Shown here: positions 1 through 64,000 of the stretch, in pieces
How positions within the stretch are numbered: position 1 is the stretch's first letter
Layout of the letters: each line of letters opens with the position of its first letter
From: Bradyrhizobium oropedii
Lineage (GTDB): Bacteria > Pseudomonadota > Alphaproteobacteria > Rhizobiales > Xanthobacteraceae
NCBI RefSeq assembly: GCF_020889685.1
Contig: NZ_JACMYO010000017.1
Span: 1 to 64,000, forward strand
Direction: 5' to 3'
DNA: 64,000 nt
The notes under the pieces: model-generated
Told to the model about the DNA's origin: nothing
The model's database searches: none
The model's input: only the letters and a program-made list of their open reading frames with translations
Made by a program: the position numbers and the translations under genes

Positions 1-1362
1 GGTCACATAGCCTGAGATCGTGTTGCCGCTCTGGTCCAGCACGACGCCGAGACCGGAGGCGCTGTCGATCAGATTGGTCGCGGTGCCGTTGGCGGCGATG
101 CTCAGCGCATAGGCCGTCGTTCCGCCGTCGGCACCGGTCACCACATTGAACGCGCCGGCGAAGTTTTCCTTGCCCAGCGTATGCCCCTGCGTCGGCGACG
201 CATCGGGCGTCGAGCCGTTGACGCCGGCGTTGGTCGCGGCCGACAGATAGGCTTCGAACGTGTTCAACGAGCTCGTCGTCCCGCTCAACGAGATCGCCGG
301 ACCATCGTCCAGGAACGTCAGATGCGGACCGACATCGGCGGTCGCGGTACCGGTGTGGTTGTTGTTATCCGTCACCGTCGCCGTCAGCGTGACCATCCCG
401 GCGGGCAAATGCACGCCTTCGTTGATGTCACCTCCGACCTCGCCGGTACCCTCGTGCATCGAGCGCAGATCGGTGAGCGTGATATGGCCGGTCGCGTCCA
501 CGGAGATCGTGAAGTTGGCGAGGCCGTTCTGACCTCCTTCCCTGCCGACGACCTGTCCGTTCTCCAGGAACAGGAACACATGGTTGCCGGTCTGCGAGTC
601 GATCAAACCGGAATCGACGCCTGGCGCGCTGATCGACAGCGCGAAGGTCAGCGACTTCTCGCCACCGGGCACGGTGATCGAGAACGGGATCAGCCCCGTC
701 GCCACGGTCGAACCTGCGGGTCCGAGCCCGGAGCCAGCGATCCCGTTGGTCGCAACGGTCAGGAAGCTCTCGTCCACGGCCAGATCCGGCGCAGCGCCCA
801 GGGAAATGGTGGGGGCAGCAGGAGTAGACGACTGCGGGAGGTTGGTACCGGTCGGCGGCGTGTCGGTGAAATTCGGCAGCGTTTCCGGCCCAGCCAGAAC
901 GTTGGTGGGAACGGGACCGAGATCATCCACCGCAAACGGACGGAAGTTCGCGCCGCTCGCCTGCGCGTTGCCGGTCGCGCCACCATTGTCGGCCGCCGGC
1001 AACACGGACGAATCCGTGCCGATCGGAAACAGGCCTGCAAACTCCTGGACCGAGACGTCGCGACCGGGCGCCATCTCAATCGTAACGTTGCTCTGCCCAT
1101 CCGCACGGGAGTCGAAGAACGGCTCAACCGTGACGGTCGACTGGTTGTCGAACAGGATGATCAGCTTTTCGCCGATATGAACCAGCGTGATCTTTTCATT
1201 GGCGATCGACGAGAAGTCGACCTTCGCTTTCTGGTCGTATCCAAGATTGACGACGACCGCCTGATCGGTCAGCGGCTTGGTCAGCTTGTAAATTCGTACG
1301 GGAGCCGAATTGGTGGAATTGCCGGTGCCGGTAGCCTGAGCGACCTGAAACGAACCCTGCAT
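1..1362 (-). CDS. Giant T1SS-type repeat adhesin, N-terminal part (cut by window edge)
   Basis: The frame is open from the ATG at 1362 to the window edge (454 codons) with no stop, so only the N-terminal part is present. The start has GCGGAG upstream and an in-frame TAA just beyond it. There is no Sec signal, as expected for a type I-secreted protein whose export signal is C-terminal. Residues ~20-120 form a globular head; residues ~140-185 are a Pro/Thr/Gly linker. From ~190 there are long Gly/Asp/Thr-rich beta repeats of about 150 residues (motifs such as FSITVPGGEKSLTFALSIS, VFLFLENGQVVGREGG and LTFLDDGPA) that match the T1SS-143/DUF5801 repeats-in-toxin pattern known from very large rhizobial surface proteins. 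A second repeat begins near residue 355. A role in attachment or biofilm is inferred from the family. No secretion genes are visible in the window. Confidence 0.82.
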   Translation of the reverse strand, partial: MQGSFQVAQATGTGNSTNSAPVRIYKLTKPLTDQAVVVNLGYDQKAKVDFSSIANEKITLVHIGEKLIILFDNQSTVTVEPFFDSRADGQSNVTIEMAPGRDVSVQEFAGLFPIGTDSSVLPAADNGGATGNAQASGANFRPFAVDDLGPVPTNVLAGPETLPNFTDTPPTGTNLPQSSTPAAPTISLGAAPDLAVDESFLTVATNGIAGSGLGPAGSTVATGLIPFSITVPGGEKSLTFALSISAPGVDSGLIDSQTGNHVFLFLENGQVVGREGGQNGLANFTISVDATGHITLTDLRSMHEGTGEVGGDINEGVHLPAGMVTLTATVTDNNNHTGTATADVGPHLTFLDDGPAISLSGTTSSLNTFEAYLSAATNAGVNGSTPDASPTQGHTLGKENFAGAFNVVTGADGGTTAYALSIAANGTATNLIDSASGLGVVLDQSGNTISGYVT

Positions 1363-1600
1363 TATCGACTCCGCAAAAAATGCGATTAGAGGAAAAATTG
1401 TAGAAAAATTTACTTTTAGGCTATTGTTAACCCTCCCCTCCGGTCAAGAAATGTATTTGGTTAATCAATGCTTTCCCTGCGAGTGTGGTAAAGATCGAAC
1501 AGGTCGGGGCTGCAAGAACAATGGTTTAGCCCGCCTGACTTGGTCGAAAGGCAGTATTTGCCCGGCCCTGTTCGTCCTTGCCGGCGATTTGGAGCGGTCG

Positions 1601-2038
1601 ATGCGGGTGATTCTACGGGGATGCGCCGCGGTTTTGCTTTGGGGCTCGATCGGCGCGGCATCCGCACAAGCCCCAACACCGGTCCCGCAGCAAACCACGG
1701 TCGAACGCCAAGTTCGCGCCCTGGCCAACCGGGAGACTCAAACCGGCATCTATCTCAACGTGTTACCTGATTGCACGTCGGGGCCGCTGCCGACCATCCG
1801 TCTGGTCACGCCACCAGCCGCCGGAAAGGTCGTGGTGAAGACAGCGAACGCCAAGACGACCAATTACAAGGCCTGCCTGGCGCTCGAGGTGCCGGCCTAT
1901 GTCGCCTTCTACAAGGCGCCACCCGAATTTCTCGGCGACGACGCGCTGACCATCGAGGTCAAGTATCAGGGCGGCCGCACCGAAATTCAGAAGATCACAG
2001 TCAAGGTGAGCGGACCTGGCGGCCAGCAAAAGATCTAA
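1601..2038 (+). CDS. Small exported protein of unknown function
   Basis: 145 residues. The start MRVILRGCAAVLLWGS is chosen because a Sec signal peptide follows at once and ends near ASAQA, predicting a periplasmic protein. An open frame extends upstream to 1424, but that part looks unlike a protein. The mature part is a small beta-rich domain with two cysteines (in LPDCTSG and YKACLAL) that could form a disulphide; it includes TIRLVTPPAAGKVVVKT and LTIEVKYQGGRTEIQKITVKV. This resembles one Ig-like or cadherin-like sandwich, but I do not recognise the family. It is divergent from the giant adhesin gene, so a surface-related role is possible but unproven. Confidence 0.7.
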   Translation: MRVILRGCAAVLLWGSIGAASAQAPTPVPQQTTVERQVRALANRETQTGIYLNVLPDCTSGPLPTIRLVTPPAAGKVVVKTANAKTTNYKACLALEVPAYVAFYKAPPEFLGDDALTIEVKYQGGRTEIQKITVKVSGPGGQQKI

Positions 2039-2110
2039 CGCGACGCGCGACCTTGCCCACGCTCTCACGGGCGCATCCATGTCCAGCCGTTCCGGGCCTG
2101 AAACTCCGCC

Positions 2111-2668
2111 TCAGAGCGGATCGCCTTCAGCCGTCTCCTGCTCCAGTTCGCGCGAGACCTCGCTCGGTGCTGCGGCTGGCTGGCCAAGCGAAGCCTTATC
2201 CTCGTGGCAATCGCTGATCCGACGGGCGACCACCCGGTCCATCCTCGGCGCCTGCCCGTGAACTTCATTGACCTCGGTGTAGGCCTCGTCGCTCAAAACC
2301 GTGATGACGGTGCTGACCGGCCCCATATAGTCGCAGCGGTTGGAGAAGACGTATTTGTTGCTGATCTTCTCCGGCCTCGAAGAATGGCAATTTCCGATCG
2401 ATGGGGACGAGAACGTCGCCTTCATCGCCTGGGTCGGGTCAACACAGCGGGTCATTTCGCGCTCGAGCAGCTTTTGCCGCACGTTCGACGGCGACACGAG
2501 CTCCATCGTCCGCACGAAGCGCCACATGCCTTTCCGGAATGTCGGTCCGTTGAAGCCGTCGTCGGCCACCGCGCCATGGGAGGCAAGCAAGGATACGGAA
2601 AGCGCGATCACGACGCCAAGCATGCATGCGAAGACCTTCGACTGCCCGAAGCCCTCACGCGAAGTCAT
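2111..2668 (-). CDS. DUF3617-like exported protein, copy 1
   Basis: 185 residues from the ATG at 2668, which has AAGGA eight bases upstream; two further ATGs upstream (2692, 2701) lack a ribosome site. A Sec signal (LGVVIALSVSLLASHGAVA) precedes a mature domain that starts FRKGMWRFVRTME and carries conserved cysteines (RCVDP, GNCHS, NRCDYMG, ISDC). The whole pattern is shared with the next gene (2921-3472), so the two are tandem paralogues. The layout fits the DUF3617 family of small periplasmic proteins, whose function is unknown. The C-terminal ~25 residues are acidic, low in complexity and not shared with the paralogue. Confidence 0.75.
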   Translation of the reverse strand: MTSREGFGQSKVFACMLGVVIALSVSLLASHGAVADDGFNGPTFRKGMWRFVRTMELVSPSNVRQKLLEREMTRCVDPTQAMKATFSSPSIGNCHSSRPEKISNKYVFSNRCDYMGPVSTVITVLSDEAYTEVNEVHGQAPRMDRVVARRISDCHEDKASLGQPAAAPSEVSRELEQETAEGDPL

Positions 2669-2920
2669 TTGTTGAATCCTTATCGACCGCATGATGCGCA
2701 TCGCGTGCCTATTACTTGAAGCACGCCCAACCTCACTTCATTCCAGAACACTTCGCGTTAAGGTCGAGTAAATACTCGCCCTTTTGGTTGAGGTTCTCCG
2801 CTGTGGGATGCACGTCGCCATGAGCCGGTCCAGGCCGGTCGCAAATCAAGCCCGCAGCTCAGCCGCTCACGAGCTGATGCAGGCAAGCTTGCCTGCCAGC
2901 TTCCCTGGCTGATCGCCAAC

Positions 2921-3472
2921 CTAGTGCTGCAAACGCGCCGGAGCCGACTTTTCGGAGTTGGCTGCACCTCCGTCATCGCAGTCGCCGATCCTCGTCGCGA
3001 CGACCGTGTCGGTCTTGGGATGTTCTCCGGTGCTGACCTCGTTCAGCTCGGTATAGGCCTCGTCGCTGCGTACGGTAATGACGGTGGTGACCGCGCCCAT
3101 GTAATCGCATCGGCGCCCGAAGGTGTACTGATTGCCGACTTTTTCGGGCTTGTCCGAGACGCAGTTTCCGACCGGATCCGGCGAAAAGGTCGCCTTCATC
3201 GCGAAGGTCGGGTCGACACAGCGCGTCGTCTCCGCGTTGACCACGCGATACTTGAAATTCTTGTTGGCGGTCCTGACGACGTCGAGCGTTCGGATAAAGC
3301 GCCACAAGCCCTTGCGGAAGCTGGGGCCGGAGAAGGGTTGAGAGGGCTGGGCCGCTGCGTCCCCGCCGCTCGCCGGTTGGGGAGATGGTGCCTGTGCATG
3401 CGCCGTCAGCGACGACGCCGGGATAAACATCAGGGTGAGCAACGAAACTGCAATGGCACCACGGAAGTTCAT
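2921..3472 (-). CDS. DUF3617-like exported protein, copy 2
   Basis: 183 residues. The ATG at 3472 follows a GGTGGGA ribosome site and opens with a Sec signal (GAIAVSLLTLMFIPASSLTAHAQA). A Pro/Gln/Ala-rich linker leads to the DUF3617-like domain, beginning FRKGLWRFIRTLDVV and ending VVATRIGDC. It shares RCVDPTFAMKATFS, CDYMGAVTTVITV and SDEAYTELNEV with the gene at 2111-2668. The cysteines are in the same places, so the same fold with two disulphides is likely. Separate signal peptides and 252 bp between the genes suggest an old duplication with independent expression. Confidence 0.75.
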   Translation of the reverse strand: MNFRGAIAVSLLTLMFIPASSLTAHAQAPSPQPASGGDAAAQPSQPFSGPSFRKGLWRFIRTLDVVRTANKNFKYRVVNAETTRCVDPTFAMKATFSPDPVGNCVSDKPEKVGNQYTFGRRCDYMGAVTTVITVRSDEAYTELNEVSTGEHPKTDTVVATRIGDCDDGGAANSEKSAPARLQH

Positions 3473-3776
3473 TCCCACCCCCGATGTTCGTCCGAAACCC
3501 GTTCGCGATGCGATCCGGTCAGGCTCGCGAAGCAGTCCCACGAAACGACTTAACTGCCCCACCACTTGCAGGCCAATTGTGGCCAGTAAAGGCACGTTGT
3601 CGCAGCACGACGGCCCTCAACCTAATTCCGCTCCATTGCAGCAAACTTGCAACACTCGGCGCTCGAACCCTGTGCCTACCGCTGCCGCAGGTTTGACCTT
3701 GGAGACTTTTTTTGCTCATTTGGCACGAGATATTTTTTCTCAATTACTTTGCCTATCGCTGGACGAGGGGGCGCAG
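3473..3776. other. Divergent intergenic region
   Basis: 304 bp between two divergently transcribed exported-protein genes. It must hold both promoters. I see a short dyad GGCCA-ATTG-TGGCC near 3571-3585 and runs of T around 3705-3740, but no recognisable operator or RNA gene. Confidence 0.4.
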
Positions 3777-4151
3777 ATGCGTATTCGAATTGGCTACATG
3801 GTCGCGGGCATTTTGGCTTTGGGCGCAGCGCTGTCGGGCACTTCCCGGCAAGCGACTGCCGCGGATCTCGGCCTGGTCACGAAGGCACCAGTCGGCACCT
3901 GCACCGAGATCGTGTTCACCTGCGAGAACGGCCATCAGTATCCGCTGTGCCCGCGCGCTGTGTCGGTCGAGGGCGAAGTGGTCACCGCCTCACTGCTCAC
4001 CGGCCGCGGCGGCATCCATGTGCGGCACGTGCCGATGGGCGTCGGCTATCGCTATGCCGGCCGTGGCGTCTGGCTGGATGGCTTCCGGGAAAATGCGCTG
4101 CTCAACTTCGGCAAGCACCACCAGGTGGCGTGCAGCATCGCGCACTCATGA
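3777..4151 (+). CDS. Small exported protein, hypothetical
   Basis: 124 residues. The ATG at 3777 is preceded by GAGGGGGCG and followed by a signal peptide (GYMVAGILALGAALSGTSRQATAA), so export to the periplasm is expected. The mature part carries four cysteines (GTCTEIVFTCENG, YPLCPRA, QVACSIA), which suggests a disulphide-stabilised domain. It reads GTCTEIVFTC-ENGHQYPLCPRAV, then a Gly/His/Val-rich stretch GGIHVRHVPMGVGYRYAGRG. I do not recognise the family. It lies next to three other small secreted proteins of unknown role. Confidence 0.68.
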   Translation: MRIRIGYMVAGILALGAALSGTSRQATAADLGLVTKAPVGTCTEIVFTCENGHQYPLCPRAVSVEGEVVTASLLTGRGGIHVRHVPMGVGYRYAGRGVWLDGFRENALLNFGKHHQVACSIAHS

Positions 4152-4213
4152 GTGTGCGCTCTGCGTCGCTCCAATTGGCGTGACGCAGAGCACTTCAAGC
4201 AGCTGAGCGCTCT

Positions 4214-4477
4214 TCACCCCTTGGTGTGGAGCACGACGCGCGATGAGCGCGAGAACATGTAAGCCTTCGGATAGACGTAGACCGGGCAGTGGTCCTGCCA
4301 CTGGTACAGCTGCCAATTCCATTTCCAGCAGCCCGATTCGATCTGAGGCTCCTGCACGTAGTCCAGCCGGTACGGCGGATCGCCAAATGGGTAAATCTCG
4401 CCAGATCGCGCCGCCGTCGATGACAGGACGACGATTGAAGCGGCCGCCGCAATGATCACAGAAAACGACTTGTTCAT
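4214..4477 (-). CDS. Small exported protein, hypothetical
   Basis: 87 residues from an ATG with GAGGGGCG upstream. A signal peptide (FSVIIAAAASIVVLSSTAARS) is followed by a short mature chain rich in Trp, Tyr and Pro (GCWKWNWQLYQWQDHCPVYVYP) with two cysteines. No family is recognised. It converges with the gene at 3777-4151. Confidence 0.6.
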   Translation of the reverse strand: MNKSFSVIIAAAASIVVLSSTAARSGEIYPFGDPPYRLDYVQEPQIESGCWKWNWQLYQWQDHCPVYVYPKAYMFSRSSRVVLHTKG

Positions 4478-4579
4478 AACGCCCCTCGATCGAATGACGT
4501 GACGGCACAAGAGTGCCAAATCCACCGGTCCCTATCAAGGTGCCGGCCGCCACACTCCGGCGCCAATCGACCGTTCCAG

Positions 4580-4676
4580 AGCGTTTTCGAGCGAAGTGGG
4601 TCCCGGTTCGCATGAAGAAAACGCGTCAGAACAAAAATCTGGAGCCTCGTTCCGATTTAATCGGAAGGAGGTTCTA
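4580..4676. repeat. Dispersed stem-loop repeat, family A, copy 1
   Basis: About 97 bp, closely matching 11314-11415. It contains two hairpins: GCGTTTTC...GAAAACGC near its start and TTCCGAT-TTA-ATCGGAA near its end. The last bases overlap the stop codon of the SDR gene at 4674. I recall this type of element as common between genes in Bradyrhizobium; it may act as a terminator or 3' mRNA stabiliser (inference). Confidence 0.75.
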
Positions 4677-5444
4677 GACCGCGCGATTCTGTGTCGGCGA
4701 GCGGCCGCCGCCGTCGGCGACCAGCACCGCACCGGTCACGAAGGACGCCTCGTCGGAGGCCAGAAACAGGCAGCACGCCGCGATCTCGGCCGGCTCGGCC
4801 ATCCGTCCCAACGCGATCCGCCGTTCGACGCCGCGAAACTCGGCATCGGGTGTGGTGCCGTTCTGGTCTGCGAGCAATTGCATTTCATAGGCGCTCATCG
4901 GCGTACGCACCCAGCCGGGCGCGACCGCGTTGGCGCGGATGCCGTCGGCGCCGTGTGCGTAAGCCAGCGAACGCGTATAGGCGACCACGGCCGCCTTGCT
5001 CGCAGCGTAACTTGCGCTATCCGGGCTGGCATTGAACGCGGCAACGGAGGCGACGTTCACGATCGCTCCCCCGCGCTGCCGCAGCAGCGGCAAGGATGCG
5101 CGACAGACCCGCATGGTGCCGGTGAGGTTGACATCAAGCGTCCTGGCCCAGACCTCGTCGGAGACGGTCGCGGGCTGATCCGGCACAATCAGGCCGGCCG
5201 CGTTGACGACGATGTCGAGCCACGCGCCGCAGGCGTTGACGGCCCTGGCGACGTCGTCCGGCCGGGTGACATCACCATGGAACGCCTGCCCGCCGCACTC
5301 GGCCGCAGCGGCCTGAAGCGCAGCGTCGCCGAGGCCGAACAGCACGACGCGCGCGCCGCTCAACGCCAGCAGCGCAGCCGTGGCCCGGCCGATCCCGGTG
5401 GCTGCGCCGGTCACCAGCGCCGTCTTTCCGTCCAGCCGCGGCAT
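4674..5444 (-). CDS. SDR-family oxidoreductase
   Basis: 256 residues. This is a classical short-chain dehydrogenase/reductase: the NAD(P)-binding motif TGAATGIGRAT is at residue ~12, VNAAGLI in the middle, SVAAFNA before the catalytic Tyr/Lys pair in SYAASKAAVVAYTRS, and a C-terminal VLVADGG. The ATG at 5444 is chosen because the longer GTG-initiated frame would translate a dispersed repeat. It overlaps the stop of a 17-codon frame made by that repeat (TGATG). This is the last gene of a minus-strand operon (aldehyde dehydrogenase, aminotransferase, SDR, SDR), so an alcohol or keto intermediate of amine breakdown is a reasonable substrate, but the specificity cannot be read from the sequence. 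Confidence 0.87.
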   Translation of the reverse strand: MPRLDGKTALVTGAATGIGRATAALLALSGARVVLFGLGDAALQAAAAECGGQAFHGDVTRPDDVARAVNACGAWLDIVVNAAGLIVPDQPATVSDEVWARTLDVNLTGTMRVCRASLPLLRQRGGAIVNVASVAAFNASPDSASYAASKAAVVAYTRSLAYAHGADGIRANAVAPGWVRTPMSAYEMQLLADQNGTTPDAEFRGVERRIALGRMAEPAEIAACCLFLASDEASFVTGAVLVADGGGRSPTQNRAV

Positions 5445-5497
5445 CAGAGCGTGATCCGGAAAAGTGGAAACCGGTCTTCCGAAAAGCTCATGCTCAT
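5445..5497. repeat. Dispersed stem-loop repeat, family B, copy 1
   Basis: About 53 bp related to 30349-30395: an arm like AGCATGAGCTTTTCGG pairs with CCGGAAAAGTGG on the opposite side. It fills the whole gap between the two SDR genes and encodes a 17-codon frame on the minus strand. Confidence 0.65.
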
Positions 5498-6295
5498 CTA
5501 GACTCCCCACTGCCGTTCGACGGCAAATCCGGTCTCCGGCAGCGTCGAGCCGCCGTCGACGACGATGGTTTGCCCGGTGACATATCTGGCTTCGGCGGAG
5601 GCGAGATAGAGCATCGCGCAGCCGATGTCGTCGGCACTCCCCATGTGTCCCATCGGAATGAAGCGTTCGAGTTTCGCCTTGCTCTCAGGCGCACTCATGG
5701 TGCCGCAGCCCGGCTTCTCGATGAAGCCCGCCTCGACGCCGTTGACCGTGATGCCGTCGCGCGCGAGCTCGAACGCGGCGCCACGGATGAATGCATTGAC
5801 GCCGGCCTTTGCTGCCGAGTAATGCGCGCCGCCGCCCATTGCGACACGCGCGGATACCGAGGACGTTATGAGAATGCGCCCGAACCTGGCGGCGCGCATA
5901 TGCGGAGCTGCGGCCTGCGCGAGCCAGATGCTGGCGTTCAGGTTCAGCGCCAGCGTCTCGTCGAGCTTGGCTTCATCAAGCTCCTCGAGCGAAGCCCACG
6001 GGCAACCGCCGGCGTTGTGCACGACAATATCGAGTCGGCTGTATTTGGCTGCGACACCGTCAACCATCGCACGCAAGCTACTCCGGTCGAGCCGGTCGAA
6101 CGGGATGCAATGCACCGACCGTCCATCGGCCGCCAGTTCACGCGCCAGCGCCTCGGCCACATCGAGCGTCCGGTTGGCGATCACCACGGTCGCGCCGGCC
6201 TGCGCAAGCCTCGTCACGATGGCTGCGCCGATCCCCCTGCCGCCGCCGGTGACGATGGCAACCCGGCCGTCAAGATTGAACGGAGGCGCCTGCAT
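5498..6295 (-). CDS. SDR-family oxidoreductase
   Basis: 265 residues. SDR signatures are the cofactor loop TGGGRGIGAA near residue 17, NAGG in HNAGGCPWAS, SSVSARVA with the catalytic Ser, and YSAAK in GAHYSAAKAGVNAF. The C-terminus ends VTGQTIVVDGGST, as in classical SDRs. The ATG at 6295 overlaps the aminotransferase stop by one base (TGATG), so translation is coupled. A reductase or dehydrogenase acting on the carbonyl or alcohol product of the upstream aminotransferase or aldehyde dehydrogenase is the likely role; the substrate is unknown. Confidence 0.88.
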   Translation of the reverse strand: MQAPPFNLDGRVAIVTGGGRGIGAAIVTRLAQAGATVVIANRTLDVAEALARELAADGRSVHCIPFDRLDRSSLRAMVDGVAAKYSRLDIVVHNAGGCPWASLEELDEAKLDETLALNLNASIWLAQAAAPHMRAARFGRILITSSVSARVAMGGGAHYSAAKAGVNAFIRGAAFELARDGITVNGVEAGFIEKPGCGTMSAPESKAKLERFIPMGHMGSADDIGCAMLYLASAEARYVTGQTIVVDGGSTLPETGFAVERQWGV

Positions 6296-7683
6296 CAGAT
6301 TGCTCCCGCCCCTTTCACGAGATCGATGAACTGCGCGAACACCGCCGTGTGCTTGTCCACGTCCCGGGCCGACGTCGCCGGACACATCAGCAGCATGGTA
6401 TGAAACGGCGTCACCAGAATGCCTTCGTTCATGTAGAACGCATGCAGCAAGGTCTCGAGATCGGGTTGTCTCCCGGCAATGACGTCGGCGCCGCTGCGCG
6501 GCGGCTTCGGCATGAACATGATCTCGGCGCGCGCGCCGATCTGGGTGACGTGCCAGGGCAGACCGGCCGCTTCGATCAACCGGCGCGCTTCCTGCGCGAG
6601 CCACGTTGCGGTTCCGATCATCCGCTCGTAATTCGCAGAGGTCAGCACCTTCTCCAGCACCGCGCGCATGGTGGCAACCGTCAAGGCGTTGCCGGCGAGC
6701 GTGCCGCCGAATCCAAGATGCGCGGACTGCCGCTGGCGCGGATTAACATGGGGAACGAGCTTCCAGAGCCGCTCGGCGATCTCCTCGTTGAGGCCGAAGA
6801 CGCCGGCCGGGATGCCGCCCGCGATCGCTTTGCCCGCGACGAGAATGTCGGACTCGAGTCCATACGCCTGGCTATAACCTCCCGGTCCACAGGACAGCGT
6901 ATGGGTCTCGTCGATGATCAGGACAGTGCCGGCGCGCCGGGTCAGGTCGCGCAACGCCTGGTGAAAACCAGGATCGACCGGGATCATGCCGAAATTCGTC
7001 ATCAGCGGCTCGGTCAGCACGCAGGCGACGTCGCCATGCGCAAGCGCCGCCTCGAGCGCGGCAACATCATTGAACTCGACGACCCGGCTCACGGCATCAT
7101 GGTCGATGCCGTTAGGATGGATCATGTTGCGCAGGCCGACCCGACCGTCGCGGATCTCGACATGCGCTTCCTCGACGCCGCCATGATAGCAGCCGGAGAA
7201 CACCAGCACCTTGCGCCGGCCGGTGATCATGCGCGAGATACGGATCGCAGCGCGGTTGGCGTCGGTCGCCGACGTCGTCAGCGTCCAGTATTTCGGACCG
7301 AAACGGCGCGACAGCTCCGCACCGACCCAGATACTGTCCTCTGTCGGCAGCATCATGGTCGCACCACGCTTGAGCTGAGCGAGCGCAGCCTCCGTCACCG
7401 CCTCGGGCGCGTGCCCGCACATGCCGCCGGTGTCGCCGAGACAGAAATCGATATAGTCGCGTCCGTCGATGTCCCTGATATGCGCGCCATTCGCTTGCTC
7501 GGCATAGACCGGAAAGCCACCGGCCCAGCGCCGCATCCAGTGCGATGGGCCGCCATACAGGTAATGCTGCCTGCCTTCCTGCCACGCCGCTGCCGATCGC
7601 GGATGCAGCGCCCGAAAGCGCTCCTGCTCGGCGTCGAGCAATCGATTCAGAGTGCCGGTGCGTTCAGCGGTTGCAGATGTCAT
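6295..7683 (-). CDS. Class III PLP-dependent aminotransferase (GSA-aminomutase-like)
   Basis: 462 residues. The PLP lysine is K285 in ILVAGKAIAGGIPAG, and the cofactor-binding aspartate is D258 in IIDETHT. DETHT, rather than the DEV usual in omega-aminotransferases, places it near glutamate-1-semialdehyde aminomutases. A real hemL is unlikely because the gene is embedded in a catabolic operon and has a long N-terminal extension. The ATG overlaps the aldehyde dehydrogenase stop by four bases (ATGA), and the downstream SDR start overlaps its own stop. The likely role is transfer of an amino group from an amine or omega-amino acid to a keto acid; the resulting aldehyde would suit the adjacent dehydrogenase. 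The substrate is not determined. Confidence 0.87.
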   Translation of the reverse strand: MTSATAERTGTLNRLLDAEQERFRALHPRSAAAWQEGRQHYLYGGPSHWMRRWAGGFPVYAEQANGAHIRDIDGRDYIDFCLGDTGGMCGHAPEAVTEAALAQLKRGATMMLPTEDSIWVGAELSRRFGPKYWTLTTSATDANRAAIRISRMITGRRKVLVFSGCYHGGVEEAHVEIRDGRVGLRNMIHPNGIDHDAVSRVVEFNDVAALEAALAHGDVACVLTEPLMTNFGMIPVDPGFHQALRDLTRRAGTVLIIDETHTLSCGPGGYSQAYGLESDILVAGKAIAGGIPAGVFGLNEEIAERLWKLVPHVNPRQRQSAHLGFGGTLAGNALTVATMRAVLEKVLTSANYERMIGTATWLAQEARRLIEAAGLPWHVTQIGARAEIMFMPKPPRSGADVIAGRQPDLETLLHAFYMNEGILVTPFHTMLLMCPATSARDVDKHTAVFAQFIDLVKGAGAI

Positions 7684-9164
7684 AGCGCGATCCAGGCGGT
7701 CTTGAGGTCGGTATATGCGTCGAGGGCGTGGAGCGACTTGTCGCGTCCAAAGCCGGATTGCTTGAAGCCGCCGAGCGGCACCGTGATGTCGGCGCCGCCA
7801 TAGGCGTTGACGTGCACGACACCGGCCTTGATGGCGCGCACCATACGATGCGCGGTCGAGAGGCTTCCGGTCCACACCGCCGATGCAAGTCCATAGGGCG
7901 TCGCATTGGCAAGCGCTGTGGCATCGTCCTCGCTGTCGAACCGCGTGACTGACAGCACCGGGCCGAACACCTCCTCGCGCCAGACCTCCATCGCCGGCGT
8001 CACCTCGGTGAGGATCGCCGGCGCCATGAAGTTGCCGCCGGTCTCGACGCGGATCTGCTCGCCGCCCGTCATCCGCTTCGCGCCCTGCGCTTCAGCGCGG
8101 GCAACGGCGTCCAGATTCTTGCGCAACTGCACCTTGCTCGAAATGGCGCCGATATCCGAGGTCAGTTCGAGGGGATCGCCGACCCTGAGTTTCGCGGTCG
8201 CGTCGAGCAATTCATCCATGAAACGATCATAGATCGCGGACTGCACCAGCAGCCGCGAGCCGGCGACGCAAACCTGACCGGAGTTGCGGAAGATGCCGTT
8301 GGCCGAGACCTTGGCCGCATGTTTGATGTCGGGCACATCGGCGAACACGATGTTGGGCGACTTGCCGCCGAGCTCGAGATGCACGCGCTTCAGGTTCGAT
8401 CGCGCCGAGCCTTCCAGCAGACGCCGGCCGACCGCACCCGAGCCGGTGAAGGCAAGCACGTCGACATCCATATGCAGCGCCAGCGCCTCGCCGGCTGATG
8501 CGCCGCGGCCGGTGACGACGTTGAGCACACCGTCCGGCAGACCCGCCTCCGTCGCGAGCTCAGCAAGCCGCAGCAGCGTGAGCGACGCAAGCTCCGGCGG
8601 CTTGACCACGACCGAGTTTCCGGCGGCAAGCGCAGGACCGATCTTCCACGCACCGATCATCAGCGGGAAGTTCCACGGCACGATCACGCCGACGACGCCG
8701 AGCGGTTCGCGATGCACGAGCCCGAGCACGTCGCCTGAGGTCGGTGCGATCTCGCCATACACCTTGTCGATCGCTTCGGCGTAGTAGCGGATCGTGCCCG
8801 CCGCCGACAGCGGCTCGGCCTTGTAGGCCATGCTGATCTCGGTGCCGTTGTCGCGCACACCGAGCACCGCGATCTCGAGCGCGTGCTGCTCGATGAGATC
8901 GGCGAACCGCAGCAGCACCTTCCTGCGTTGCGCCGGCGCCGCGCGGGACCAGCTTCCCTGCTCGAAGACCCGTCGCGCTTGCCTCACCGCAAGGTCGACG
9001 TCGGCCGCATCGCCGTCGGCAATGCTCGTCAACAGCCTGCCGTCGATCGGCGACACGACATCGAGCCGTGCCTCGCTGACCGCCTGCGCGGTGCGGCCGC
9101 CGATGAAGAGCTGTTGGGCCGGAATGACGGCCGAGCGATATCGATCGATCTGGGCTTGCTGCAT
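7680..9164 (-). CDS. Aldehyde dehydrogenase, PuuC-like
   Basis: 494 residues, full length for the NAD(P)-dependent aldehyde dehydrogenase family. Visible catalytic residues are N165 (PWNFP), E264 (HLELGGKSPN) and the nucleophile C299 (NSGQVCVAGSR). The C-terminal stretch VPLGGFKQSGFGRDKSLHAL and the ending LKTAWI closely follow gamma-glutamyl-gamma-aminobutyraldehyde dehydrogenase (PuuC) as I remember it. It is the first gene of a tightly coupled operon with an aminotransferase and two SDRs, so oxidation of an aminoaldehyde made from a polyamine or diamine is likely. The dyad at 9254-9271 lies 90 bp upstream of the start and may control it. Confidence 0.9.
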   Translation of the reverse strand: MQQAQIDRYRSAVIPAQQLFIGGRTAQAVSEARLDVVSPIDGRLLTSIADGDAADVDLAVRQARRVFEQGSWSRAAPAQRRKVLLRFADLIEQHALEIAVLGVRDNGTEISMAYKAEPLSAAGTIRYYAEAIDKVYGEIAPTSGDVLGLVHREPLGVVGVIVPWNFPLMIGAWKIGPALAAGNSVVVKPPELASLTLLRLAELATEAGLPDGVLNVVTGRGASAGEALALHMDVDVLAFTGSGAVGRRLLEGSARSNLKRVHLELGGKSPNIVFADVPDIKHAAKVSANGIFRNSGQVCVAGSRLLVQSAIYDRFMDELLDATAKLRVGDPLELTSDIGAISSKVQLRKNLDAVARAEAQGAKRMTGGEQIRVETGGNFMAPAILTEVTPAMEVWREEVFGPVLSVTRFDSEDDATALANATPYGLASAVWTGSLSTAHRMVRAIKAGVVHVNAYGGADITVPLGGFKQSGFGRDKSLHALDAYTDLKTAWIAL

Positions 9165-9253
9165 GCGAGATCATTGTGACGATGACAAAATGCGGCTCCC
9201 GACCGGGACCGCGGGCATGGTGCAATCCTCGCCAAATCAAGGCTTTGACAGCA

Positions 9254-9271
9254 ATCAACCGATAGGTGGAT
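9254..9271. promoter_or_regulatory. Candidate operator, ATCMACC-N4-GGTKGAT site 1
   Basis: ATCAACC-GATA-GGTGGAT, an 18-bp imperfect dyad between the divergent aldehyde dehydrogenase (start 9164) and Tm-1-like (start 9389) genes. Three similar sites occur at 22717, 24599 and 27393. The half-site variants ATCCACC and ATCAACC both recur. Confidence 0.6.
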
Positions 9272-9388
9272 GTCACCGCAGCCGGCGCGCTCATAGCGTG
9301 ATTGCACGATGGCCGAACGTCCTGCACGCTCGGTGCAACGCCCGTCGCCCACCATCATTCACGCCTGCCGGCGAACACTGACAAGGTC

Positions 9389-10651
9389 ATGCCTGAGATT
9401 ACGCAGCCCCGCATTCTCCTGATCGGAACGGGAGACACCAAGGCCGACGAACTGCTGTTCATGGGCGAGTGCATCGCCCGGGCCGGCGGCAGGACGATCA
9501 TGATGGACATCAGCGTGCTCGGCGATCCGCCGTACCAGCCGGCGCATGACAAGCACGCGGTGGCCGCCGCAGCGCAGACCACGATCGAGGCGATTGCATC
9601 AAGCGGCGACGAGAACTCCGCGATGTCGCTGATGGCGATCGGCGCCGCAAACCTGGCCCGCGAGCTCGCTGACAGCGATGCCATCGACGGCGTGATCGCC
9701 ATCGGCGGCACGATGGGAACTGACCTTGCGCTCGACGTCGCGCAGGCGCTGCCGCTCGGCCTGCCGAAGCTGATCGTCTCGACCGTCGCATTCTCGCATC
9801 TGATCCCGCCGGAGCGCGTCGCGGCCGATTTGATGATGATCCTGTGGGCCGGCGGCCTCTATGGCCTCAACGGCACCTGCATGGCCGTGCTGTCGCAAGC
9901 CTGCGGCGCGATCGTCGGCGCAGCCAGGAGCGCGATCAAGCCTAACCGGGACCGGCCGGTCGTTGCGATCACGTCGCTTGGCAAGAGCTGCCTGCACTAC
10001 ATGGTCGAGCTCAAGCCGCAGCTCGAGCGCCGCGGCTATGAGGTGGTCGTCTTCCACACCACCGGCATGGGCGGACGTGCGATGGAGTCGATCGCGGCCC
10101 AAGGCGGCTTTGCCGCGGTGCTGGACCTCAGCCTGCAGGAAGTCGCCAATCAGCTCACCGGCTCGGTGGTCAATTCCGGTGCCGACCGGCTGGAGAATGC
10201 CGGCAGAGCGGGCATTCCCCAGATCGTCGCGCCCGGGGCGATCGATATGGTCGACTTCCCGGCATGGCTTGGCGTTCCAAAGGAGCTGTCGGATCGCCCG
10301 TTCCACGCGCATAACCGGCTGCTTGCGTCGGCCACTTCAGGCGCCGCCGATCGCCAGCGGATCGCGCGCGCGATTGCCGAGAAGCTGGCCCAAGCCAGCG
10401 CGCCGGTTGCCTTCGTGCTGCCCACGGGTGGCATCCAGCAATGGGACCGCGAGGGCGAGGCTCTGCACGATCCCGACGCCCTCGCCGCCTTTGTCGACGC
10501 GATGCGCTCGGCGGTCCAGCCACCGGTCGAGCTGCACGAGATCAGGGATCACATCAATAGCGCGGCATTCAATGAAACGGTGCTCGGTATCTTCGACCGA
10601 TGGGTCGCAGCCGGCATTGTCCGCCCCGGCCGCACCACGGCGGCCGCATGA
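9389..10651 (+). CDS. Tm-1-like ATP-binding (UPF0261) protein
   Basis: 420 residues. It begins ILLIGTGDTKADELLFM and carries the Gly-rich segments GVIAIGGTMGTDLAL and VFHTTGMGGRAME that mark the UPF0261/Tm-1-like family. In plants the related Tm-1 N-terminal domain binds ATP; in bacteria the role is not established, and members often sit in catabolic clusters. The ATG at 9389 follows AAGG, and 30 upstream in-frame codons look non-coding. The stop overlaps the next gene (ATGA), so the two are co-translated. The shared dyad at 9254-9271 suggests co-regulation with the divergent aldehyde dehydrogenase operon. Confidence 0.82.
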   Translation: MPEITQPRILLIGTGDTKADELLFMGECIARAGGRTIMMDISVLGDPPYQPAHDKHAVAAAAQTTIEAIASSGDENSAMSLMAIGAANLARELADSDAIDGVIAIGGTMGTDLALDVAQALPLGLPKLIVSTVAFSHLIPPERVAADLMMILWAGGLYGLNGTCMAVLSQACGAIVGAARSAIKPNRDRPVVAITSLGKSCLHYMVELKPQLERRGYEVVVFHTTGMGGRAMESIAAQGGFAAVLDLSLQEVANQLTGSVVNSGADRLENAGRAGIPQIVAPGAIDMVDFPAWLGVPKELSDRPFHAHNRLLASATSGAADRQRIARAIAEKLAQASAPVAFVLPTGGIQQWDREGEALHDPDALAAFVDAMRSAVQPPVELHEIRDHINSAAFNETVLGIFDRWVAAGIVRPGRTTAAA

Positions 10652-11313
10652 CCCGTCCGCTCGCCCAGGCGCTGGTGCTCGACTTCGGCGGCGTGATCTC
10701 GAAGACGCTGTTCGAGACCCATGACCTGACCGAGCGCACGCTCGGGCTCGCACCGTGCACGTTGAAATGGCTCGGACCGTTCGCCCCCGACAGCGATCCG
10801 CTCTGGATGTCGATGCAGCGTGGCGAGATTTCCGAACGCGACTACTGGCTGACCCGCAGCCGCGAGGTCGGCCGCATGCTCGGTGAAGACTGGCGCGACA
10901 TGGAGACTTTCGTGAAACGCGCGCGCGGTGCCGACCCCGAAACCGTGATCCGCCCCGAAGCGGAGCGTGCGATCACTCTCGCCGCCGACGCCGGGTTCCG
11001 GCTCGCCATCCTCTCGAACGAGCTCGACCTGTTCTACGGCGCCGACTTCCGCACCCGTCTGCCCATCCTCAAGCGCTTCGAGACCATCGTCGACGCGACC
11101 CATACCGGGATCCTGAAACCCGATCGGCGCGCCTATCAAAGCGTGCTGGACGAACTGCGGCTGGAGGCAGAAGATTGCGTCTTCGTCGACGACCAGCGCC
11201 GCAACATCACGGGCGCCGCTGCGTGCAACATGCGCACGGTGCTGTTCGACGTGCGAAACCCGGCGGCGTCCTACAGCGAGGCGCTGCGGCATTTCGGGCT
11301 GCAATTCGACTAA
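10648..11313 (+). CDS. HAD-family hydrolase
   Basis: 221 residues. HAD motif I is LDFGGVIS, with the nucleophilic Asp and Gly where many HADs have a second Asp, as in the epoxide-hydrolase-N/YihX-like subgroup. Motif II is AILSNE, motif III is the lysine in GILKPDRRAY, and motif IV is CVFVDDQ. A phosphatase acting on a small phosphorylated metabolite is the usual function. Its start overlaps the Tm-1-like gene by four bases. Its TAA stop abuts a family A repeat, which separates it from the aminotransferase downstream. Confidence 0.83.
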   Translation: MTRPLAQALVLDFGGVISKTLFETHDLTERTLGLAPCTLKWLGPFAPDSDPLWMSMQRGEISERDYWLTRSREVGRMLGEDWRDMETFVKRARGADPETVIRPEAERAITLAADAGFRLAILSNELDLFYGADFRTRLPILKRFETIVDATHTGILKPDRRAYQSVLDELRLEAEDCVFVDDQRRNITGAAACNMRTVLFDVRNPAASYSEALRHFGLQFD

Positions 11314-11415
11314 AGCGTTTTCGAGCGAAGTGGGTACCGGTTCGCGTGAAGAAAACGCGTTAAAGCTAGAATCTGGAGCCCCGTTCCGATTCCATCGGAA
11401 CGGAAAAGGCTCCAG
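11314..11415. repeat. Dispersed stem-loop repeat, family A, copy 2
   Basis: About 102 bp, roughly 85% identical by eye to 4580-4676. It has the same two hairpins: GCGTTTTC/GAAAACGC and GTTCCGAT-TCC-ATCGGAAC. It starts at the stop codon of the HAD gene and ends just before the ribosome site of the aminotransferase. Confidence 0.75.
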
Positions 11416-11432
11416 CCGGACAGAGAGCAATC

Positions 11433-12785
11433 ATGCGCGACAGAAACTTCCTGGTTGAGAACAACGCCAAGCCGATCTGGCACCCGATGGCCCATCCCGC
11501 CGAGATGCGGACGCAGCCGCCGCGGATCGTGATGAAGGGCGAAGGCGTCCAGGTCACCGACATCGACGGCAAGACCGTGATCGATGCGGTCGGCGGCCTC
11601 TGGAACGTCAATCTCGGCTACAGCTGCGATCCGATCAAGATGGCGATCGCAGACCAGCTCAGCGCGTTGCCCTATTATTCGGGCTTCCGCGGCACCTCGA
11701 ACGGTCCCTCGATCGAGCTCGCCTACGAGCTCACCGAATGGTTCAAGCCCGAGGACATGGTCCGCGCCTTCTTCACCTCAGGCGGCTCGGACTCGGTCGA
11801 GACCGCGCTGCGGCTGGCCCGGCAATACTGGAAGATCAAGGGCCAGGCCGACCGCACCAAGTTCCTGGCGCTGAAGAAAGGCTATCACGGCACCCATTTC
11901 GGCGGCGCCTCTGTCAACGGCAACGCCAATTTCCGCCGCAACTACGAGCCGATGCTGCCCGGCGTCTTCCATATCCCGGCGCCGTCGACCTATCGCAATC
12001 CGTTCAACGAGACCGATCCAGCCAAGCTCGCGCAGCTCTGTGCGGCGGCGATGGAAGAGGAGATCGCATTTCAGGGCGCCGACACTATCGCCGCCTTCAT
12101 CATGGAGCCGGTGCTAGGCGCCGGCGGCGTGATCGTGCCGCCGGACAGCTTCATGAAGCTCGTGCGCGAGATCTGCGACCGTCACGGCATCCTGATGATC
12201 GCGGACGAGGTCGTCACCGGCTTCGGACGCACCGGCGCATGGTCGGGCTCGCGGCTCTGGGGCGTGAAGCCCGACATGATGACGATGGCCAAGGCGATCA
12301 CCTCCGGCTATTTCCCGCTCGGTGCGACGCTGATCGGCGAGCAGGTCGCGGAAGCCTTCGAGGCCGATACCACGACGTTCGGCTCGATCGGCCATGGCTA
12401 TACCTATTCGGGCCATCCGGTCGGCTGTGCCGCGGGCCTTGCGGCGCTCGCGGAGACCCGCCGCCTCAAGCTTGACGAGAATGCCACCGCGCGCGGCAAG
12501 GACCTCGCGCAGGCGCTGGCCGCGCTCAAGGCGAAGCATCCGCTGGTCGGCGACGTCAGGGGCAAGGGCCTGATGGCAGCGCTTGAGCTCGTCGCCGATC
12601 GCGACAGCAAGAAGCCTGCCGACAAGAAGACGATGGCAAAGGTCGCAGATGTCGCCTACGAGGCCGGCGTGATGCTGCGCGTCTCCGGCAACAACCTGAT
12701 CCTGTCACCGCCCTTGATCCTCACGTCAGCCGACGTGAAGCGGATCGCCGAAGGGATCGACGCCGGCCTCTCAGCGGCCGGCTGA
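11433..12785 (+). CDS. Class III omega-aminotransferase (aspartate aminotransferase family)
   Basis: 450 residues. The PLP lysine is K287 in TMAKAITSGYFPLGA; the cofactor Asp is in ADEVVTGFGRTG (D258). SGGSD (116-120) binds the cofactor phosphate, and W57 in GGLWNVNLGY is typical of omega-amino acid or putrescine-pyruvate transaminases. The protein is of normal length for that group (beta-alanine, putrescine or GABA transaminases). A GAGAG sequence precedes the ATG. It follows the HAD gene after a 102-bp repeat. Its 3' end overlaps the convergent small gene by 15 bp. A role in diamine or omega-amino acid breakdown with the neighbouring PuuC-like dehydrogenase is inferred. Confidence 0.9.
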   Translation: MRDRNFLVENNAKPIWHPMAHPAEMRTQPPRIVMKGEGVQVTDIDGKTVIDAVGGLWNVNLGYSCDPIKMAIADQLSALPYYSGFRGTSNGPSIELAYELTEWFKPEDMVRAFFTSGGSDSVETALRLARQYWKIKGQADRTKFLALKKGYHGTHFGGASVNGNANFRRNYEPMLPGVFHIPAPSTYRNPFNETDPAKLAQLCAAAMEEEIAFQGADTIAAFIMEPVLGAGGVIVPPDSFMKLVREICDRHGILMIADEVVTGFGRTGAWSGSRLWGVKPDMMTMAKAITSGYFPLGATLIGEQVAEAFEADTTTFGSIGHGYTYSGHPVGCAAGLAALAETRRLKLDENATARGKDLAQALAALKAKHPLVGDVRGKGLMAALELVADRDSKKPADKKTMAKVADVAYEAGVMLRVSGNNLILSPPLILTSADVKRIAEGIDAGLSAAG

Positions 12786-13085
12786 CAGTGCGCTGACGCA
12801 GGCCATGGCGCGCTCGAACGGCGCGCCATCCACCGCGTTGCGGTCGAGGCAGTCGGCCAGCGATGCGGCCGACATCGTCTGAACAGTGCAAAAGATCCGC
12901 ATGAAGTCGGCCGCGAGCGCGACCTTGCGCGGCGTCGTCTGCCGGTCCCAGTCGCTGCTGCTCAAATAGAGCAAGGACGCATCGTCAGCGCTTTCGACCG
13001 CGGCGCCAAGCGCGGCCGGCCCTGTCGCCAGCAACGTCAGCAGCGCGCCGGCCACCGCTCCAGCGCGATGCGCGCGGCCCCTCAT
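12771..13085 (-). CDS. Small exported protein linked to amine oxidase
   Basis: 104 residues. An Arg-rich N-terminus and hydrophobic stretch (GAVAGALLTLLATGPAALGAA) predict a Sec signal and periplasmic location, matching the amine oxidase it follows. The ATG overlaps the oxidase stop (ATGA), so it is translationally coupled to it. The mature chain has two cysteines (RIFCTVQ, ADCLDRN) and a predicted helical segment. No family is recognised. The coupling suggests an accessory or maturation role for the oxidase, but this is inference only. Confidence 0.68.
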   Translation of the reverse strand: MRGRAHRAGAVAGALLTLLATGPAALGAAVESADDASLLYLSSSDWDRQTTPRKVALAADFMRIFCTVQTMSAASLADCLDRNAVDGAPFERAMACVSALSAGR

Positions 13086-15094
13086 TTGGTGTCCCTGGCA
13101 TTCACCATCGGCGGCACATCGAGCGCGGGATTGCGATCGAAGAAGTTGAACGGACGCAGCCGGAAGCCGTGCCACAGGCCGGGCATCACAGGCCAATCCT
13201 CGGCGCGCGGCACGTGGCGGAAACCGACCGTGTACCAGAGCACCAGGTCGCGGTCCTCGATCGGCCGCTTCGCCGCGGTCCATTTCGGCAGGCCGTCGAC
13301 CTCAGGGTTCTCATTCGGATACATGCCCGCGGCGTAGCGCTCGTCCCTGGCGTAGGCCGAGGTCCACAGCGTGTAGGCGCTGAAGCCGGCGCGCAGCTGG
13401 ATCGGATCGTCCTTGGCGAGCAAGGAGACGTCGGAGTGGCCGGGCATGATCTGATAGCTCGTGCGGTAGCCCTGCTTGTTGGTCTTGCCCGTGCTCTCGA
13501 TCCTGAATTGCGCCGCGCTCAGCGGCGTCGTGACCGGTCCTTCGGTCGCGACCGGCCTGGTGTCGACCTGCCACAGGCTCTTGCGCTGGCCCTGCTCCAG
13601 CCGGCGGACGCTGAAGCGATCCTCGACCAGCCGGTTCGAGGCGCCGTCGACGTCCATGTCGATCCGGAACGTCATGTAGTGATCGTGATTGACCGCAAGC
13701 AGCCGCTCGTCGACCAGCGTTCCGTAGGCGGTATCCTGCGCGGCCGTCGGGTCGCTCAGTGTCCGACTTGCGACGCCCTTGGTCGCATCGATGCCGTAGG
13801 CGCCGAGCCGCACATCGATATTGCCGGCGCGGTCGAACACGTAGTCCACCAGATAATCGTAATTGCCGACCACCGGGGCCATTCGAACCACCAGCTCGTT
13901 GTTCGGCCGCACCTCGGCGGTGTTGTTGAGCAATTCGCTATGGCGCCAGATCGGATCGCCGGTCGGCCGCTCGAAGATGCAGACCGCGCCCTTGGAGACG
14001 ACCGGATTGCCCTTGGTGTCCGAGATCGTCAGATCGAGATAATGCGCGCCTTCGGGACAATCCACGCCGCGCTGCAACTCGCTGGACAGCACGCCAAAGC
14101 CGTACTCGCCGATATCCATATAGGCGCGGAACGACCAGGTCGGCGCCGGATCCATATAGGGCACGAACATCTCGCTTGCGGACATCTGATAGGCGACGTC
14201 GCGGAGCGTGCCGTGGTCGTCGTAGCGGATCAGCGACAGCACGGCGCCGACGCGCGGCTCGAGGCGGACATGGAACGACCAATTGTCCCAGCGGACCTGG
14301 CCGCCCTCCACCTTCACATTGCTTCCCTCGGGTGCGGCGATCTCGATCGGCTTCGGCGGCCTGCGGTATTTTCCGGAGTCGGCATAGGCGTGTGACGGCG
14401 TCTGCGCCGGCGGCGGCACCACGCCGAGATCGGTCACCGACAGCACCGTCCTGCTCTTGAGATCGACCTGGGCGACCAGGTTCTCGATCGGCTTGCCCCA
14501 GAGATTGTTGGCGGCGCCCGTGGTGTCGACGCAGGGCACGTTGAGCAGGCGACGGCCTTTCAGGGCCGGATCGGTCACCGGCCCGACCGTCAGCGGCAGG
14601 CACAGCACATTATGGAAATCGGTGATGCCACGCTTGGCCATCGCAGCGATCCAGCGCGGGTCCTGCTTCGGCAAATCGCCGGCCGACATCAGCTCGTCGA
14701 TGGTCAGCGCGGCCTCGTGATCCCTGATCTCATCCCAGCCGGCGAGGCTGCGCGCGGCGAGATCGATATGCGCCTCGTAGAGATGGCCTCCGCTCAACAG
14801 CGTCACGTTGGCACGGCGCGCGAAGGGCTGTCCGGGCTTCCATGCCCGCACCTCGTCCTTGGGGTCTTCGTCGACCGTCATGGAGACGACCCGCGCCGCA
14901 TCGTCGAGCTTGCCGGCGCCGCGGAGGATTTCGGAGACCGAACGAATCTCGTCCGTGGTCAGCCCATCCATCGGGTGCGTTGCGGCCGCCTGCGGCCACA
15001 TCCTGCGCTCGGCCTGCACCGGCAGCGGCGCCGCCAGTGTCGCTGCAACCAGGCCGGCCAATGCCAATCCACCATGCCGGGAAATCAGAGCCAT
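13082..15094 (-). CDS. Copper-containing primary-amine oxidase (TPQ quinoprotein)
   Basis: 670 residues from the ATG at 15094 (GGAGG just upstream; a GTG four codons earlier is less likely). A Sec signal ending near PVQA predicts a periplasmic enzyme. The topaquinone precursor Tyr is Y412 in VVGNYDYLVDY, the catalytic base Asp is D327 in YMDIGEYGFG, and copper ligands are the His pair in VNHDHYMTF plus the His of GFRHVPRAEDWPVMP. All residues needed for self-processing and oxidative deamination of primary amines to aldehyde, H2O2 and ammonia are present. It lies just downstream of a Liv-type ABC transporter and upstream of a coupled small exported protein. The released aldehyde could feed the PuuC-like dehydrogenase. 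Confidence 0.93.
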   Translation of the reverse strand: MALISRHGGLALAGLVAATLAAPLPVQAERRMWPQAAATHPMDGLTTDEIRSVSEILRGAGKLDDAARVVSMTVDEDPKDEVRAWKPGQPFARRANVTLLSGGHLYEAHIDLAARSLAGWDEIRDHEAALTIDELMSAGDLPKQDPRWIAAMAKRGITDFHNVLCLPLTVGPVTDPALKGRRLLNVPCVDTTGAANNLWGKPIENLVAQVDLKSRTVLSVTDLGVVPPPAQTPSHAYADSGKYRRPPKPIEIAAPEGSNVKVEGGQVRWDNWSFHVRLEPRVGAVLSLIRYDDHGTLRDVAYQMSASEMFVPYMDPAPTWSFRAYMDIGEYGFGVLSSELQRGVDCPEGAHYLDLTISDTKGNPVVSKGAVCIFERPTGDPIWRHSELLNNTAEVRPNNELVVRMAPVVGNYDYLVDYVFDRAGNIDVRLGAYGIDATKGVASRTLSDPTAAQDTAYGTLVDERLLAVNHDHYMTFRIDMDVDGASNRLVEDRFSVRRLEQGQRKSLWQVDTRPVATEGPVTTPLSAAQFRIESTGKTNKQGYRTSYQIMPGHSDVSLLAKDDPIQLRAGFSAYTLWTSAYARDERYAAGMYPNENPEVDGLPKWTAAKRPIEDRDLVLWYTVGFRHVPRAEDWPVMPGLWHGFRLRPFNFFDRNPALDVPPMVNARDTK

Positions 15095-15159
15095 CACGCC
15101 CTCCACTCAAAGCCAGAACTGTCAGAATACAAGCAAAGGTGACGGCGTGAAGGCCTGCC

Positions 15160-16179
15160 TCATCCGGTAACCCGTTCCGACGTCGTCGGCGGGATCGCGG
15201 CCACGGCCGGGCGCGGCGCTGCGCGGTGGACATCGAGCAGCCGGACGCCGAGGCGATCGCGCAAGGCGGGCCAGATGCCGCGCGGCGCCACGATCATCAC
15301 GACGACCGCGATGATACCGAGCCCAACCAGATACCAGCCGCCGGACAGGCCGAGCGGCCCGGTCATCAACTCGCGCAGGCCGAAGAAGATGAAGACGCCG
15401 AGGATCGGACCTTCCAACGTTCCGATGCCGCCGATGATCACGATGAACATCATGTAGACTGACCAGTTGACGTCGAACGCCGCCAGCGGCGCGATGAACA
15501 GATTGCCCATGAAGCTCAACGCACCGGCAAGCCCGCATCCCGCCGCCGACAGCACGAAGGCGATGAAGCGATTGTGCCGGACATCGACGCCGACGCTCAT
15601 CGCGGCGAGATCATTGTCGCGCACGCTCATCAGCCCGAGCCCGAAGCTCGAGGTCATCATCTTGTACAATGCCGCGATGGTGACCAGCGTCAGGCCGCCT
15701 GCGAGCCAGAACATGGTCGGCTCGAACCAGTCGAAATCGATCAGCTTGCTGGTGGCGAGCGGCACACCCGACGTGCCGCCGACCGCCTGCGATTTCATCG
15801 TGAAGGCGCCGATGATCTCGGCGAACACCCACATCGCGATCGAGAAATAGGCGTCGCGCAAACGAAACAGCGGAAAGGCGATGATCGCAGCGACCGCCGC
15901 CGCCACGAGCGGCGCGACCGGCAACACCCAGATCGGAGTGACCTCGAGCCAGCCGGAGGTCAGGAACAGCGCATAGGCGCCGAAAGCGATGAAGACCTGA
16001 TGGCCGAGCGAGACCAGTCCGGCATAGCCCGCCAGCAGGTTCCACATCTGCGCCATCGTCAGCAGCAGCAGGCACTCGGTCGCAAGCCGCAGAAAACCTT
16101 CGTTCAGCACGAAGGGCGCGCCGGCGATGACCGCGACGAGCACGATGGCAGAAGCCATGAGAATTGTTCGTGTCGGCAT
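15160..16179 (-). CDS. Branched-chain amino acid-type ABC permease (LivM-like)
   Basis: 339 residues, integral membrane, with about ten hydrophobic segments and the LivM-type motif NLLAGYAGLVSLGHQ. The ATG at 16179 is preceded by AGGGT; a GTG at 16188 overlapping the LivH stop is an alternative. Together with LivH (16185-17051) it forms the membrane channel of a transporter for amino acids, amides or similar compounds. It is the last gene of the transporter part, just upstream of the amine oxidase. Confidence 0.9.
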   Translation of the reverse strand: MPTRTILMASAIVLVAVIAGAPFVLNEGFLRLATECLLLLTMAQMWNLLAGYAGLVSLGHQVFIAFGAYALFLTSGWLEVTPIWVLPVAPLVAAAVAAIIAFPLFRLRDAYFSIAMWVFAEIIGAFTMKSQAVGGTSGVPLATSKLIDFDWFEPTMFWLAGGLTLVTIAALYKMMTSSFGLGLMSVRDNDLAAMSVGVDVRHNRFIAFVLSAAGCGLAGALSFMGNLFIAPLAAFDVNWSVYMMFIVIIGGIGTLEGPILGVFIFFGLRELMTGPLGLSGGWYLVGLGIIAVVVMIVAPRGIWPALRDRLGVRLLDVHRAAPRPAVAAIPPTTSERVTG

Positions 16180-16184
16180 CGGCG

Positions 16185-17051
16185 TCACACCCTGCTCGAC
16201 ACGAGACCCGACGGGCGGATCAGCAGCATGATGAAGAACAAGAGATGCGCGTAGAGCAGCCCGGCATTCGGATCGATCTTCAGCCCGATCAGCTGCGCCA
16301 TGCCGAGCGCGATGCCGCCGAGCAGCGCGCCCCAGAACGAGCCGAGCCCGCCGAGCACGACGACCTCGAAGGCGATCAAGAGCCGCTCGGCGCCCGAGAA
16401 CGGCGTGAAGCTCGACCGCACCGCAAGCAGCACGCCGCCGATCGCGCCGAGTGCGAGCGACAGGCCCATGACGTAGTTATAGACCCGGTCAGGCTTGACC
16501 CCGGACAGCCGGACGATGTCGCGGCGGTCGGCGGTGGCGCGCACGATCCGCCCGAACTCGGTATGGCGCAGCACGAGCTGCAGCGCCATGAACAGCAATG
16601 CGGCGAGCACCAAGGTCAGCAGCGGCATGATGCCGATGTTGAGGCCGGCAACCTCGAGGCTGGCGCGCGACAGCTCGCCGACCTGGAGGCTGCGCACGTC
16701 GGCGCCGAATATCTCGACCATGACGTTGCGCAGGATCACCGAGACGCCGAAGGTCAAAAGCAACGGCGACAGCGGATCGGGCGACGTCACCACGCGGTTG
16801 ACGATAAGCGCCTGGTACAGCCAGCCGACCGCGAACGACAACGCGATCACCGGGATCAGCATCAACAGCGGCGAGACCTGGGGAAACAGGTTGGACAGCA
16901 GCACAGCGCAGAACGCGCTCAGCACCATGAACTCGCCATGCGCGATGTTGACGACGCGCATCACGCCGAACACCAAAGCAAGCCCGATGCCGAGCAGGCC
17001 ATAGAGCCCGCCCAGCAGGGCCCCGTTGATCAATGTCTCAACCCAGATCAT
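16185..17051 (-). CDS. Branched-chain amino acid-type ABC permease (LivH-like)
   Basis: 288 residues with about eight hydrophobic helices. Motifs VMRVVNIAHGEFMVLSAF at the N-terminus and FEVVVLGGLGSFWGALLGG near the C-terminus are standard for LivH. It overlaps the LivM frame by a few bases and follows LivF by 16 bp. It is the inner membrane partner of LivM; the substrate is not determined by the sequence. Confidence 0.92.
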   Translation of the reverse strand: MIWVETLINGALLGGLYGLLGIGLALVFGVMRVVNIAHGEFMVLSAFCAVLLSNLFPQVSPLLMLIPVIALSFAVGWLYQALIVNRVVTSPDPLSPLLLTFGVSVILRNVMVEIFGADVRSLQVGELSRASLEVAGLNIGIMPLLTLVLAALLFMALQLVLRHTEFGRIVRATADRRDIVRLSGVKPDRVYNYVMGLSLALGAIGGVLLAVRSSFTPFSGAERLLIAFEVVVLGGLGSFWGALLGGIALGMAQLIGLKIDPNAGLLYAHLLFFIMLLIRPSGLVSSRV

Positions 17052-17067
17052 GTCATGCCAATCCTGG

Positions 17068-17766
17068 CTAGTTTCCGAAATAAGCGTGCGTCAGCTGTTC
17101 CGGCTGCAAGCCTTGCGCCGGGCCGCTCAGCGACACCCGCCCCTTCAACAGGCAATAGATCCGCTCCGACGTCGCGAGCGCGCGCTTGACATCCTGCTCG
17201 ACCAGTACGACGGCGGTGCCCTCGCGGCGGATGTCGGCAAAGGAGCGGTAGATCTGCTCAACCACGACCGGCGCCAGCCCGAGCGAAATCTCGTCGCACA
17301 GCAGCAGCCGCGGGTTCGACATCAGCGCGCGGCCGATCGCCGCCATCTGCTGCTGGCCGCCGGAGAGCTGCCCGGGAAACATCCGCCGCCGCTCTTCAAG
17401 GATCGGAAACAGGTCGAACACCCGCCGCAGCGTCCAGCTGCCCTTGCGCCGGTTGACGCTGCCCATCAGCAGGTTCTCCTCGATGGTTAGCGAATCGAAC
17501 AGCAGCCGGCCTTCAGGCACCATGATTAGCCCGAGCCGCGAGACGTCCTCCGCCGGCATCTGCGAGATGTCGATGCCGTCGAAATGCACCGCCCCGCGCC
17601 GCTCCTCGTTGAGCCCGACCAGCGCCTTCAGGAAGGTCGACTTGCCGGCGCCGTTGGCGCCGACCAGCGCCACCGCCTCGCCGTCCGCGACGGTGAAATT
17701 CATGTCGAACACGGCCTGGAGATCGCCGTAGAAGATCTGCAGGCCGTTCACATCAAGCAACGCCAT
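17068..17766 (-). CDS. ABC transporter ATP-binding protein (LivF-like)
   Basis: 232 residues. Walker A is GANGAGKST, signature LSGGQQQM, Walker B LLLCDEISLGLAP, and the switch His is replaced in the usual LivF way (LVEQDV). The start lies within the end of the LivG gene (14-bp overlap), showing tight coupling. It supplies energy to the LivHM-type permeases. Confidence 0.92.
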   Translation of the reverse strand: MALLDVNGLQIFYGDLQAVFDMNFTVADGEAVALVGANGAGKSTFLKALVGLNEERRGAVHFDGIDISQMPAEDVSRLGLIMVPEGRLLFDSLTIEENLLMGSVNRRKGSWTLRRVFDLFPILEERRRMFPGQLSGGQQQMAAIGRALMSNPRLLLCDEISLGLAPVVVEQIYRSFADIRREGTAVVLVEQDVKRALATSERIYCLLKGRVSLSGPAQGLQPEQLTHAYFGN

Positions 17767-18484
17767 CGGCCTTCAATCCCATATAGATCTCGCGCACCAC
17801 GGCGCTGTCCATCACCTCGGCCGGCGGCCCTTCCAGCACCTTGCGGCCGAAATCGAGCACCAGGATGCGATCCGACACTGCGCGCAAGGCGTGCGGAATG
17901 TGCTCGATCCAGATCATGGCGTGATCTGCTTTCACCGACTTGATGATCGCAACGAGGCGCTCGACTTCGGGCTCCGTCAGCCCGGCCGCGATCTCGTCGA
18001 GCAGGATCAGCTTGGGCTTCGAGGCCAACGCCTTGGCGAATTCCAGCCGCTTGCGATCGATCAGCGGCAAGGCGCCCGCGAGCTTGTCCGCCTTGGCGTC
18101 GAGCCCGGTGCGCTGCAACACCTCCATGGTCCAGCTGGTTGCCGCCTCGCCGTACAGGCCCGCGCCGTAGGACGCGGCGACCAGCGCGTTCTCATAAACC
18201 GAGAGATGCGGAAACGGCTGCGGGATCTGGAACGCCCGCCCGAGCCCCATCCGTGCCCGGCGATGCGGCGGCAGGCCGGTGATCTCCTTGTCGTCGAGCA
18301 TGATCGAACCGCCGTCGGCCGTGAGCAGGCCGACGATCAGGTTCAACAGCGAGCTCTTGCCGGCGCCGTTCGGGCCGATCACGCCGAGGCATTCGCCGCG
18401 CGCCAGCTCGAAGCTGACATTGTCGGCCACCACGATCTCGCCGAAGCGCTTGCAGAGCCCGCTGACGCGCAGAAGCGGTGCCAT
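17753..18484 (-). CDS. ABC transporter ATP-binding protein (LivG-like)
   Basis: 243 residues. Walker A is GPNGAGKSSL and Walker B LILLDEIAAGL, followed by WIEHIPHAL. The signature region is unusual: LPLIDRKRLEFAKAL takes the place of LSGGQ, a divergence also seen in some LivG proteins (for example LPYGDQRRLE). The ATG lies one base after the stop of the binding-protein gene, so the two are coupled. Confidence 0.9.
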   Translation of the reverse strand: MAPLLRVSGLCKRFGEIVVADNVSFELARGECLGVIGPNGAGKSSLLNLIVGLLTADGGSIMLDDKEITGLPPHRRARMGLGRAFQIPQPFPHLSVYENALVAASYGAGLYGEAATSWTMEVLQRTGLDAKADKLAGALPLIDRKRLEFAKALASKPKLILLDEIAAGLTEPEVERLVAIIKSVKADHAMIWIEHIPHALRAVSDRILVLDFGRKVLEGPPAEVMDSAVVREIYMGLKADGVA

Positions 18485-18485
18485 C

Positions 18486-19799
18486 TCAGGCCAGCTTGGA
18501 GAGCAGCTGGAGATCGGCCTGCTTCGGGATGAAAGGCGCGGTGCCGTTGTGCACGATCAGGAGCTCGTATTTCGACTTGCCGCCCTTGCTCTTGCGCCAT
18601 TGCCCGCCCGACAGCGACGTCACCGCGACGTTCTTGATCGGCGTCCCCTTGAACTTCACGGGTCCGACCACCGTCTCCATGTCGAGCCCCGCGATGGCAT
18701 CGCGCAACGAGTTCTTGTCCTTCGGGTCGCTGTTCTGCAAAGCGGCAAGCGCAACCTCCCATAGAGCGTGCGCGTAGCCGATCGGCTGGGTCCATTGCTT
18801 GCCGGTGGTCTTCTCCCATTCCGCGGCGAGTTCGGCGGCGCTCTGTCCGGTCAGCGACGACTTGAACGGATAGGCCGGCGTCCACCACACCTCGGTCGAC
18901 ATGCCGTCGCCGCGATCGCCGAGCGCGTTCACCGCACTGGGGAACAGGAAAGCCGCCGCCACCGTGCAGATCTGCGGCTTGAAGCCGGCCTGCGCCGCCT
19001 GGTTCCACAGTGTCACCCAGTGATTGCCGTAGGTGAAGCCGGACACGATATCGACGCCGTTGCTCTTGAACGACGACACCTGGTTGGTGAAGTCGTCGGT
19101 CGCGATCTGGAATTTTCCGGCGGAGAATTCCTGATAGCCGGCCCCCGCAATGCCGCCGGGCAGACCGACCTTCGGATCGGAGAACGCCTGACCTGCGGGA
19201 TTGTCGATGTAGAGCGTACCGACCTTCTTGTTGGTCTCGACCGACTGCCACATGCCGAGGAAATTCTTCACGACATCATCGGCGCCCCAGAAGAAGTGAT
19301 AGCTGTAGGGGAAGCCCTTGTCGGGCGTCGACTTGCGCGGGAACATCCAGCCCTGCCACGGCACCATGGTCGAAATCGACGGAATGCCGCGGGCATCGGC
19401 GAGCTCCTGCACCGGAGCCTGCGCGTCGCCATCCTCGATCAGGATCAGGTCGCATTTCTCGCGCAGCACCAGCTCGCTCGCCACCACCGACGAGCGGTTC
19501 GGGTCGGACTGATTGTCCTTGAAGATGAACTCGACCTGCCAGGTCTTGCCGCCGATCTTCAGGCCGTCCTTGAGCCGGGCCTTGATACGTTCATGGATCC
19601 AGGTGTCGGGCTCGGCAAACGGCGCGCGGACGCCGGAGAGACAACCGACCCAGCCGATCTTGATGGTATTGCCGGCGGCCCGCGCGACGTTCACCAGCGG
19701 CACGTTCATCGCGGAAGCGAGGCCGGTGGCACCGGCCGCCTTCAGCAGCGTACGCCGGTCGAGCCGGCCGGACGCCGAATTGTTCTTTGTCTCAGTCAT
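18486..19799 (-). CDS. Amino acid/amide ABC transporter substrate-binding protein
   Basis: 437 residues. The ATG at 19799 has GGAGAGGAC directly upstream. The N-terminus has a twin-arginine-like motif (DRRTLLKAAGATGLA) and an Ala-rich h-region, so export by Tat is likely. The mature part is a Leu/Ile/Val-type type I binding fold, starting IKIGWVGCLSGVRAPFAEP with the conserved VEFIFKDNQSDPNRSS. The ligand is unknown; since the operon ends with a primary-amine oxidase and begins with an amidohydrolase, an amine, amide or N-acyl compound is a reasonable guess. Confidence 0.9.
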   Translation of the reverse strand: MTETKNNSASGRLDRRTLLKAAGATGLASAMNVPLVNVARAAGNTIKIGWVGCLSGVRAPFAEPDTWIHERIKARLKDGLKIGGKTWQVEFIFKDNQSDPNRSSVVASELVLREKCDLILIEDGDAQAPVQELADARGIPSISTMVPWQGWMFPRKSTPDKGFPYSYHFFWGADDVVKNFLGMWQSVETNKKVGTLYIDNPAGQAFSDPKVGLPGGIAGAGYQEFSAGKFQIATDDFTNQVSSFKSNGVDIVSGFTYGNHWVTLWNQAAQAGFKPQICTVAAAFLFPSAVNALGDRGDGMSTEVWWTPAYPFKSSLTGQSAAELAAEWEKTTGKQWTQPIGYAHALWEVALAALQNSDPKDKNSLRDAIAGLDMETVVGPVKFKGTPIKNVAVTSLSGGQWRKSKGGKSKYELLIVHNGTAPFIPKQADLQLLSKLA

Positions 19800-19844
19800 G
19801 TCCTCTCCCTCCACAACTAATGATGAAATTGCTTGACCGCGGGC

Positions 19845-20933
19845 TCACGCCGCCGATCGCCGGATCGCGGCACGGCTCACCGCCGCAAATTTGCACAATG
19901 TGTTCTCGATAATCTGGCGCGGGATGCCGCGCACGATGAAGACCAGACGCGAGCGCCGGTCCGCCGACGGCCAGCCCTGCAGCGTGATCGGCGGATGGAA
20001 GACGTGCTGCACGCCATGCACCACGACGGGCGCATCGGGTTGCTCGGCGACATGCACGATCGCCTTGAAGCGCAGCAGGTCTTCACCTTTGAGCGCTGCG
20101 ACGTAGTCGAGCCAGCGCGCGAACGCCTCGCGTTGGATCGGCTCGTCGATGATCAGGCTGTAGGACGACACGTCCGTGTTGTGCGCGTGGTGGCTGTGAT
20201 GGCCACAATCCTCGTCGTCGCAATGGTGCTCCACGTGATGATGCGGCGCGTTCGCGGCCTGCGCTGCCAGATCGAACCAGCGCACGACATCGGCAGAGTG
20301 GGCCGCCGGATCAAACAGCCCGGCATCAAGGACTTTGGCCGGATCGACGATCCCATTCCGGACGTGATGGCGAGCCGCGACCGGATTGATCGCTGCGAGC
20401 CGCACGTCGAGCCGTGACAGTTCATCATCGGCGGCAACATCGGTCTTGGTCACGAGCAGCCGGTCGGCGACGGCAATCTGCCTGACGGCTTCGCTGTGGG
20501 CCGCGAGGGTGCGCGCGCCGTTGACGGCATCGACGGTCGCGACCACGCCGTCGATCCGGTAGCGACTGAGGACATCGGGCGCCGTCATCAGCGTGTGCAG
20601 CACCGGCACGGGATCGGCGAGCCCGGTGGTCTCGACCAGCACGCGGTGGAACGGCGGGATCGTCCCTGCCGCACGGCGTGACGCAAGGTCAGCCAGCGTC
20701 TCGATCAGGTCTTCGCGCACCGAGCAGCAGATGCAGCCATTGTCGAGCAGCGCCAGGCGATCCTCGCTGCTCTCGACCAGGAGATGATCGAGCGCCACCT
20801 CGCCGAACTCGTTGATGATAGCGACGACGCCGTTGAGCTCCGGCTGGCGCAGCAAATGGTTCAGCACGGTGGTCTTGCCGCTGCCGAGAAAACCGGTGAG
20901 CACTGTGACCGGGATCTGGTCCACCGCTGCCAT
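19845..20933 (-). CDS. CobW/COG0523-type GTPase with His-rich metal segment
   Basis: 362 residues. The G1 loop GFLGSGKTT is at residues 14-22, the metal-binding CxCC motif C67-I-C-C, the GTPase TKTD at 162-165, and a His-rich segment at 231-251 (HHHVEHHCDDEDCGHHSHHAH split by acidic residues). A CobW C-terminal domain follows. This class acts as a GTP-dependent metallochaperone or insertase, usually for zinc. It overlaps the amidohydrolase stop by one base (TGATG), which suggests that it loads metal into that enzyme. It precedes the transporter genes by 45 bp. Confidence 0.9.
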   Translation of the reverse strand: MAAVDQIPVTVLTGFLGSGKTTVLNHLLRQPELNGVVAIINEFGEVALDHLLVESSEDRLALLDNGCICCSVREDLIETLADLASRRAAGTIPPFHRVLVETTGLADPVPVLHTLMTAPDVLSRYRIDGVVATVDAVNGARTLAAHSEAVRQIAVADRLLVTKTDVAADDELSRLDVRLAAINPVAARHHVRNGIVDPAKVLDAGLFDPAAHSADVVRWFDLAAQAANAPHHHVEHHCDDEDCGHHSHHAHNTDVSSYSLIIDEPIQREAFARWLDYVAALKGEDLLRFKAIVHVAEQPDAPVVVHGVQHVFHPPITLQGWPSADRRSRLVFIVRGIPRQIIENTLCKFAAVSRAAIRRSAA

Positions 20934-22600
20934 CACGCGCCCCGCTCGTAGACCTTGCGGCCCTCGAAGAAGGTCATCTCGACCCGCGTATCGGCAAGCT
21001 GATCCTGCGGGATGTCGAAGATCATCTGGTCGAGCACGATCAGATCGGCCGATTTGCCGACCTCGATCGAGCCGATCGATTGGCCGAGGCCCGCCGCACG
21101 CGCGGCGTCGATGGTGTAGATGTCGATCACCGTGGCGAGATCGAGCGCCTGCTCGGCCCACAGCGACTTGCCGGGAAAATCCCCGGTGGGATTTTGCCTG
21201 GTCACCATGCCCTCGATACCCTGCCAGGGATCGGGGATCGGAATCACCGGCCAGTCCGAGCCGCCGGCCATCAGCGCGCCGGCCTCCTTCAGATCCTTGT
21301 TCGGCCAGAAGCGCTGCGCGCGCTCCTCGCCCATCGCCGCCTTGTGCGCCTCGAGGAAGACGGTCGGATACCAGATGATCGGTGACAGATCGGCCGCGAC
21401 GCCGAGCTCGGCGAAGCGCTTGATGTCGTCGGGCGCGATGTAGCTCGCATGCGCGATCTGATGCACCAGATGCGTCGAGCCGTTGAAGCTGCGCACAACG
21501 TCGATGGCGTCGAGCGCCTGGGTCACCGCGGCATCTCCCGCGCAATGGATCTTCGCGGCCAAGCCGAGCTTCTCGCAGCGCCCGAGCCAGCGGATCAGGT
21601 CGGGCACCGTCAGCATGGTGGCGCCGCGGAAGCAGCAGCCGCGCACGGGATCGGCGACATAGGGCTCGTGGAAGGCCGCGGTCTTGGCGCCCGGCACGCC
21701 GTCGAGGAACACTTTCACATAGTCAGGCTTCACATGCGCGCCGCGATAGTCCTCGCGCAGCGCAAACAGCTCCTCACCGGCCTTGCCGAACATGAAGCCC
21801 GGCTCGACCACTGGCATCGCGCAGACCGCCCAGGCGGTCAGCTCGCCGCGGTCGTCGAGCCCCTTCAGCGCCGCCAGGATCGGCTGCATGCTGGCGGCAT
21901 CGATGAAGGCGGTGACGCCATAGGTGTTCAGGACCCCGATCGAGCGCGCCACCGCGGCACGGTCCATCTCGGGCGTATAGTGTCCGGAGGCCGCGAGCGC
22001 CCGCTCCACCAGACCCGAGGCGGCTTCGATCATGATCCCGGTCAGCGTCCCGGTCTTGAGGTCGCGGCCGATCTCGCCATCGGTCGGATCGGGGGTATCG
22101 GCCTGTACGCCGGCCAGCCGCAGTGCCGCCGAGCTCGCCCAGCGATTGTGATAGGTGTCGTCGCGCAGCACGACTGGGTGTCCGAGGCACGCCGCGTCCA
22201 GCAGCGCACAGGACTCCGCGGTGTTCATCTCGTTCAGCAGATTGTTGCCGAACTGCCCACCGACGATCCAGGCGCCGGGCTTAGCCGCTGAGGCGGCCTT
22301 GTGCAGGGTCTCGGCGATCCTCGGCACGCTGTCGGCGTTGGAGAAGCGCAACTCGTAGAGATCGGCCTGCCCGCCCATCATGATGTGATTGTGGATGTCG
22401 ACGATCCCCGGCATCGCCATCCGTCCGCGCAGATCGACGGTCGCAGTGCGCTCGCCGACGAGCGAAGCGACGTCGCGCTCCTCGCCGACGGCGATGAACC
22501 GGCCGGCCTTGACCGCCGCGCACGCCGCCCAGGGCTGCGCCCGGTTCGACGTGTAGATCCGACCGTTCCGGAAGACCGTGTCGGCGAATGTCCTGTTCAT
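20933..22600 (-). CDS. Metal-dependent amidohydrolase (YtcJ-like)
   Basis: 555 residues. The ATG at 22600 follows GAGAAG; an upstream TTG is rejected. The HxH motif is DIHNHIMMGG near residue 70. Further metal-site elements are KVFLDGVPG, HCAGD and QIAHASY, and the last Asp is in GGSDWPV. It is long and of the YtcJ/exoenzyme-like amidohydrolase type, with the extended N-terminal beta domain. It is the first gene of a nine-gene minus-strand run (amidohydrolase, CobW GTPase, Liv-type transporter, amine oxidase, small protein). The candidate operator at 22717-22734 is 117 bp upstream. N-acyl or amide hydrolysis before amine oxidation would make sense of the order, but the substrate is not known. 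Confidence 0.88.
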   Translation of the reverse strand: MNRTFADTVFRNGRIYTSNRAQPWAACAAVKAGRFIAVGEERDVASLVGERTATVDLRGRMAMPGIVDIHNHIMMGGQADLYELRFSNADSVPRIAETLHKAASAAKPGAWIVGGQFGNNLLNEMNTAESCALLDAACLGHPVVLRDDTYHNRWASSAALRLAGVQADTPDPTDGEIGRDLKTGTLTGIMIEAASGLVERALAASGHYTPEMDRAAVARSIGVLNTYGVTAFIDAASMQPILAALKGLDDRGELTAWAVCAMPVVEPGFMFGKAGEELFALREDYRGAHVKPDYVKVFLDGVPGAKTAAFHEPYVADPVRGCCFRGATMLTVPDLIRWLGRCEKLGLAAKIHCAGDAAVTQALDAIDVVRSFNGSTHLVHQIAHASYIAPDDIKRFAELGVAADLSPIIWYPTVFLEAHKAAMGEERAQRFWPNKDLKEAGALMAGGSDWPVIPIPDPWQGIEGMVTRQNPTGDFPGKSLWAEQALDLATVIDIYTIDAARAAGLGQSIGSIEVGKSADLIVLDQMIFDIPQDQLADTRVEMTFFEGRKVYERGA

Positions 22601-22716
22601 ACGGATCAACTTCTCGATTGGGAAAGCCTGGGGCGCTCACTGTGCGGTGCACAGCGGTCGAACCGCGCACGACACCAGCGTGACGCCAAACGTTCGGCAT
22701 GTCGGCATTTGGAACA

Positions 22717-22734
22717 ATCCACCGTCCGGTGGAT
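22717..22734. promoter_or_regulatory. Candidate operator, ATCMACC-N4-GGTKGAT site 2
   Basis: ATCCACC-GTCC-GGTGGAT; with the inner bases the arms are 8 bp (ATCCACCG/CGGTGGAT). It lies 117 bp upstream of the amidohydrolase ATG, which heads the operon down to the amine oxidase. This spacing is close to that of sites 1 and 3. Confidence 0.65.
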
Positions 22735-22849
22735 GCTTCGCCGCCTCCCTGCAGGCGCAGGGCTTTTGCGCATTGCCTGCCTCCGCAGGGGCGCACTGCA
22801 AAATATCGAAAACAACCCCATGCAAAGTAGCCGACGGCGTGCCAGCATT

Positions 22850-22872
22850 CGACATGGCGACTTGACATGTCG
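22850..22872. repeat. Inverted repeat CGACATG-N9-CATGTCG
   Basis: Perfect 7-bp arms spaced by nine bases, 49 bp beyond the gamma-glutamyltransferase stop and 250 bp upstream of the amidohydrolase start. It could be an operator half-site pair or a weak terminator; the sequence alone does not decide. Confidence 0.45.
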
Positions 22873-22920
22873 GGCAAATCAGCGATTTAATTCTATTAAT
22901 CCGAAGTCTTGCGGTGCACG

Positions 22921-24498
22921 TCAGAATCCCAGCGCCAACCCGTCCTTGCGGTGGTCGGAGGCGCCGAACAGGACACCGCGCGCATGGTCGATGCGGATCG
23001 CTTGGCAGCCGCCGATCGGCTCCTCGGAGAAGCGCGCTTCGTGACCGCGGGCGCGCAGGTCGTCGCGGATATCAGGCGATATCGTCGTCTCCAGCGACAG
23101 CGCGCCATCGAAGGCAAAGGAGCGCGGTGCCTCGGCGGCCGCCTGGATGTCCATCTTCAAATCGAAGATGTTCGAGATCAGGTTGGCATGGCCGGCGGCC
23201 TGGTAATGTCCGCCCATCACGCCGAACGACATCACCGTCCTGCCGTCCTTGCGCAGCAGGCCCGGAATGATCGTGTGCATCGGGCGCTTGCGCCGCCCGA
23301 GCGAATTCAGGTGTCCCGGCCTGGCGCGAAAGCTCCAGCCGCGGTTGTGCAGCAGAATGCCCGACTTCGGCGCGTAGATGCCGCTGCCGAACGGATAGAA
23401 CAACGAGTTGATCAGCGAGACGGCGTTGAGGTCACGGTCAACCACCGTGACATAGACGGTGTCGCGGTGCTCGATATCGTCCCAGGCCGCGGGTGCGGAG
23501 GCGCGGCCCATGTCGATCTTGCTGCGGATCCTGCCGATATAGTCTTCGGCCAGGAATGCAGCCGGATCGACCTTGCTGGTCGTTGGATCGCAGAAGAAGG
23601 CGTCGCGCGCGCGGTAAGCGGCCTTGGTCGCTTCGGCCAGCAGATGGATCCGATCGGCCTGCGCGAGTGCTGCGACATCGAAGCCGGCAAGCGTCCGCAG
23701 GATCATCAGCGCAGCCAGACCCTGCCCGTTCGGCGGACACTCGACCACGTCGTGATCATGGTAACGCGCCGAGATCGGCCGCACGTAATCCGAGCTCTGC
23801 GCCGCGAAATCATCGGTGCTATGGGCTCCGCCCAGGGCGCGCAGGACGTCCACCATCTCATCGGCGGCCTCGCCCGCATAAAACGCCTCGCGCCCGTGCT
23901 GCGCGATCCGGCGAAGGGTGCGGCCAAGCGCAGGTTGGGTCCGGATGTCGCCGACGTCGGGCACCTTGCCGCCGGGAAGGAACTGCGCCGCCGCATTGGG
24001 ATCGATCTCGATCCGGGCCCGGAAACGGCGCCAGTCCTCGGCGACGCGCGGCGTCACGCAAAAGCCCTGCTCGGCGGCCGCTATCGCCGGCCGGAAGATC
24101 TCGTCCAACGACTTGCTGCCGTGATCGGCGACCAGCCGGCACCACGCGTCGATCGCGCCGGGCATAGTCACCGCCTCCGGCGCGGTCGGCGGAATGTCGC
24201 GCGCCCCGCTTGCGGAATATTTCTCGACATCGGTACCGGCCGGCGTGCGGCCGGAGCCGTTCAGCGCGATCGGCTCGCCGGCATCAGGCGAATACAGCGC
24301 AAAGCAGTCGCCGCCGATCCCGGTCATCTGCGGCTCGACCACGCCCTGCACCGCGACCGCAGCCACCGCGGCATCGACGGCATTGCCACCGGCCTTCAGC
24401 ATCTCGACCGCGGCGAGCGTCGCCTGCGGGTGCGAGGTTGCGGCCATGCCACGCTCGGCAACCGCCACCGAGCGGCCGATGGCCATGAAATCACGCAT
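22921..24498 (-). CDS. Gamma-glutamyltransferase-family Ntn hydrolase
   Basis: 525 residues from an ATG with GAGG eight bases upstream. The N-terminus [27 protein letters not shown] is the standard start of the family. The likely autoprocessing site and nucleophile is T347 in [11 protein letters not shown]; most family members have T-T-H or T-S-H here, so the Val-Tyr after Thr is a variant. [19 protein letters not shown] and GVMGGHYQ follow, as expected. I see no signal peptide, so it should be cytoplasmic, unlike the periplasmic E. coli enzyme. The likely function is transfer or hydrolysis of gamma-glutamyl groups, possibly from gamma-glutamyl amines. The dyad at 24599-24616 is 101 bp upstream. 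Confidence 0.9.
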
Positions 24499-24838
24499 GT
24501 CGAATCCTCTGATATTGCGAGCGGCGGCCGCCCGCCAACATTGTCGAATACGACACCGGTCCTTGGCGGACTCTCGGTTGGCGGCGCGGCGTGCGGCAAT
24601 CCACCTAACGGTGGATCGGCCAAACGGCATCGAAACTTGTCCCGCAAGGTGCTTCCCGGACGCGGCAAACAACCCGAAGGACAACCCAAACAAAACCCGT
24701 CGAACCTCCGCGCGAAGCATGCTGCGGCCTATCTAGCTAGTTGCGCGCACGTCCGTATTTCCCCGGTGGGTAACTGGTTGCCAGGCTCGGGGCGCGATGG
24801 CACGCTGTCATGATCGATTTGGCTCACGTTGAATTCCA
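24499..24838. other. Divergent intergenic region with operator site 3
   Basis: 340 bp between the divergent gamma-glutamyltransferase and M15-like peptidase genes. It contains the dyad at 24599-24616 and nothing else that I can recognise; no clear -35/-10 or terminator is seen. Confidence 0.45.
24599..24616. promoter_or_regulatory. Candidate operator, ATCMACC-N4-GGTKGAT site 3
   Basis: ATCCACC-TAAC-GGTGGAT, perfect 7-bp arms around four bases, 101 bp upstream of the gamma-glutamyltransferase ATG (24498). Confidence 0.65.
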
Positions 24839-25930
24839 ATGCCGATGTCCTCTCGCAAAGAGTTTCATGGCGCCAGGCGAAGTCGTTCCGGTTGCGGGGC
24901 TGGATGGTCACGCATTGCCGCGTCTCTGGTCTCACTGTCATACGGCGTCGTCGTTCACGATGTGCATGCAGCGTCGCCCGCGGAGGTGCCGAGCCGACAG
25001 GTGACCGCATCCGAACCATCGGCTCAGGCCGACGCCAACGGGAGTGTGCTGCCAGGCGCGGACCGGGCGTCGCCCGAAGCTTTGCCAAGGGCGCCAAGCG
25101 AGCAGCAATCCGAACAGTCATCTCATCCGGCGAGCGTCGTCGAATCGCCCAGCACCGGTCCGGACAACATGGATTCAGTCCTGATCCTGGACGAATGCTT
25201 TGTTGCCGAGGCGTGCATCGACCGGTTCCTCGGAGCGCTTTACACGCGAGCGCCGAAGACCGACTGGATCGTCGTGTACGAGAAAAAGGACGTGACGATC
25301 AAACGGAAGCGTAAACTGATCACCGTCACCCGCAGCATCGCGAAACGGGTCGAAGACGACTTTGGATGGAAGGACCCCAAAGCAGCAGACAAGGCCGGCA
25401 TGCCCTTGATGGATTACGTGATCGGAGGGATGGATCGAGCCTTCAAGCAAAAGCTGTTCTATATGCTGCATGCAGCAGAACAGGCCGGACTGGCACCCGG
25501 GATCACAAGCGGATTCCGGGATGACTATCGCCAATCCATTGCGAGCGGGCTGAAGGCCGCGAACGACAAATCTTATCACGGTGGCAGTTCGCGTGGAGGC
25601 TATGGTCACGGGCTCGCCGTGGACGTCGTCAGCATGAATGGCACGAGCAAGGACGAGCGTGCGACCGAGACCAAGAAGCTATGGAAGTGGATCGACGAGC
25701 ATGAAAAGCAGTTCGGAGTCGGACGACCATATTTAAACGGAGACCCGGCGCATCTCGCACCGGTCGATGGTCAGGAATACGCGGCTCATCGTACGGCATC
25801 AACGCACGCCAAGTTGGCCGGCAAGCGACACACCCGGGTTGCAGCTTCTTCCAGACATGGCGTGACGACGCGCGCAAAGTCCAAGGCAGCGACGAAGTCG
25901 GCGACAACGAAAGTCAGCTCGCGCCTCTGA
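24839..25930 (+). CDS. Exported M15-like peptidase (D-Ala-D-Ala carboxypeptidase fold)
   Basis: 363 residues; the start is uncertain (ATG at 24839 or 24848, neither with a clear ribosome site). A hydrophobic stretch near residues 25-45 (AASLVSLSYGVVVHDVHA) suggests export after a basic N-terminus. A Ser/Pro/Ala/Glu-rich linker (to ~110) leads to the catalytic part, where SGFRDDYRQ, the HxxxxxxD element of GYGHGLAVDVVSM and the later DPAHLAP fit the zinc-binding pattern of VanY/M15 peptidases. The C-terminus is Lys/Ala/Thr-rich (ARAKSKAATKSATTK) and may bind the wall or nucleic acids. A role in peptidoglycan processing is inferred. Confidence 0.65.
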   Translation: MPMSSRKEFHGARRSRSGCGAGWSRIAASLVSLSYGVVVHDVHAASPAEVPSRQVTASEPSAQADANGSVLPGADRASPEALPRAPSEQQSEQSSHPASVVESPSTGPDNMDSVLILDECFVAEACIDRFLGALYTRAPKTDWIVVYEKKDVTIKRKRKLITVTRSIAKRVEDDFGWKDPKAADKAGMPLMDYVIGGMDRAFKQKLFYMLHAAEQAGLAPGITSGFRDDYRQSIASGLKAANDKSYHGGSSRGGYGHGLAVDVVSMNGTSKDERATETKKLWKWIDEHEKQFGVGRPYLNGDPAHLAPVDGQEYAAHRTASTHAKLAGKRHTRVAASSRHGVTTRAKSKAATKSATTKVSSRL

Positions 25931-26574
25931 TAGGCCCTTCGCCTGCGCTTTGAATGTGTGTTCCAGCGCGCCTCGGCTCAGGGGGTGAGCTGGGGCTAAC
26001 GGCGGCTTGGGAGGCCGTAGCGGTCAGCCTCCACCCATGACGTTACGTCCCTTTCCTGAGCTTCATCCACTGGGAACCGCAATTGGTGCGCCGCGCTACT
26101 ACTTTTGCGTCGTCGGGTCTGTACGGCAGCAAGTCTATCACTCGGGGGCTAGTTCAGAATGGCAATTGTCGCGTGCAATTGTCGATCTACGATGTCCCCA
26201 GTCGTGCGGATTGGCCGACGTCAACCCCAAACCCCGACCATGCACATCGCGCGATCAGGGATCGCCGCTTCGGCCCACGAAGCGACGGTCCCGCCCATTA
26301 GCGGATGCGACCAAACAGCCCGACGGGCAACTCAGCAATCGGTCCCGTGCGATTTGTCGCGGGAATGCCGATGTTTGGCCTTCCGACGCTGTCCAGAATT
26401 CGGTGTCGTCCCTGCCTAGTGCGCAATTGCGCACGGGAGCAGGGACCCATAACCACAGCCAGTCATTGCTGCGCGATTGTGGAACGACGAGTCCCGTCCA
26501 CAACATGCGCCACGAAGTATGGGTCCCTGCTTTCGCAGGGACGACGTGTGGAAAGGGCCGTGATAGTCGCCCGC
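25931..26574. other. Gene-free stretch with composite repeats
   Basis: 644 bp with no supportable gene. The left part (25931-26300) is low in coding character. Near 26300-26345 there is a segment (CAGCCCGACGGGCAACTCA) that I recall from dispersed Bradyrhizobium elements. 26408-26542 is a composite palindromic repeat described separately. Confidence 0.5.
26408..26542. repeat. Composite palindromic intergenic repeat
   Basis: The 8-mer GTCCCTGC or its complement GCAGGGAC occurs four times: 26408-26415, 26439-26446, 26523-26530 and 26535-26542. It forms two local hairpins, plus one large stem in which 26439-26451 pairs perfectly over 13 bp with 26518-26530. A 14-bp perfect palindrome, TGCGCAATTGCGCA, sits at 26420-26433. 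This looks like a dispersed, possibly mobile, palindromic element of the genus; it follows no gene closely. Confidence 0.7.
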
Positions 26575-27249
26575 CTAATGCGGCCGCGACATCAGCGCCA
26601 CGACGGCGGAGCGCGTCTCGACGCCGAGCTTTTCGAAGATGTGGATCAAATGCGTCTTCACCGTCGCGAGACCGATGCTCAGGCACTCGCCGATCTCGCG
26701 GTTGGTCCGGCCGCAGCACAACAGCTCGACGACCTCCATCTCGCGCGAGGTCAGGCCGTAGCGCGGCGGTTCGTCGGCGCTCGGGGACAGGCGGCTGGTC
26801 AGGTTGAATTCGAGATAGTCGTGGATCTTCTCGGCAATGTGCATGCTGCCGTCGGGAATCGCGCAGCCCGGCGCCCACAGCACGCTCATTCCGGCCACGA
26901 TCCGGTCATTGCGGCGGAAGAAGAATTCGATCATGTCGGCAACGCCGCATTGACCGGCGAAGGCACGATAGGTCGCCGCCTCCTGGGTCGCGCATTGACT
27001 GAGCGCGACGCTCAGCCGGGCAATCGGCCGGTTGCTCGCCGAGCGCGGATGCAGCGGATCGAGCCGGTTCATGCCGGCGAGATACTGGTCGTGGAAGCTC
27101 GGCGGGACGTTGCTGCTGAGCACGAACCGGTTGAGGGTCAAATTGCCGTCCACCTCGTAGAACGCGGTCGCCGAGCCTTCGAGAATTCCTCGCGCGAACT
27201 GAATGGCTTGCGTGGTTGCCGGATCCGGTCGGCCCAGAAGCGCGATCAT
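26575..27249 (-). CDS. LuxR-family transcriptional regulator
   Basis: 224 residues. The C-terminal part is a typical LuxR/GerE helix-turn-helix: GLTSREMEVVELLCCGRTNREIGECLSIGLATVKTHLIHIFEKLGV. The N-terminal ~150 residues form a ligand-sensing-type domain without the phosphoacceptor Asp pattern of a receiver, so this is not a FixJ-type response regulator; whether it binds a homoserine lactone or a metabolite cannot be told. It is divergent from the NylB-like hydrolase gene. The dyad at 27393-27410 lies between them, and the same dyad occurs before three other catabolic units. It is the natural candidate to control that set, which is inference. Confidence 0.83.
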   Translation of the reverse strand: MIALLGRPDPATTQAIQFARGILEGSATAFYEVDGNLTLNRFVLSSNVPPSFHDQYLAGMNRLDPLHPRSASNRPIARLSVALSQCATQEAATYRAFAGQCGVADMIEFFFRRNDRIVAGMSVLWAPGCAIPDGSMHIAEKIHDYLEFNLTSRLSPSADEPPRYGLTSREMEVVELLCCGRTNREIGECLSIGLATVKTHLIHIFEKLGVETRSAVVALMSRPH

Positions 27250-27392
27250 GACCTACCTCCCGATGTTTCCCGATGGCGAACGTCTGCGCGTCGCATGCCT
27301 GTCACGCTGGGGCAGCCGCAGGCCATAGTCAAGCAAATTGCGGGCCAAGCGCACATCCTGAAACGGTTACGCCGAAGTAACCCGGCGCCCCT

Positions 27393-27410
27393 CTCCACCA
27401 TCCGGTTGAT
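27393..27410. promoter_or_regulatory. Candidate operator, ATCMACC-N4-GGTKGAT site 4
   Basis: CTCCACC-ATCC-GGTTGAT, the weakest copy (first base differs), but GGTTGAT is the exact complement of the ATCAACC arm of site 1. It lies between the LuxR regulator (start 27249) and the NylB-like hydrolase (start 27473). Confidence 0.5.
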
Positions 27411-27472
27411 TGCGAGTGACACGGCGCATGCGGAACTTTTGCACGTCCCCCAATGGCATTGCTGGAACAAGA

Positions 27473-28675
27473 ATGAATTCGCGTCGCATCATGGCCGCCT
27501 TCCCGTCAACGGCCGACGAACAGGTCACGCTCGCCAACTGGCGTCAGCATCCCTTCAACGAATGGGCATTCCGCAATGTCCGCGAACTGCTGCCCACTGC
27601 GAACATCGCACGCGCCGCGACGCCGGCACAGCTGTCCTTTGCGCCGCGCTATCTCGACGACGTCAGCTTCGCCAACCCACGCGGCGAGACGGTCCGCGTC
27701 GCCGAGGCCCTGCGCACGAGCCACACCGATGGCATCGTCGTGTCGCATCGCGGAGAGGTCGCGTTCGAATGGTATGCCCACGGCCTGACCCCGGACACGC
27801 CGCATCTGATCTTCTCGGTCAGCAAATCGGTCGCCGGCACGCTCGGCGGCATCCTGGCCGATCACGGCAAGCTCGAACCCGACGCGCCGGTGACGCGCTA
27901 TATCCCGGAGATGGAAGGATCGGTCTATGGCGGCAGCTGCACGGTGCGGCATCTGCTCGACATGAGCGTCGGCATCCGCTTCGACGAGGACTACATGGCG
28001 CGCGACGGCGACGTCATGAACTACCGGCGCTCGACCGGTTGGGAGCTACCGGATCCGGCCGTCCCGCCGAACAATCTGCGCGATTATCTGCGCACGCTGC
28101 GGCCAAACGGCGCGCCGCACGGCGAGACTTTCCACTACGTCTCGACCAACACCGACGTGCTCGGCTGGATCTACGAGCGCGCCTGCGGCATGTCCTATGC
28201 GAAGATCCTCTCGCACTATCTGTGGCAGCCGATGGGCGCCGAGCACGACGCTTACATCACCGTCGACTCGCGCGGCGCGGCCCGCGTCGCCGGCGGCATC
28301 TGCGCGACGCTGCGCGACCTCGCCCGGTTCGGCGAGATGATGCGCAATCACGGCATCAGCAACGGACGACAGGTCGTGCCCACCTGGTGGGTCGACGACA
28401 TCAGGCAGAACGGCAATGCCGAGGCGTGGTCGCGCGGCGATCTCACCAAGGTGTTCCCGAACGGCAATTACCGCAACAAGTGGTACACGCTCGACCGGCG
28501 CGAAACGCCGTTTGCGGCCGTCGGCATCCATGGCCAGTGGATCTACGTCGATCCGTCCAGCGAGACCGTGATCGCGCGCGTCTCCTCGCAGCCGCTGCCG
28601 ATGGATCTCGATCTCGATCACATGTGGATGCGCGGCTACCGCGCGATCGCCGCCAGACTTAGCGGCAAGGCCTGA
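27473..28675 (+). CDS. Serine hydrolase, 6-aminohexanoate-dimer hydrolase (NylB)-like
   Basis: 400 residues from the ATG at 27473; a second ATG at 27491 is possible. It has the beta-lactamase/DD-peptidase fold: the S115-V-S-K118 nucleophile and base motif in LIFSVSKSVAG, and a second motif Tyr-x-Ser in FHYVSTNTDVLGWI. The stretches IRFDEDY, TNTDVLGWIYER, SHYLWQPMGAEHDAYITVD and GIHGQWIYVDP read closely like NylB of nylon-oligomer-degrading bacteria as I remember it. An amide or short-oligomer hydrolase is therefore more likely than a beta-lactamase. It is followed by a peptide-type binding protein 22 bp downstream, and the candidate operator at 27393 lies 63 bp upstream of the start. Confidence 0.82.
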   Translation: MNSRRIMAAFPSTADEQVTLANWRQHPFNEWAFRNVRELLPTANIARAATPAQLSFAPRYLDDVSFANPRGETVRVAEALRTSHTDGIVVSHRGEVAFEWYAHGLTPDTPHLIFSVSKSVAGTLGGILADHGKLEPDAPVTRYIPEMEGSVYGGSCTVRHLLDMSVGIRFDEDYMARDGDVMNYRRSTGWELPDPAVPPNNLRDYLRTLRPNGAPHGETFHYVSTNTDVLGWIYERACGMSYAKILSHYLWQPMGAEHDAYITVDSRGAARVAGGICATLRDLARFGEMMRNHGISNGRQVVPTWWVDDIRQNGNAEAWSRGDLTKVFPNGNYRNKWYTLDRRETPFAAVGIHGQWIYVDPSSETVIARVSSQPLPMDLDLDHMWMRGYRAIAARLSGKA

Positions 28676-28697
28676 ACGGTTGCGGCGGGGGGACATC

Positions 28698-30287
28698 ATG
28701 GGACCATCGATCAACCGGCGCCGCCTGTTGCAGATCGGCGCAGGCGCAGGCCTCGGCGTTGCGATGCCGCGCATCGCCCGCGCCGGCTCGAAGACGATCA
28801 CGGCCGTGATGCACGCGCCACTGCGCGCCACCGATCCGATCATGACGACGGCGTGGACCGCGCGTAACCACGGCTACATGATCTACGACACGCTGTTCTC
28901 GACCAATTCGAAGTTCGAGATCAAGCCGCAGATGGTCGAGGCCTGGGAGGTCTCTTCAGACAATCTGACCTACACGTTCCGCCTGCGGCCCGGGCTCAAA
29001 TTCCATGACGGCAGCGCGGTGACGTCGGCCGACGTGATCCCCTCGCTGCAGCGCTGGGCCAGGCGCGACTCGATGGGCCAGAAGCTGTTTGAATTCGTCG
29101 CCGAGCTGAAGGCGGCCGACGAGCGCACCTTCCGCATGGTGCTGAAGGAGCCCTGCGGCTTCGTGCTGGCGGCACTCGGCAAGCCGACCGCCAACGTGCC
29201 CTTCATCGTGCCGGCGCGGATAGCCGCGACGCCCGCCGACCAGGCCATCACGGATCATCTCGGCTCCGGGCCATTCCGCTTCGTGACCGCGGAATTCCAG
29301 CCGGGCGTGAAGGCCGCCTACGAGAGGAATCCGGATTACGTTTCGCGAGACGAGCCGTCCGACGGGACCGGCGGCGGCAAGGTCGTCAAGATCGGCCGCT
29401 ACGAATGGATCAGCGTGCCGGACTTCCAGATCGCGACCAACGCGCTGATCAACGACGAGATCGACTACTTCGAGGTGCCGCCGCACGATCACCACGCGAT
29501 CCTCGCGCGCGCCGCGAATGTCGAGCTGACCGATTACAACACGCTCGGCTTCTCCGGCATGTGCCGGATGAACTGGCTGGCGCCGCCGTTCGACCGGCCC
29601 GAGATCCGCCAGGCTGTGCTGCACGCGGTGAACCAGAAGGACTGGCTCGACACCCAGATCGGCAATCCTGATTACTACAAGATCACACCGGCGATCTTCA
29701 TCGCCGGCACGCCGTTCGAAAGCGCGGTCGGCTGGTCGACCAAGGCGGATACCGCGAAAGCCAAGGAGCTGCTCAAGCAGGGCGGCTACGAGGGCGAGCC
29801 GATCACGATCCTGCACGCGACCGATGCTCCGATCATCACTGCGCTCGGCACAGTCACGGCCGAAGCGCTGCGTTCGATCGGGATGAACGTCAACCTGCTC
29901 GCCATGGACTGGGGCTCGGTGGTGGCACGGCGTGCCAAGCAGTCGGCGCCGGCCGAGGGCGGCTGGTCGCTCTATCACTCGACCTGGGCCAGCGCCGACC
30001 TCGTCAATCCGATCGGCAATGCCTGCGTCAACGGCAAGGGCAGGAACGGCGGCTTCTTCGGCTGGGTCGAAGACGCCGAGCTGGAGCGGCTGCGCGATGG
30101 CTTCGCCCGCGCAGCGGCACTGCCGGAACAGAAGGCGCTGGCCGACAAGATCCAGGCACGCGCCTATGAGGTGGTCACCCACGTCCCGACCGGGCAGTAC
30201 AACCAGCCGGCTGCGACGCGGAAGGCGCTGAAGGACATCGTCCGTGCGCCGGTGCCGCTGTTCTGGAACGTCGACAAGACCGCCTGA
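28698..30287 (+). CDS. Peptide/oligoamide-type ABC transporter substrate-binding protein
   Basis: 529 residues, SBP family 5 (DppA/OppA-like). The ATG at 28698 sits 22 bp after the hydrolase stop, with GGGGGG upstream. A Tat-type signal (NRRRLLQIGAGAGLG) begins the protein. Conserved elements include VEAWEVSSDNLTYTFRLRPG and LKFHDGSAVTSADV in the first lobe. No permease or ATPase genes follow, so it is an orphan binding protein that must use a transporter encoded elsewhere. Since it shares a transcript with the NylB-like hydrolase, it may deliver the amide or oligomer that the hydrolase cleaves (inference). Confidence 0.85.
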   Translation: MGPSINRRRLLQIGAGAGLGVAMPRIARAGSKTITAVMHAPLRATDPIMTTAWTARNHGYMIYDTLFSTNSKFEIKPQMVEAWEVSSDNLTYTFRLRPGLKFHDGSAVTSADVIPSLQRWARRDSMGQKLFEFVAELKAADERTFRMVLKEPCGFVLAALGKPTANVPFIVPARIAATPADQAITDHLGSGPFRFVTAEFQPGVKAAYERNPDYVSRDEPSDGTGGGKVVKIGRYEWISVPDFQIATNALINDEIDYFEVPPHDHHAILARAANVELTDYNTLGFSGMCRMNWLAPPFDRPEIRQAVLHAVNQKDWLDTQIGNPDYYKITPAIFIAGTPFESAVGWSTKADTAKAKELLKQGGYEGEPITILHATDAPIITALGTVTAEALRSIGMNVNLLAMDWGSVVARRAKQSAPAEGGWSLYHSTWASADLVNPIGNACVNGKGRNGGFFGWVEDAELERLRDGFARAAALPEQKALADKIQARAYEVVTHVPTGQYNQPAATRKALKDIVRAPVPLFWNVDKTA

Positions 30288-30295
30288 CGGCGCGC

Positions 30296-30336
30296 TAAAG
30301 CGCGATGAGATTCGGTTGAACCGTCATCGCGCTTTA
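30296..30336. terminator. Bidirectional hairpin between convergent genes
   Basis: Perfect 13-bp arms TAAAGCGCGATGA / TCATCGCGCTTTA around a 15-base loop; the loop itself contains CGGTT-G-AACCG. It lies 9 bp after the binding-protein stop and before the convergent amidase stop, so it can terminate transcripts from both sides. It is also the first half of a family B dispersed repeat. Confidence 0.65.
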
Positions 30337-30348
30337 GCTTGTTGCTTA

Positions 30349-30395
30349 AGCATGATCTTTTCGGAAAACCGCTTCGCACTTTTCCGGATCATGCT
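30349..30395. repeat. Dispersed stem-loop repeat, family B, copy 2
   Basis: Perfect 9-bp arms AGCATGATC (30349-30357) and GATCATGCT (30387-30395), with an internal TTTTCGG/CCGGAAAA stem. It is related to 5445-5497. Its end abuts the TAG of the amidase gene at 30396. Confidence 0.7.
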
Positions 30396-31799
30396 CTAAT
30401 CGATCGGCGGCCGCCGCGTATGCCAGTCCGTGACCGACTGGAACGCGGCGCCGGCGCGGACCAGCACGTCTTCCGAGAGATGCGGGCCGACCAGCTGCAT
30501 GCTGAGCGGCATCTGGTCCGACGCCATGCCCATCGGCAAGGTGATGGTCGGGCTGCCCGAGAAGTCGAACACCGCCGTGAAGCGCAGGATGTTCAAGAGC
30601 ACGTTGGGGTCGGCGCCGTACTCGCTCATCTTCGTCAACGTCGGGATCGGCATCGGCATCGTCGGGATCAGCAGCAAATCGATATCCTCGAACATCGCAG
30701 CCAGGCTGCCGCTGAACTTCAGCCGCTCGTGATGGATCGCGGCAATGTCGACGCCGCTCGTCACCCTGCCCTGCTCGATCAACTGTGCGAGATCAGGTCC
30801 GTATTCCGACTTCCGCGACGGATAAGTGTCCAGATGCGCCTCCGCCGTCTCCACCGAGCACATCGCAATCCATTGGCTGACGAGCTTCTGGTAGGGCGGG
30901 AAATGCACCTCGCGGATGTCGGCACCGAGATCGGCGAGCGTGCGCTCGGCTTGCACCAGGGCGGTCACAACCTGCCGGTCTATACCCTCCTGGGTGTATC
31001 TGCGATCTACGCCGATCCTCAAACCCCGGATGCTCTCACCAACGCCGGCCAGATAGTTCGGCACCGGCGCCTGCAAGGCGGTCGGGTCGTTGGCATCTGC
31101 GCCTGCGATGACGCCGAGCATCGCCGCGGCGTCCGCAGCGCTGCGGCACATCGGTCCGACGTGATCGAGCGAGTCCGCCAGCGGGAAGACGCCGTACCGG
31201 CTGACGCGTCCCCAGGTCGGCTTGATCCCGGTCAGGCCGCAGGTCGCCGACGGAAACCGGATCGAGCCTCCGGTATCGCTGCCGATCGACCCGTAGCAAA
31301 GACCTGCCGATGTCGCGACACCCGACCCGCTCGACGACGAGCCGACCCAATAGTTCACATTCCAGGGATTGAGCGGCGCCTGAACTGACGGATGGTGGCT
31401 GGTATAGGCGCCCTCCGTCATCTTGAGCTTGCCGAGCGTCACCGCGCCGGCGAGTTCGAGCCGGTCCACGATCGTGGCGTTGAAGGACGGCACGAACCTG
31501 GCGTGGATCGCGGTGCCGCCCGCGGTCGGCGCGAACGTCGTGTAGCAGAGGTCCTTCAGCCCGATCGGAACACCATGCAGCGGGCCGCGCCAGATGCCCC
31601 TGGCGATCTCCGCGTCGTGCTGCTTCGCCTGGGCCATGGCCCGCTCCGCAAGCACATGCGCGTAGCCGTGAAACTGGCCGTCCAGCTTCGCGATCCGGCC
31701 GAGGATTGCCTCCGTGATCTCCGAGGATTTCGCCTCGCCGCGGCGAATGAGCCCGGAGATCTCGGAGATCGACTTGTAGTGCAATGGATCCGCTGACAT
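30396..31799 (-). CDS. Amidase signature family hydrolase, paralogue 1
   Basis: 467 residues. The Ser-cisSer-Lys triad is visible as K82 (GLKDLCYT), S155 (in GSSSSGSG) and S179 (GSDTGGSIRFPS). It has the same length, triad positions and ending (SVTDWHTRRP) as the amidase at 38397-39797, so the two are paralogues. It hydrolyses a C-N amide bond; the substrate is not readable. An SDR gene lies just upstream on the same strand, and the Urt-like transporter operon lies further upstream. Confidence 0.91.
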   Translation of the reverse strand: MSADPLHYKSISEISGLIRRGEAKSSEITEAILGRIAKLDGQFHGYAHVLAERAMAQAKQHDAEIARGIWRGPLHGVPIGLKDLCYTTFAPTAGGTAIHARFVPSFNATIVDRLELAGAVTLGKLKMTEGAYTSHHPSVQAPLNPWNVNYWVGSSSSGSGVATSAGLCYGSIGSDTGGSIRFPSATCGLTGIKPTWGRVSRYGVFPLADSLDHVGPMCRSAADAAAMLGVIAGADANDPTALQAPVPNYLAGVGESIRGLRIGVDRRYTQEGIDRQVVTALVQAERTLADLGADIREVHFPPYQKLVSQWIAMCSVETAEAHLDTYPSRKSEYGPDLAQLIEQGRVTSGVDIAAIHHERLKFSGSLAAMFEDIDLLLIPTMPMPIPTLTKMSEYGADPNVLLNILRFTAVFDFSGSPTITLPMGMASDQMPLSMQLVGPHLSEDVLVRAGAAFQSVTDWHTRRPPID

Positions 31800-31815
31800 G
31801 TCGATGTGGCCCCGC

Positions 31816-32583
31816 CTAGAACTGCACGCCGCGCGTCAAGGCGCCGTCGACGACGAGGTTGGTCCCCGTGATGAAGCTCGCCGCCTTGCTCGCCAGGAAC
31901 ACCGCTGCGTTCGCCATCTCCTGCGGCGTGCCCATCCGGCCGGTCGGGTTGAGCGCCAGCGCGGTCTTGTACAGTTCGGGATTGCCGTCCTTGATCATGT
32001 TCCAGACGCCGCCCTCGAAATAGGTGTTGCCCGGCGACACCGAGTTGGCCCGAATGCCCTTGGCCGCGAGCTGGTAAGCAAGGCCCTGCGTATAGTGGAT
32101 GATCGCCGCCTTGAAGGTCCCGTAGGGACCGCTGGCAAAATCGACCTCGCGCCCCGACACGCTGGAGATGGTGACGATCGCCGCCGCGGCGCTCTTCTCG
32201 AGATACGGCATCGCGGCGTTGACGAGCCGTACCGTCCCCATCATGTCGGTGGAGAATTCCTTCTCCCAGCTCTCCTCGTCCTGCCCGATCGAGAGCGCAC
32301 TGACATTGGCGACCACGACGTCGATGCCGCCGAGCTTCGACGCCATGTCGGCGACCCAGGCCTTCAGCGCCGGTCCGTTCGAGACGTCGACGGCGTCACC
32401 GAACGCGGCAACGCCCTTGGTCTTGATCGCGGTGACCGCGGCGTCGACGTCACCCTGGTTACGCGCGCAGATGCCGACATTGGCGCCCTCGGCCGCAAAC
32501 GTGTCGGCGATTGCCCTGCCGATCCCCCTGGTGCTGCCGGTGACGAGTACCTTTGCTCCCTTGAGTCCCAGGTCCATGTCCAT
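31816..32583 (-). CDS. SDR-family oxidoreductase
   Basis: 255 residues. The cofactor loop is VTGSTRGIGRAI; the catalytic segment is SSVSGREVDFASGPYGTFKAAI, with the Y-x3-K pair in PYGTFK. It ends GTNLVVDGALTRG. Two in-frame ATGs (32583 and 32577) follow GGAGGGA; the second has the better spacing. It is in the same direction as the amidase, which begins 17 bp downstream, and lies 57 bp after the transporter ATPase stop. Confidence 0.88.
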   Translation of the reverse strand: MDMDLGLKGAKVLVTGSTRGIGRAIADTFAAEGANVGICARNQGDVDAAVTAIKTKGVAAFGDAVDVSNGPALKAWVADMASKLGGIDVVVANVSALSIGQDEESWEKEFSTDMMGTVRLVNAAMPYLEKSAAAAIVTISSVSGREVDFASGPYGTFKAAIIHYTQGLAYQLAAKGIRANSVSPGNTYFEGGVWNMIKDGNPELYKTALALNPTGRMGTPQEMANAAVFLASKAASFITGTNLVVDGALTRGVQF

Positions 32584-32640
32584 TCCCTCCGTTGTTATCG
32601 ATTATGGAACGCGTACTTCCTCACCACGTGGCGCGGCCGA

Positions 32641-33351
32641 TCAAAGCAGCAGCTGTGCGCGCACATTGTCGGCGTTGACCTCCTCGCCGGCCAGCGATCG
32701 CGTGATTTTGCCCTTTTCCATGATGTAGCAGCGCTGGGCGATCTCCAGGATGGTGTCGAGGTTCTGCTCGACGAACACGATCGTTGTGCCAAGCTCGGTG
32801 CGGAACGACTTCAGCGCCTCGCAAATGTGCTGCACGATCGACGGCTGGATGCCCTCGGACGGCTCGTCGAGGATCATCAGCGCCGGATTGCCGATCAGCG
32901 CGCGGCCGATCGCAAGCTGCTGCTGCTCGCCGCCCGACATGGTGCCTGCGATCTGCCGTCGGCGCTCCTTCAGGCGCGGAAAATACTCGTACACGAGCTC
33001 CGGCAGCTTCTTGCCGTCGGGCCCACCGATCAACTCTCCGACCTGCAGATTCTCCTCGACGCTCATCTGCGGAAACACGTCGCGGCCCTGCGGGATGTAG
33101 CCGAAGCCGGCGCGCGCTCGCGCATCGGCCTCGAGCTGGGTGACGTCCTGATCCATGAAGCTGATGGTGCCGCGCCAGGTTTGCAGCAGCCCGATCAAAC
33201 AGCGCATCAGGGTCGATTTGCCGACGCCGTTGCGGCCGATCACGCCGACGATCTCGCCGCGCGAGACCTGCATGCTGACGCCCTGCAGGATCGGCGTTGC
33301 GCCGTAGCCCGCCCAGAGTCCCGATACGTCCAGAATGCGATCAGTGGGCAT
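32641..33351 (-). CDS. Urt/Liv-type ABC transporter ATP-binding protein (LivF/UrtE-like)
   Basis: 236 residues. Walker A is GRNGVGKST, IPQGRDVFPQMSVEENL marks the Urt/LivF class, the signature is MSGGEQQQL, Walker B is LMILDEPSEGIQPS, and the switch region FVEQNL. The ATG overlaps the end of the LivG-like gene by 11 bp. It is the last gene of a five-gene transporter whose binding protein resembles urea/short amide receptors. Confidence 0.9.
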   Translation of the reverse strand: MPTDRILDVSGLWAGYGATPILQGVSMQVSRGEIVGVIGRNGVGKSTLMRCLIGLLQTWRGTISFMDQDVTQLEADARARAGFGYIPQGRDVFPQMSVEENLQVGELIGGPDGKKLPELVYEYFPRLKERRRQIAGTMSGGEQQQLAIGRALIGNPALMILDEPSEGIQPSIVQHICEALKSFRTELGTTIVFVEQNLDTILEIAQRCYIMEKGKITRSLAGEEVNADNVRAQLLL

Positions 33352-34060
33352 GGGTCTTACCCAGGTAGATTTCCGCGACCTTCTCGTCTTCCAGGATCGC
33401 CTCGAGGCTGCCGCGCGCGAAGATCTTGCCAAGATGCAGAACGGTGACGCGCTGCGCGACCTGACGGACGAACGCCATGTCATGCTCGACCACCAGCACC
33501 GTCATGCCCTCGGCATTGAACGACTTGATCAGTTCGCCGGTCTTGTAGGTCTCCTCCGGCGACATGCCCGCGGTCGGCTCGTCGAGCAGCAGAAGCTGCG
33601 GCTGCAAGGCCAGCGCCATCCCGATCTCCAGCCATTGCTGCTGGCCGTGCGACAGCGCGCCGGCGAGCTTGCCGCTTTCCTCGGCCAGATTGAGCAGCGA
33701 CAGCAGCCGTTCCTCTTCAGCAACGCGTTCAGCGCCCGAAAGGCGTTCCTGCAGCGCGACCTGGATGTTCTGCCGCACCGGGAGTTCCTTGAAGACGCTC
33801 GGCGCCTGCATCTTGATGCTCATGCCCCGCTGCACCCGCGCGTAGGGCCGCTCCGCGGTGATATCGATGGAGTCGAAAAAGATGCTGCCCGAGGTCGGCG
33901 GATAGAGGCCTACGATCAGCTTGAACAGCGTGCTCTTCCCGGCCCCGTTGGGCCCGATCAGGCAATGGACCTCGCCGGCATTGACCGTCAGGTCGACATC
34001 GGAGACCGCGGTCAAACCGCCGAAACGCTTCGATACACCTTTGACATCGACCAGTGCCAT
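33341..34060 (-). CDS. Urt/Liv-type ABC transporter ATP-binding protein (LivG/UrtD-like)
   Basis: 239 residues. Walker A is GPNGAGKST. The signature LSHGQQQWLEIGM is the UrtD-type variant (LSHGxxQWLEIGM) rather than LSGGQ. Walker B is LLLLDEPTAGMSPEE, followed by VVEHDM. The start lies 3 bp after the permease stop. It supports short amides or urea rather than amino acids as the cargo. Confidence 0.9.
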   Translation of the reverse strand: MALVDVKGVSKRFGGLTAVSDVDLTVNAGEVHCLIGPNGAGKSTLFKLIVGLYPPTSGSIFFDSIDITAERPYARVQRGMSIKMQAPSVFKELPVRQNIQVALQERLSGAERVAEEERLLSLLNLAEESGKLAGALSHGQQQWLEIGMALALQPQLLLLDEPTAGMSPEETYKTGELIKSFNAEGMTVLVVEHDMAFVRQVAQRVTVLHLGKIFARGSLEAILEDEKVAEIYLGKTHAH

Positions 34061-34063
34061 GGA

Positions 34064-35137
34064 TCAGGTCTCATCCGATTGCAGACGGCCGGTATCGGCC
34101 AGCGCCGGGCTCTCGTCGCGCAGACGGCGCCTGGTCCACCAATCGACCACGAGCTTGCCGATGCCGAGCACAAAGCCCTGCGGCGCCAGCATCACGGTGG
34201 CGAGCAGAAGCACGCCCATCAGCACCAGCGCCGCCTGCTGGCTGTAGACCGTGATGGTCTGGAAGCCGAACAGCAGCAGGAACGAGCCGACCAGCGTCGC
34301 GGTCAGATCGTTGCGTCCGGAGAACGCGACCCACACGATCGGCATCGCCGCCGCCGGCAGGCCGATGCTCGACGGCGTGATGAACTGCCCCCAGGACGTG
34401 TACAGCGCACCGCTGAGGCCGGCGAGGCCGCTGCCGATCACGAATGTCAGGAGCTGATACTTTCGGACGTCATAGCCGAGCATTTCGGCGCGTTGCGGAT
34501 TTTCACGCGTCGCCACGATCACATTTCCAACGCTCGAGTTCACCAGCATCCGCAGCGCGATGTAGACGATCACGATCAGCGCGATCATGAGGTAGTAGAG
34601 CGCCGATCCCTCGATATCGAAGCTGCCGACGGTGAGCGGGTCCATTCCCTTCATGCCGTTGAAACCGTTCAGGCGCGCCGGACCGATATGCCATTCGGGT
34701 CCGGCGGTCTGCCCGAGGAAGAACGCAAGCACCAGCGTCGCCGACAACGTCACGATGCCGAAAAAGATGCCGCTGATCCCACCCCAGATCATGAAATAAC
34801 CGAGGATCCCCGCCGCGATCATCGCGACGATAACCGAGAGGACGAGCGCTGCGATCGTCGCCGTCCCTCCGCCCATGTTGATGGCGAGCACGCCATAACC
34901 GTAGCCGGCGATGCCGAAGAAGAAGGTCTGGCCGAACGACAGCATGCCGCCGTACCCCCACATCAGGCACAGCCCAAGCGCCATGAAGATCCAGATCAGG
35001 AAGTAAGCGAAATTGCCGACATCATAGGAATCGGCCAACAGCGGGTAGATCAGCGCGCCCGCCAGCACGGCAAGGAAGCACGACCAGAATATCTTGCCCC
35101 GTCCGAGCGTCTGCGGGCCGTCGAGCAGCTTCAACAT
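34064..35137 (-). CDS. Urt/Liv-type ABC permease (LivM/UrtC-like)
   Basis: 357 residues, about ten membrane helices. Motifs LCLMWGYGGMLSFGQTFFFGIAG split by short loops, and ENPQRAEMLGYDVRKYQ, are typical of UrtC/LivM. The ATG at 35137 follows the LivH-like stop by 13 bp. A hydrophilic tail (TRRRLRDESPALADTGRLQ) ends the protein. Confidence 0.9.
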   Translation of the reverse strand: MLKLLDGPQTLGRGKIFWSCFLAVLAGALIYPLLADSYDVGNFAYFLIWIFMALGLCLMWGYGGMLSFGQTFFFGIAGYGYGVLAINMGGGTATIAALVLSVIVAMIAAGILGYFMIWGGISGIFFGIVTLSATLVLAFFLGQTAGPEWHIGPARLNGFNGMKGMDPLTVGSFDIEGSALYYLMIALIVIVYIALRMLVNSSVGNVIVATRENPQRAEMLGYDVRKYQLLTFVIGSGLAGLSGALYTSWGQFITPSSIGLPAAAMPIVWVAFSGRNDLTATLVGSFLLLFGFQTITVYSQQAALVLMGVLLLATVMLAPQGFVLGIGKLVVDWWTRRRLRDESPALADTGRLQSDET

Positions 35138-35150
35138 CAGAAATTCCCGT

Positions 35151-36017
35151 CTAGCGCCCACGACGAACCAGGACGCTGGATAGCCCTTCAGGCAGCACAC
35201 GAATGATCAGGATGACGGCAAACAGCATGCCGATCTGACCGATGATCTGTCCGTAGCTCGCATTCAGCGCCATCCTGATCATCGCCAGGAACACGGCAGC
35301 CGGCGCGGTTCCGAGCAAGACATTGGCGCCGCCGATCACCACGGTGACAAAGCTCTCGACCACGAAGGTCGCGCCCATGGTCGGGATCAGCGTCATGGTC
35401 GGCGCGTAGAGCGCGCCACAGAGTCCCGCGAGCGCTGTGCCGATCCCGAAGCTGATGGAATAGATGCGGCCGGTGCGCGCGCCGAGCGCCTTCGCCATGG
35501 CGGCGTTCTGCATCGTTGCCCGCGCGATCACGCCGAAGCGTGTCTTCATGAAGATGATGTAGAGCCCGGCCAGCACCGCCACCGCGCAGCCGAACAGAAC
35601 GAGGCGGTAGGTCGAGAACGTGTAGCCGCCGATCGCAAAGCTTCCCTCCGGCGTGCCGATGCCGCGCACCGCGGAGCCGACGATCAGCAGCATCGACTGC
35701 GTCACGATCAGGCTGAGGCCCCAAGTGGCGAGCAGCGAGTCGAGCGGACGCTTGTAGAACCGCCGCACGACCAGGAACTCGACGATCATGCCGATGATCC
35801 CCGCGGTCAGCGCCGCCAGGATCTGGGCGATCGGGAGCGGCACGCCGAGATTGACGAGGCCTACGGTGACATAGGCTCCGCACATGATGAACTCGCCATG
35901 CGCCATGTTGATGACGCCCATCATGCCGAACACGATGGCAAGGCCCGCCGCGGACAGGATCAGGAACGCGAACACGTCGGCGAACTGATAGAATACCGAG
36001 AAGAGTTCAGCCGACAT
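35151..36017 (-). CDS. Urt/Liv-type ABC permease (LivH/UrtB-like)
   Basis: 288 residues, about eight membrane helices. The N-terminal motif MMGVINMAHGEFIMCGAYV and the C-terminal FVVESFVTVVIGGANVLLG are of the LivH/UrtB class. The ATG at 36017 has GGAGAGC upstream; a GTG at 36035 is less likely. It is the membrane partner of the UrtC-like protein. Confidence 0.9.
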   Translation of the reverse strand: MSAELFSVFYQFADVFAFLILSAAGLAIVFGMMGVINMAHGEFIMCGAYVTVGLVNLGVPLPIAQILAALTAGIIGMIVEFLVVRRFYKRPLDSLLATWGLSLIVTQSMLLIVGSAVRGIGTPEGSFAIGGYTFSTYRLVLFGCAVAVLAGLYIIFMKTRFGVIARATMQNAAMAKALGARTGRIYSISFGIGTALAGLCGALYAPTMTLIPTMGATFVVESFVTVVIGGANVLLGTAPAAVFLAMIRMALNASYGQIIGQIGMLFAVILIIRVLPEGLSSVLVRRGR

Positions 36018-36111
36018 TCCGCTCTCCGTGATCACGGCGCCGCATCATTGCGGCGCCGGTTCGCTTGGAAGTCATGACGCACGACGCGAGCAAGATTCGT
36101 GCCCGCGTGCG

Positions 36112-37350
36112 TCACGATTTACTGGGAAGATGACTCGGCGTGTACTGATCCTTGTCGTTCTTCTTGGTGAGATCGCAGCCGATCTCGCCCAACCAATATG
36201 GCTGGATCGTCCCGTAGTCCTTCTCGACGGTCACCTCATGCTTGGGCCCGACCGAGATCAGGCGCATGCGGTGAGACGTATGCTGGCTCTTCGGATCGAT
36301 GCAGACCTTGCCTTCCGGAGCGTCGATACAGGCATCGCCTGACGCGATCACCTTGCGCACGTCATCGAGCTTGGTCGACTTCGCCTTCTCGACCAGCGCC
36401 TTGTACATGTAGAGCGCGTTATAGGCGTTGTAGCCCATATCGTTGATGTAGAGCTCGTCGGGGAACTTGGCGTGCCAGCGCTTCTTGAAGTCGTTGGCTT
36501 CGGGGGTGTCGATCTCCTCGAACCAGTTCGCAGTTGCATGCATGTTGTTGAGCGCCGGCGGCTTGAACCGCTTGTGCTCGAAGCCAAGCATGACCTTGAT
36601 CGACGACCCCATCGGCAGGTTGAGATTGGCGGCAGCCGCCTGTTCGAAGAACGAATCCTGCGCGGCGCCGACATTGATCGTCAGCAACCAGTCCGGCTTC
36701 GCCTTCTGGATGTTCTGGATCGTCTGCGCGAACTGCGACACACCGAGCGGGATGAATTCCTCGCCCACCACCTCACCGCCGAGGTCCTTCATGATCTTCC
36801 GATTCCACTCTGCGGAGATCTGACCAAAATTATAGTCGGCGGCGATCACATAGACTTTCTTGCCGAACTTCTCGACCATCCAGGGAATCAGGGTCGAGAA
36901 CTGCTGCTCCGGCACCGCGCCCATGCTGATCATGCTGGCGTCGCAGACGCCGCCTTCATACTGGTTCGTATAGAAGTACGGCGTGGTGGTGCGATCGACG
37001 ATCGGACGCAACGCCTCACGCGAGGCCGACGTGATGCCGCCGATCAGAACGTCAACCTTGTCGCGATTGAGCAACCGCCGGCCGAATTCCTGATAGCGAG
37101 CGTTGTCGCCTTGCGGATCGAGATGGATCAGCTCGATCTGCCGGCCGAGAATGCCGCCGCTCTTGTTGATCTCCTCGACCGCCAGCTGCGAGCCGTGCAG
37201 CTTCGGCATGCCCATGAACGCGAGGTCGCCGGAGACGTCCTCCAGCAAGCCGACCTTCAGCGGCGGTTCTGCCGCCTGCGCGCTACCTATTGCCGCCGTT
37301 CCGAGCACGGCGGCAAGCAAAGCCATTTCGACTATACGCCCCGAATTCAT
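36112..37350 (-). CDS. Urea/short-amide-type ABC transporter substrate-binding protein
   Basis: 412 residues with a Sec signal ending AQAAEPP. The mature protein has the UrtA/FmdD/AmiC-like type I fold: PLKVGLLEDVSGDLAFMG, INKSGGILGRQIELIHLD, and the pocket-forming YFYTNQYEGGVCDASMISMG. Its position between an FmdA-type formamidase gene and Urt-type permeases suggests that it binds formamide, acetamide, urea or similar. It resembles the fmd operon of methylotrophs (FmdDEF transporter plus FmdA), though that is from memory. Confidence 0.88.
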   Translation of the reverse strand: MNSGRIVEMALLAAVLGTAAIGSAQAAEPPLKVGLLEDVSGDLAFMGMPKLHGSQLAVEEINKSGGILGRQIELIHLDPQGDNARYQEFGRRLLNRDKVDVLIGGITSASREALRPIVDRTTTPYFYTNQYEGGVCDASMISMGAVPEQQFSTLIPWMVEKFGKKVYVIAADYNFGQISAEWNRKIMKDLGGEVVGEEFIPLGVSQFAQTIQNIQKAKPDWLLTINVGAAQDSFFEQAAAANLNLPMGSSIKVMLGFEHKRFKPPALNNMHATANWFEEIDTPEANDFKKRWHAKFPDELYINDMGYNAYNALYMYKALVEKAKSTKLDDVRKVIASGDACIDAPEGKVCIDPKSQHTSHRMRLISVGPKHEVTVEKDYGTIQPYWLGEIGCDLTKKNDKDQYTPSHLPSKS

Positions 37351-37383
37351 CGCAATGTTCCTTGTCGTTGAGGATGTTGGAAG

Positions 37384-38379
37384 TCACGCCTTGAGGTAAT
37401 TCTTCAGGATCGACGCACCCATCGTGTATTTGGGGTCGACCATGTTGCCGAGCCGCATGCGGCCGGCCTGACTGAGCAGCATGTAGGCGTCGATCTCATC
37501 GAAGCCGTATTCGGCGCTCATCCACCGCACCAGCTCGCGATAGGCGATCCGCGCCGCGTCCTCGAGCGGTCGCGCGCTGCCGATCGTCATGATGAAGTCG
37601 CGCGTTTCGAGCCGCGGCCAGGCAAAGCTCCAATTCTTGATCAGGTCGATCTGCAGCGTCACGGTCGCGCGCTGCTCGAGCGCAACGCCCGAGAGCTCGC
37701 CATCACCCTGGGTGGCGTGGCAGTCGCCGACATAGAGCAGCCCACCCTCGCTGTGCACCGGAAAATAGATGATCGCGCCGGGAGCGACGTCGGGCAGATC
37801 CATGTTGCCGCCGTGATAATCGGGCTGCAGCGAGGAGATCGCCTCGATCTCGGGCGACACGCCGATGGTGCCGATGAACGGCTCGTAGGGCAGCGTGATC
37901 TTGTCGTTCCAGCGCACACCGTTGCGGTCGACATGCAGCTTCTTGACGCGTTCGGGCAACGGCGGATTAAGCAGCGCCGTCGACGCGGTCCCGACCAGGC
38001 CGCCGAACTCCGGAATGATGCAGGTGGTCCCGGCGGGCTGCGCGCCACGGGTCTCGACGTCGCGGATATAGACGGCGAGACAATCGCCCTTCCTGGCGCC
38101 CTTCACCGCGATCGGCCCGCATTGCGGGTTCAAATAAGGGAAGTTGAGCTTCGCGGTGGGGCTGTCGCTTTCGCTGGTCAGCACGCCGCCGAAGGCATCT
38201 TCAGTCTCGACGACGACCACGCCGCCCGGATCAATCGCCAGGGTCGGCTTGGCATAGGGTCCATAGACGTAATGGAAGCCGCCCTGTTGCTCGATCGTAA
38301 GACTATGGGTCGTGCCGGTCGTCCCCTTGGCGACGGCGCGCTTGGCCATGATGGAACTCTTCAACCAATCTTCGGTCAT
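37384..38379 (-). CDS. FmdA-type acetamidase/formamidase
   Basis: 331 residues. It belongs to the acetamidase/formamidase (FmdA/AmdA) family: FHYVYGPYAKPTLAIDPGGVV, then LNPQCGPIAVKGARKGD, the metal-site-like GGNMDLPDVAPGA and VHSEGGLLYVGDCHATQGDGE. The ATG has GAGGAG nine bases upstream. It converts formamide or acetamide to ammonia and the acid. It lies 17 bp from the amidase stop and 33 bp from the binding protein start, so amidase, FmdA and transporter read as one transcript from 39797. Confidence 0.9.
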   Translation of the reverse strand: MTEDWLKSSIMAKRAVAKGTTGTTHSLTIEQQGGFHYVYGPYAKPTLAIDPGGVVVVETEDAFGGVLTSESDSPTAKLNFPYLNPQCGPIAVKGARKGDCLAVYIRDVETRGAQPAGTTCIIPEFGGLVGTASTALLNPPLPERVKKLHVDRNGVRWNDKITLPYEPFIGTIGVSPEIEAISSLQPDYHGGNMDLPDVAPGAIIYFPVHSEGGLLYVGDCHATQGDGELSGVALEQRATVTLQIDLIKNWSFAWPRLETRDFIMTIGSARPLEDAARIAYRELVRWMSAEYGFDEIDAYMLLSQAGRMRLGNMVDPKYTMGASILKNYLKA

Positions 38380-38396
38380 GCGAACGGCTCCTCAAC

Positions 38397-39797
38397 TCAG
38401 ATCGCGGGATGGCGCTTGTGCCAGTCGGTGACGCGCTGGAAGGCATCGCCCGCGCGGACGAGGCTTGCTTCGTCGAAGTGCCGTCCGACGAACTGGAAGG
38501 CGACGGGACCGCCGTTCGGCGCGAAGCCGCCGGGAAGCGTCACGGTCGGGCTCCCCGTCATGTCGAGCGGACAGGTGAAGCGCAGCAGCCCGGTGATCAG
38601 TGACGGGTCCTCACCCAGTGCCGCCATCTTGGCCAATGTCGGCGCAGCGAAGGCCTGGGCCGGAACCGCGATCAGATCGACCGTCTCGAACAGCAGCCGC
38701 ACCGCGCCGCGAAACGCTTCGCGCCGCAGCACGATCTTCTGATAGTCCATGCCGGACTGCGCCCGACCGAGATCGAGCAAGCCTGCAAGCGCCGGACCGT
38801 ATTCGTCCTTGCGTGCGGGATAGGTCGCTTCGTGCGCAACCGCCACCTCGATGCCGCACAGTGGGAACCAGTCCTCGATCACGGCCTTCGGATCGGGAAA
38901 TGTGATGTCCTTGATTGTCGCGCCGAGATCGGCCGCGACACGCAGGCCCTCACTGAGCACCTTGCCGGCAGGCTCATCGGTGCCCTCGCTGGTCCAGCGC
39001 CGATCGACCCCGATCGTCACGCCGCGCAAATCTCCGGTCAGGCCGGCGAGATAATCGGGCACGGGCAGCGGCACGGACGTGGTGTCGTTCGGATCCCGGC
39101 CCGCGATCACGGCGAGGATCGCACCGCAATCGGCCGCGCTGCGCGCCATCGGTCCGATGTGATCCAACGTGGCGGCGAGTTCGAAAGCACCGTAACGGCT
39201 GACGCGGCCCCAGGTCGGCTTCAGCCCGGTGATGCCATTGGCGGCCGAGGGAAACCGGATCGAACCGCCCGTGTCGGTTCCCAGTGAGCCGAAGCAGAGC
39301 CCCGCCGCGGTGGCGACGCCGGAACCGCTCGAAGACGCGCCGGACCACAGATCGGCATTCCACGGATTCTTCGGCGGATCGATCTTCGGGTGATGATCCG
39401 CATAGGCACCTTCGGTCTGCTGCAGCTTGCCGAGGATAACAGCACCGGCCTCCTTCAGCCGCGCGACGACCGTGGCGTCCTCGCTCGGACGAAAGTCCCG
39501 ATGAATGGTCATGCCGTGCGCGGCCGGCGCGCCCTTGGCCCAGCACAAATCCTTGACGGCGATCGGCACGCCGTGCAGCGGCCCCTTGATCTTGCCGGAT
39601 GCGATCTCCTTCTCGGCTGCGGCGGCTTCGGAAAGCGCTGCATCACCCATCACATAGGCGTAGCTCTTGAGCTGGCTGTCGAGCTGCTCGATCCGCCCGA
39701 GCATCGCCTTGGTCACCTCGACCGGCGAGAGCTTCCTTGACTGGATTTGCTGCCCGACCTCGATGAGCCCGAGATAGTGAAGATCCGTCGTCGACAT
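38397..39797 (-). CDS. Amidase signature family hydrolase, paralogue 2
   Basis: 466 residues. The triad K82 (AVKDLCW), S155 (GASSSGSG) and S179 (GTDTGGSIRFPS) is at exactly the same positions as in the amidase at 30396-31799. The two also share GPLHGVPI, KPTWGRVSRYG and the final TDWHKRHP. It is the first gene of the FmdA/transporter operon and is divergent from the AmiC/AmiR-like regulators, so its substrate is probably among the amides they sense. A GATGAG sequence precedes the ATG. Confidence 0.91.
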   Translation of the reverse strand: MSTTDLHYLGLIEVGQQIQSRKLSPVEVTKAMLGRIEQLDSQLKSYAYVMGDAALSEAAAAEKEIASGKIKGPLHGVPIAVKDLCWAKGAPAAHGMTIHRDFRPSEDATVVARLKEAGAVILGKLQQTEGAYADHHPKIDPPKNPWNADLWSGASSSGSGVATAAGLCFGSLGTDTGGSIRFPSAANGITGLKPTWGRVSRYGAFELAATLDHIGPMARSAADCGAILAVIAGRDPNDTTSVPLPVPDYLAGLTGDLRGVTIGVDRRWTSEGTDEPAGKVLSEGLRVAADLGATIKDITFPDPKAVIEDWFPLCGIEVAVAHEATYPARKDEYGPALAGLLDLGRAQSGMDYQKIVLRREAFRGAVRLLFETVDLIAVPAQAFAAPTLAKMAALGEDPSLITGLLRFTCPLDMTGSPTVTLPGGFAPNGGPVAFQFVGRHFDEASLVRAGDAFQRVTDWHKRHPAI

Positions 39798-39867
39798 CGT
39801 TTCTCATCCCCGCACTTGGCACGACGCAAGCGCAGGCACTGCCCACCACCGCGCATGCGCCTCCGGC

Positions 39868-39891
39868 TTGGCGACACGGGTGTGTCGCCAA
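39868..39891. promoter_or_regulatory. 24-bp perfect inverted repeat in divergent promoter
   Basis: Arms TTGGCGACAC and GTGTCGCCAA around GGGT, followed by ATTTATTT on the plus strand. It begins 71 bp upstream of the amidase start. As DNA it could be an operator; as minus-strand RNA it is a strong hairpin in the 5' leader of the amidase operon. Confidence 0.6.
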
Positions 39892-40080
39892 TTTATTTGG
39901 CGGCAAAAGCAAAAAGCCACCCGCCCCTCCAAAACGAAGGTGACGAATGGCCCAAATGCCGCGGCTATGATCTATCGCTAGGGTCCGGGATCGAACGGAG
40001 CACTCTGCGCGGCGATCGGGACGTCATCGGCCAAATCGACGCACGCAAGGTTCGACAGGAAGCCCTGTAGGAGAAAATTC

Positions 40081-40090
40081 TAAGGAGGTG
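40081..40090 (+). promoter_or_regulatory. Perfect Shine-Dalgarno without an assigned gene
   Basis: TAAGGAGGTG is a full complement to the usual 16S rRNA 3' end. GTG at 40090 is too close. A TTG at 40100 opens a frame that runs on in a shadow frame of the next gene. The AmiC-like gene cannot start here, because its frame has a TGA at 40206. Confidence 0.45.
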
Positions 40091-40217
40091 TGCAGCGCGT
40101 TGTCAACGAGGCTGGCTGCACAAATTTCGCAACGTGCATGCGCAGCAAAACGGCATGACCTCTTGCACCGACCTCTGCGAAGATGGTTTCCTTCGAGAGT
40201 TGCACTGAAAGTCGTCG

Positions 40218-41381
40218 ATGACAAAGCCGTCCATTCCCGTTGGCATCATCTGCTCGCAGCACGGGCCTTATCAGGCCATGGGGCGCGAGATCCTCAAGAG
40301 CGCCATGATGGCGGTCGACGAAATCAACAGCCAGGACGAGTTCGACTTCGCGATATCTGCGCATGTCCGCGATCCCCGCGGAATCATTTCGGAATACCAC
40401 ACGGTCTGCGACGACCTCATTCGCAACGTCGGGGTCGAGCACATCATCGGCTGCTACACTTCGGCGTCCCGCAAGCAGGTGCTTCCGATCGTCGAGCGCA
40501 CCGACCGCCTGCTCTGGTATCCGGCGCGCTACGAGGGCTTCGAATGCTCCGACAACGTCATCTATGTCGGTGCCTCGCCCAATCACAACGTACTGCCGCT
40601 GGTGCGCTACGTGCTCGACAATCTGTCGCGCGAGATCTTCTGCGTCGGCTCAAACTATGTCTGGACCTGGGAAACCAATCGCGTCACCCGCGAGCTGGTG
40701 ACGGCGGCGCAGGGACGTATTCTCGCCGAGCGCCTGCTCGAACTCGGCGAAAGCGCAGTCACGCACATCGTCGACGAGATCGTGCGGCGCCGGCCGCCGG
40801 TCGTGTTCAACACGCTGGTCGGCAGTTCGAGCTATGACTTCATCCGCGCCTTTCATGCCGCAACCGCCGCGGCAGGCCTCGACATCCCGATGCTGAGCTG
40901 CAGCCTGTGCGAGCCCGAGCTCAAGATCGCGGGCCCGGCATCGGCCGGCTGCATCACCTCGTCGGCCTATTTCGAAAGCATTCGCCTGCCCGAAAACCGG
41001 GCCTTCGTCGCGCGCTGGAAGGCGCGTTACGGCGAACACAGCAGCCCATCCGTGGACGGGCAATCCGCCTATGTCGCGGTCTATCTGCTGGCCCGCGCAC
41101 TACAGCGCGCCGGCACATCCGACATCGGCGAGGTGCGGCGCGCTGCAGCCGGCCATCGCTACAATTCGCCGCAAGGTCCAGTCTGGATCGACGGCAGCAA
41201 CAATCACTGCGTCCTGACGCCGCGGCTCGCCGTCTCCAACGCCGATGGACAGTTCGACATCTTCTGGGAAGCTGAAGCTCCGGTTAAGCCGGATCCCTAT
41301 CTGACGCAGCTCGACATCGCCGCCAGCCCCGCAAGGGATGGAACGCTGCCGAATGCGCCGCACTTGCGGGTTGTGAAATGA
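40218..41381 (+). CDS. AmiC-like amide-sensing regulator (periplasmic-binding fold, no signal)
   Basis: 387 residues. It has a type I binding fold, starting PVGIICSQHGPYQAMGREI, and lacks a signal peptide, so it is cytoplasmic. With INSQDEFDFAISAHVRDPRG and CYTSASRKQVLPIVERTDRLLWYPARYEGFEC it resembles AmiC, the amide sensor that holds AmiR inactive in Pseudomonas. Its stop overlaps the AmiR-like start (ATGA), exactly as expected for a sensor/antiterminator pair. It is divergent from the amidase/FmdA/transporter operon, which it most likely controls. Confidence 0.87.
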   Translation: MTKPSIPVGIICSQHGPYQAMGREILKSAMMAVDEINSQDEFDFAISAHVRDPRGIISEYHTVCDDLIRNVGVEHIIGCYTSASRKQVLPIVERTDRLLWYPARYEGFECSDNVIYVGASPNHNVLPLVRYVLDNLSREIFCVGSNYVWTWETNRVTRELVTAAQGRILAERLLELGESAVTHIVDEIVRRRPPVVFNTLVGSSSYDFIRAFHAATAAAGLDIPMLSCSLCEPELKIAGPASAGCITSSAYFESIRLPENRAFVARWKARYGEHSSPSVDGQSAYVAVYLLARALQRAGTSDIGEVRRAAAGHRYNSPQGPVWIDGSNNHCVLTPRLAVSNADGQFDIFWEAEAPVKPDPYLTQLDIAASPARDGTLPNAPHLRVVK

Positions 41382-41965
41382 GCAAACCGTCTTCATTCTC
41401 ATTGCGCGGGCGCAAGGCGCTCATTGCCATCAAGGACGAGCGCGACGCCACGATCGTCAGGCGGCAGTTCGAGCGTCTCGGGATCGACATCGTCACATGG
41501 GATGGTGGCGCCAATATCGACTGTCGACCGGATGTGACGCTGATCGACGACGAGTTCCTGCCGCTCACCTCGCCGGCCCAACGCGCGGCGCTTGGACGAA
41601 GCCCGGTCATCGCCCTGCTCGGCACCGAGACGCCGAGCCGCCTGAAGCTGGTGCTCGACCTCGATCCGGCCTCGTTCCTGGTCAAGCCGCTGCGCTCGGC
41701 CGGTATCTATGCTGCGCTCGTGCTGGCCTTCGAACGAAGCGAACGCACCAGCGAGCTGAAACAGCAGGTGGTGAAACTCGAACAGCGGCTTCGATCCCGT
41801 CGCGTCGTGCTCGCCGCAGTTCTCCAGGTCATGCACACCCATGCGCTGGCCGAGCCGGCCGCCTTTGCGCTGATCCGGCGGGCCGCCATGGAGCAGCGCA
41901 AGACGATCGAGGAACTCTCGGCCGAGATCACGGCAAACGGCTCCCTGCCCCGGGCAACCGGATAG
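41378..41965 (+). CDS. AmiR-like ANTAR antiterminator
   Basis: 195 residues. The N-terminal ~125 residues are a degenerate receiver domain: LIDDEF and VKPL are left, but the phosphoacceptor pattern is weak, as in AmiR. A coiled coil (SELKQQVVKLEQRLRSR) leads to the three-helix ANTAR RNA-binding domain (VVLAAVLQVMHTHALAEPAAFALIRRAAM). The ATG overlaps the AmiC-like stop by four bases. In the known system AmiC releases AmiR when amide binds, and AmiR prevents termination in the operon leader RNA. Confidence 0.88.
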   Translation: MSKPSSFSLRGRKALIAIKDERDATIVRRQFERLGIDIVTWDGGANIDCRPDVTLIDDEFLPLTSPAQRAALGRSPVIALLGTETPSRLKLVLDLDPASFLVKPLRSAGIYAALVLAFERSERTSELKQQVVKLEQRLRSRRVVLAAVLQVMHTHALAEPAAFALIRRAAMEQRKTIEELSAEITANGSLPRATG

Positions 41966-42020
41966 ACCGGCATCGCCGTTCTCTCCACGCGCACCGGTCA
42001 CCGCTTCGCCCGAAGGCGAT

Positions 42021-45000
42021 CTAGTTCACAACCTGCCGGCGTTCATCCGGCGTCAACTTCTTCAACTGCTCCGCGTTCAATTGGCCGTCGCCGATCAACT
42101 GGAAGGCGCTGTTCGGATCGTATTGGCTTTGCTTGTCGTTGCCGCGCCGCTTTTGGTCATCGCCACCGTCGTCGCCGCCGTAGCCGAGCACTTCGACGAT
42201 GATGACGGAGGGCTGCTCGTTGGTCCGCGGCGGCGGCATGGCGGCTTGCTGGGCGGCTGCGCCCGCCGTGTTCGAGGCTTCGCTCAGGGCGCCCATGTTG
42301 GGCGCCTGGACCTGCGGCACGCCGATGACGCCACCCTGCGCCTGAATGTTGGCGGCGTTGACAATATGCAGCGCAGCGATGTTGACGAAACTCGACGCGC
42401 GGATACCCGCCTCGCCGGCATCGACGGTGCCGAGCGGAGCGATCAGATCGACCGTTCCGCGCGGTACGTCCGGAATCGGTTGCAGCGTCGCGATGCCGGC
42501 ACCGCTCGACGGCACCACCGGCGATATCGTGATGTTGCCGTAGCTGTCGTAAGTGCGCTTGGGCGGCGTATAGATCACGGTGGTCTTGGCGCCGCGGCCG
42601 GCGTTGATGTCGCCCTCCGCCGACCAGATGACGATGTTGCCGCCGAACGTCGTCATGATGCGCGACAGGCCCATCAGCACGCTGTTCTGCGAATAGAGCT
42701 GGATGTTGCCCGCGCCTTGCGTGATGAGGCCCGCGTCGGCGCCGGGCACCAGCCCTTCGGTCCCGATCGTGACCCCTCCGCCCGGCGTGAGGAACTGGAT
42801 GTCGCCGCCGAAATCGGTGTGAACGAAGCCACTTTGAATGGCGTAATTCGGCTGGCCCGGCGTACCGATCGTCGCGGTGAACATCGTGATGTCGCCACGG
42901 TAAGCGGCATCATTCGGGAACAGCGCGGCGATCGCTTCGCGCCCGCGCAGATAGGAGCCGGCGCGCGGGCCGCCGATCTCGTTGTATTCGCGCCCGCCCG
43001 CGGTCAGCTCGGCGTAGTAAACCTGCCGCAGGAAGATGTGCCGCTGCGCATCGGGCAACGCGAGGAAATAGCTGAGCGCATCGGCCTTGGCCCCGCCATA
43101 GCCGAAGCGATCCTTGAGCCAAGCGCAGAGCTCGTCTCCATAGGTCTTGGCCACCTTGCCAGGTTGGTCAGCGATCGGCCCCGCGCCTGCGAGATTGTTC
43201 GGATCGAGATAAAGCCTGGCAAAGCCGGACCAGTCGACCTGGCCAACGCCGACCTCGCCTGCACCAACGCCGGCCTGCATGACGACACCAGCGCCGAGCC
43301 GCTTGTCGCCGGCAACGAGCGCGCCGATGCTTTCGACGGTCGCCTTTGATCCCTGATAGATGTTCCCGGCCGCCGTGATTTCGAACGTACCCGGGCCGGC
43401 GATCGCCCAGCCTCCCTTCGCGTTGGGTTGAGATCCCGGCCAGCCTGCATAGATGATGTTGCCGCCGGCCGCGATGGTCGACACATCGTTCTGACCGCTA
43501 TGCAGGATGAGGCCCAACGTATCGACGATGTCACCGCCCGCGAGCATCTGTAGCGGCCTGGCGGCCTGATAGTAGACGCTATTGACGGTACCACCCGCGG
43601 TGGTCTGGCTCTTCGTCAGGATCCAACCATACGTGACGTTCGTGATATCGCCGTTCACTGCATAGATGCGCGACAGATCGCTTTGGGCTGGCACAGCCCG
43701 ATCCTTCACCGTGTTTGCATCGAACACGAAGGGCTGCCCGCCGCTACCGTAGGAGTAAACGGGTAGCGCGCCGCTTGGTTGATCGTCCACAGCGGTATAG
43801 TCGCCCCAATAGTTGGAGGCAGTGATCGTGATTCCATTCGTCAAGCTCGCCCAGCCGGGCCTGAACGGCGTTGCCAGGCCCGACGCCGGTGTCATCAACA
43901 GCCCCGTCTCGTGCGCGTTACCAAAGATCGATCCCTGCGCCAGCACCTCGAGCGTGCCGCTCGATGACGGCAGCAGCATTCCCCCGCCAAGGCCATAAAT
44001 GTTTCCGTTCGTGGCAACCGCCCGTACGATCGAGGGCAGGAAGTGGGAAGCGGTCGCGCCGCTGCCGGGCGACAGCGAACCACCTGCGGCCATCATGTTG
44101 ACTGCGGTTGTCCCGGTCCACAGCGTGAACCAGCTCGCGCCCTCGTCGCCATTGTCGGCAGCGGTCAGGCCGGTCGTGCCGACACGCCCCGGATCGAGAA
44201 TAGTTCCCACCGCCAGATCGCCGCGCGCACGGATATCGATCACGCTGTCGCCCGGTGCAAAATCTCCACCGCCGAGCGTGGTCATCGAATAGGGCGTCAA
44301 CGGATTGATCGGCCGCGGATCTATCCCGATATTGCGGTCGTTGCCGGCGACGAGGCTGCCGAAGTCTCCCGTCGCGATATCCATGCGTCCCCGGAGATTG
44401 ACGAACTGATTGCCGCCGGTGCCGATACCACCCGCCTTCACCGACAGCGAGCCACCGCCGGTCTGCATAAGGCTGCCATCGGCCATCACACGCCCACTGC
44501 CGCCGACGGCGATGACGAGGCCACGGCCAGCGTCACCCATCATGCCGCCCGCCTGCACCGTGACATTGCCGCCGCCGAGCGTGCCAAGGCCGGAGAAGGC
44601 CGAGAGATTCAAGGCCAGCGTGCCATTGTTGAACGCCGGATCATATGTATAGCTACCGAAATTGATGCCCCAGGCGGTCCGCTGGCCGATCTCCGAACCA
44701 CCCTGGCGCCATAACCATGACCCGATCTCAGTCGCGCGATTCGTCAGCATGCCTTTGACGTCGCCTTGCGCGACCAGCAGGAAGTCCCCGCCATGCTCGG
44801 GGTAATACATCCGCTCCGAGCCGAGCGTCGCTTGATAGCTGGCGTTCGCCGACCCCAATACCGTGCGGTCGGTCAATACGCCCCGGTCGAGGTTGTAAGG
44901 ATCATTCGCCGCCGTTCCCGTCTCCTTGATCGCGGTGCCAGCGGTGTAGACCCCGAACGGCGATTGCTGGTCGTAGCTGCCGCCCGCGAGAATCTCGAGA

Positions 45001-48000
45001 TCGCCCGTACCGGTGCGTACGACGCTGACTCCGGTCGTCGTCGGCTTGTTGATGGTGACACTAAACGGATCGTTCAGCACCACGTTGCCTGAACCTGCCA
45101 GCGCGTTCGCGGTCTGCAACATGCGGCTGTCGGCGCCGGCAAGATCGGCGCCGCCGACCAGCCGCATTGACCAGGATTGCGTTTCGGGAGCGAGCATCGG
45201 CGAGATCGCCCAGACCTGGCGATCACCAGGTCCCGTCAGCATGCTGACGGTCGTTCCCTCAGGCAGCACGAAGCCGACCGGCAGATTGACGTCTTGGCGG
45301 AAGGTAAAACCTCTGAAGAGAGTCAGATCCGAGTTGGGGGGAAGCTTCATCGGTTGAAAGATGACTCCCGCGCTCAGGAATCTGTTCGCACCTGGACCAT
45401 CGAAATAGATACCCGCGCTGAGCTTGGTGCCAGGCTGCCAGTTCACCGTACCCTGGATCAGATCGCCTGCCTTATAGAGGACACTGCCGTCCGGGGCGTA
45501 GATGTTCCCACCTCTTAACGTTGGCTTGAGGGATACGGGCAGGGTTAGCCTGAACGGTTGTTCCAGTAGGAAATCGACGGGCAGCGGATGGGCGCTGCTG
45601 GGAGTGGCGCCGAGCCTGCGATCGATGCCCGGACCGGTAGCCGTAAACTCCAGCCACAGGTTCACACGAGCCGTTGCCGGGAGCTTCGATCCCGTCCCGA
45701 GCGTCGTTCCTCCGAATTGGACAATGTAGCCACCGGCCCCCACCGTGGCGTCCTGCATCAATGTTACGACCGAGTCAGGCGACGCCGGCGGCGGCGCGAA
45801 GCCATCGGTGATACTGCCGTTGATCTTGAGATCGGTGGCGGCGCGGATGACGAGCACGCCCGGTTCGCCGGAGCCGCGCACCGCCGGATCGGCTTTTGGC
45901 CCGTAGCGATAGCCGGAGAGATCGAGATCGCCCTTCGTCGACAGACCACCGCTCGAGGTGATGGCAACGCCGGGCCGCAGATGGAACACGGAGCCATAGG
46001 CCGCAAGCCCTGCCAGGCGGCTCTGCAAGTCACCATTCTGGAGCGCCGCGTTGATGAATGCCGTGCTGTCATTGTGCAGAGCGTCGAGATAGGCCTGATC
46101 GATGATACTGCCGCCCGGAAGATCGTAGGTGCGGAAGCCGTTCATCGCGATGCTGCCGGCACCGCGAATATTGAGCGGCCCACGCGCGTCAACAGCGATA
46201 TCGTTGGCGCCCGCGCCGTCTCCGCCGGTGCCGCCGCGGCGCGGCGCGTTGAGCTCGAGCCTGCCGCGCGTCACGCCATCCGGCGAGCTCATGTCGATGG
46301 TCGCCCCTGCCGCCAGCGTCATGGTGCCGTGCGTGGTGGTGAGCTCGACATGTGCGGTGTTGCCGGCTTCGACCGGCGCGCCGTAGCTGTCGGTTTGCAG
46401 CACATTGCCATGGGCATCGAGCACGGCATTCGCCGTGAGCCTGAGATCGTCGCGTGCGGACAACCGGATGGTGCCGGGCTTGGCGCCGCTCGCGTCGATC
46501 CTGCCGTTGACCGTGAGGCTGCCCTGATCGACCGCAACCGTCACGGTGCGCGCCTTGACACCGTCGCCGATGACGAGGCTGCCCTGCCGCAGATCGAAGC
46601 TGCGGCCGCCGAAGAAACCGGCGTCGTTGAGCTTGGCATTCAACGCGCCGAAATCGCCGAAATTCTGCGCCGCGACCGTGAACTGCCCGCTGTCGTAATC
46701 GCCGGTCGACGATCCCCTGAGCGTGCCGGCGAACGAGACCTGCCCATGCGCCGCGTCGATCGCCTTGGCCGTGATCGAGCCCGCGGCATTGTAGGCGGCC
46801 GAGACATCGATCACCGAACCCGCATTCTGGATGATGTTGCCGTTGGTAGAGCTCAGGATGAGATCGCCGCCCCAGCTGAACTTGGTGACGTCGAAGAAGG
46901 CGATGCCGCGGCCCGACAGGTCGACGGTCGCGCTTGCGCCGAGCACGACGTCGTGCGTCGCATTCAGCGTCAGCTTGCCGGACGGCAAGGCGAATGCGGT
47001 GTCGGCAAATACACTGTCTCCGGTGAAGGAGAGCGTGCCGCCGAGATCCGTCACGCCACGCGTGTCGGCGGGCGCGGCCCCCGCTGGCGCGACCAGACGC
47101 AAGGCTGCGCCCGCGCTGACATCGAGCGTAGCCCCGCCGCTCGCCGTGATCTGCGGGGTCGCGATGGTGAGCGCGCCGCCCTGCAACGCGCCGGTGCCGT
47201 CCTGGCTGAGCCCCACCTTCAGCGTGCCGTTGCTGTTCGCGGTGATGCGTTTCGTAGCCGTCAGCGTGACATCGGAGAAGCCAAGCGCAATGCGGTTCAA
47301 CGTTGCGCCATCGGTCGGCTTGGTCAGTGAAGCGTCGTAGCCGAACAGAATCTCGCTAGCCGTGATGGCAAGATGACCCGATCCCGTGCCGGGCCCGCCG
47401 GGAAGAACAGCGCCGGGCGCCTGGCTGCCGTAAGGGATGGTCCCGCCGTTGCCCGTGCGAATGCCATTCCAGACCAGCGTGTCGGCGGTGATGCCGGCGG
47501 TATCGCCCGCGGCGCCGAGACCATAAATGGCCGGCGCATTGAGAACGAATTTGAGAGCATCGGAGGAGGCTCCGCCCTGACGCGTGGTGTCGAGGTTGAC
47601 GCTGCCGATCAGATTGAAGGCGCCGCTTGCCGTGATGATGAGTTGCTCAAGCACGGGGCTGCCGGCAGTCGTCGACGGCCGCAGCAGCTTGTCGAGCACG
47701 CTTTGGGTGAGATTCCAGCCCGTTGGCAGTTGGCCTGCGGCCTGCGCCGCTGCAAGCGCGGCCTCGGTGCCGACATTGACCTGCTCCTGCGTGACGTTGA
47801 GGTAACGCGCACCGAAATTGACGTCACCCATGGTGAGTCCACCCGGCGCAGCAAGCACCACGCTGCCATCGCTGAGCAGCGAAGCACCGCTCGCGATACT
47901 GATCGTTCCGGGCCCAACGGCATCCAGAAATTGGAACCGGCCGTTGGCGACCGCGAGCACAGCCGGACTATAGGCAGGGTTTGCAGTCGAGTCAGAGGTT

Positions 48001-51000
48001 ATGTTGGCGTAGAAATAACCCAGCGTGGAATCAACCGCGTTGCTGCTCAGTCCGCGCGTGTCGATGGTCGCGCCGCCCGCCATGTTGACCGTCTTGCCGA
48101 TCAGGAACACCTGGCCCGCGCGAATCGTAGCGCCGTCGAGCAGGTTGACGGCCGTGGTCGAGCTCCCATCAAAGTAAATGTTGGCGCCGGCCCCGGGATT
48201 GTCAGTCTCGGAGTACACGCTGGCGCCACCCAGCAGCACCGTCGATGCCTTGAAGGCATTGATGTCGTCGCTCGAAATTGACGTATGACCCGCTATCGGT
48301 GCGGTTCCCGGCGCAGTGATGTCGAGCACGCCGTCACCCGATGAGGCGAGCCGCGGCCTGATCACCAGCGTGCCGTCGACGCCGCCTTTGGCGCCGTCGA
48401 ACAGCGCGGTGCCGGCGAACGACAGCGATTTCGCATTATCCGGCGACGCAAAGAGATTGAAAACGAGAATCTTGCCGTCTTCGGGCAGGCGATACCGGAA
48501 GCCGCCGAACTGGGCTGCCTGTGCGCGCTCGAAATCGGCATAGCCGGTCTCGTTATACTGCGAATAGAGCCGCGTGGTCTGGCCTGCGGTCAGGATCACC
48601 CGTGTCGGCAGCGTGTCCCTCATTCCAGTGTTGGCAACGCCGAGATAGCCTGAGGTGACCACTGAGCCGTTGCCCGCGGTCACGGGCGCCATCATCGTCG
48701 TTCCGGTCGCGCCCAGCTCGACGCGGTAACCGCCGGGCAACAGGGCATAGCTCGAAGGGAGCAGCGTATAGGTGCCCGCGGGCAATCCCGGCACACCCGA
48801 AGGAAGCGTGATCTGCTGGCCGATCACGGGATCACCGGCACCATTGGTTGCGATCACCGGCGCGTAGTCGGCTGCGCTGCCCGGCACGATCGCATAGACC
48901 TTGTTGCCCGCGGCGCTGTAGCTGTTGACCGGATTGGCATTGACGAGTGCGGTCTTCAACACATCGACCGAACCGCCACGACCGGAGATGAAGCCTGCGC
49001 CGGTGAGCGTGCCGCCGCCGGAGAGATCGAGCACCGAGCCCGGCTCACCCACGACAGATACGGCATTGACCGAGATGCCGCTGCCGATCTTCAGATTGCT
49101 CGAATGATCGTCATAAAATGCGCTCGCCAGGTTGTGCAGCGTGCCGTCCGCGCCCTGATAGGTGATGCCATCCGACGTGCCGCCAAACGGCATGATCAAG
49201 CCGGCTGCGCTTGCGGAGGTGATGCTTCCGCTGCGGAAGGTGATCCGTGCCCCGGCATCGCTGTTGAACGAGATGCGCCCCAGTGGCGCGCGAAGAACAC
49301 CCCCCTGGTCGATATTGGCGGCAACAAGAGTTAGATCGCCGAACACCGCAGCCGGTACCGCCGGTGTCTGGTCGTCGTTGCGGCGGATCACGAGACGGGC
49401 GTCGGGATCATAGGCGGCACTTATTCCATTCGGACGGAGCCCAACCGCGATCGTGGCGACCGCGCCGCTCAAGGGATAGATCTGGTCCGCGGTGAGCGCG
49501 AGATTTTCAACATCGAGGCCGCCATTGCCGAACCGGATATCACCGCTGCTCTGCAACGCGACTTGATGAAAGCCGCGGGCATCGAATGGAATGCTGACCG
49601 GACGTCCGGGACCGAAATCGACCGCCCCACTGCCCTGCACGCCGGTGGCTCCGAACAGGACGGAGCCGTAGACATCGATCAAGTTGCCTGCGACGGAGAA
49701 ACTTCCGCCCGCCGCCGGATTGCGGACGTGGAGATTGTTGATCCCGGGCGCATATCCCATCGACGTCTGCGCATCTGCTTCGTTGTAGACGCCATCGAGC
49801 CGGACATAGGGCGCCGACAAGCGAACTGTGCTGTTCGGGGTGTCAGGCGCCGCGGCGATGACGCCGCTCGAAAGCCGGAGGCTGCGCGACAGGCTGAGAT
49901 CCACATTGCCGTCGAAGATGAGAAGATCGCGGGTAAAGAGCGCGAGCGAGCCGAAGCCGCCCTTCTGGACCTGATTGATGCCAATCACGGCGCGCCCGAA
50001 TTGCAAAGCCGGATCGGCCTGACCGGGCGACAGATCATCGCTCAGGCCACTCCCCGCAGCGTTTTGCACGAGCGTGATGTCGCGCGACCTCTGGAACGCC
50101 TCAGGCAAATCGCCGCTGGCATAGGGCGCGTTTGCATTCGGCTGTCCGACGATGTAGCCACGCCACGACATGGTCAGGTTAAGCGCGCCGCCGGACGCGC
50201 CGCTGCCGCCGGCCGCCGCGCGCAAGGTGCCATCAAGCGCCATACCGAAACTCGAAGAGAGCGAGATCGAGCCACCATCGCTAGCGGCAGGCGTCGGGAT
50301 ATAGCTGTCGCCGTTCAGGACATCGACCAGCGCGGAGGTGCCCGACGCGTCGATCAGCGCACCCGGGCGAACGATCACGAAGGCATCGCTGACGGCAGCC
50401 GCGGCCCCTATGCCGCCGATGCGGATCGTGCCGCCGTCCGGCACAGAAGCATAGGAGATCCCGCGCTCATCGCGTCCCACCGCATCACGCGCGGAAACAT
50501 CCAGCACCGCGTCGTCGCCGATCCAGAACGAGCGTGTCAGCCCGAACTCGCCGTAACCGGAATTGTAGTTGGTGTTGCTGGAGGTGTCCTGCAGACTCGT
50601 GATCAGGATATTGCCGGCGGGCGCCGTGATCGCGCCGTCGATGACAGTCTGGCGATTGGCGAAGATCGAGACTGAACGCCCCGGATCGACGTTGATGGAC
50701 GCGCCCTTGGCCAGCGTGAAATCATGCAGGCTCCAGAACGTCACATCGGCGCCGACGCGCTGCGTGGTACTGCGCTTGAAGGAATCGATCGTGAACCTCT
50801 GTGGCGTCCACAGCTCCGCGGCATCCGAAACGAGGCTGCCGCTGGGCGCGGTGTAGCTGTGCTGCGTGAAACGATAGATCGGCACCTCTGCATCCACGCG
50901 CGTGCCTTCGCCGATCTCGATGCCTGTGTTGCTGCCGATGTTGTAGGCGGTGAAACCGGACCGGAATATCGCGGGGTCGAGCACCAGCGCATCGGCCACC

Positions 51001-53969
51001 GCTTCGCCGATCGCAATCTCCTGGCCTGCGTTCAGCGTCAGCGTGCCGCCGCCGCCGAATCCGTACGCGCGAATGGTGCCATCAAGGATGAGCGGGTTGG
51101 TGAAGAACTGCGTCCAGGCCAGATGCGAATAGTCATTGGCCACGAGGCTGACATTGCCGCCCTTGCCGCCCTGCGTCTTGCCGGTTCTCAGGATGGCGCC
51201 ACCTGACGACACATCGATGAGCGATCCGCTCGCAAGCGTGATGCCGCCGGTCGTCGAAACAATGAAGTTGCCGCCATCCAGATGCGCCCGGCCCGATCCA
51301 TCCGTTCCGGTCTGTTCGTTGCTCCATAGCCCGCTGAGATCGACGGCGACGTTCTGGCCGACCGTAACCTGCGACTTGCCGTTCGCGCCGTTCAGCGCCC
51401 ACCATTGCTCATTCTGGTTCTGGCCGAACACGGCGTGCATGAGGTTGGTCAGCGTCACACTGCCACCATGCGCCGTGACGTTTGCGCCGAGTTCGACGTG
51501 CGGCGCCGCGAAGATCACCTGCGCGCCAGGCGCAAGCTCAAGCGGCGCCTCGACCAGAATTTCCCTGCTGCTCGCAAAGTTGAGACCGCCCAGCTTGGCG
51601 GCATTGAGCGCGTCGGAATTGAAGAATGCAGTCCCGATGCGATCGTCGGGCAAGATCGACGTGGCGTTCAGCGCCTCGGTGATCCCGGGCGTCTGGCCGA
51701 AGACGACGCGCGCGGCGGATGCAGCGGTGAGGCCAAGCCCGGAATAGCCGCCCAGCGCGAGCTTGCCCTGGAGCGGCGCAACATACTGCGACAGCTTGTA
51801 GCCATCGGTGACGCAGTCCGGCCGAGCCGTCGTCTGGCGTGAGCCGGTGACGACGTCGGCAACGATGTTGGCCTCGAACACCGCCGTCGGCGTCGACAGA
51901 ATCAGAGAGCCGGCGTCGCGGCCGATGGTGTAGCCATCCTCCCAGCGGCTCGTCACGCGGCCCTTGCCGAACGGGCTGATCCAGATTTCAGTCAGATTCG
52001 ACGCAACCTTGCCGCCGAGCTTGTGCTCGTGAACAAAGCCGCCGCCGAAGCCGTAGAACTGCACGTCGGCGCGCGCCTGCCCGACACCGTAGACACGGCC
52101 GTCCGCCCCAAGGAAATTGGTGGTGCGGATATAGCCGCCTTGATAGCTCACCGAGCCGCCGGAGACGTCGAACACCGCCCCCTTCTGCGCTACGACTTCC
52201 TGTGCCGACAGCGTGACGGTGCCGCCGAGCGCGGCCCATTCGCCGATCCGGTGGGCGGTATTGGCGAGATATCCCGAGACCTCGAGCAGGCCGCCTGGTG
52301 TATAATCTCGGTCGGTCGCATAACCGCCGGTGCCTGCCGGCACCAACACCAGGTCGCGCGCGTCGATCCAGACATCCGCGTTCTTCAGATAGCCCTGATC
52401 ACGATTGGCGGGCGAGTCGCGCAGCTCATTGCCTTGCACGTTGATCAGCAGATTATTGGTCGACATCGGCAGCAGCACGCCGCGCACGCCCGAGACGTCG
52501 ATGATGGATCCACTCTCGGCGAAGACGCGGTGGCTGGCGTTGACCGCCACCTGGCCGCCTTGCGCCTGCGTGGTCGAGCTGTCCTTGAAGTTGACGGTGC
52601 CGCCGCTGACGATCTCGATACGTCCCTGGTCGAGCCGGTCGGCGAGCTGTGACAGGTTATCGAACTGGGCGTTGGCGACCGGGGCGTGGGTGAAAGCCTT
52701 GGAATCGGCGACCAGCTGGCTGCGCTGGCTGTCGAGCGCGGTGTCGCTGCTGGCGAGTTCGGGCAGGATTGCGGTCAGGCTGCCGCTGCCGAGCGTGATG
52801 GTGCCGGCAGCATCGGAGGCCGAGTTCAGCAGGTGGATGGTACCGCGGGTGTTGACCGAGGTCGTGGCGACAAGCAGCCCGCCCTGGGTGATGCTGCGGC
52901 CCGCGAGCGTGATGTCGCCTTGCTGGGTGAAGATCAACCCGGAGTTGCCGACAGCCGCGATCGCGTCGCGGACGATCGGCGAGATTTCGTTGCCGCGCGT
53001 GGTCGAGGCCTGGTTGGCGTCGGTGCTGTAGCCCGGGCGAAGCAGGAAGTCGTCGCCGGCGGCGAGTTGCACCTGGCCGCGCGGCGCGCTGATCGAGCCG
53101 GCGTTGTTGACCTCGGTTCCCATCAGCAGGACGAAGCCGCCGCCCTGTGTCACCGAGGATGGCGCGTTGGTCGTGATCAGCGCGCCGGCCTCGACCGTCA
53201 CGGCACCGCGGGCCCCGGTGAAGCCCGGCACATATTGGCCGCCGGCTTGCTGCGCGTAGATGCCGTTGGTGAGGAACTGGGTATCGGCGATGTTTGCAGT
53301 CGAGGCGATCAGTGAGCCGACATTCACCTGGCTCGCGCCGCCGAAGATGATGCCGTTCTGGTTGATCACATAGACCGAGCCGTCGGCCTTGATATTGCCG
53401 AGGATCTGGCTCGGCGCCATGCTGCCGACCACGCGGTTGAGCGCCACCCAATTCGCATTGCCTTGCTGGTCGAAGGTCAGCGTGGTGCGTGCGCCGACGT
53501 TGAACGAATTCCAGTTGAGGATCGCCTGCGCCCTGGTCTGCCGGATGCCGACCTGGGTCTGGCCGGCGGCATCGACCGCCTGCGTCGGCGCATTGGCACC
53601 CTGCCATCCCGGCGCCGCCTGCAGGCCACCGGGCGTGAGACCGTTGGGTACGGCAACCTGCGGCAGCGTCGCCGAGCGCTGCGAGGCCTGCGCTGAGCTC
53701 CGCGCCGCATTCTGCAAGGCCTGCATCGCCTGGATGGCGCGTGTGGCCCGCGCCATCGCATCCTGACCTTGCTTGGCCGCTGCTGCCGCATCCTGCGCAG
53801 CCGATTGCGAAGCTGCCATCGCCGCGGCCGATGGTGATGCTGTCCAGGCCGATCCAAACGGGCGGGCGGCGACCGGCGCATTGGCAAGAAGTGCCGCGAC
53901 GCTGACGCTGCCAAACAATGCAGCGCGAACGGTTGCGCTGGATAGAGACCTGGAGAAGCGGGGAACCAT
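42021..53969 (-). CDS. Giant filamentous haemagglutinin-family protein (TPS domain, DUF3739-type)
   Basis: 3982 residues in one uninterrupted frame. The ATG at 53969 is used because it opens a signal sequence (RAALFGSVSVAALLANAPVAA); 43 upstream codons look non-coding. An Ala/Gln-rich coiled-coil segment (residues ~47-100) precedes the TPS secretion domain (~145-260), with WNSFNVG (153-159) and NQNGIIF (203-209). Then come thousands of residues of Gly/Asn/Asp-rich beta-helix repeats. The C-terminus (VPRGTVDLIAPLGTVDAGEAG, then a Gly/Asp/Arg/Gln-rich tail) fits the DUF3739 haemagglutinin family of Bradyrhizobium. A secreted adhesin is inferred. No TpsB pore gene is adjacent. ECF sigma and FecR genes lie upstream on the same strand, suggesting control by surface signalling. 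Confidence 0.9.
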   Translation of the reverse strand: MVPRFSRSLSSATVRAALFGSVSVAALLANAPVAARPFGSAWTASPSAAAMAASQSAAQDAAAAAKQGQDAMARATRAIQAMQALQNAARSSAQASQRSATLPQVAVPNGLTPGGLQAAPGWQGANAPTQAVDAAGQTQVGIRQTRAQAILNWNSFNVGARTTLTFDQQGNANWVALNRVVGSMAPSQILGNIKADGSVYVINQNGIIFGGASQVNVGSLIASTANIADTQFLTNGIYAQQAGGQYVPGFTGARGAVTVEAGALITTNAPSSVTQGGGFVLLMGTEVNNAGSISAPRGQVQLAAGDDFLLRPGYSTDANQASTTRGNEISPIVRDAIAAVGNSGLIFTQQGDITLAGRSITQGGLLVATTSVNTRGTIHLLNSASDAAGTITLGSGSLTAILPELASSDTALDSQRSQLVADSKAFTHAPVANAQFDNLSQLADRLDQGRIEIVSGGTVNFKDSSTTQAQGGQVAVNASHRVFAESGSIIDVSGVRGVLLPMSTNNLLINVQGNELRDSPANRDQGYLKNADVWIDARDLVLVPAGTGGYATDRDYTPGGLLEVSGYLANTAHRIGEWAALGGTVTLSAQEVVAQKGAVFDVSGGSVSYQGGYIRTTNFLGADGRVYGVGQARADVQFYGFGGGFVHEHKLGGKVASNLTEIWISPFGKGRVTSRWEDGYTIGRDAGSLILSTPTAVFEANIVADVVTGSRQTTARPDCVTDGYKLSQYVAPLQGKLALGGYSGLGLTAASAARVVFGQTPGITEALNATSILPDDRIGTAFFNSDALNAAKLGGLNFASSREILVEAPLELAPGAQVIFAAPHVELGANVTAHGGSVTLTNLMHAVFGQNQNEQWWALNGANGKSQVTVGQNVAVDLSGLWSNEQTGTDGSGRAHLDGGNFIVSTTGGITLASGSLIDVSSGGAILRTGKTQGGKGGNVSLVANDYSHLAWTQFFTNPLILDGTIRAYGFGGGGTLTLNAGQEIAIGEAVADALVLDPAIFRSGFTAYNIGSNTGIEIGEGTRVDAEVPIYRFTQHSYTAPSGSLVSDAAELWTPQRFTIDSFKRSTTQRVGADVTFWSLHDFTLAKGASINVDPGRSVSIFANRQTVIDGAITAPAGNILITSLQDTSSNTNYNSGYGEFGLTRSFWIGDDAVLDVSARDAVGRDERGISYASVPDGGTIRIGGIGAAAAVSDAFVIVRPGALIDASGTSALVDVLNGDSYIPTPAASDGGSISLSSSFGMALDGTLRAAAGGSGASGGALNLTMSWRGYIVGQPNANAPYASGDLPEAFQRSRDITLVQNAAGSGLSDDLSPGQADPALQFGRAVIGINQVQKGGFGSLALFTRDLLIFDGNVDLSLSRSLRLSSGVIAAAPDTPNSTVRLSAPYVRLDGVYNEADAQTSMGYAPGINNLHVRNPAAGGSFSVAGNLIDVYGSVLFGATGVQGSGAVDFGPGRPVSIPFDARGFHQVALQSSGDIRFGNGGLDVENLALTADQIYPLSGAVATIAVGLRPNGISAAYDPDARLVIRRNDDQTPAVPAAVFGDLTLVAANIDQGGVLRAPLGRISFNSDAGARITFRSGSITSASAAGLIMPFGGTSDGITYQGADGTLHNLASAFYDDHSSNLKIGSGISVNAVSVVGEPGSVLDLSGGGTLTGAGFISGRGGSVDVLKTALVNANPVNSYSAAGNKVYAIVPGSAADYAPVIATNGAGDPVIGQQITLPSGVPGLPAGTYTLLPSSYALLPGGYRVELGATGTTMMAPVTAGNGSVVTSGYLGVANTGMRDTLPTRVILTAGQTTRLYSQYNETGYADFERAQAAQFGGFRYRLPEDGKILVFNLFASPDNAKSLSFAGTALFDGAKGGVDGTLVIRPRLASSGDGVLDITAPGTAPIAGHTSISSDDINAFKASTVLLGGASVYSETDNPGAGANIYFDGSSTTAVNLLDGATIRAGQVFLIGKTVNMAGGATIDTRGLSSNAVDSTLGYFYANITSDSTANPAYSPAVLAVANGRFQFLDAVGPGTISIASGASLLSDGSVVLAAPGGLTMGDVNFGARYLNVTQEQVNVGTEAALAAAQAAGQLPTGWNLTQSVLDKLLRPSTTAGSPVLEQLIITASGAFNLIGSVNLDTTRQGGASSDALKFVLNAPAIYGLGAAGDTAGITADTLVWNGIRTGNGGTIPYGSQAPGAVLPGGPGTGSGHLAITASEILFGYDASLTKPTDGATLNRIALGFSDVTLTATKRITANSNGTLKVGLSQDGTGALQGGALTIATPQITASGGATLDVSAGAALRLVAPAGAAPADTRGVTDLGGTLSFTGDSVFADTAFALPSGKLTLNATHDVVLGASATVDLSGRGIAFFDVTKFSWGGDLILSSTNGNIIQNAGSVIDVSAAYNAAGSITAKAIDAAHGQVSFAGTLRGSSTGDYDSGQFTVAAQNFGDFGALNAKLNDAGFFGGRSFDLRQGSLVIGDGVKARTVTVAVDQGSLTVNGRIDASGAKPGTIRLSARDDLRLTANAVLDAHGNVLQTDSYGAPVEAGNTAHVELTTTHGTMTLAAGATIDMSSPDGVTRGRLELNAPRRGGTGGDGAGANDIAVDARGPLNIRGAGSIAMNGFRTYDLPGGSIIDQAYLDALHNDSTAFINAALQNGDLQSRLAGLAAYGSVFHLRPGVAITSSGGLSTKGDLDLSGYRYGPKADPAVRGSGEPGVLVIRAATDLKINGSITDGFAPPPASPDSVVTLMQDATVGAGGYIVQFGGTTLGTGSKLPATARVNLWLEFTATGPGIDRRLGATPSSAHPLPVDFLLEQPFRLTLPVSLKPTLRGGNIYAPDGSVLYKAGDLIQGTVNWQPGTKLSAGIYFDGPGANRFLSAGVIFQPMKLPPNSDLTLFRGFTFRQDVNLPVGFVLPEGTTVSMLTGPGDRQVWAISPMLAPETQSWSMRLVGGADLAGADSRMLQTANALAGSGNVVLNDPFSVTINKPTTTGVSVVRTGTGDLEILAGGSYDQQSPFGVYTAGTAIKETGTAANDPYNLDRGVLTDRTVLGSANASYQATLGSERMYYPEHGGDFLLVAQGDVKGMLTNRATEIGSWLWRQGGSEIGQRTAWGINFGSYTYDPAFNNGTLALNLSAFSGLGTLGGGNVTVQAGGMMGDAGRGLVIAVGGSGRVMADGSLMQTGGGSLSVKAGGIGTGGNQFVNLRGRMDIATGDFGSLVAGNDRNIGIDPRPINPLTPYSMTTLGGGDFAPGDSVIDIRARGDLAVGTILDPGRVGTTGLTAADNGDEGASWFTLWTGTTAVNMMAAGGSLSPGSGATASHFLPSIVRAVATNGNIYGLGGGMLLPSSSGTLEVLAQGSIFGNAHETGLLMTPASGLATPFRPGWASLTNGITITASNYWGDYTAVDDQPSGALPVYSYGSGGQPFVFDANTVKDRAVPAQSDLSRIYAVNGDITNVTYGWILTKSQTTAGGTVNSVYYQAARPLQMLAGGDIVDTLGLILHSGQNDVSTIAAGGNIIYAGWPGSQPNAKGGWAIAGPGTFEITAAGNIYQGSKATVESIGALVAGDKRLGAGVVMQAGVGAGEVGVGQVDWSGFARLYLDPNNLAGAGPIADQPGKVAKTYGDELCAWLKDRFGYGGAKADALSYFLALPDAQRHIFLRQVYYAELTAGGREYNEIGGPRAGSYLRGREAIAALFPNDAAYRGDITMFTATIGTPGQPNYAIQSGFVHTDFGGDIQFLTPGGGVTIGTEGLVPGADAGLITQGAGNIQLYSQNSVLMGLSRIMTTFGGNIVIWSAEGDINAGRGAKTTVIYTPPKRTYDSYGNITISPVVPSSGAGIATLQPIPDVPRGTVDLIAPLGTVDAGEAGIRASSFVNIAALHIVNAANIQAQGGVIGVPQVQAPNMGALSEASNTAGAAAQQAAMPPPRTNEQPSVIIVEVLGYGGDDGGDDQKRRGNDKQSQYDPNSAFQLIGDGQLNAEQLKKLTPDERRQVVN

Positions 53970-54115
53970 GGAATCGCTTTCTTGCGCGGGGCGATGTCGA
54001 ACCGAACATTCGTGTCCCGGCGCCGGTACCGAGACCCTTGCGGCTGTGACGATCCCGAACGGGTCGACCCGCACGCCGGACTCGAACTTTTTTCGCAACC
54101 CCGTTGGCCGCCTCC

Positions 54116-55138
54116 TCAGCTCAGCAGCACAATGCCGCCGGGAAGTGTTTTCGCTTTCACGCCAAAGGCTTGCTCGAGCTGCACGAGAACCTCGTCGATC
54201 CGATCGATATGGAAGCGCCCGTTGATCAGATGCGCGTTCAGCTCGGCATTGACGATGAAGATCCGGCCCGATCGGTACCGGTTCACCTCTTCCACCACCT
54301 TGGGCAGCGGCGTGTAACGGAAGATGAGCAAGCCCTCTTGCCAGGCCGCTTCGACCGCCGGATCGATTGCGACGATGTCGCTTAAACGCCTCTCGTCATA
54401 AGCGATCTGCTGCCTCTCACGAACAGTGCGGGCATTCCCCTGATGCTCGACGCGAACCTCGCCCCCCAGACAGGTGACACGCACCTCGACGCCGAGGTAA
54501 CGCACGTCGAACGAGGCTTGCGTCGCAACCGTTTGACCACTGAACGCGATCACAGTCACGGGTCTCGACAGCTGCGGGGTTGTCGCGATCGATGCCTGTC
54601 CGGTGATCAACTCGATCCTGCTGGTGTCGCCGTGGTCCGGCCGCAGCGCGATGCTGGTTCGCGAGTCCAGGTTGATCGAGACGCTGTCGCTCAAGGCAAG
54701 CTTGCGCTGCTCTCCCGCCCCCGTCCGGTAATCTGCCGCAAGCTCGGACCATGACGGCCAGAGCTCGAGCGGGGGACGCAGCGCGACTGCCCCGGCAGCT
54801 ACGGCCGCGGTCGCAAGTCCGCCGCGAAGGACCAGCCTGCGGGTCATCACGCGCCTTGCTTCGCCATCAAGCAACGCGCCGAGCGATGCTGGGTCGTACC
54901 GGAGGTTATGACCGGCGTTGCCAACCGTCTCCCAAAGCTTGCTTGCGTTCGCAAAAGCAATTGCGTGGGCTGCGCTCTGCTGGCGCCACAGCTGGAATGC
55001 ATCGGCGTCCTCGACCGTCGCGTCTCCGGACGTCAAGCGCCTCACCCAGGCGTGTGCTTCCCGCTCCATTGCGCCGAGCCCCATGGTCGATTTGCTGCCC
55101 TCGCTGGTCATTCGGACTTGCCTCGCAGCGCACGCCAT
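54116..55138 (-). CDS. FecR-type anti-sigma/transmembrane signal transducer
   Basis: 340 residues. The ATG at 55138 is chosen because GGAGG lies six bases upstream; earlier (55174) and later (55111) ATGs are possible. The N-terminal cytoplasmic DUF4880 part (REAHAWVRRLTSGDATVEDADAF) is followed by one membrane helix (VLRGGLATAAVAAGAVAL), then the periplasmic FecR domain (YRTGAGEQRKLALSDSVSINLDS, with RIELITGQA) and a C-terminal STN-like fold (FRYTPLPKVVEEVNRYRSG). It would hold the ECF sigma factor (55206-55709) inactive until signalled from the periplasm. It lies between the sigma gene and the giant haemagglutinin. Confidence 0.9.
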   Translation of the reverse strand: MACAARQVRMTSEGSKSTMGLGAMEREAHAWVRRLTSGDATVEDADAFQLWRQQSAAHAIAFANASKLWETVGNAGHNLRYDPASLGALLDGEARRVMTRRLVLRGGLATAAVAAGAVALRPPLELWPSWSELAADYRTGAGEQRKLALSDSVSINLDSRTSIALRPDHGDTSRIELITGQASIATTPQLSRPVTVIAFSGQTVATQASFDVRYLGVEVRVTCLGGEVRVEHQGNARTVRERQQIAYDERRLSDIVAIDPAVEAAWQEGLLIFRYTPLPKVVEEVNRYRSGRIFIVNAELNAHLINGRFHIDRIDEVLVQLEQAFGVKAKTLPGGIVLLS

Positions 55139-55205
55139 CGGCGGCCTCCGCAGCCGGATCGTCCGCTTGTCCATTTGACGTTCGCCATAGCCACAAACCG
55201 CACAA

Positions 55206-55709
55206 CTATTTTCCCAGCCTCAACGCGCAGTGTTCCTGGGCGAGGCGGAGCTCCTTCTCGACCAGACGCAACGAGACCCCAAGCCGGCTGGCGATTTCCC
55301 TCTGCGGCATCCCCTGAAGCCGCGCCGCCAACAGGATGACCCGACGCCGCGGCGTCAGTTCCGCAATCGCCTTCTCCAAGGCCTCGATCTCGAAGCGGGC
55401 CTCCGCAATCTGACCCGGCCCCGGCGCTTCGTCCACGATATGCAGCAGATCCTGGACCTCGTTGCGGGCCAGGCGCCGCTTCTCTGCCCGCTGCCGATCG
55501 ATTGCGACATTGAAGGCCATGCGGAACAGATACGCGGCCGGGCTTTGGACCGAACCCGCCACCTCCGCACGTCCGAGACGCACATAGGTGTCCTGCAACG
55601 CATCACTGGCCAGCTCCGCCGATCCCAGACGACGGCTAAGCCGCAGCTTGAGATCATCGTAACGGGCAGCCAGGAAGCTGCGGAGCATGGTCCGGGTTGC
55701 GTCACTCAT
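55206..55709 (-). CDS. ECF sigma factor (FecI-like)
   Basis: 167 residues. Region 2 is SELA-type (LGSAELASDALQDTYVRL, then AYLFRMAFNVAIDRQRAEKRR); region 4 is LTPRRRVILLAARLQGMPQREIASRLGVSLRLVEKEL. No region 1 or 3, as normal for ECF factors. The ATG at 55709 lies 10 bp after the STN protein stop, and the FecR gene follows. The set is a FecI/FecR-type pair. Its target promoter is presumably upstream of one of these genes; I could not identify it by eye. Confidence 0.91.
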   Translation of the reverse strand: MSDATRTMLRSFLAARYDDLKLRLSRRLGSAELASDALQDTYVRLGRAEVAGSVQSPAAYLFRMAFNVAIDRQRAEKRRLARNEVQDLLHIVDEAPGPGQIAEARFEIEALEKAIAELTPRRRVILLAARLQGMPQREIASRLGVSLRLVEKELRLAQEHCALRLGK

Positions 55710-55719
55710 TGCGGCACGC

Positions 55720-56478
55720 TCAGTTCGCTTGGCCGCTGGTACGGATTGCGTCGATGCCGGCGCAATCCTGCGCCTGTTCCGACGGGCGCGGCGCAACAAC
55801 CATTGTGAGGGGCTGCGAGATGCCCGGCGGGGGCACCTCCTTCATTCTCAATCTGCGAAGCGTGGTCTCGATCGCGCTATCGACGCGTCCATCGCCGGTC
55901 TTGCTCAGAAGCCTGGTCTGCTGGACGGTTCCGGTTGGAGCGATCCAGAACTGCACGGCGATCCGATACCGGCCGGGCCGCAGCACTGTATCCCGGCAGA
56001 ATGCGTCCCTCACGCGCTCCTGCACCACGGCATAGTAACGGGCGCGAATGACTGGATCGCCCTTTAGCGCTTCGGCGTCGGGCGTCGTCCGCTGCCCGGC
56101 AGCCGGAGACGAGGGCACAATCACCACTGCATTCTCGGACGTCAGACGGCCGACAAGGCCGGTCCCATCGAGCAGGATCTGCAAGGCTTCAGATGGCGCG
56201 AAGACTCCCCGCACCTCGCCCGAGAGCCGGCCGGTCGCAAGCCGCGCGTCGTAAAGCACCTCGCGCTTCGATGTGGCGCCATAGCTTTCCAGCGCGGACG
56301 TCAGGGGTTGCGAGGGAATATCGAACGTGATGCGCGTTGCAGAGGCGCCCGGCCCCTCTTGTCCCACGGCGACATCGGTGCCGGCGCCCAACATGCAAAG
56401 GCAGATCAAGACGCACAATCGACGAGGAGCGTCTGAGGGGCCTCCCGCCAAGCCCCTCGAAAGATATCGAATGCTCAT
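55720..56478 (-). CDS. Free-standing STN-domain protein with TonB C-terminal-like domain
   Basis: 252 residues. A signal peptide (RRLCVLICLCMLGAGTDVAVG) is followed by an STN domain at residues ~48-120 (ITFDIPSQPLTSALESYG, then LSGEVRGVFAPSEALQILLDGTG), and after a linker by a TonB_C-like domain at ~165-235 (YRIAVQFWIAPTGTVQQTRL, and DSAIETTLRRLRM). STN domains normally sit at the N-terminus of TonB-dependent receptors and pass a signal to FecR; here there is no beta-barrel. It comes just before the sigma and FecR genes, so it probably acts as the periplasmic signal input to FecR. This combination is unusual. Confidence 0.82.
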   Translation of the reverse strand: MSIRYLSRGLAGGPSDAPRRLCVLICLCMLGAGTDVAVGQEGPGASATRITFDIPSQPLTSALESYGATSKREVLYDARLATGRLSGEVRGVFAPSEALQILLDGTGLVGRLTSENAVVIVPSSPAAGQRTTPDAEALKGDPVIRARYYAVVQERVRDAFCRDTVLRPGRYRIAVQFWIAPTGTVQQTRLLSKTGDGRVDSAIETTLRRLRMKEVPPPGISQPLTMVVAPRPSEQAQDCAGIDAIRTSGQAN

Positions 56479-56604
56479 CGTATCCGCGTCGATTGTTTCC
56501 CAAGCGGGCCGCTGTGTCCAATCTGCAACGTTAGCGCCGAAGTGTGACAGCGGTGCGTAGGCTCGCGGAGGAGGATCTGAACCGTCCCGGGACGGCAGCA
56601 CCCT

Positions 56605-58911
56605 CTATTTCTTCAGTTCGCCGTAGAGCTGCATCACCCGTTGCGGCAACACCTCGATCCGCGGCACTCGGAGGGCACAGCGTTCACCGAAAATGCGATC
56701 GAGCTGGGGAAACCTGTCCTCGCCGATACCAAAGGCGAAAATATCGGTGCCGCGCCGCCGCAGCTGCTGCGCGGCACGGCGTGCATCCTCGACGAGATAT
56801 TGCGGATCGGGCACATCGACATCGGAGGGCTCGCCGTCGGTGAGGACCAGCAGCACCTTCCGGAACGCGCGCCGGCCTGCGAGGTAGCCGCCGGCATGGC
56901 GCAACGCCGCCCCAAGCCGGGTGGAATGGCTGCTGCCAAGCCCCGCGAGCCGCGCACGAACGACGGCGTCCATCGGCTCCTCAAAGCCCTTGATGCGCAG
57001 ATAGCGGACGCGCTCGCGGCCGTCGGAGCTGAAGCCATGCACCGCGATCGCGTCATTGGCGGCGTCGACCGCCGTCGCCATGATCGCGGCCGCCTTGCGC
57101 TCGACATCGAGAACCGTCCGGCCACGGCGATCACGATCGGCGGTCGATTGCGACAGGTCCAACAGCAGCAGAATCGCGAGATCGCGCGGTCCCGGCGCAT
57201 CACGCTGGTAGACCCTGGGCTCGCTGATGCTGCCGGCGCGACGCTCGATCGTCAGTGCGATCGCCGCGTCGATGTCGAGCGCATCGCCATCACGCTGGCC
57301 TTTATGCCTGATACGGCGGCCGATCGACGCGTCGCGGGTCAGCTCGGTGATCCAGCGCATCGCCTCGGTGTCCGTCGAAGGATCGAACGGCTGCGCGGAA
57401 ACGTCGGCATCGGCTTCCAGAATCGTGGTCCAGTCCGCCCGTTCGGTACGCGCCGCATAATCCCATTCCGGGTAGGTCGCGACTGGAAATCCGTCCAGCA
57501 GCGTCACCGCGCTGGCCTTCGCGCGCAGCGTCTCGTCCGGTTTGGCGCTGTTATCGATTGATTGACCGCTCGGATCGTCACGTCGTTCGATCCGTACCGA
57601 ATCGATCGCAAGTTCGATCGTCTCGGTCGGGCTGTCCGGCTGGTCGCCAAAATCCCACAGTGCCAGATTGTCGTCGCGGTACGCGGGTTCGACGACGTAG
57701 CTCTTGGCGTTGAATTGCAGCCGCATCTGCCCGATGTCGTTGCCGAGCAATCCGCCGATCTCGCGGCTGATGGCCGGATCGGTCCAGCGGCCGGCGGCAT
57801 CGGCAAACAGCTGACGTCCCTTGGTCACCCACGCATCCGGATCCTGATAATCCGGATCGATCAGTGCCCGCGCCAGCCGCATCATCAGTCCGGCTGCGGT
57901 TGCCTGGCCGGATGACGTCACAGTGTGGAACGGCAGCCACAGCCGGCGCAGGCCGGGCATCTCGCGCAGCGCCAGGGTCTCGACCCTGGCATCCTCGATC
58001 AGCGAGACCAGCGCAATCTGCAGCGCCTTCAGTCGCCCGACAGGAAAGCGGACGGTGGAATGCGCCAGATGCGCACCGGCATGCGCGACCGCCGCAAGAT
58101 AGATAGCGTCCGCCGCCTCACCCTCGAAGCCGGCAAAGGTCTCGGGAAGGCCGATGAGTCCGGTGGCGAGCGACGTGCGCCGCGGCACCGGCGTCGGTGC
58201 AATGGCTAGCTTGCGGAAGCGTGGCTTCCTGTTCCACAAGGCGATCATTGTCGCAGCGAGGCGTTTCTCCAGCCGTGCGAAATCGTCGCCGGTCCGGCCG
58301 ACGGCAAACAACCGCGCCGAGAGCGGATCGTCGAGCGCGAAATAAGTGCGCCGCCGCGCCGCGCGGCCACCGCTTGCGCGCAAGCCGGCGGAAACCCAGG
58401 CGGAGAAATCCTCGCCGCCGGCATGCGCAAGCAGTTGCCCAAGGCGGCCGATCGCAAGGCCGACCGATTCCGGCCCCACATCTGCGAGCTCGCCAAGCGC
58501 GGCAAGAACGGTGGAGAGCTCTCCTGCGCCCGAGAGCCGGGGTAGCACCTTGGACATTTCGGCCAGCAGCCCATGGGCAGCGCGGCTGCCGGCGTTGCGG
58601 CCGATATCCCCAGCGGCACGGCCGATCGCGATCAGGTCATAGGTCGATCGCGGCGCTCGCCATTGCTGCGACAGTTGCAGAAAGCCCGACAGCACGGCCT
58701 TGCCGAGATTGGCCTCGAACAGGTCGTGCACAGCCTCGTCCCAGGCCGCGAGATGATCGGGCGGAGCCATCCGGTACAATGCGGCCCGGGCCGCCTGCAC
58801 GGCCGCGCCGATGTCATCGTGGCCACGCAAGAGCGCCGCAAGCCCGCGTCCGGATCGGAAGCTATCGAGCGAACTGATTTGCGCGACCGCCACCTCCGAG
58901 TTTCCATTCAC
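56605..58911 (-). CDS. VWA-domain protein of the CbbO/NorD type
   Basis: 768 residues; the GTG at 58911 overlaps the AAA+ gene stop (GTGA). The C-terminal ~200 residues form a von Willebrand A domain with the metal-ion site motif DLSQS ([12 protein letters not shown]), [17 protein letters not shown] and [13 protein letters not shown]. The long N-terminal part is alpha-helical and typical of the CbbO/NorD group. Such proteins work with the MoxR/CbbQ-type ATPase encoded just upstream as activators or insertases for specific enzymes. Here the neighbours are AmiE, an NCS1 permease and a MetX-like hydrolase, so one of these is the probable client. Confidence 0.88.
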
Positions 58912-59735
58912 GCACAGGCCGAGATCACGTCGCGCAACGTGTTCCTGGTGTCGGCGTCATCGGTCAGCGGAACGACGATCGTGGTCTCGCAGGCCTTCTC
59001 GAGGCTGATGCCGCATCCGATCAAGCGGCCGGCATTGACCAGCATCCGGGTCGAGGCGCCCTCGTCGAGACCCTGGCCCTTCAGGTTGCGGCTGTGCTGG
59101 GCGATCTTCACCAGGAGATCGGCGAGGTTGGGTTCGATGCCGGCCTCGCGCGACACCACCTCGGTTTCGGCCGGCCGGTCGGGATAGCCGAAATCCAGCG
59201 CCGCGAAGCGCTGCTTGGTGGATTCCTTGAGGTCCTTGATCGCGCTCTGGTAGCCGGGATTGTAGGAAATCACGAGCTGGAAGTCGGAATGCGCGTGGAT
59301 CAGCTCGCCACGCTTTTCCAGCGGCAGCACGCGCCGATCATCCGTCAACGGATGGATCACGACCGTCGTGTCCTGCCGCGCCTCGACGATCTCGTCGAGA
59401 TAGCAGATCGCGCCAAGACGTACCGCCGTCGTCAGCGGCCCGTCGCTCCACACCGTGCCCTCTGCATCGAGCAGCCAGCGCCCCACCAGGTCAGCCGCCG
59501 TCATGTCCTCGTGACAGGCCACCGTGATCAGCGGCCGGCCGAGCCGCCACGCCATGTATTCGATGAAGCGGGTCTTGCCGCAGCCGGTGGGACCTTTCAG
59601 CATCACCGGCATGCGGTTCGCATAGGCTGCGCCGAACAGTTCGACCTCATCCTTGAGCGGCCGGTAATACGGCTCCTCGCGGATGCGGTACTGGTCAAGC
59701 AGCAAAGCGGGATTGGACAAGCTCACGCCTCCCAT
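58908..59735 (-). CDS. MoxR/CbbQ-type AAA+ ATPase
   Basis: 275 residues from the ATG at 59735 (TTG or GTG starts slightly downstream are possible, since GGAGG lies inside this frame). Walker A is [10 protein letters not shown], Walker [11 protein letters not shown], with sensor ISYNPGYQS and an Arg in [14 protein letters not shown]. It is of the CbbQ/NirQ/NorQ subgroup. Its stop overlaps the VWA gene start; such pairs form motor complexes that remodel or load metal into a target enzyme. It lies 34 bp downstream of the alpha/beta hydrolase gene. Confidence 0.9.
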
Positions 59736-59769
59736 GATAGCGCAGGCAGTCGTTCGCAATCGCTTGAGA

Positions 59770-60789
59770 TCACGATGCGAGCAATTCCTTGAGCTTGGTG
59801 TCGATGAAGGCGACATCGACCGGATTGGTGCCCGGCCCGCCCGCGAAGTGGCCCCAGATCGACGGCACCGGCACGAACCTGGCGTTCGGCATGTTCGCGA
59901 CCTCGTTCTCGCTGTCTTCCGGCGGGAAATAGAGATCGGTCTGGCCCGGCATGACGTAGGTCTTGGCCTTGATCGCCCGCAGCGCCGCCTTGAAATCGCC
60001 GTTGTAGATCTCGTTGGCGCTGATGTCGCCGTTCTGCCAGGTCCACAGCATGGTGAGCAGGTTATTGGCGTCCTTCGGCAGGAAGAAGCCCTCCCAGAAC
60101 GCCACCAGGAAATCCTCCAGCGACGAATACCCCATCGTCTTGATGTCGAGCTGCTCGCGATAAAACGCCTGCGAAAAGCCCCAGCCGGCATAGACCCGCG
60201 CGGCGGCGCGCAGGCCGCGGGCCGGCTTGTCGGTGTACCAGCCCTCCTTCCAGGCGGCGTCCGCCGTGAGTGCGGCCTTGACGCCTTCGAGGAACACATA
60301 ATTGTGCCGCGAGCATTTGGCCGAGCCGCAGAACGGCGCCAAGAGATCCATCATATCGGGATAGAGCGCGCCCCAATGGAAGGTCTGCAACGCGCCCATC
60401 GACCAGCCGACCACCAGGCGGATGTGCTTGATGCCGAACTTCTCGGTCACGAGCCGGTGCTGGGCGCGCACATTGTCATAGGCCGTCACCTGCGGAAAGC
60501 GCGGCCCATTATACGGCTCAGGCGTGTTGCTCGGCGACGACGACAGACCATTGCCCAGCATGTTGGGAATGATGATGAAGTACTTTGCGGGATCGAGCGC
60601 CATGCCCGGCCCGATCAGCCATTCATTGTCGTAGTGCTGGCCCGAGTACCAGGTCGGATAGACAATCACATTGTCCTTGGCCGCGTTGAGCTGGCCAAAC
60701 GTCTTGTAGGCGAGCTTGCAGTCGCGGATGGTCGCGCCGCGCTGCAAGGTCAGGTTGCCGAGATCATGGATCTGATAGTCGACGCTCAT
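59770..60789 (-). CDS. Alpha/beta hydrolase, MetX-like
   Basis: 339 residues from an ATG with AAGGGT nine bases upstream. It has the homoserine O-acetyltransferase-type alpha/beta fold: [25 protein letters not shown], the nucleophile S130 in [10 protein letters not shown], an Asp in [13 protein letters not shown], and the His in [11 protein letters not shown]. True MetX is unlikely because the gene is in an amidase operon and the chain is shorter and diverged. An acyl hydrolase or transferase for a product or side product of the amide pathway is possible. It lies between the NCS1 permease and the AAA+ gene. Confidence 0.83.
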
Positions 60790-60823
60790 TGATGTACCCT
60801 TCTTGCTTGATTGAGCTGATCGC

Positions 60824-62158
60824 TTACGCGGGACGCGCCACCTTCTCTGTCGACGATTCCACCCGCGCGATCGCCCCGTACACGATACCGGCGACCAGCG
60901 CGGCTGATATCGCAGCGGACAGCCCCGGCATGAGATTTTCAACCGCAAAGGCGCACAGCGACCCGATGCCCCAGGCAATGAACGGCTTCGCACGCCAGTC
61001 CACGTCAGCTCGCGCTCCGGCACGCAACAGGTACTGATCGACCAGGATGATCGCGCCGATCGGCGGCACGAGGATGCCGAGCAGCGACAGCCACTGGATG
61101 AAGAACGCCCAGACATTGCCCGCGGCGACAACGATGCCAATGGCGCCGAGTATTACGGCCATCAGGCGCATATTGGTGCCGAGGATGCGCGACCAGCCGG
61201 TGGCCGCGTTGTACAGGCAGTGCGAGCAGACCGAGCCAAGATTGGCGTAGAGGAAGATGAACGCGAGGATGCTGAGCCAGGTGAGCTGCTTGCCGTTCAT
61301 GTAACCGAACATGTTGTCGACACCGAACGGATTGGCGTTCGGCACGGCGAGCGCAGCCGTCATCACGCCGCCAACCAGCATTGCCACCAGATTGGCGAAT
61401 GGAAACGCGCTGAACGTGGCGACCAGCGATGCCCGTGGACTCGGCGCCCAGCGGTTGAAGTCCGCCGTCACCGTGCCGGCGTCGATGAACAAAGCGAGCA
61501 CCACCGTAAGACCGACGCCCATCGACATGCTGGCTACGCCGTTATTGCCGGCATAGCCGAAGATGGCTGCGGCTGTTGTGGTCGAGGCGGCGTCGGCCGC
61601 CACCCATAGGCCAAGGACGACGAACAGCGGCACCGATGCCAACCCGATATAGTGCAATCCCTTCACACCGACGAAGGTGATGGCGATATAGAGCACGCCT
61701 GCGACGATCGTCATCGCCACATAGTTGAGGCCGTAGGTCGAGGATATCAGAGCGCCGGTGATACCGGTCTGCACCGCGTACCAGCCCAGCAGCAAGGTCG
61801 ACAGCAGGCCCGACGCCAGCACATAGCCCTTCTTTCCGAACACGATGCTCGCGATCAGCGCGAAGTTCATGCCGCGGCGCGTACCGATCAGGCCGAGCGC
61901 GCCGACATAGGCGAACATGATCAGATTGCCGACGATCATCGCCACCAGCGCATTCTTGAAGCCCATGCCGAGCACCAGCAGTGATCCGGTCATCGCGCCG
62001 GTGATGATCATGGGAAAGCCCAGCCATACCATCATGACCGAGAAGGCGCTGCGCCGGGCGCTGATCGGCACCGGCTCGTGTTCGAATTCATGGCCGAGAA
62101 GATCGTCGATATGTCCCTCGGTCTGCTGAACCAGTCCGTTGTTCGTTTGGCTGCTCAT
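60824..62158 (-). CDS. NCS1-type permease (cytosine/purine permease-like)
   Basis: 444 residues, about twelve membrane helices. Helix 1 contains VMMVWLGFPMIITGAMTGSLL; helix 6-7 motifs such as IDAGTVTADFNRWAPSPRA fit the CodB/NCS1 family. The ATG has GGGGG upstream. It lies 82 bp downstream of amiE, in the same direction, and probably imports the amide, a nucleobase or hydantoin-like compound. The cargo is not determined. Confidence 0.88.
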   Translation of the reverse strand: MSSQTNNGLVQQTEGHIDDLLGHEFEHEPVPISARRSAFSVMMVWLGFPMIITGAMTGSLLVLGMGFKNALVAMIVGNLIMFAYVGALGLIGTRRGMNFALIASIVFGKKGYVLASGLLSTLLLGWYAVQTGITGALISSTYGLNYVAMTIVAGVLYIAITFVGVKGLHYIGLASVPLFVVLGLWVAADAASTTTAAAIFGYAGNNGVASMSMGVGLTVVLALFIDAGTVTADFNRWAPSPRASLVATFSAFPFANLVAMLVGGVMTAALAVPNANPFGVDNMFGYMNGKQLTWLSILAFIFLYANLGSVCSHCLYNAATGWSRILGTNMRLMAVILGAIGIVVAAGNVWAFFIQWLSLLGILVPPIGAIILVDQYLLRAGARADVDWRAKPFIAWGIGSLCAFAVENLMPGLSAAISAALVAGIVYGAIARVESSTEKVARPA

Positions 62159-62239
62159 GGTAACCCCCGTTTCCCTTTGCAACAGTTTCAGAGCCACGCC
62201 GGCGCAAACGATCGCGCCGGCGCAGCCCGGTTTTTCCGA

Positions 62240-63277
62240 TCAGCGATGCGCGACCTTCTGGTTCGGAATGCCGTCGATCGGACATTCGTCGGTTCCGACG
62301 GTCGGCCGGGTCATGGCTTCGACCATCTCCCGCGTGCCCTCAGGGTCCGTGATCCAGTTCTTGTAGAATGTGTAGGGGCAGACCGCGTGACCGCGATCGC
62401 CTTCGCCTGAGTTGATCAGGCCGGTATAGCCGCGGTGCATCAGCTTGAAGAGATGGTTCTGCGACTGCATGTTGCGGCGGGCGTCGCGGATCAGCGATAC
62501 CGACAGCTGCGCATACTGGATGCCGTTCTCCTCGGTGCCGCACTCACCGAGCGTGCGGCCGTCGAAGCCGATGATGGCCGAGTGGCCGAAGTAGGAATAG
62601 ACCCCGTCGAAACCCGAGGCGTTGGCGACCGCCACGTAGCAGTTGTTGGCCCAGGCCATCGACTTGGAGATCTGGATCTGCTGCTCCTTCGCCGGATACA
62701 TGTAGCCCTGGCAACGGACGATCAATTCGGCGCCGCGCATCGCGCAATCACGCCAGATCTCCGGATAATTGCCGTCGTCGCAGATGATCAGGCTGATCTT
62801 CAGCCCCTTCGGGCCATCAGAGACGTAGGTGCAATCGCCGGGATACCAGCCCTCGATCGGCACCCAGGGCATGATCTTGCGATACTTCTGGACGATCTCG
62901 CCCTTGTCGTTCATCAGGATCAGGGTGTTGTACGGCGCTTTGTTGGGGTGTTCCTCATGGCGCTCGCCGGTCAGCGAGAACACGCCCCAGACCTTGGCCT
63001 TGCGACAGGCGTCGGCGAAGATGCGGGTTTCCTCGCCCGGCACCGACGAAGCCGTCTCGTACATCTCCTTGGAGTCGTACATGATGCCGTGGGTCGAGTA
63101 TTCCGGGAAGATCACGAGATCCATGCCCGGCAGGCCGAGCTTCATGCCCTCGACCATCTTGGCGATGTTGCGCGCGTTATCCAGCACCTCGGCCTTGGTG
63201 TGCAGACGCGGCATCTTGTAATTGACCACGGCGACGCCGACCGTGTCCTTGCTGCTCGATATGTCTCCATGCAACAT
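62240..63277 (-). CDS. amiE: Aliphatic amidase AmiE
   Basis: 345 residues. It follows Pseudomonas AmiE along its full length as I remember it, including [19 protein letters not shown]. The nitrilase-superfamily triad is E59 (FPEYST), K134 (KYRKI) and C166 ([11 protein letters not shown]), with E142 in IEGWYPG. It hydrolyses short aliphatic amides (acetamide, propionamide) to the acid and ammonia in the cytoplasm. It lies 29 bp downstream of the Urt-type ATPase and is followed by an NCS1 permease, a MetX-like hydrolase and a MoxR/VWA pair on the same strand. Confidence 0.95.
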
Positions 63278-63306
63278 GTCTCGACTCCCTTTCTTGAATA
63301 TTCCCG

Positions 63307-63999
63307 CTACACGGCCATGTGCAGCTGGATGAGATCATCGGTGAGCTCACCGATCGCACCCTTGGCGACGACGCGTCCCTTTTCGAGCAACGCGAAGCGG
63401 TGAGAGGCGCGCCGCGCGAACGCGACATTCTGTTCGACCAGCACGACCGTGATGCCGCGCTCGCGATTGAGGCGGGTGATCACGTCTTCGATCTGCTCGA
63501 CGATGTTCGGCTGGATACCCTCGGTCGGCTCGTCCAGCAGGATGACCTTGGGCTGGGCGAGCAGCGCACGGGCGATCGCAAGCTGTTGCTGCTGGCCGCC
63601 GGAGAGATTGCCGCCATAGCGATTGAGAAAATCCTTTAGCACCGGAAACAGCTCGAGCACCCACTCCTCGATGCCGTTGGCCGATTTCGCAGCGAAGGTT
63701 CCGAGCGTCAGATTCTCCCGCACAGTGAAGCGCGGCAGGATTCCACGGCCCTGCGGCACGTAGGCGATGCCAGCCTTGGCGCGCTGATGGGTGCGCAGCG
63801 GCGAGATGTCGGCGCCGTCGAGCGACAGCCGTCCCGTGCACCGGTCCATCAGGCCGAGGATGCTGCGCATCAGCGTCGTCTTGCCGACGCCGTTACGGCC
63901 GAGCACCGCGAGGAATTCGCCGTTGCCGACCGTCAGGTTGATGCCCTGCAGGGCGCGGCTGTTGCCGTAGAAGGCGTCGACGTCGGTCAGCTCAAGCAT
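63307..63999 (-). CDS. Urt-type ABC transporter ATP-binding protein (UrtE-like)
   Basis: 230 residues, complete; its ATG is one base from the right window edge. Walker A is GRNGVGKTT, signature LSGGQQQQL, Walker [15 protein letters not shown], and [26 protein letters not shown] is typical of UrtE. It lies directly upstream of amiE, so it is very probably the last gene of an amide-uptake transporter that continues outside the window. Confidence 0.9.
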
Positions 64000-64000
64000 G

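Follow-up and report, generated by a model that had tools for sequence, protein, structure and literature searches.

What can a FecI/FecR-type sigma and anti-sigma pair respond to, if the gene preceding it encodes a free-standing STN protein and the gene following it encodes a giant adhesin? Such a locus lies in a stretch of 64,000 nucleotides of Bradyrhizobium oropedii (assembly GCF_020889685.1, contig NZ_JACMYO010000017.1, positions 1 to 64,000; hereinafter, the window). An earlier sequence-only reading took it for a FecI/FecR signalling cassette that has no receptor and includes a free-standing STN-TonB_C protein, in the order STN-TonB_C protein, ECF sigma factor, FecR and a TPS adhesin of approximately 3980 residues, all on one strand. 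Both the domains and the conservation beside TPS adhesins agree with this description, and the Pfam matches and ORF positions give the transcription order VreA, VreI, VreR, adhesin on the minus strand. We conclude that these genes are of the PUMA3 (VreA-VreI-VreR) type, hence being a fresh example of a known system and not a new one. The features are as follows.

56544..56561, minus strand: weak site resembling a pho box, ahead of vreA (10 of 14 positions match; the half-site CTGTCAC is perfect)
55720..56478, minus strand: VreA-like protein, 252 aa, with a hydrophobic signal-like N-terminus, an STN domain and a TolA/TonB C-terminal-like domain, without a barrel
56113..56259, minus strand: STN domain of the VreA-like protein (PF07660 match)
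55822..56043, minus strand: TonB_2 (TonB C-terminal-like) domain of the VreA-like protein (Pfam, residues 187-260 of P0001)
55206..55709, minus strand: VreI-like ECF sigma factor of the FecI type (Pfam, Sigma70_r2 and Sigma70_r4_2)
54116..55084, minus strand: VreR-like anti-sigma factor with DUF4880, a hydrophobic segment, FecR and an STN-like C-terminal part (Pfam)
53970..54115, minus strand: vreR-tpsA intergenic region of 146 bases, the candidate adhesin promoter region, with conserved blocks in an 8-sequence alignment
42021..53969, minus strand: giant TPS adhesin (TpsA), 3,982 aa, with an N-terminal TPS secretion domain and DUF3739 near the C-terminus

The VreA-like protein matches STN (8.5e-7) and TonB_2 (5.6e-8) in Pfam, and the adhesin matches the TPS domain (PF05860, 4.5e-23; TIGR01901, 1.3e-20) and DUF3739 (5.8e-38). 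For the VreI-like protein, sigma-70 regions 2 and 4 were matched; FecI models were among its best matches, yet below their own cut-offs. Similarly, DUF4880 and FecR were matched in the VreR-like protein, with FecR_C narrowly below the cut-off. The adhesin length and the VreA position given by the sequence-only reading hold: counting from the earliest plausible Met, the adhesin has 3,982 aa, and the start of VreA is at 56478. The latter start is supported by the close relative G004, where the longer upstream frame of VreA is interrupted by a stop codon.

The same reading knew of no described system of this form, and here it was mistaken, as PUMA3 of P. aeruginosa was described in 2009. According to that paper, VreA of P. 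aeruginosa consists of an STN-like and a TolA/TonB-like domain without a barrel, and the regulon of the PUMA3 sigma factor takes in a TPS system (PMC2729926). The protein of the window fits this definition by Pfam, AlphaFold2 and Foldseek, being a receptor-like STN and TolA/TonB-like protein without a beta-barrel, and the vreA-vreI-vreR order on one strand, with a FecI-type sigma factor and a FecR-type anti-sigma factor, is common to both (PMC2729926). The TPS association is also present. In P. aeruginosa the PUMA3 regulon includes a TPS system (PMC2729926), here a TPS adhesin adjoins the cassette, and the genome contains a cluster with TpsB, ExbBD, TonB and a putative porin, as in P. aeruginosa (porin: PMC7035377). 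The differences are that in P. aeruginosa the Hxc type II secretion genes are reported between vreR and pdtA, whereas here the adhesin follows vreR directly, and that here there are several paralogous cassettes, the sole TpsB found being situated in a separate hub.

The latter layout has precedents. According to the 2009 paper, Rhodopseudomonas palustris has four PUMA3 clusters, of which three have tpsA behind them and the fourth tpsB-exbBD, the tpsB-exbBD cluster also has a homologue of PA0696, and PUMA3 clusters are noted for Janthinobacterium as well (PMC2729926). In B. oropedii, the satellite-and-hub layout is the same, with five vreAIR cassettes (the window included) compared to four repeated clusters in R. 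palustris: there are four satellites and one hub on contig C66, where vreAIR occurs with TpsB, ExbB, ExbD, TonB-like and Porin_5 proteins. One relative has four cassettes. The TpsB in the hub is the only one detected in the genome, and no cognate TpsB is found beside the TpsA of the window.

Adhesins of two-partner secretion systems such as FhaB/FhaC have a TPS secretion domain and a very large exoprotein, and these are common to the window adhesin; in contrast, here no TpsB adjoins, DUF3739 is present near the C-terminus, and a sigma/anti-sigma pair lies upstream. With FecA-FecI-FecR and PupB-PupI-PupR, the cassette shares the sigma and anti-sigma families, and the STN domain with its likely anti-sigma partner. 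However, in those systems the STN domain is fused to a plug and a barrel and the downstream gene is an uptake receptor, whereas VreA has 252 aa without a plug or a barrel, there is no receptor gene, and the downstream gene is a TPS adhesin. Among the open-access papers searched, there was none on FecI, FecR and filamentous hemagglutinin in Bradyrhizobium, and none on DUF3739.

If the VreR-like protein belongs to PUMA3, it should group with Vre-type anti-sigma factors and not with receptor-linked ones. In a tree of 62 rows (65 loci were intended, 4 of which yielded nothing usable, and VreR of P. aeruginosa itself is not among the rows), 38 Vre rows, the window VreR among them, are split from 24 receptor-linked FecRs by a branch with support 99/97. 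One of the 38 is a row beside a type II secretion cluster, whose Hxc-like neighbours were checked by Pfam; for Pseudomonas, PUMA3 has been reported with Hxc type II secretion (PUMA3-Hxc). The VreR-like protein matches PupR (6ovk_R) both by sequence (E 5e-35) and by fold (TM 0.87 by target length), and R89 and R90, followed by a hydrophobic segment, are invariant across 25 sequences. The AlphaFold2 model of VreA (pLDDT 80.6) matched the PupB signalling domain in Foldseek and, more weakly, TolA/TonB folds (E ~0.01). By sequence and by fold, VreA matches PupB and VreR matches PupR, the two partners in a complex of solved structure (PupB:PupR). Residues of both VreA domains are conserved over 38 sequences.

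In the 27 non-redundant cassettes (56 loci given, 50 with all four parts, 45 with a long enough TPS domain), VreA and VreR distances are correlated (Mantel r 0.73; 0 of 2000 permutations as high), and the adhesin distances track less closely (r 0.37-0.48). The co-variation of VreA, VreI, VreR and the adhesin fits cassettes inherited as units and is not a proof of contact.

The sequence-only reading proposed a search for co-occurrence of these genes, and stood to fall if they were not conserved together. They are conserved together. In a search with VreA only, VreI-VreR are directly downstream in 42 of the 43 barrel-less VreA loci, the exception being a remnant without both genes. Past VreR we observe TpsA (n = 37), TpsB (n = 3), a contig end (n = 2) and the remnant (n = 1), hence the TPS gene is next in 40 of the 40 loci readable that far. 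In 13 of the other 15 loci from this search, a receptor-sized frame is preceded by FecI/FecR-like genes; TpsA or TpsB is seen in none of the 15.

Within the genus, strong VreA (n = 45), DUF3739 (n = 72) or both (n = 44) were observed among 265 genomes. The strong matches were defined by a line at E 1e-45, placed in a wide gap; 10 candidates were scored per genome, and a count of 10 is thus a lower bound. The DUF3739 count includes the marginal G080 (E 8.9e-4), 71 genomes being above the cut-off. DUF3739 occurs without strong VreA in 28 of the 72 genomes, hence these adhesins can do without the cassette. Weak VreA matches in 33 genomes (best E 6e-11 to 3e-22) were excluded from the 45; in G002, G009, G014 and G022 the TonB-like part alone was matched, and in G001 the STN part was matched inside a receptor-sized frame of 914 aa.

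In the phylum sample, 53 of 398 genomes match VreA at E 1e-15, mostly by STN in a receptor-sized frame, and 11 of the 398, two of these being from the genus of the window, have a short frame with a strong match (E at most 5e-33). From eight of the other nine genomes (G663 was left out) 11 stretches were taken. All 11 have VreI and VreR beside VreA; TpsA is directly after VreR in six, TpsB is about 1 kb on in one, TPS genes are several kb off in three, and none is seen in one. The cassette is also present in annotated records of Methylosinus and Variovorax, and a plasmid search matched 60 records, four of them across at least 80% of the query (3 of the 60 were inspected).

Pho-box-like elements were considered in two regions. 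Ahead of vreA, at least 11 of 14 positions are matched in 12 of 30 non-redundant sequences, with 0.63 expected, and the enrichment is tied to a gap of 4 bases and to the half-site sequence. The element is mostly alphaproteobacterial, one of the four betaproteobacterial sequences reaching 11. This enrichment, which is new, suggests phosphate control of the family as in P. aeruginosa. The site in the window sits within a block that is also conserved among its orthologues (alignment of 8 sequences, one of them from the window), but with 7% of shuffles equal or better it is not significant alone. In the vreR-tpsA gaps, 4 of 23 reach at least 11 of 14 positions (0.63 expected, z 2.2), and as shuffles also reached four, this enrichment is only suggestive.

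A Gibbs search in the 23 vreR-tpsA gaps yielded 12.3 bits, compared to a maximum of 10.5 over 12 shuffled sets (48 starts for the real set and 12 for the shuffled ones), and further runs yielded 13.6 and 13.4 bits versus at most 11.5 and 11.8 in six shuffled sets each (16 and 8 starts). Since the effort was larger on the real set and the gaps are related, this signal is soft. A pattern resembling -35 and -10 boxes, written by eye, was rejected: 10 of 300 permuted patterns were as good in its source set, and 21 of 300 in 13 independent gaps. Thus, the motif searches established no sigma-specific promoter in the vreR-tpsA gap.

With high confidence, we regard the locus as a PUMA3 (Vre)-type cell-surface-signalling (CSS) cassette dedicated to the adjacent adhesin. 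The anatomy, the conservation, the common descent of VreR, the fold matches, the family-level pho-box enrichment and the single detected TpsB were computed here. Drawing on P. aeruginosa and other CSS work for the sigma/anti-sigma action, the VreA-VreR contact, PhoB control and export in trans, we suggest the following scheme. VreR, situated in the inner membrane, would hold VreI; upon cleavage or inactivation of VreR, transcription of the adhesin gene would be directed by VreI. Periplasmic VreA would use the STN domain to dock on VreR, at the STN-like end, and would modulate VreR stability. Phosphate starvation probably gates the cassette via PhoB, as in P. aeruginosa, and the probable exporter of the adhesin is the TpsB encoded in the hub, which is a second PUMA3-type cluster.

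The role of VreA in this scheme may be understood in several ways. If VreA is dispensable, regulation would be due to the sigma factor, the anti-sigma factor and PhoB, with no or a subtle protective role of VreA on VreR. Indeed, the vreA deletion in P. aeruginosa left both the expression of the regulon in low phosphate (PMC4971064) and virulence in zebrafish (PMC7035377) as in the wild type, so this step may do nothing or may require a different condition. However, VreI-VreR follow VreA in almost all loci, both VreA domains retain conserved residues, and VreA and VreR distances co-vary, although co-inheritance alone can produce the latter. We consider dispensability a serious possibility, yet a rather doubtful one.

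Alternatively, and in line with the suggestion of the sequence-only reading that adhesin secretion or the outer membrane might be sensed, VreA could pass the export traffic of the adhesin back to VreR and VreI, its TonB_C-like domain being in contact with TpsB or with some other partner in the outer membrane. The TPS gene being next in 40 of 40 readable loci, the weak resemblance of the VreA C-terminal domain to the partner-binding TolA/TonB domains, and the hub joining vreAIR to TpsB, ExbB, ExbD and a TonB-like protein are in line with this. Vice versa, TpsB is next to few cassettes (3 of 43), and no VreA-dependent output was observed in P. aeruginosa (PMC4971064, PMC7035377); such feedback seems improbable. 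An extension, which we offer as a speculation with little chance of being correct, is that in Bradyrhizobium and relatives the cassettes are mutually insulated and phosphate-gated, each switching on one adhesin, with a TpsB common to all adhesins; each VreA would inform the VreR of its cassette, via the TonB_C-like domain, about the state of this export gate or of a partner in the outer membrane, and one or few adhesins would be made at once.

Slightly less probable than the feedback on export is a split transducer, where an STN-less TonB-dependent receptor (TBDR) elsewhere is the input, and the TonB_C-like domain of VreA binds its TonB box. VreA does carry both domains such a transducer would need, and the genome has 13 TBDR barrel matches, none sharing a contig with an STN match. 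The five STN matches in the genome are all in frames of 233-358 aa, none receptor-sized, and, in agreement with the sequence-only reading, which saw no receptor gene, none of the nine flanking proteins scanned is a TBDR. One cassette subfamily has a TBDR upstream (L079, L084, L085, L086, L094; also L051), but for the remaining 38 of the 43 loci (some stretches are short) a profile built from three receptors of the B. oropedii genome gave none, and in L085, the sole TBDR-bearing locus checked, a PepSY_TM gene follows the receptor, which is an ordinary uptake layout. On these grounds, the neighbouring TBDR was rejected as the second half of a transducer. A 741-aa gene annotated as a TonB-dependent receptor upstream of the Methylosinus cassette had no Pfam match and hence lends this reading no support.

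Finally, the genes scanned around the window cassette are members of other pathways, which could agree with an unrelated FecI/FecR remnant beside an adhesin gene by chance, but the five vreAIR cassettes here, the four in the relative, the 42 of 43 loci and the Methylosinus and Variovorax records refute this reading, leaving it practically no probability.

Barrel-less STN-TonB_C signalling, a little-studied CSS branch, is now placed in environmental bacteria, Bradyrhizobium among them, often in multiple copies and in association with very large surface proteins. From the common pho-box-like element, the phosphate link found in P. aeruginosa would seem to belong to the system rather than to that pathogen. 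A non-pathogenic host with several cassettes and one TpsB would be a good setting to ask about the role of VreA, a question also posed in the P. aeruginosa work (PMC7035377).

Some adhesins of the B. oropedii genome lie at contig borders. The C5 adhesin begins at a contig end, so it does not count as an adhesin lacking a cassette. The C222 adhesin is cut by a contig end and the first C32 adhesin begins at one; these two may be one gene, split by a contig break.

On the minus strand of the window, the interval 42021-56478 carries, in the order of transcription, a STN-TonB_C protein, an ECF sigma factor, an anti-sigma factor and a TPS adhesin. This bears out the four-gene order of the sequence-only reading, coordinates included, and the adhesin estimated there at ~3,980 residues is 3,982 aa long:

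55720-56478, minus strand: STN-TonB_C protein (VreA), 252 aa
55206-55709, minus strand: FecI-type ECF sigma factor (VreI)
54116-55084, minus strand: FecR-type anti-sigma factor (VreR)
42021-53969, minus strand: TPS adhesin with DUF3739 (TpsA), 3,982 aa

The absence of a receptor gene, claimed in the same reading, also held among the nine flanking proteins scanned. Upstream of the cassette lie a VWA protein, a CbbQ/NorQ-type ATPase, an alpha/beta hydrolase, a permease and a carbon-nitrogen hydrolase; past the adhesin end, an AmiR-type ANTAR protein, a periplasmic binding protein, an amidase and an acetamidase/formamidase. The cassette is surrounded by an amide/urea-type utilisation region (36112-41965 and 58908-63999), whose permease is of the purine/cytosine type and whose periplasmic binding protein and adjoining ANTAR protein form an AmiC-AmiR-like pair.

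The sequence-only reading knew of no described system of such form; this does not stand, as PUMA3 of Pseudomonas aeruginosa, published in 2009, is such a system. According to that paper (PMC2729926), VreA is bilobal, with signalling (STN-like) and TolA/TonB-like domains and no barrel, and is encoded with the sigma factor VreI and the anti-sigma factor VreR, a TPS system being among the targets. The same paper describes clusters of Rhodopseudomonas palustris, three followed by tpsA and one by tpsB-exbBD, and this is the layout that we observe in the B. oropedii genome. Hence the window system belongs to PUMA3, and the occurrence of several adhesin-linked cassettes (satellites) with one TpsB-linked cassette (hub) had already been published in 2009. 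New here are how widely the cassette occurs, the separate line of descent that its anti-sigma factors form, and a pho-box-like element outside Pseudomonas.

In the B. oropedii assembly (9.04 Mb, 513 contigs), contigs were read with profiles built from the window genes, yielding five vreAIR cassettes. STN and DUF3739 were each matched five times, STN never in a receptor-sized frame, and there are 13 TonB-dependent receptor barrel matches, none on an STN-bearing contig. Satellites, each with TpsA after the cassette, are found on C17 (the window), C86, C222 and C32. The hub, on C66, comprises vreA, vreI and vreR, then TpsB, ExbB, ExbD, a TonB-like protein and a Porin_5 protein; ShlB and POTRA_2 matches fall in the same TpsB frame. 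As this is the only TpsB found in the genome, it presumably exports all adhesins. The adhesin on C222 is truncated by the contig end and the first one on C32 starts at a contig end, and the two may be one gene. The adhesin on C5 also starts at a contig end; no cassette was seen beside it, its upstream sequence falling outside the contig. The relative G004 (one contig) has four cassettes, three with TpsA and one with TpsB. The N-terminal part of the hub ExbB (L025, C66, 13490-15529) contains DUF2341 and laminin-G-like domains. On C32 an additional FecI-type sigma gene separates an adhesin from the next cassette (L023, 11838-14857), and B. mercantei has the same layout (L067, 9057-12265).

Named bacterial genomes were scanned with a pattern from VreA alone, giving 58 loci. 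The frame was short (at most 311 aa) in 43, a set biased to the satellite type, from which, in the window's genus, the pattern was derived. The co-occurrence proposed for checking by the sequence-only reading is conserved, VreI and VreR lying directly downstream on the same strand in 42 of these 43. Past VreR there followed TpsA (n = 37, in some loci just a small part of the frame, where the contig ends), TpsB (n = 3) or a contig end (n = 2); the one locus left is a remnant. This remnant, in B. embrapense (L097, 9866-11581), is a degenerate cassette where VreA is directly followed by a truncated adhesin end, and neither sigma nor anti-sigma was found. Loci came from Bradyrhizobium, Rhodoplanes, Tardiphaga, Reyranella, Magnetospirillum, Telmatospirillum, Variovorax and Pigmentiphaga, among others. 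The other 15 loci had a receptor-sized frame at the match, with FecI/FecR-like genes upstream in 13 and TpsA or TpsB in none. In one cassette subfamily (L079, L084, L085, L086, L094, L051) vreA is preceded by a gene for a TonB-dependent receptor; that of L085 lacks STN and is followed by a PepSY_TM gene.

In a phylum sample, 11 of 398 genomes had a strong VreA match in a short frame. In 11 stretches from eight of these genomes, VreI and VreR always adjoined VreA, and the TPS gene was directly next (n = 6), a TpsB ~1 kb on (n = 1), several kb away (n = 3) or not seen, with type II secretion genes there instead (n = 1). Among public annotated records, the full cassette is present in Methylosinus trichosporium OB3b and Variovorax boronicumulans. 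A Klebsiella pneumoniae plasmid (NZ_CP065459.1; L198, 11968-17731) carries vreA, vreI and vreR homologues, then a TPS-domain gene. Of 265 genomes of the window's genus, 45 had strong VreA (E at most 1e-45), 72 had DUF3739 and 44 had both (Fisher p 8e-30, relatedness ignored); three had at least ten VreA matches. DUF3739 occurred without strong VreA in 28, and in the four of these whose DUF3739 surroundings were examined (G009, G066, G215, G002) VreI/VreR were not found.

The anti-sigma tree (62 rows, P. aeruginosa VreR not included; 65 loci were wanted, and four receptor-linked ones gave no usable row) separated all 38 Vre rows, the window's included, from 24 receptor-linked FecRs, that is, those from loci whose STN sits in a receptor-sized frame; the dividing branch has support 99/97. 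One Vre row has type II secretion genes next to it, an arrangement reported from Pseudomonas.

The N-terminal domain of the VreA model (AlphaFold2, 29 sequences, mean pLDDT 80.6) matched the signalling domain of PupB (6ovm_B, E 5.6e-7, TM 0.88 relative to target length), and the VreR model (pLDDT 77.9) matched PupR (6ovk_R, E 8.9e-19, TM 0.87); sequence profiles concur. The two proteins thus resemble the partners of one solved complex, and VreA likely contacts VreR; as a free STN protein it could modulate VreR stability. Weaker VreA matches to TolA and TonB domains (1lr0, E 0.012; 2x9a_B, E 0.015) are what the modelled C-terminal domain would be expected to give. VreR has an RR before its hydrophobic segment, invariant in 25 sequences, which resembles a twin-arginine signal that has been reported for FecR. 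Satellite VreA proteins have in common two cysteines (window residues 161 and 239) flanking the TonB_C-like domain; these are invariant in seven sequences and nearly so in 29, and are missing from the hub-type rows L025, L053 and L054. Deletion of VreA in P. aeruginosa speaks against a needed role, as it left unaltered both the expression of the regulon in low phosphate (PMC4971064) and virulence in zebrafish (PMC7035377).

Motif searches fixed no sigma promoter for the adhesin. A pho box consists of two CTGTCAY half-sites four bases apart. In P. aeruginosa, vreAIR is expressed in phosphate starvation via PhoB, and pho boxes are present in the vreA and pdtA promoters (PMC4971064). For 30 non-redundant cassettes out of 51, we scanned for this pattern from 220 bases before vreA to 40 bases into the gene, with approximate distances, as the start was mostly that of the longest frame. 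The mean best match was 10.27/14 versus 8.84 in dinucleotide shuffles (z 9.8). At least 11 positions matched in 12 of 30 sequences (0.63 expected), 11 of them alphaproteobacterial; betaproteobacteria contributed one of four. Controls gave 0/51 for regions in front of other open frames from these loci and 0/23 inside vreR; the opposite strand gave a partial signal (3/30, z 3.3). Among gaps of 0-15 bases only four stands out (12 versus 4 or fewer). The observed mean was not reached by any of 1,259 permuted half-sites, several of the nearest being shifted versions of the same motif. Mostly open-access literature yielded no report of such an element outside Pseudomonas. The window site (56544-56561, 10/14) is not significant by itself; its perfect half-site lies within a conserved block of an eight-sequence alignment that includes the window.

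Neighbouring proteins were scanned for three DUF3739 adhesins that showed no adjacent cassette, and PBP_like_2 proteins, PstS-like by eye, are found near each: L027 (14323-16314, contig C5 of this genome), L150 (17646-19175, G066) and L152 (14084-15640, G215). They are another possible link to phosphate.
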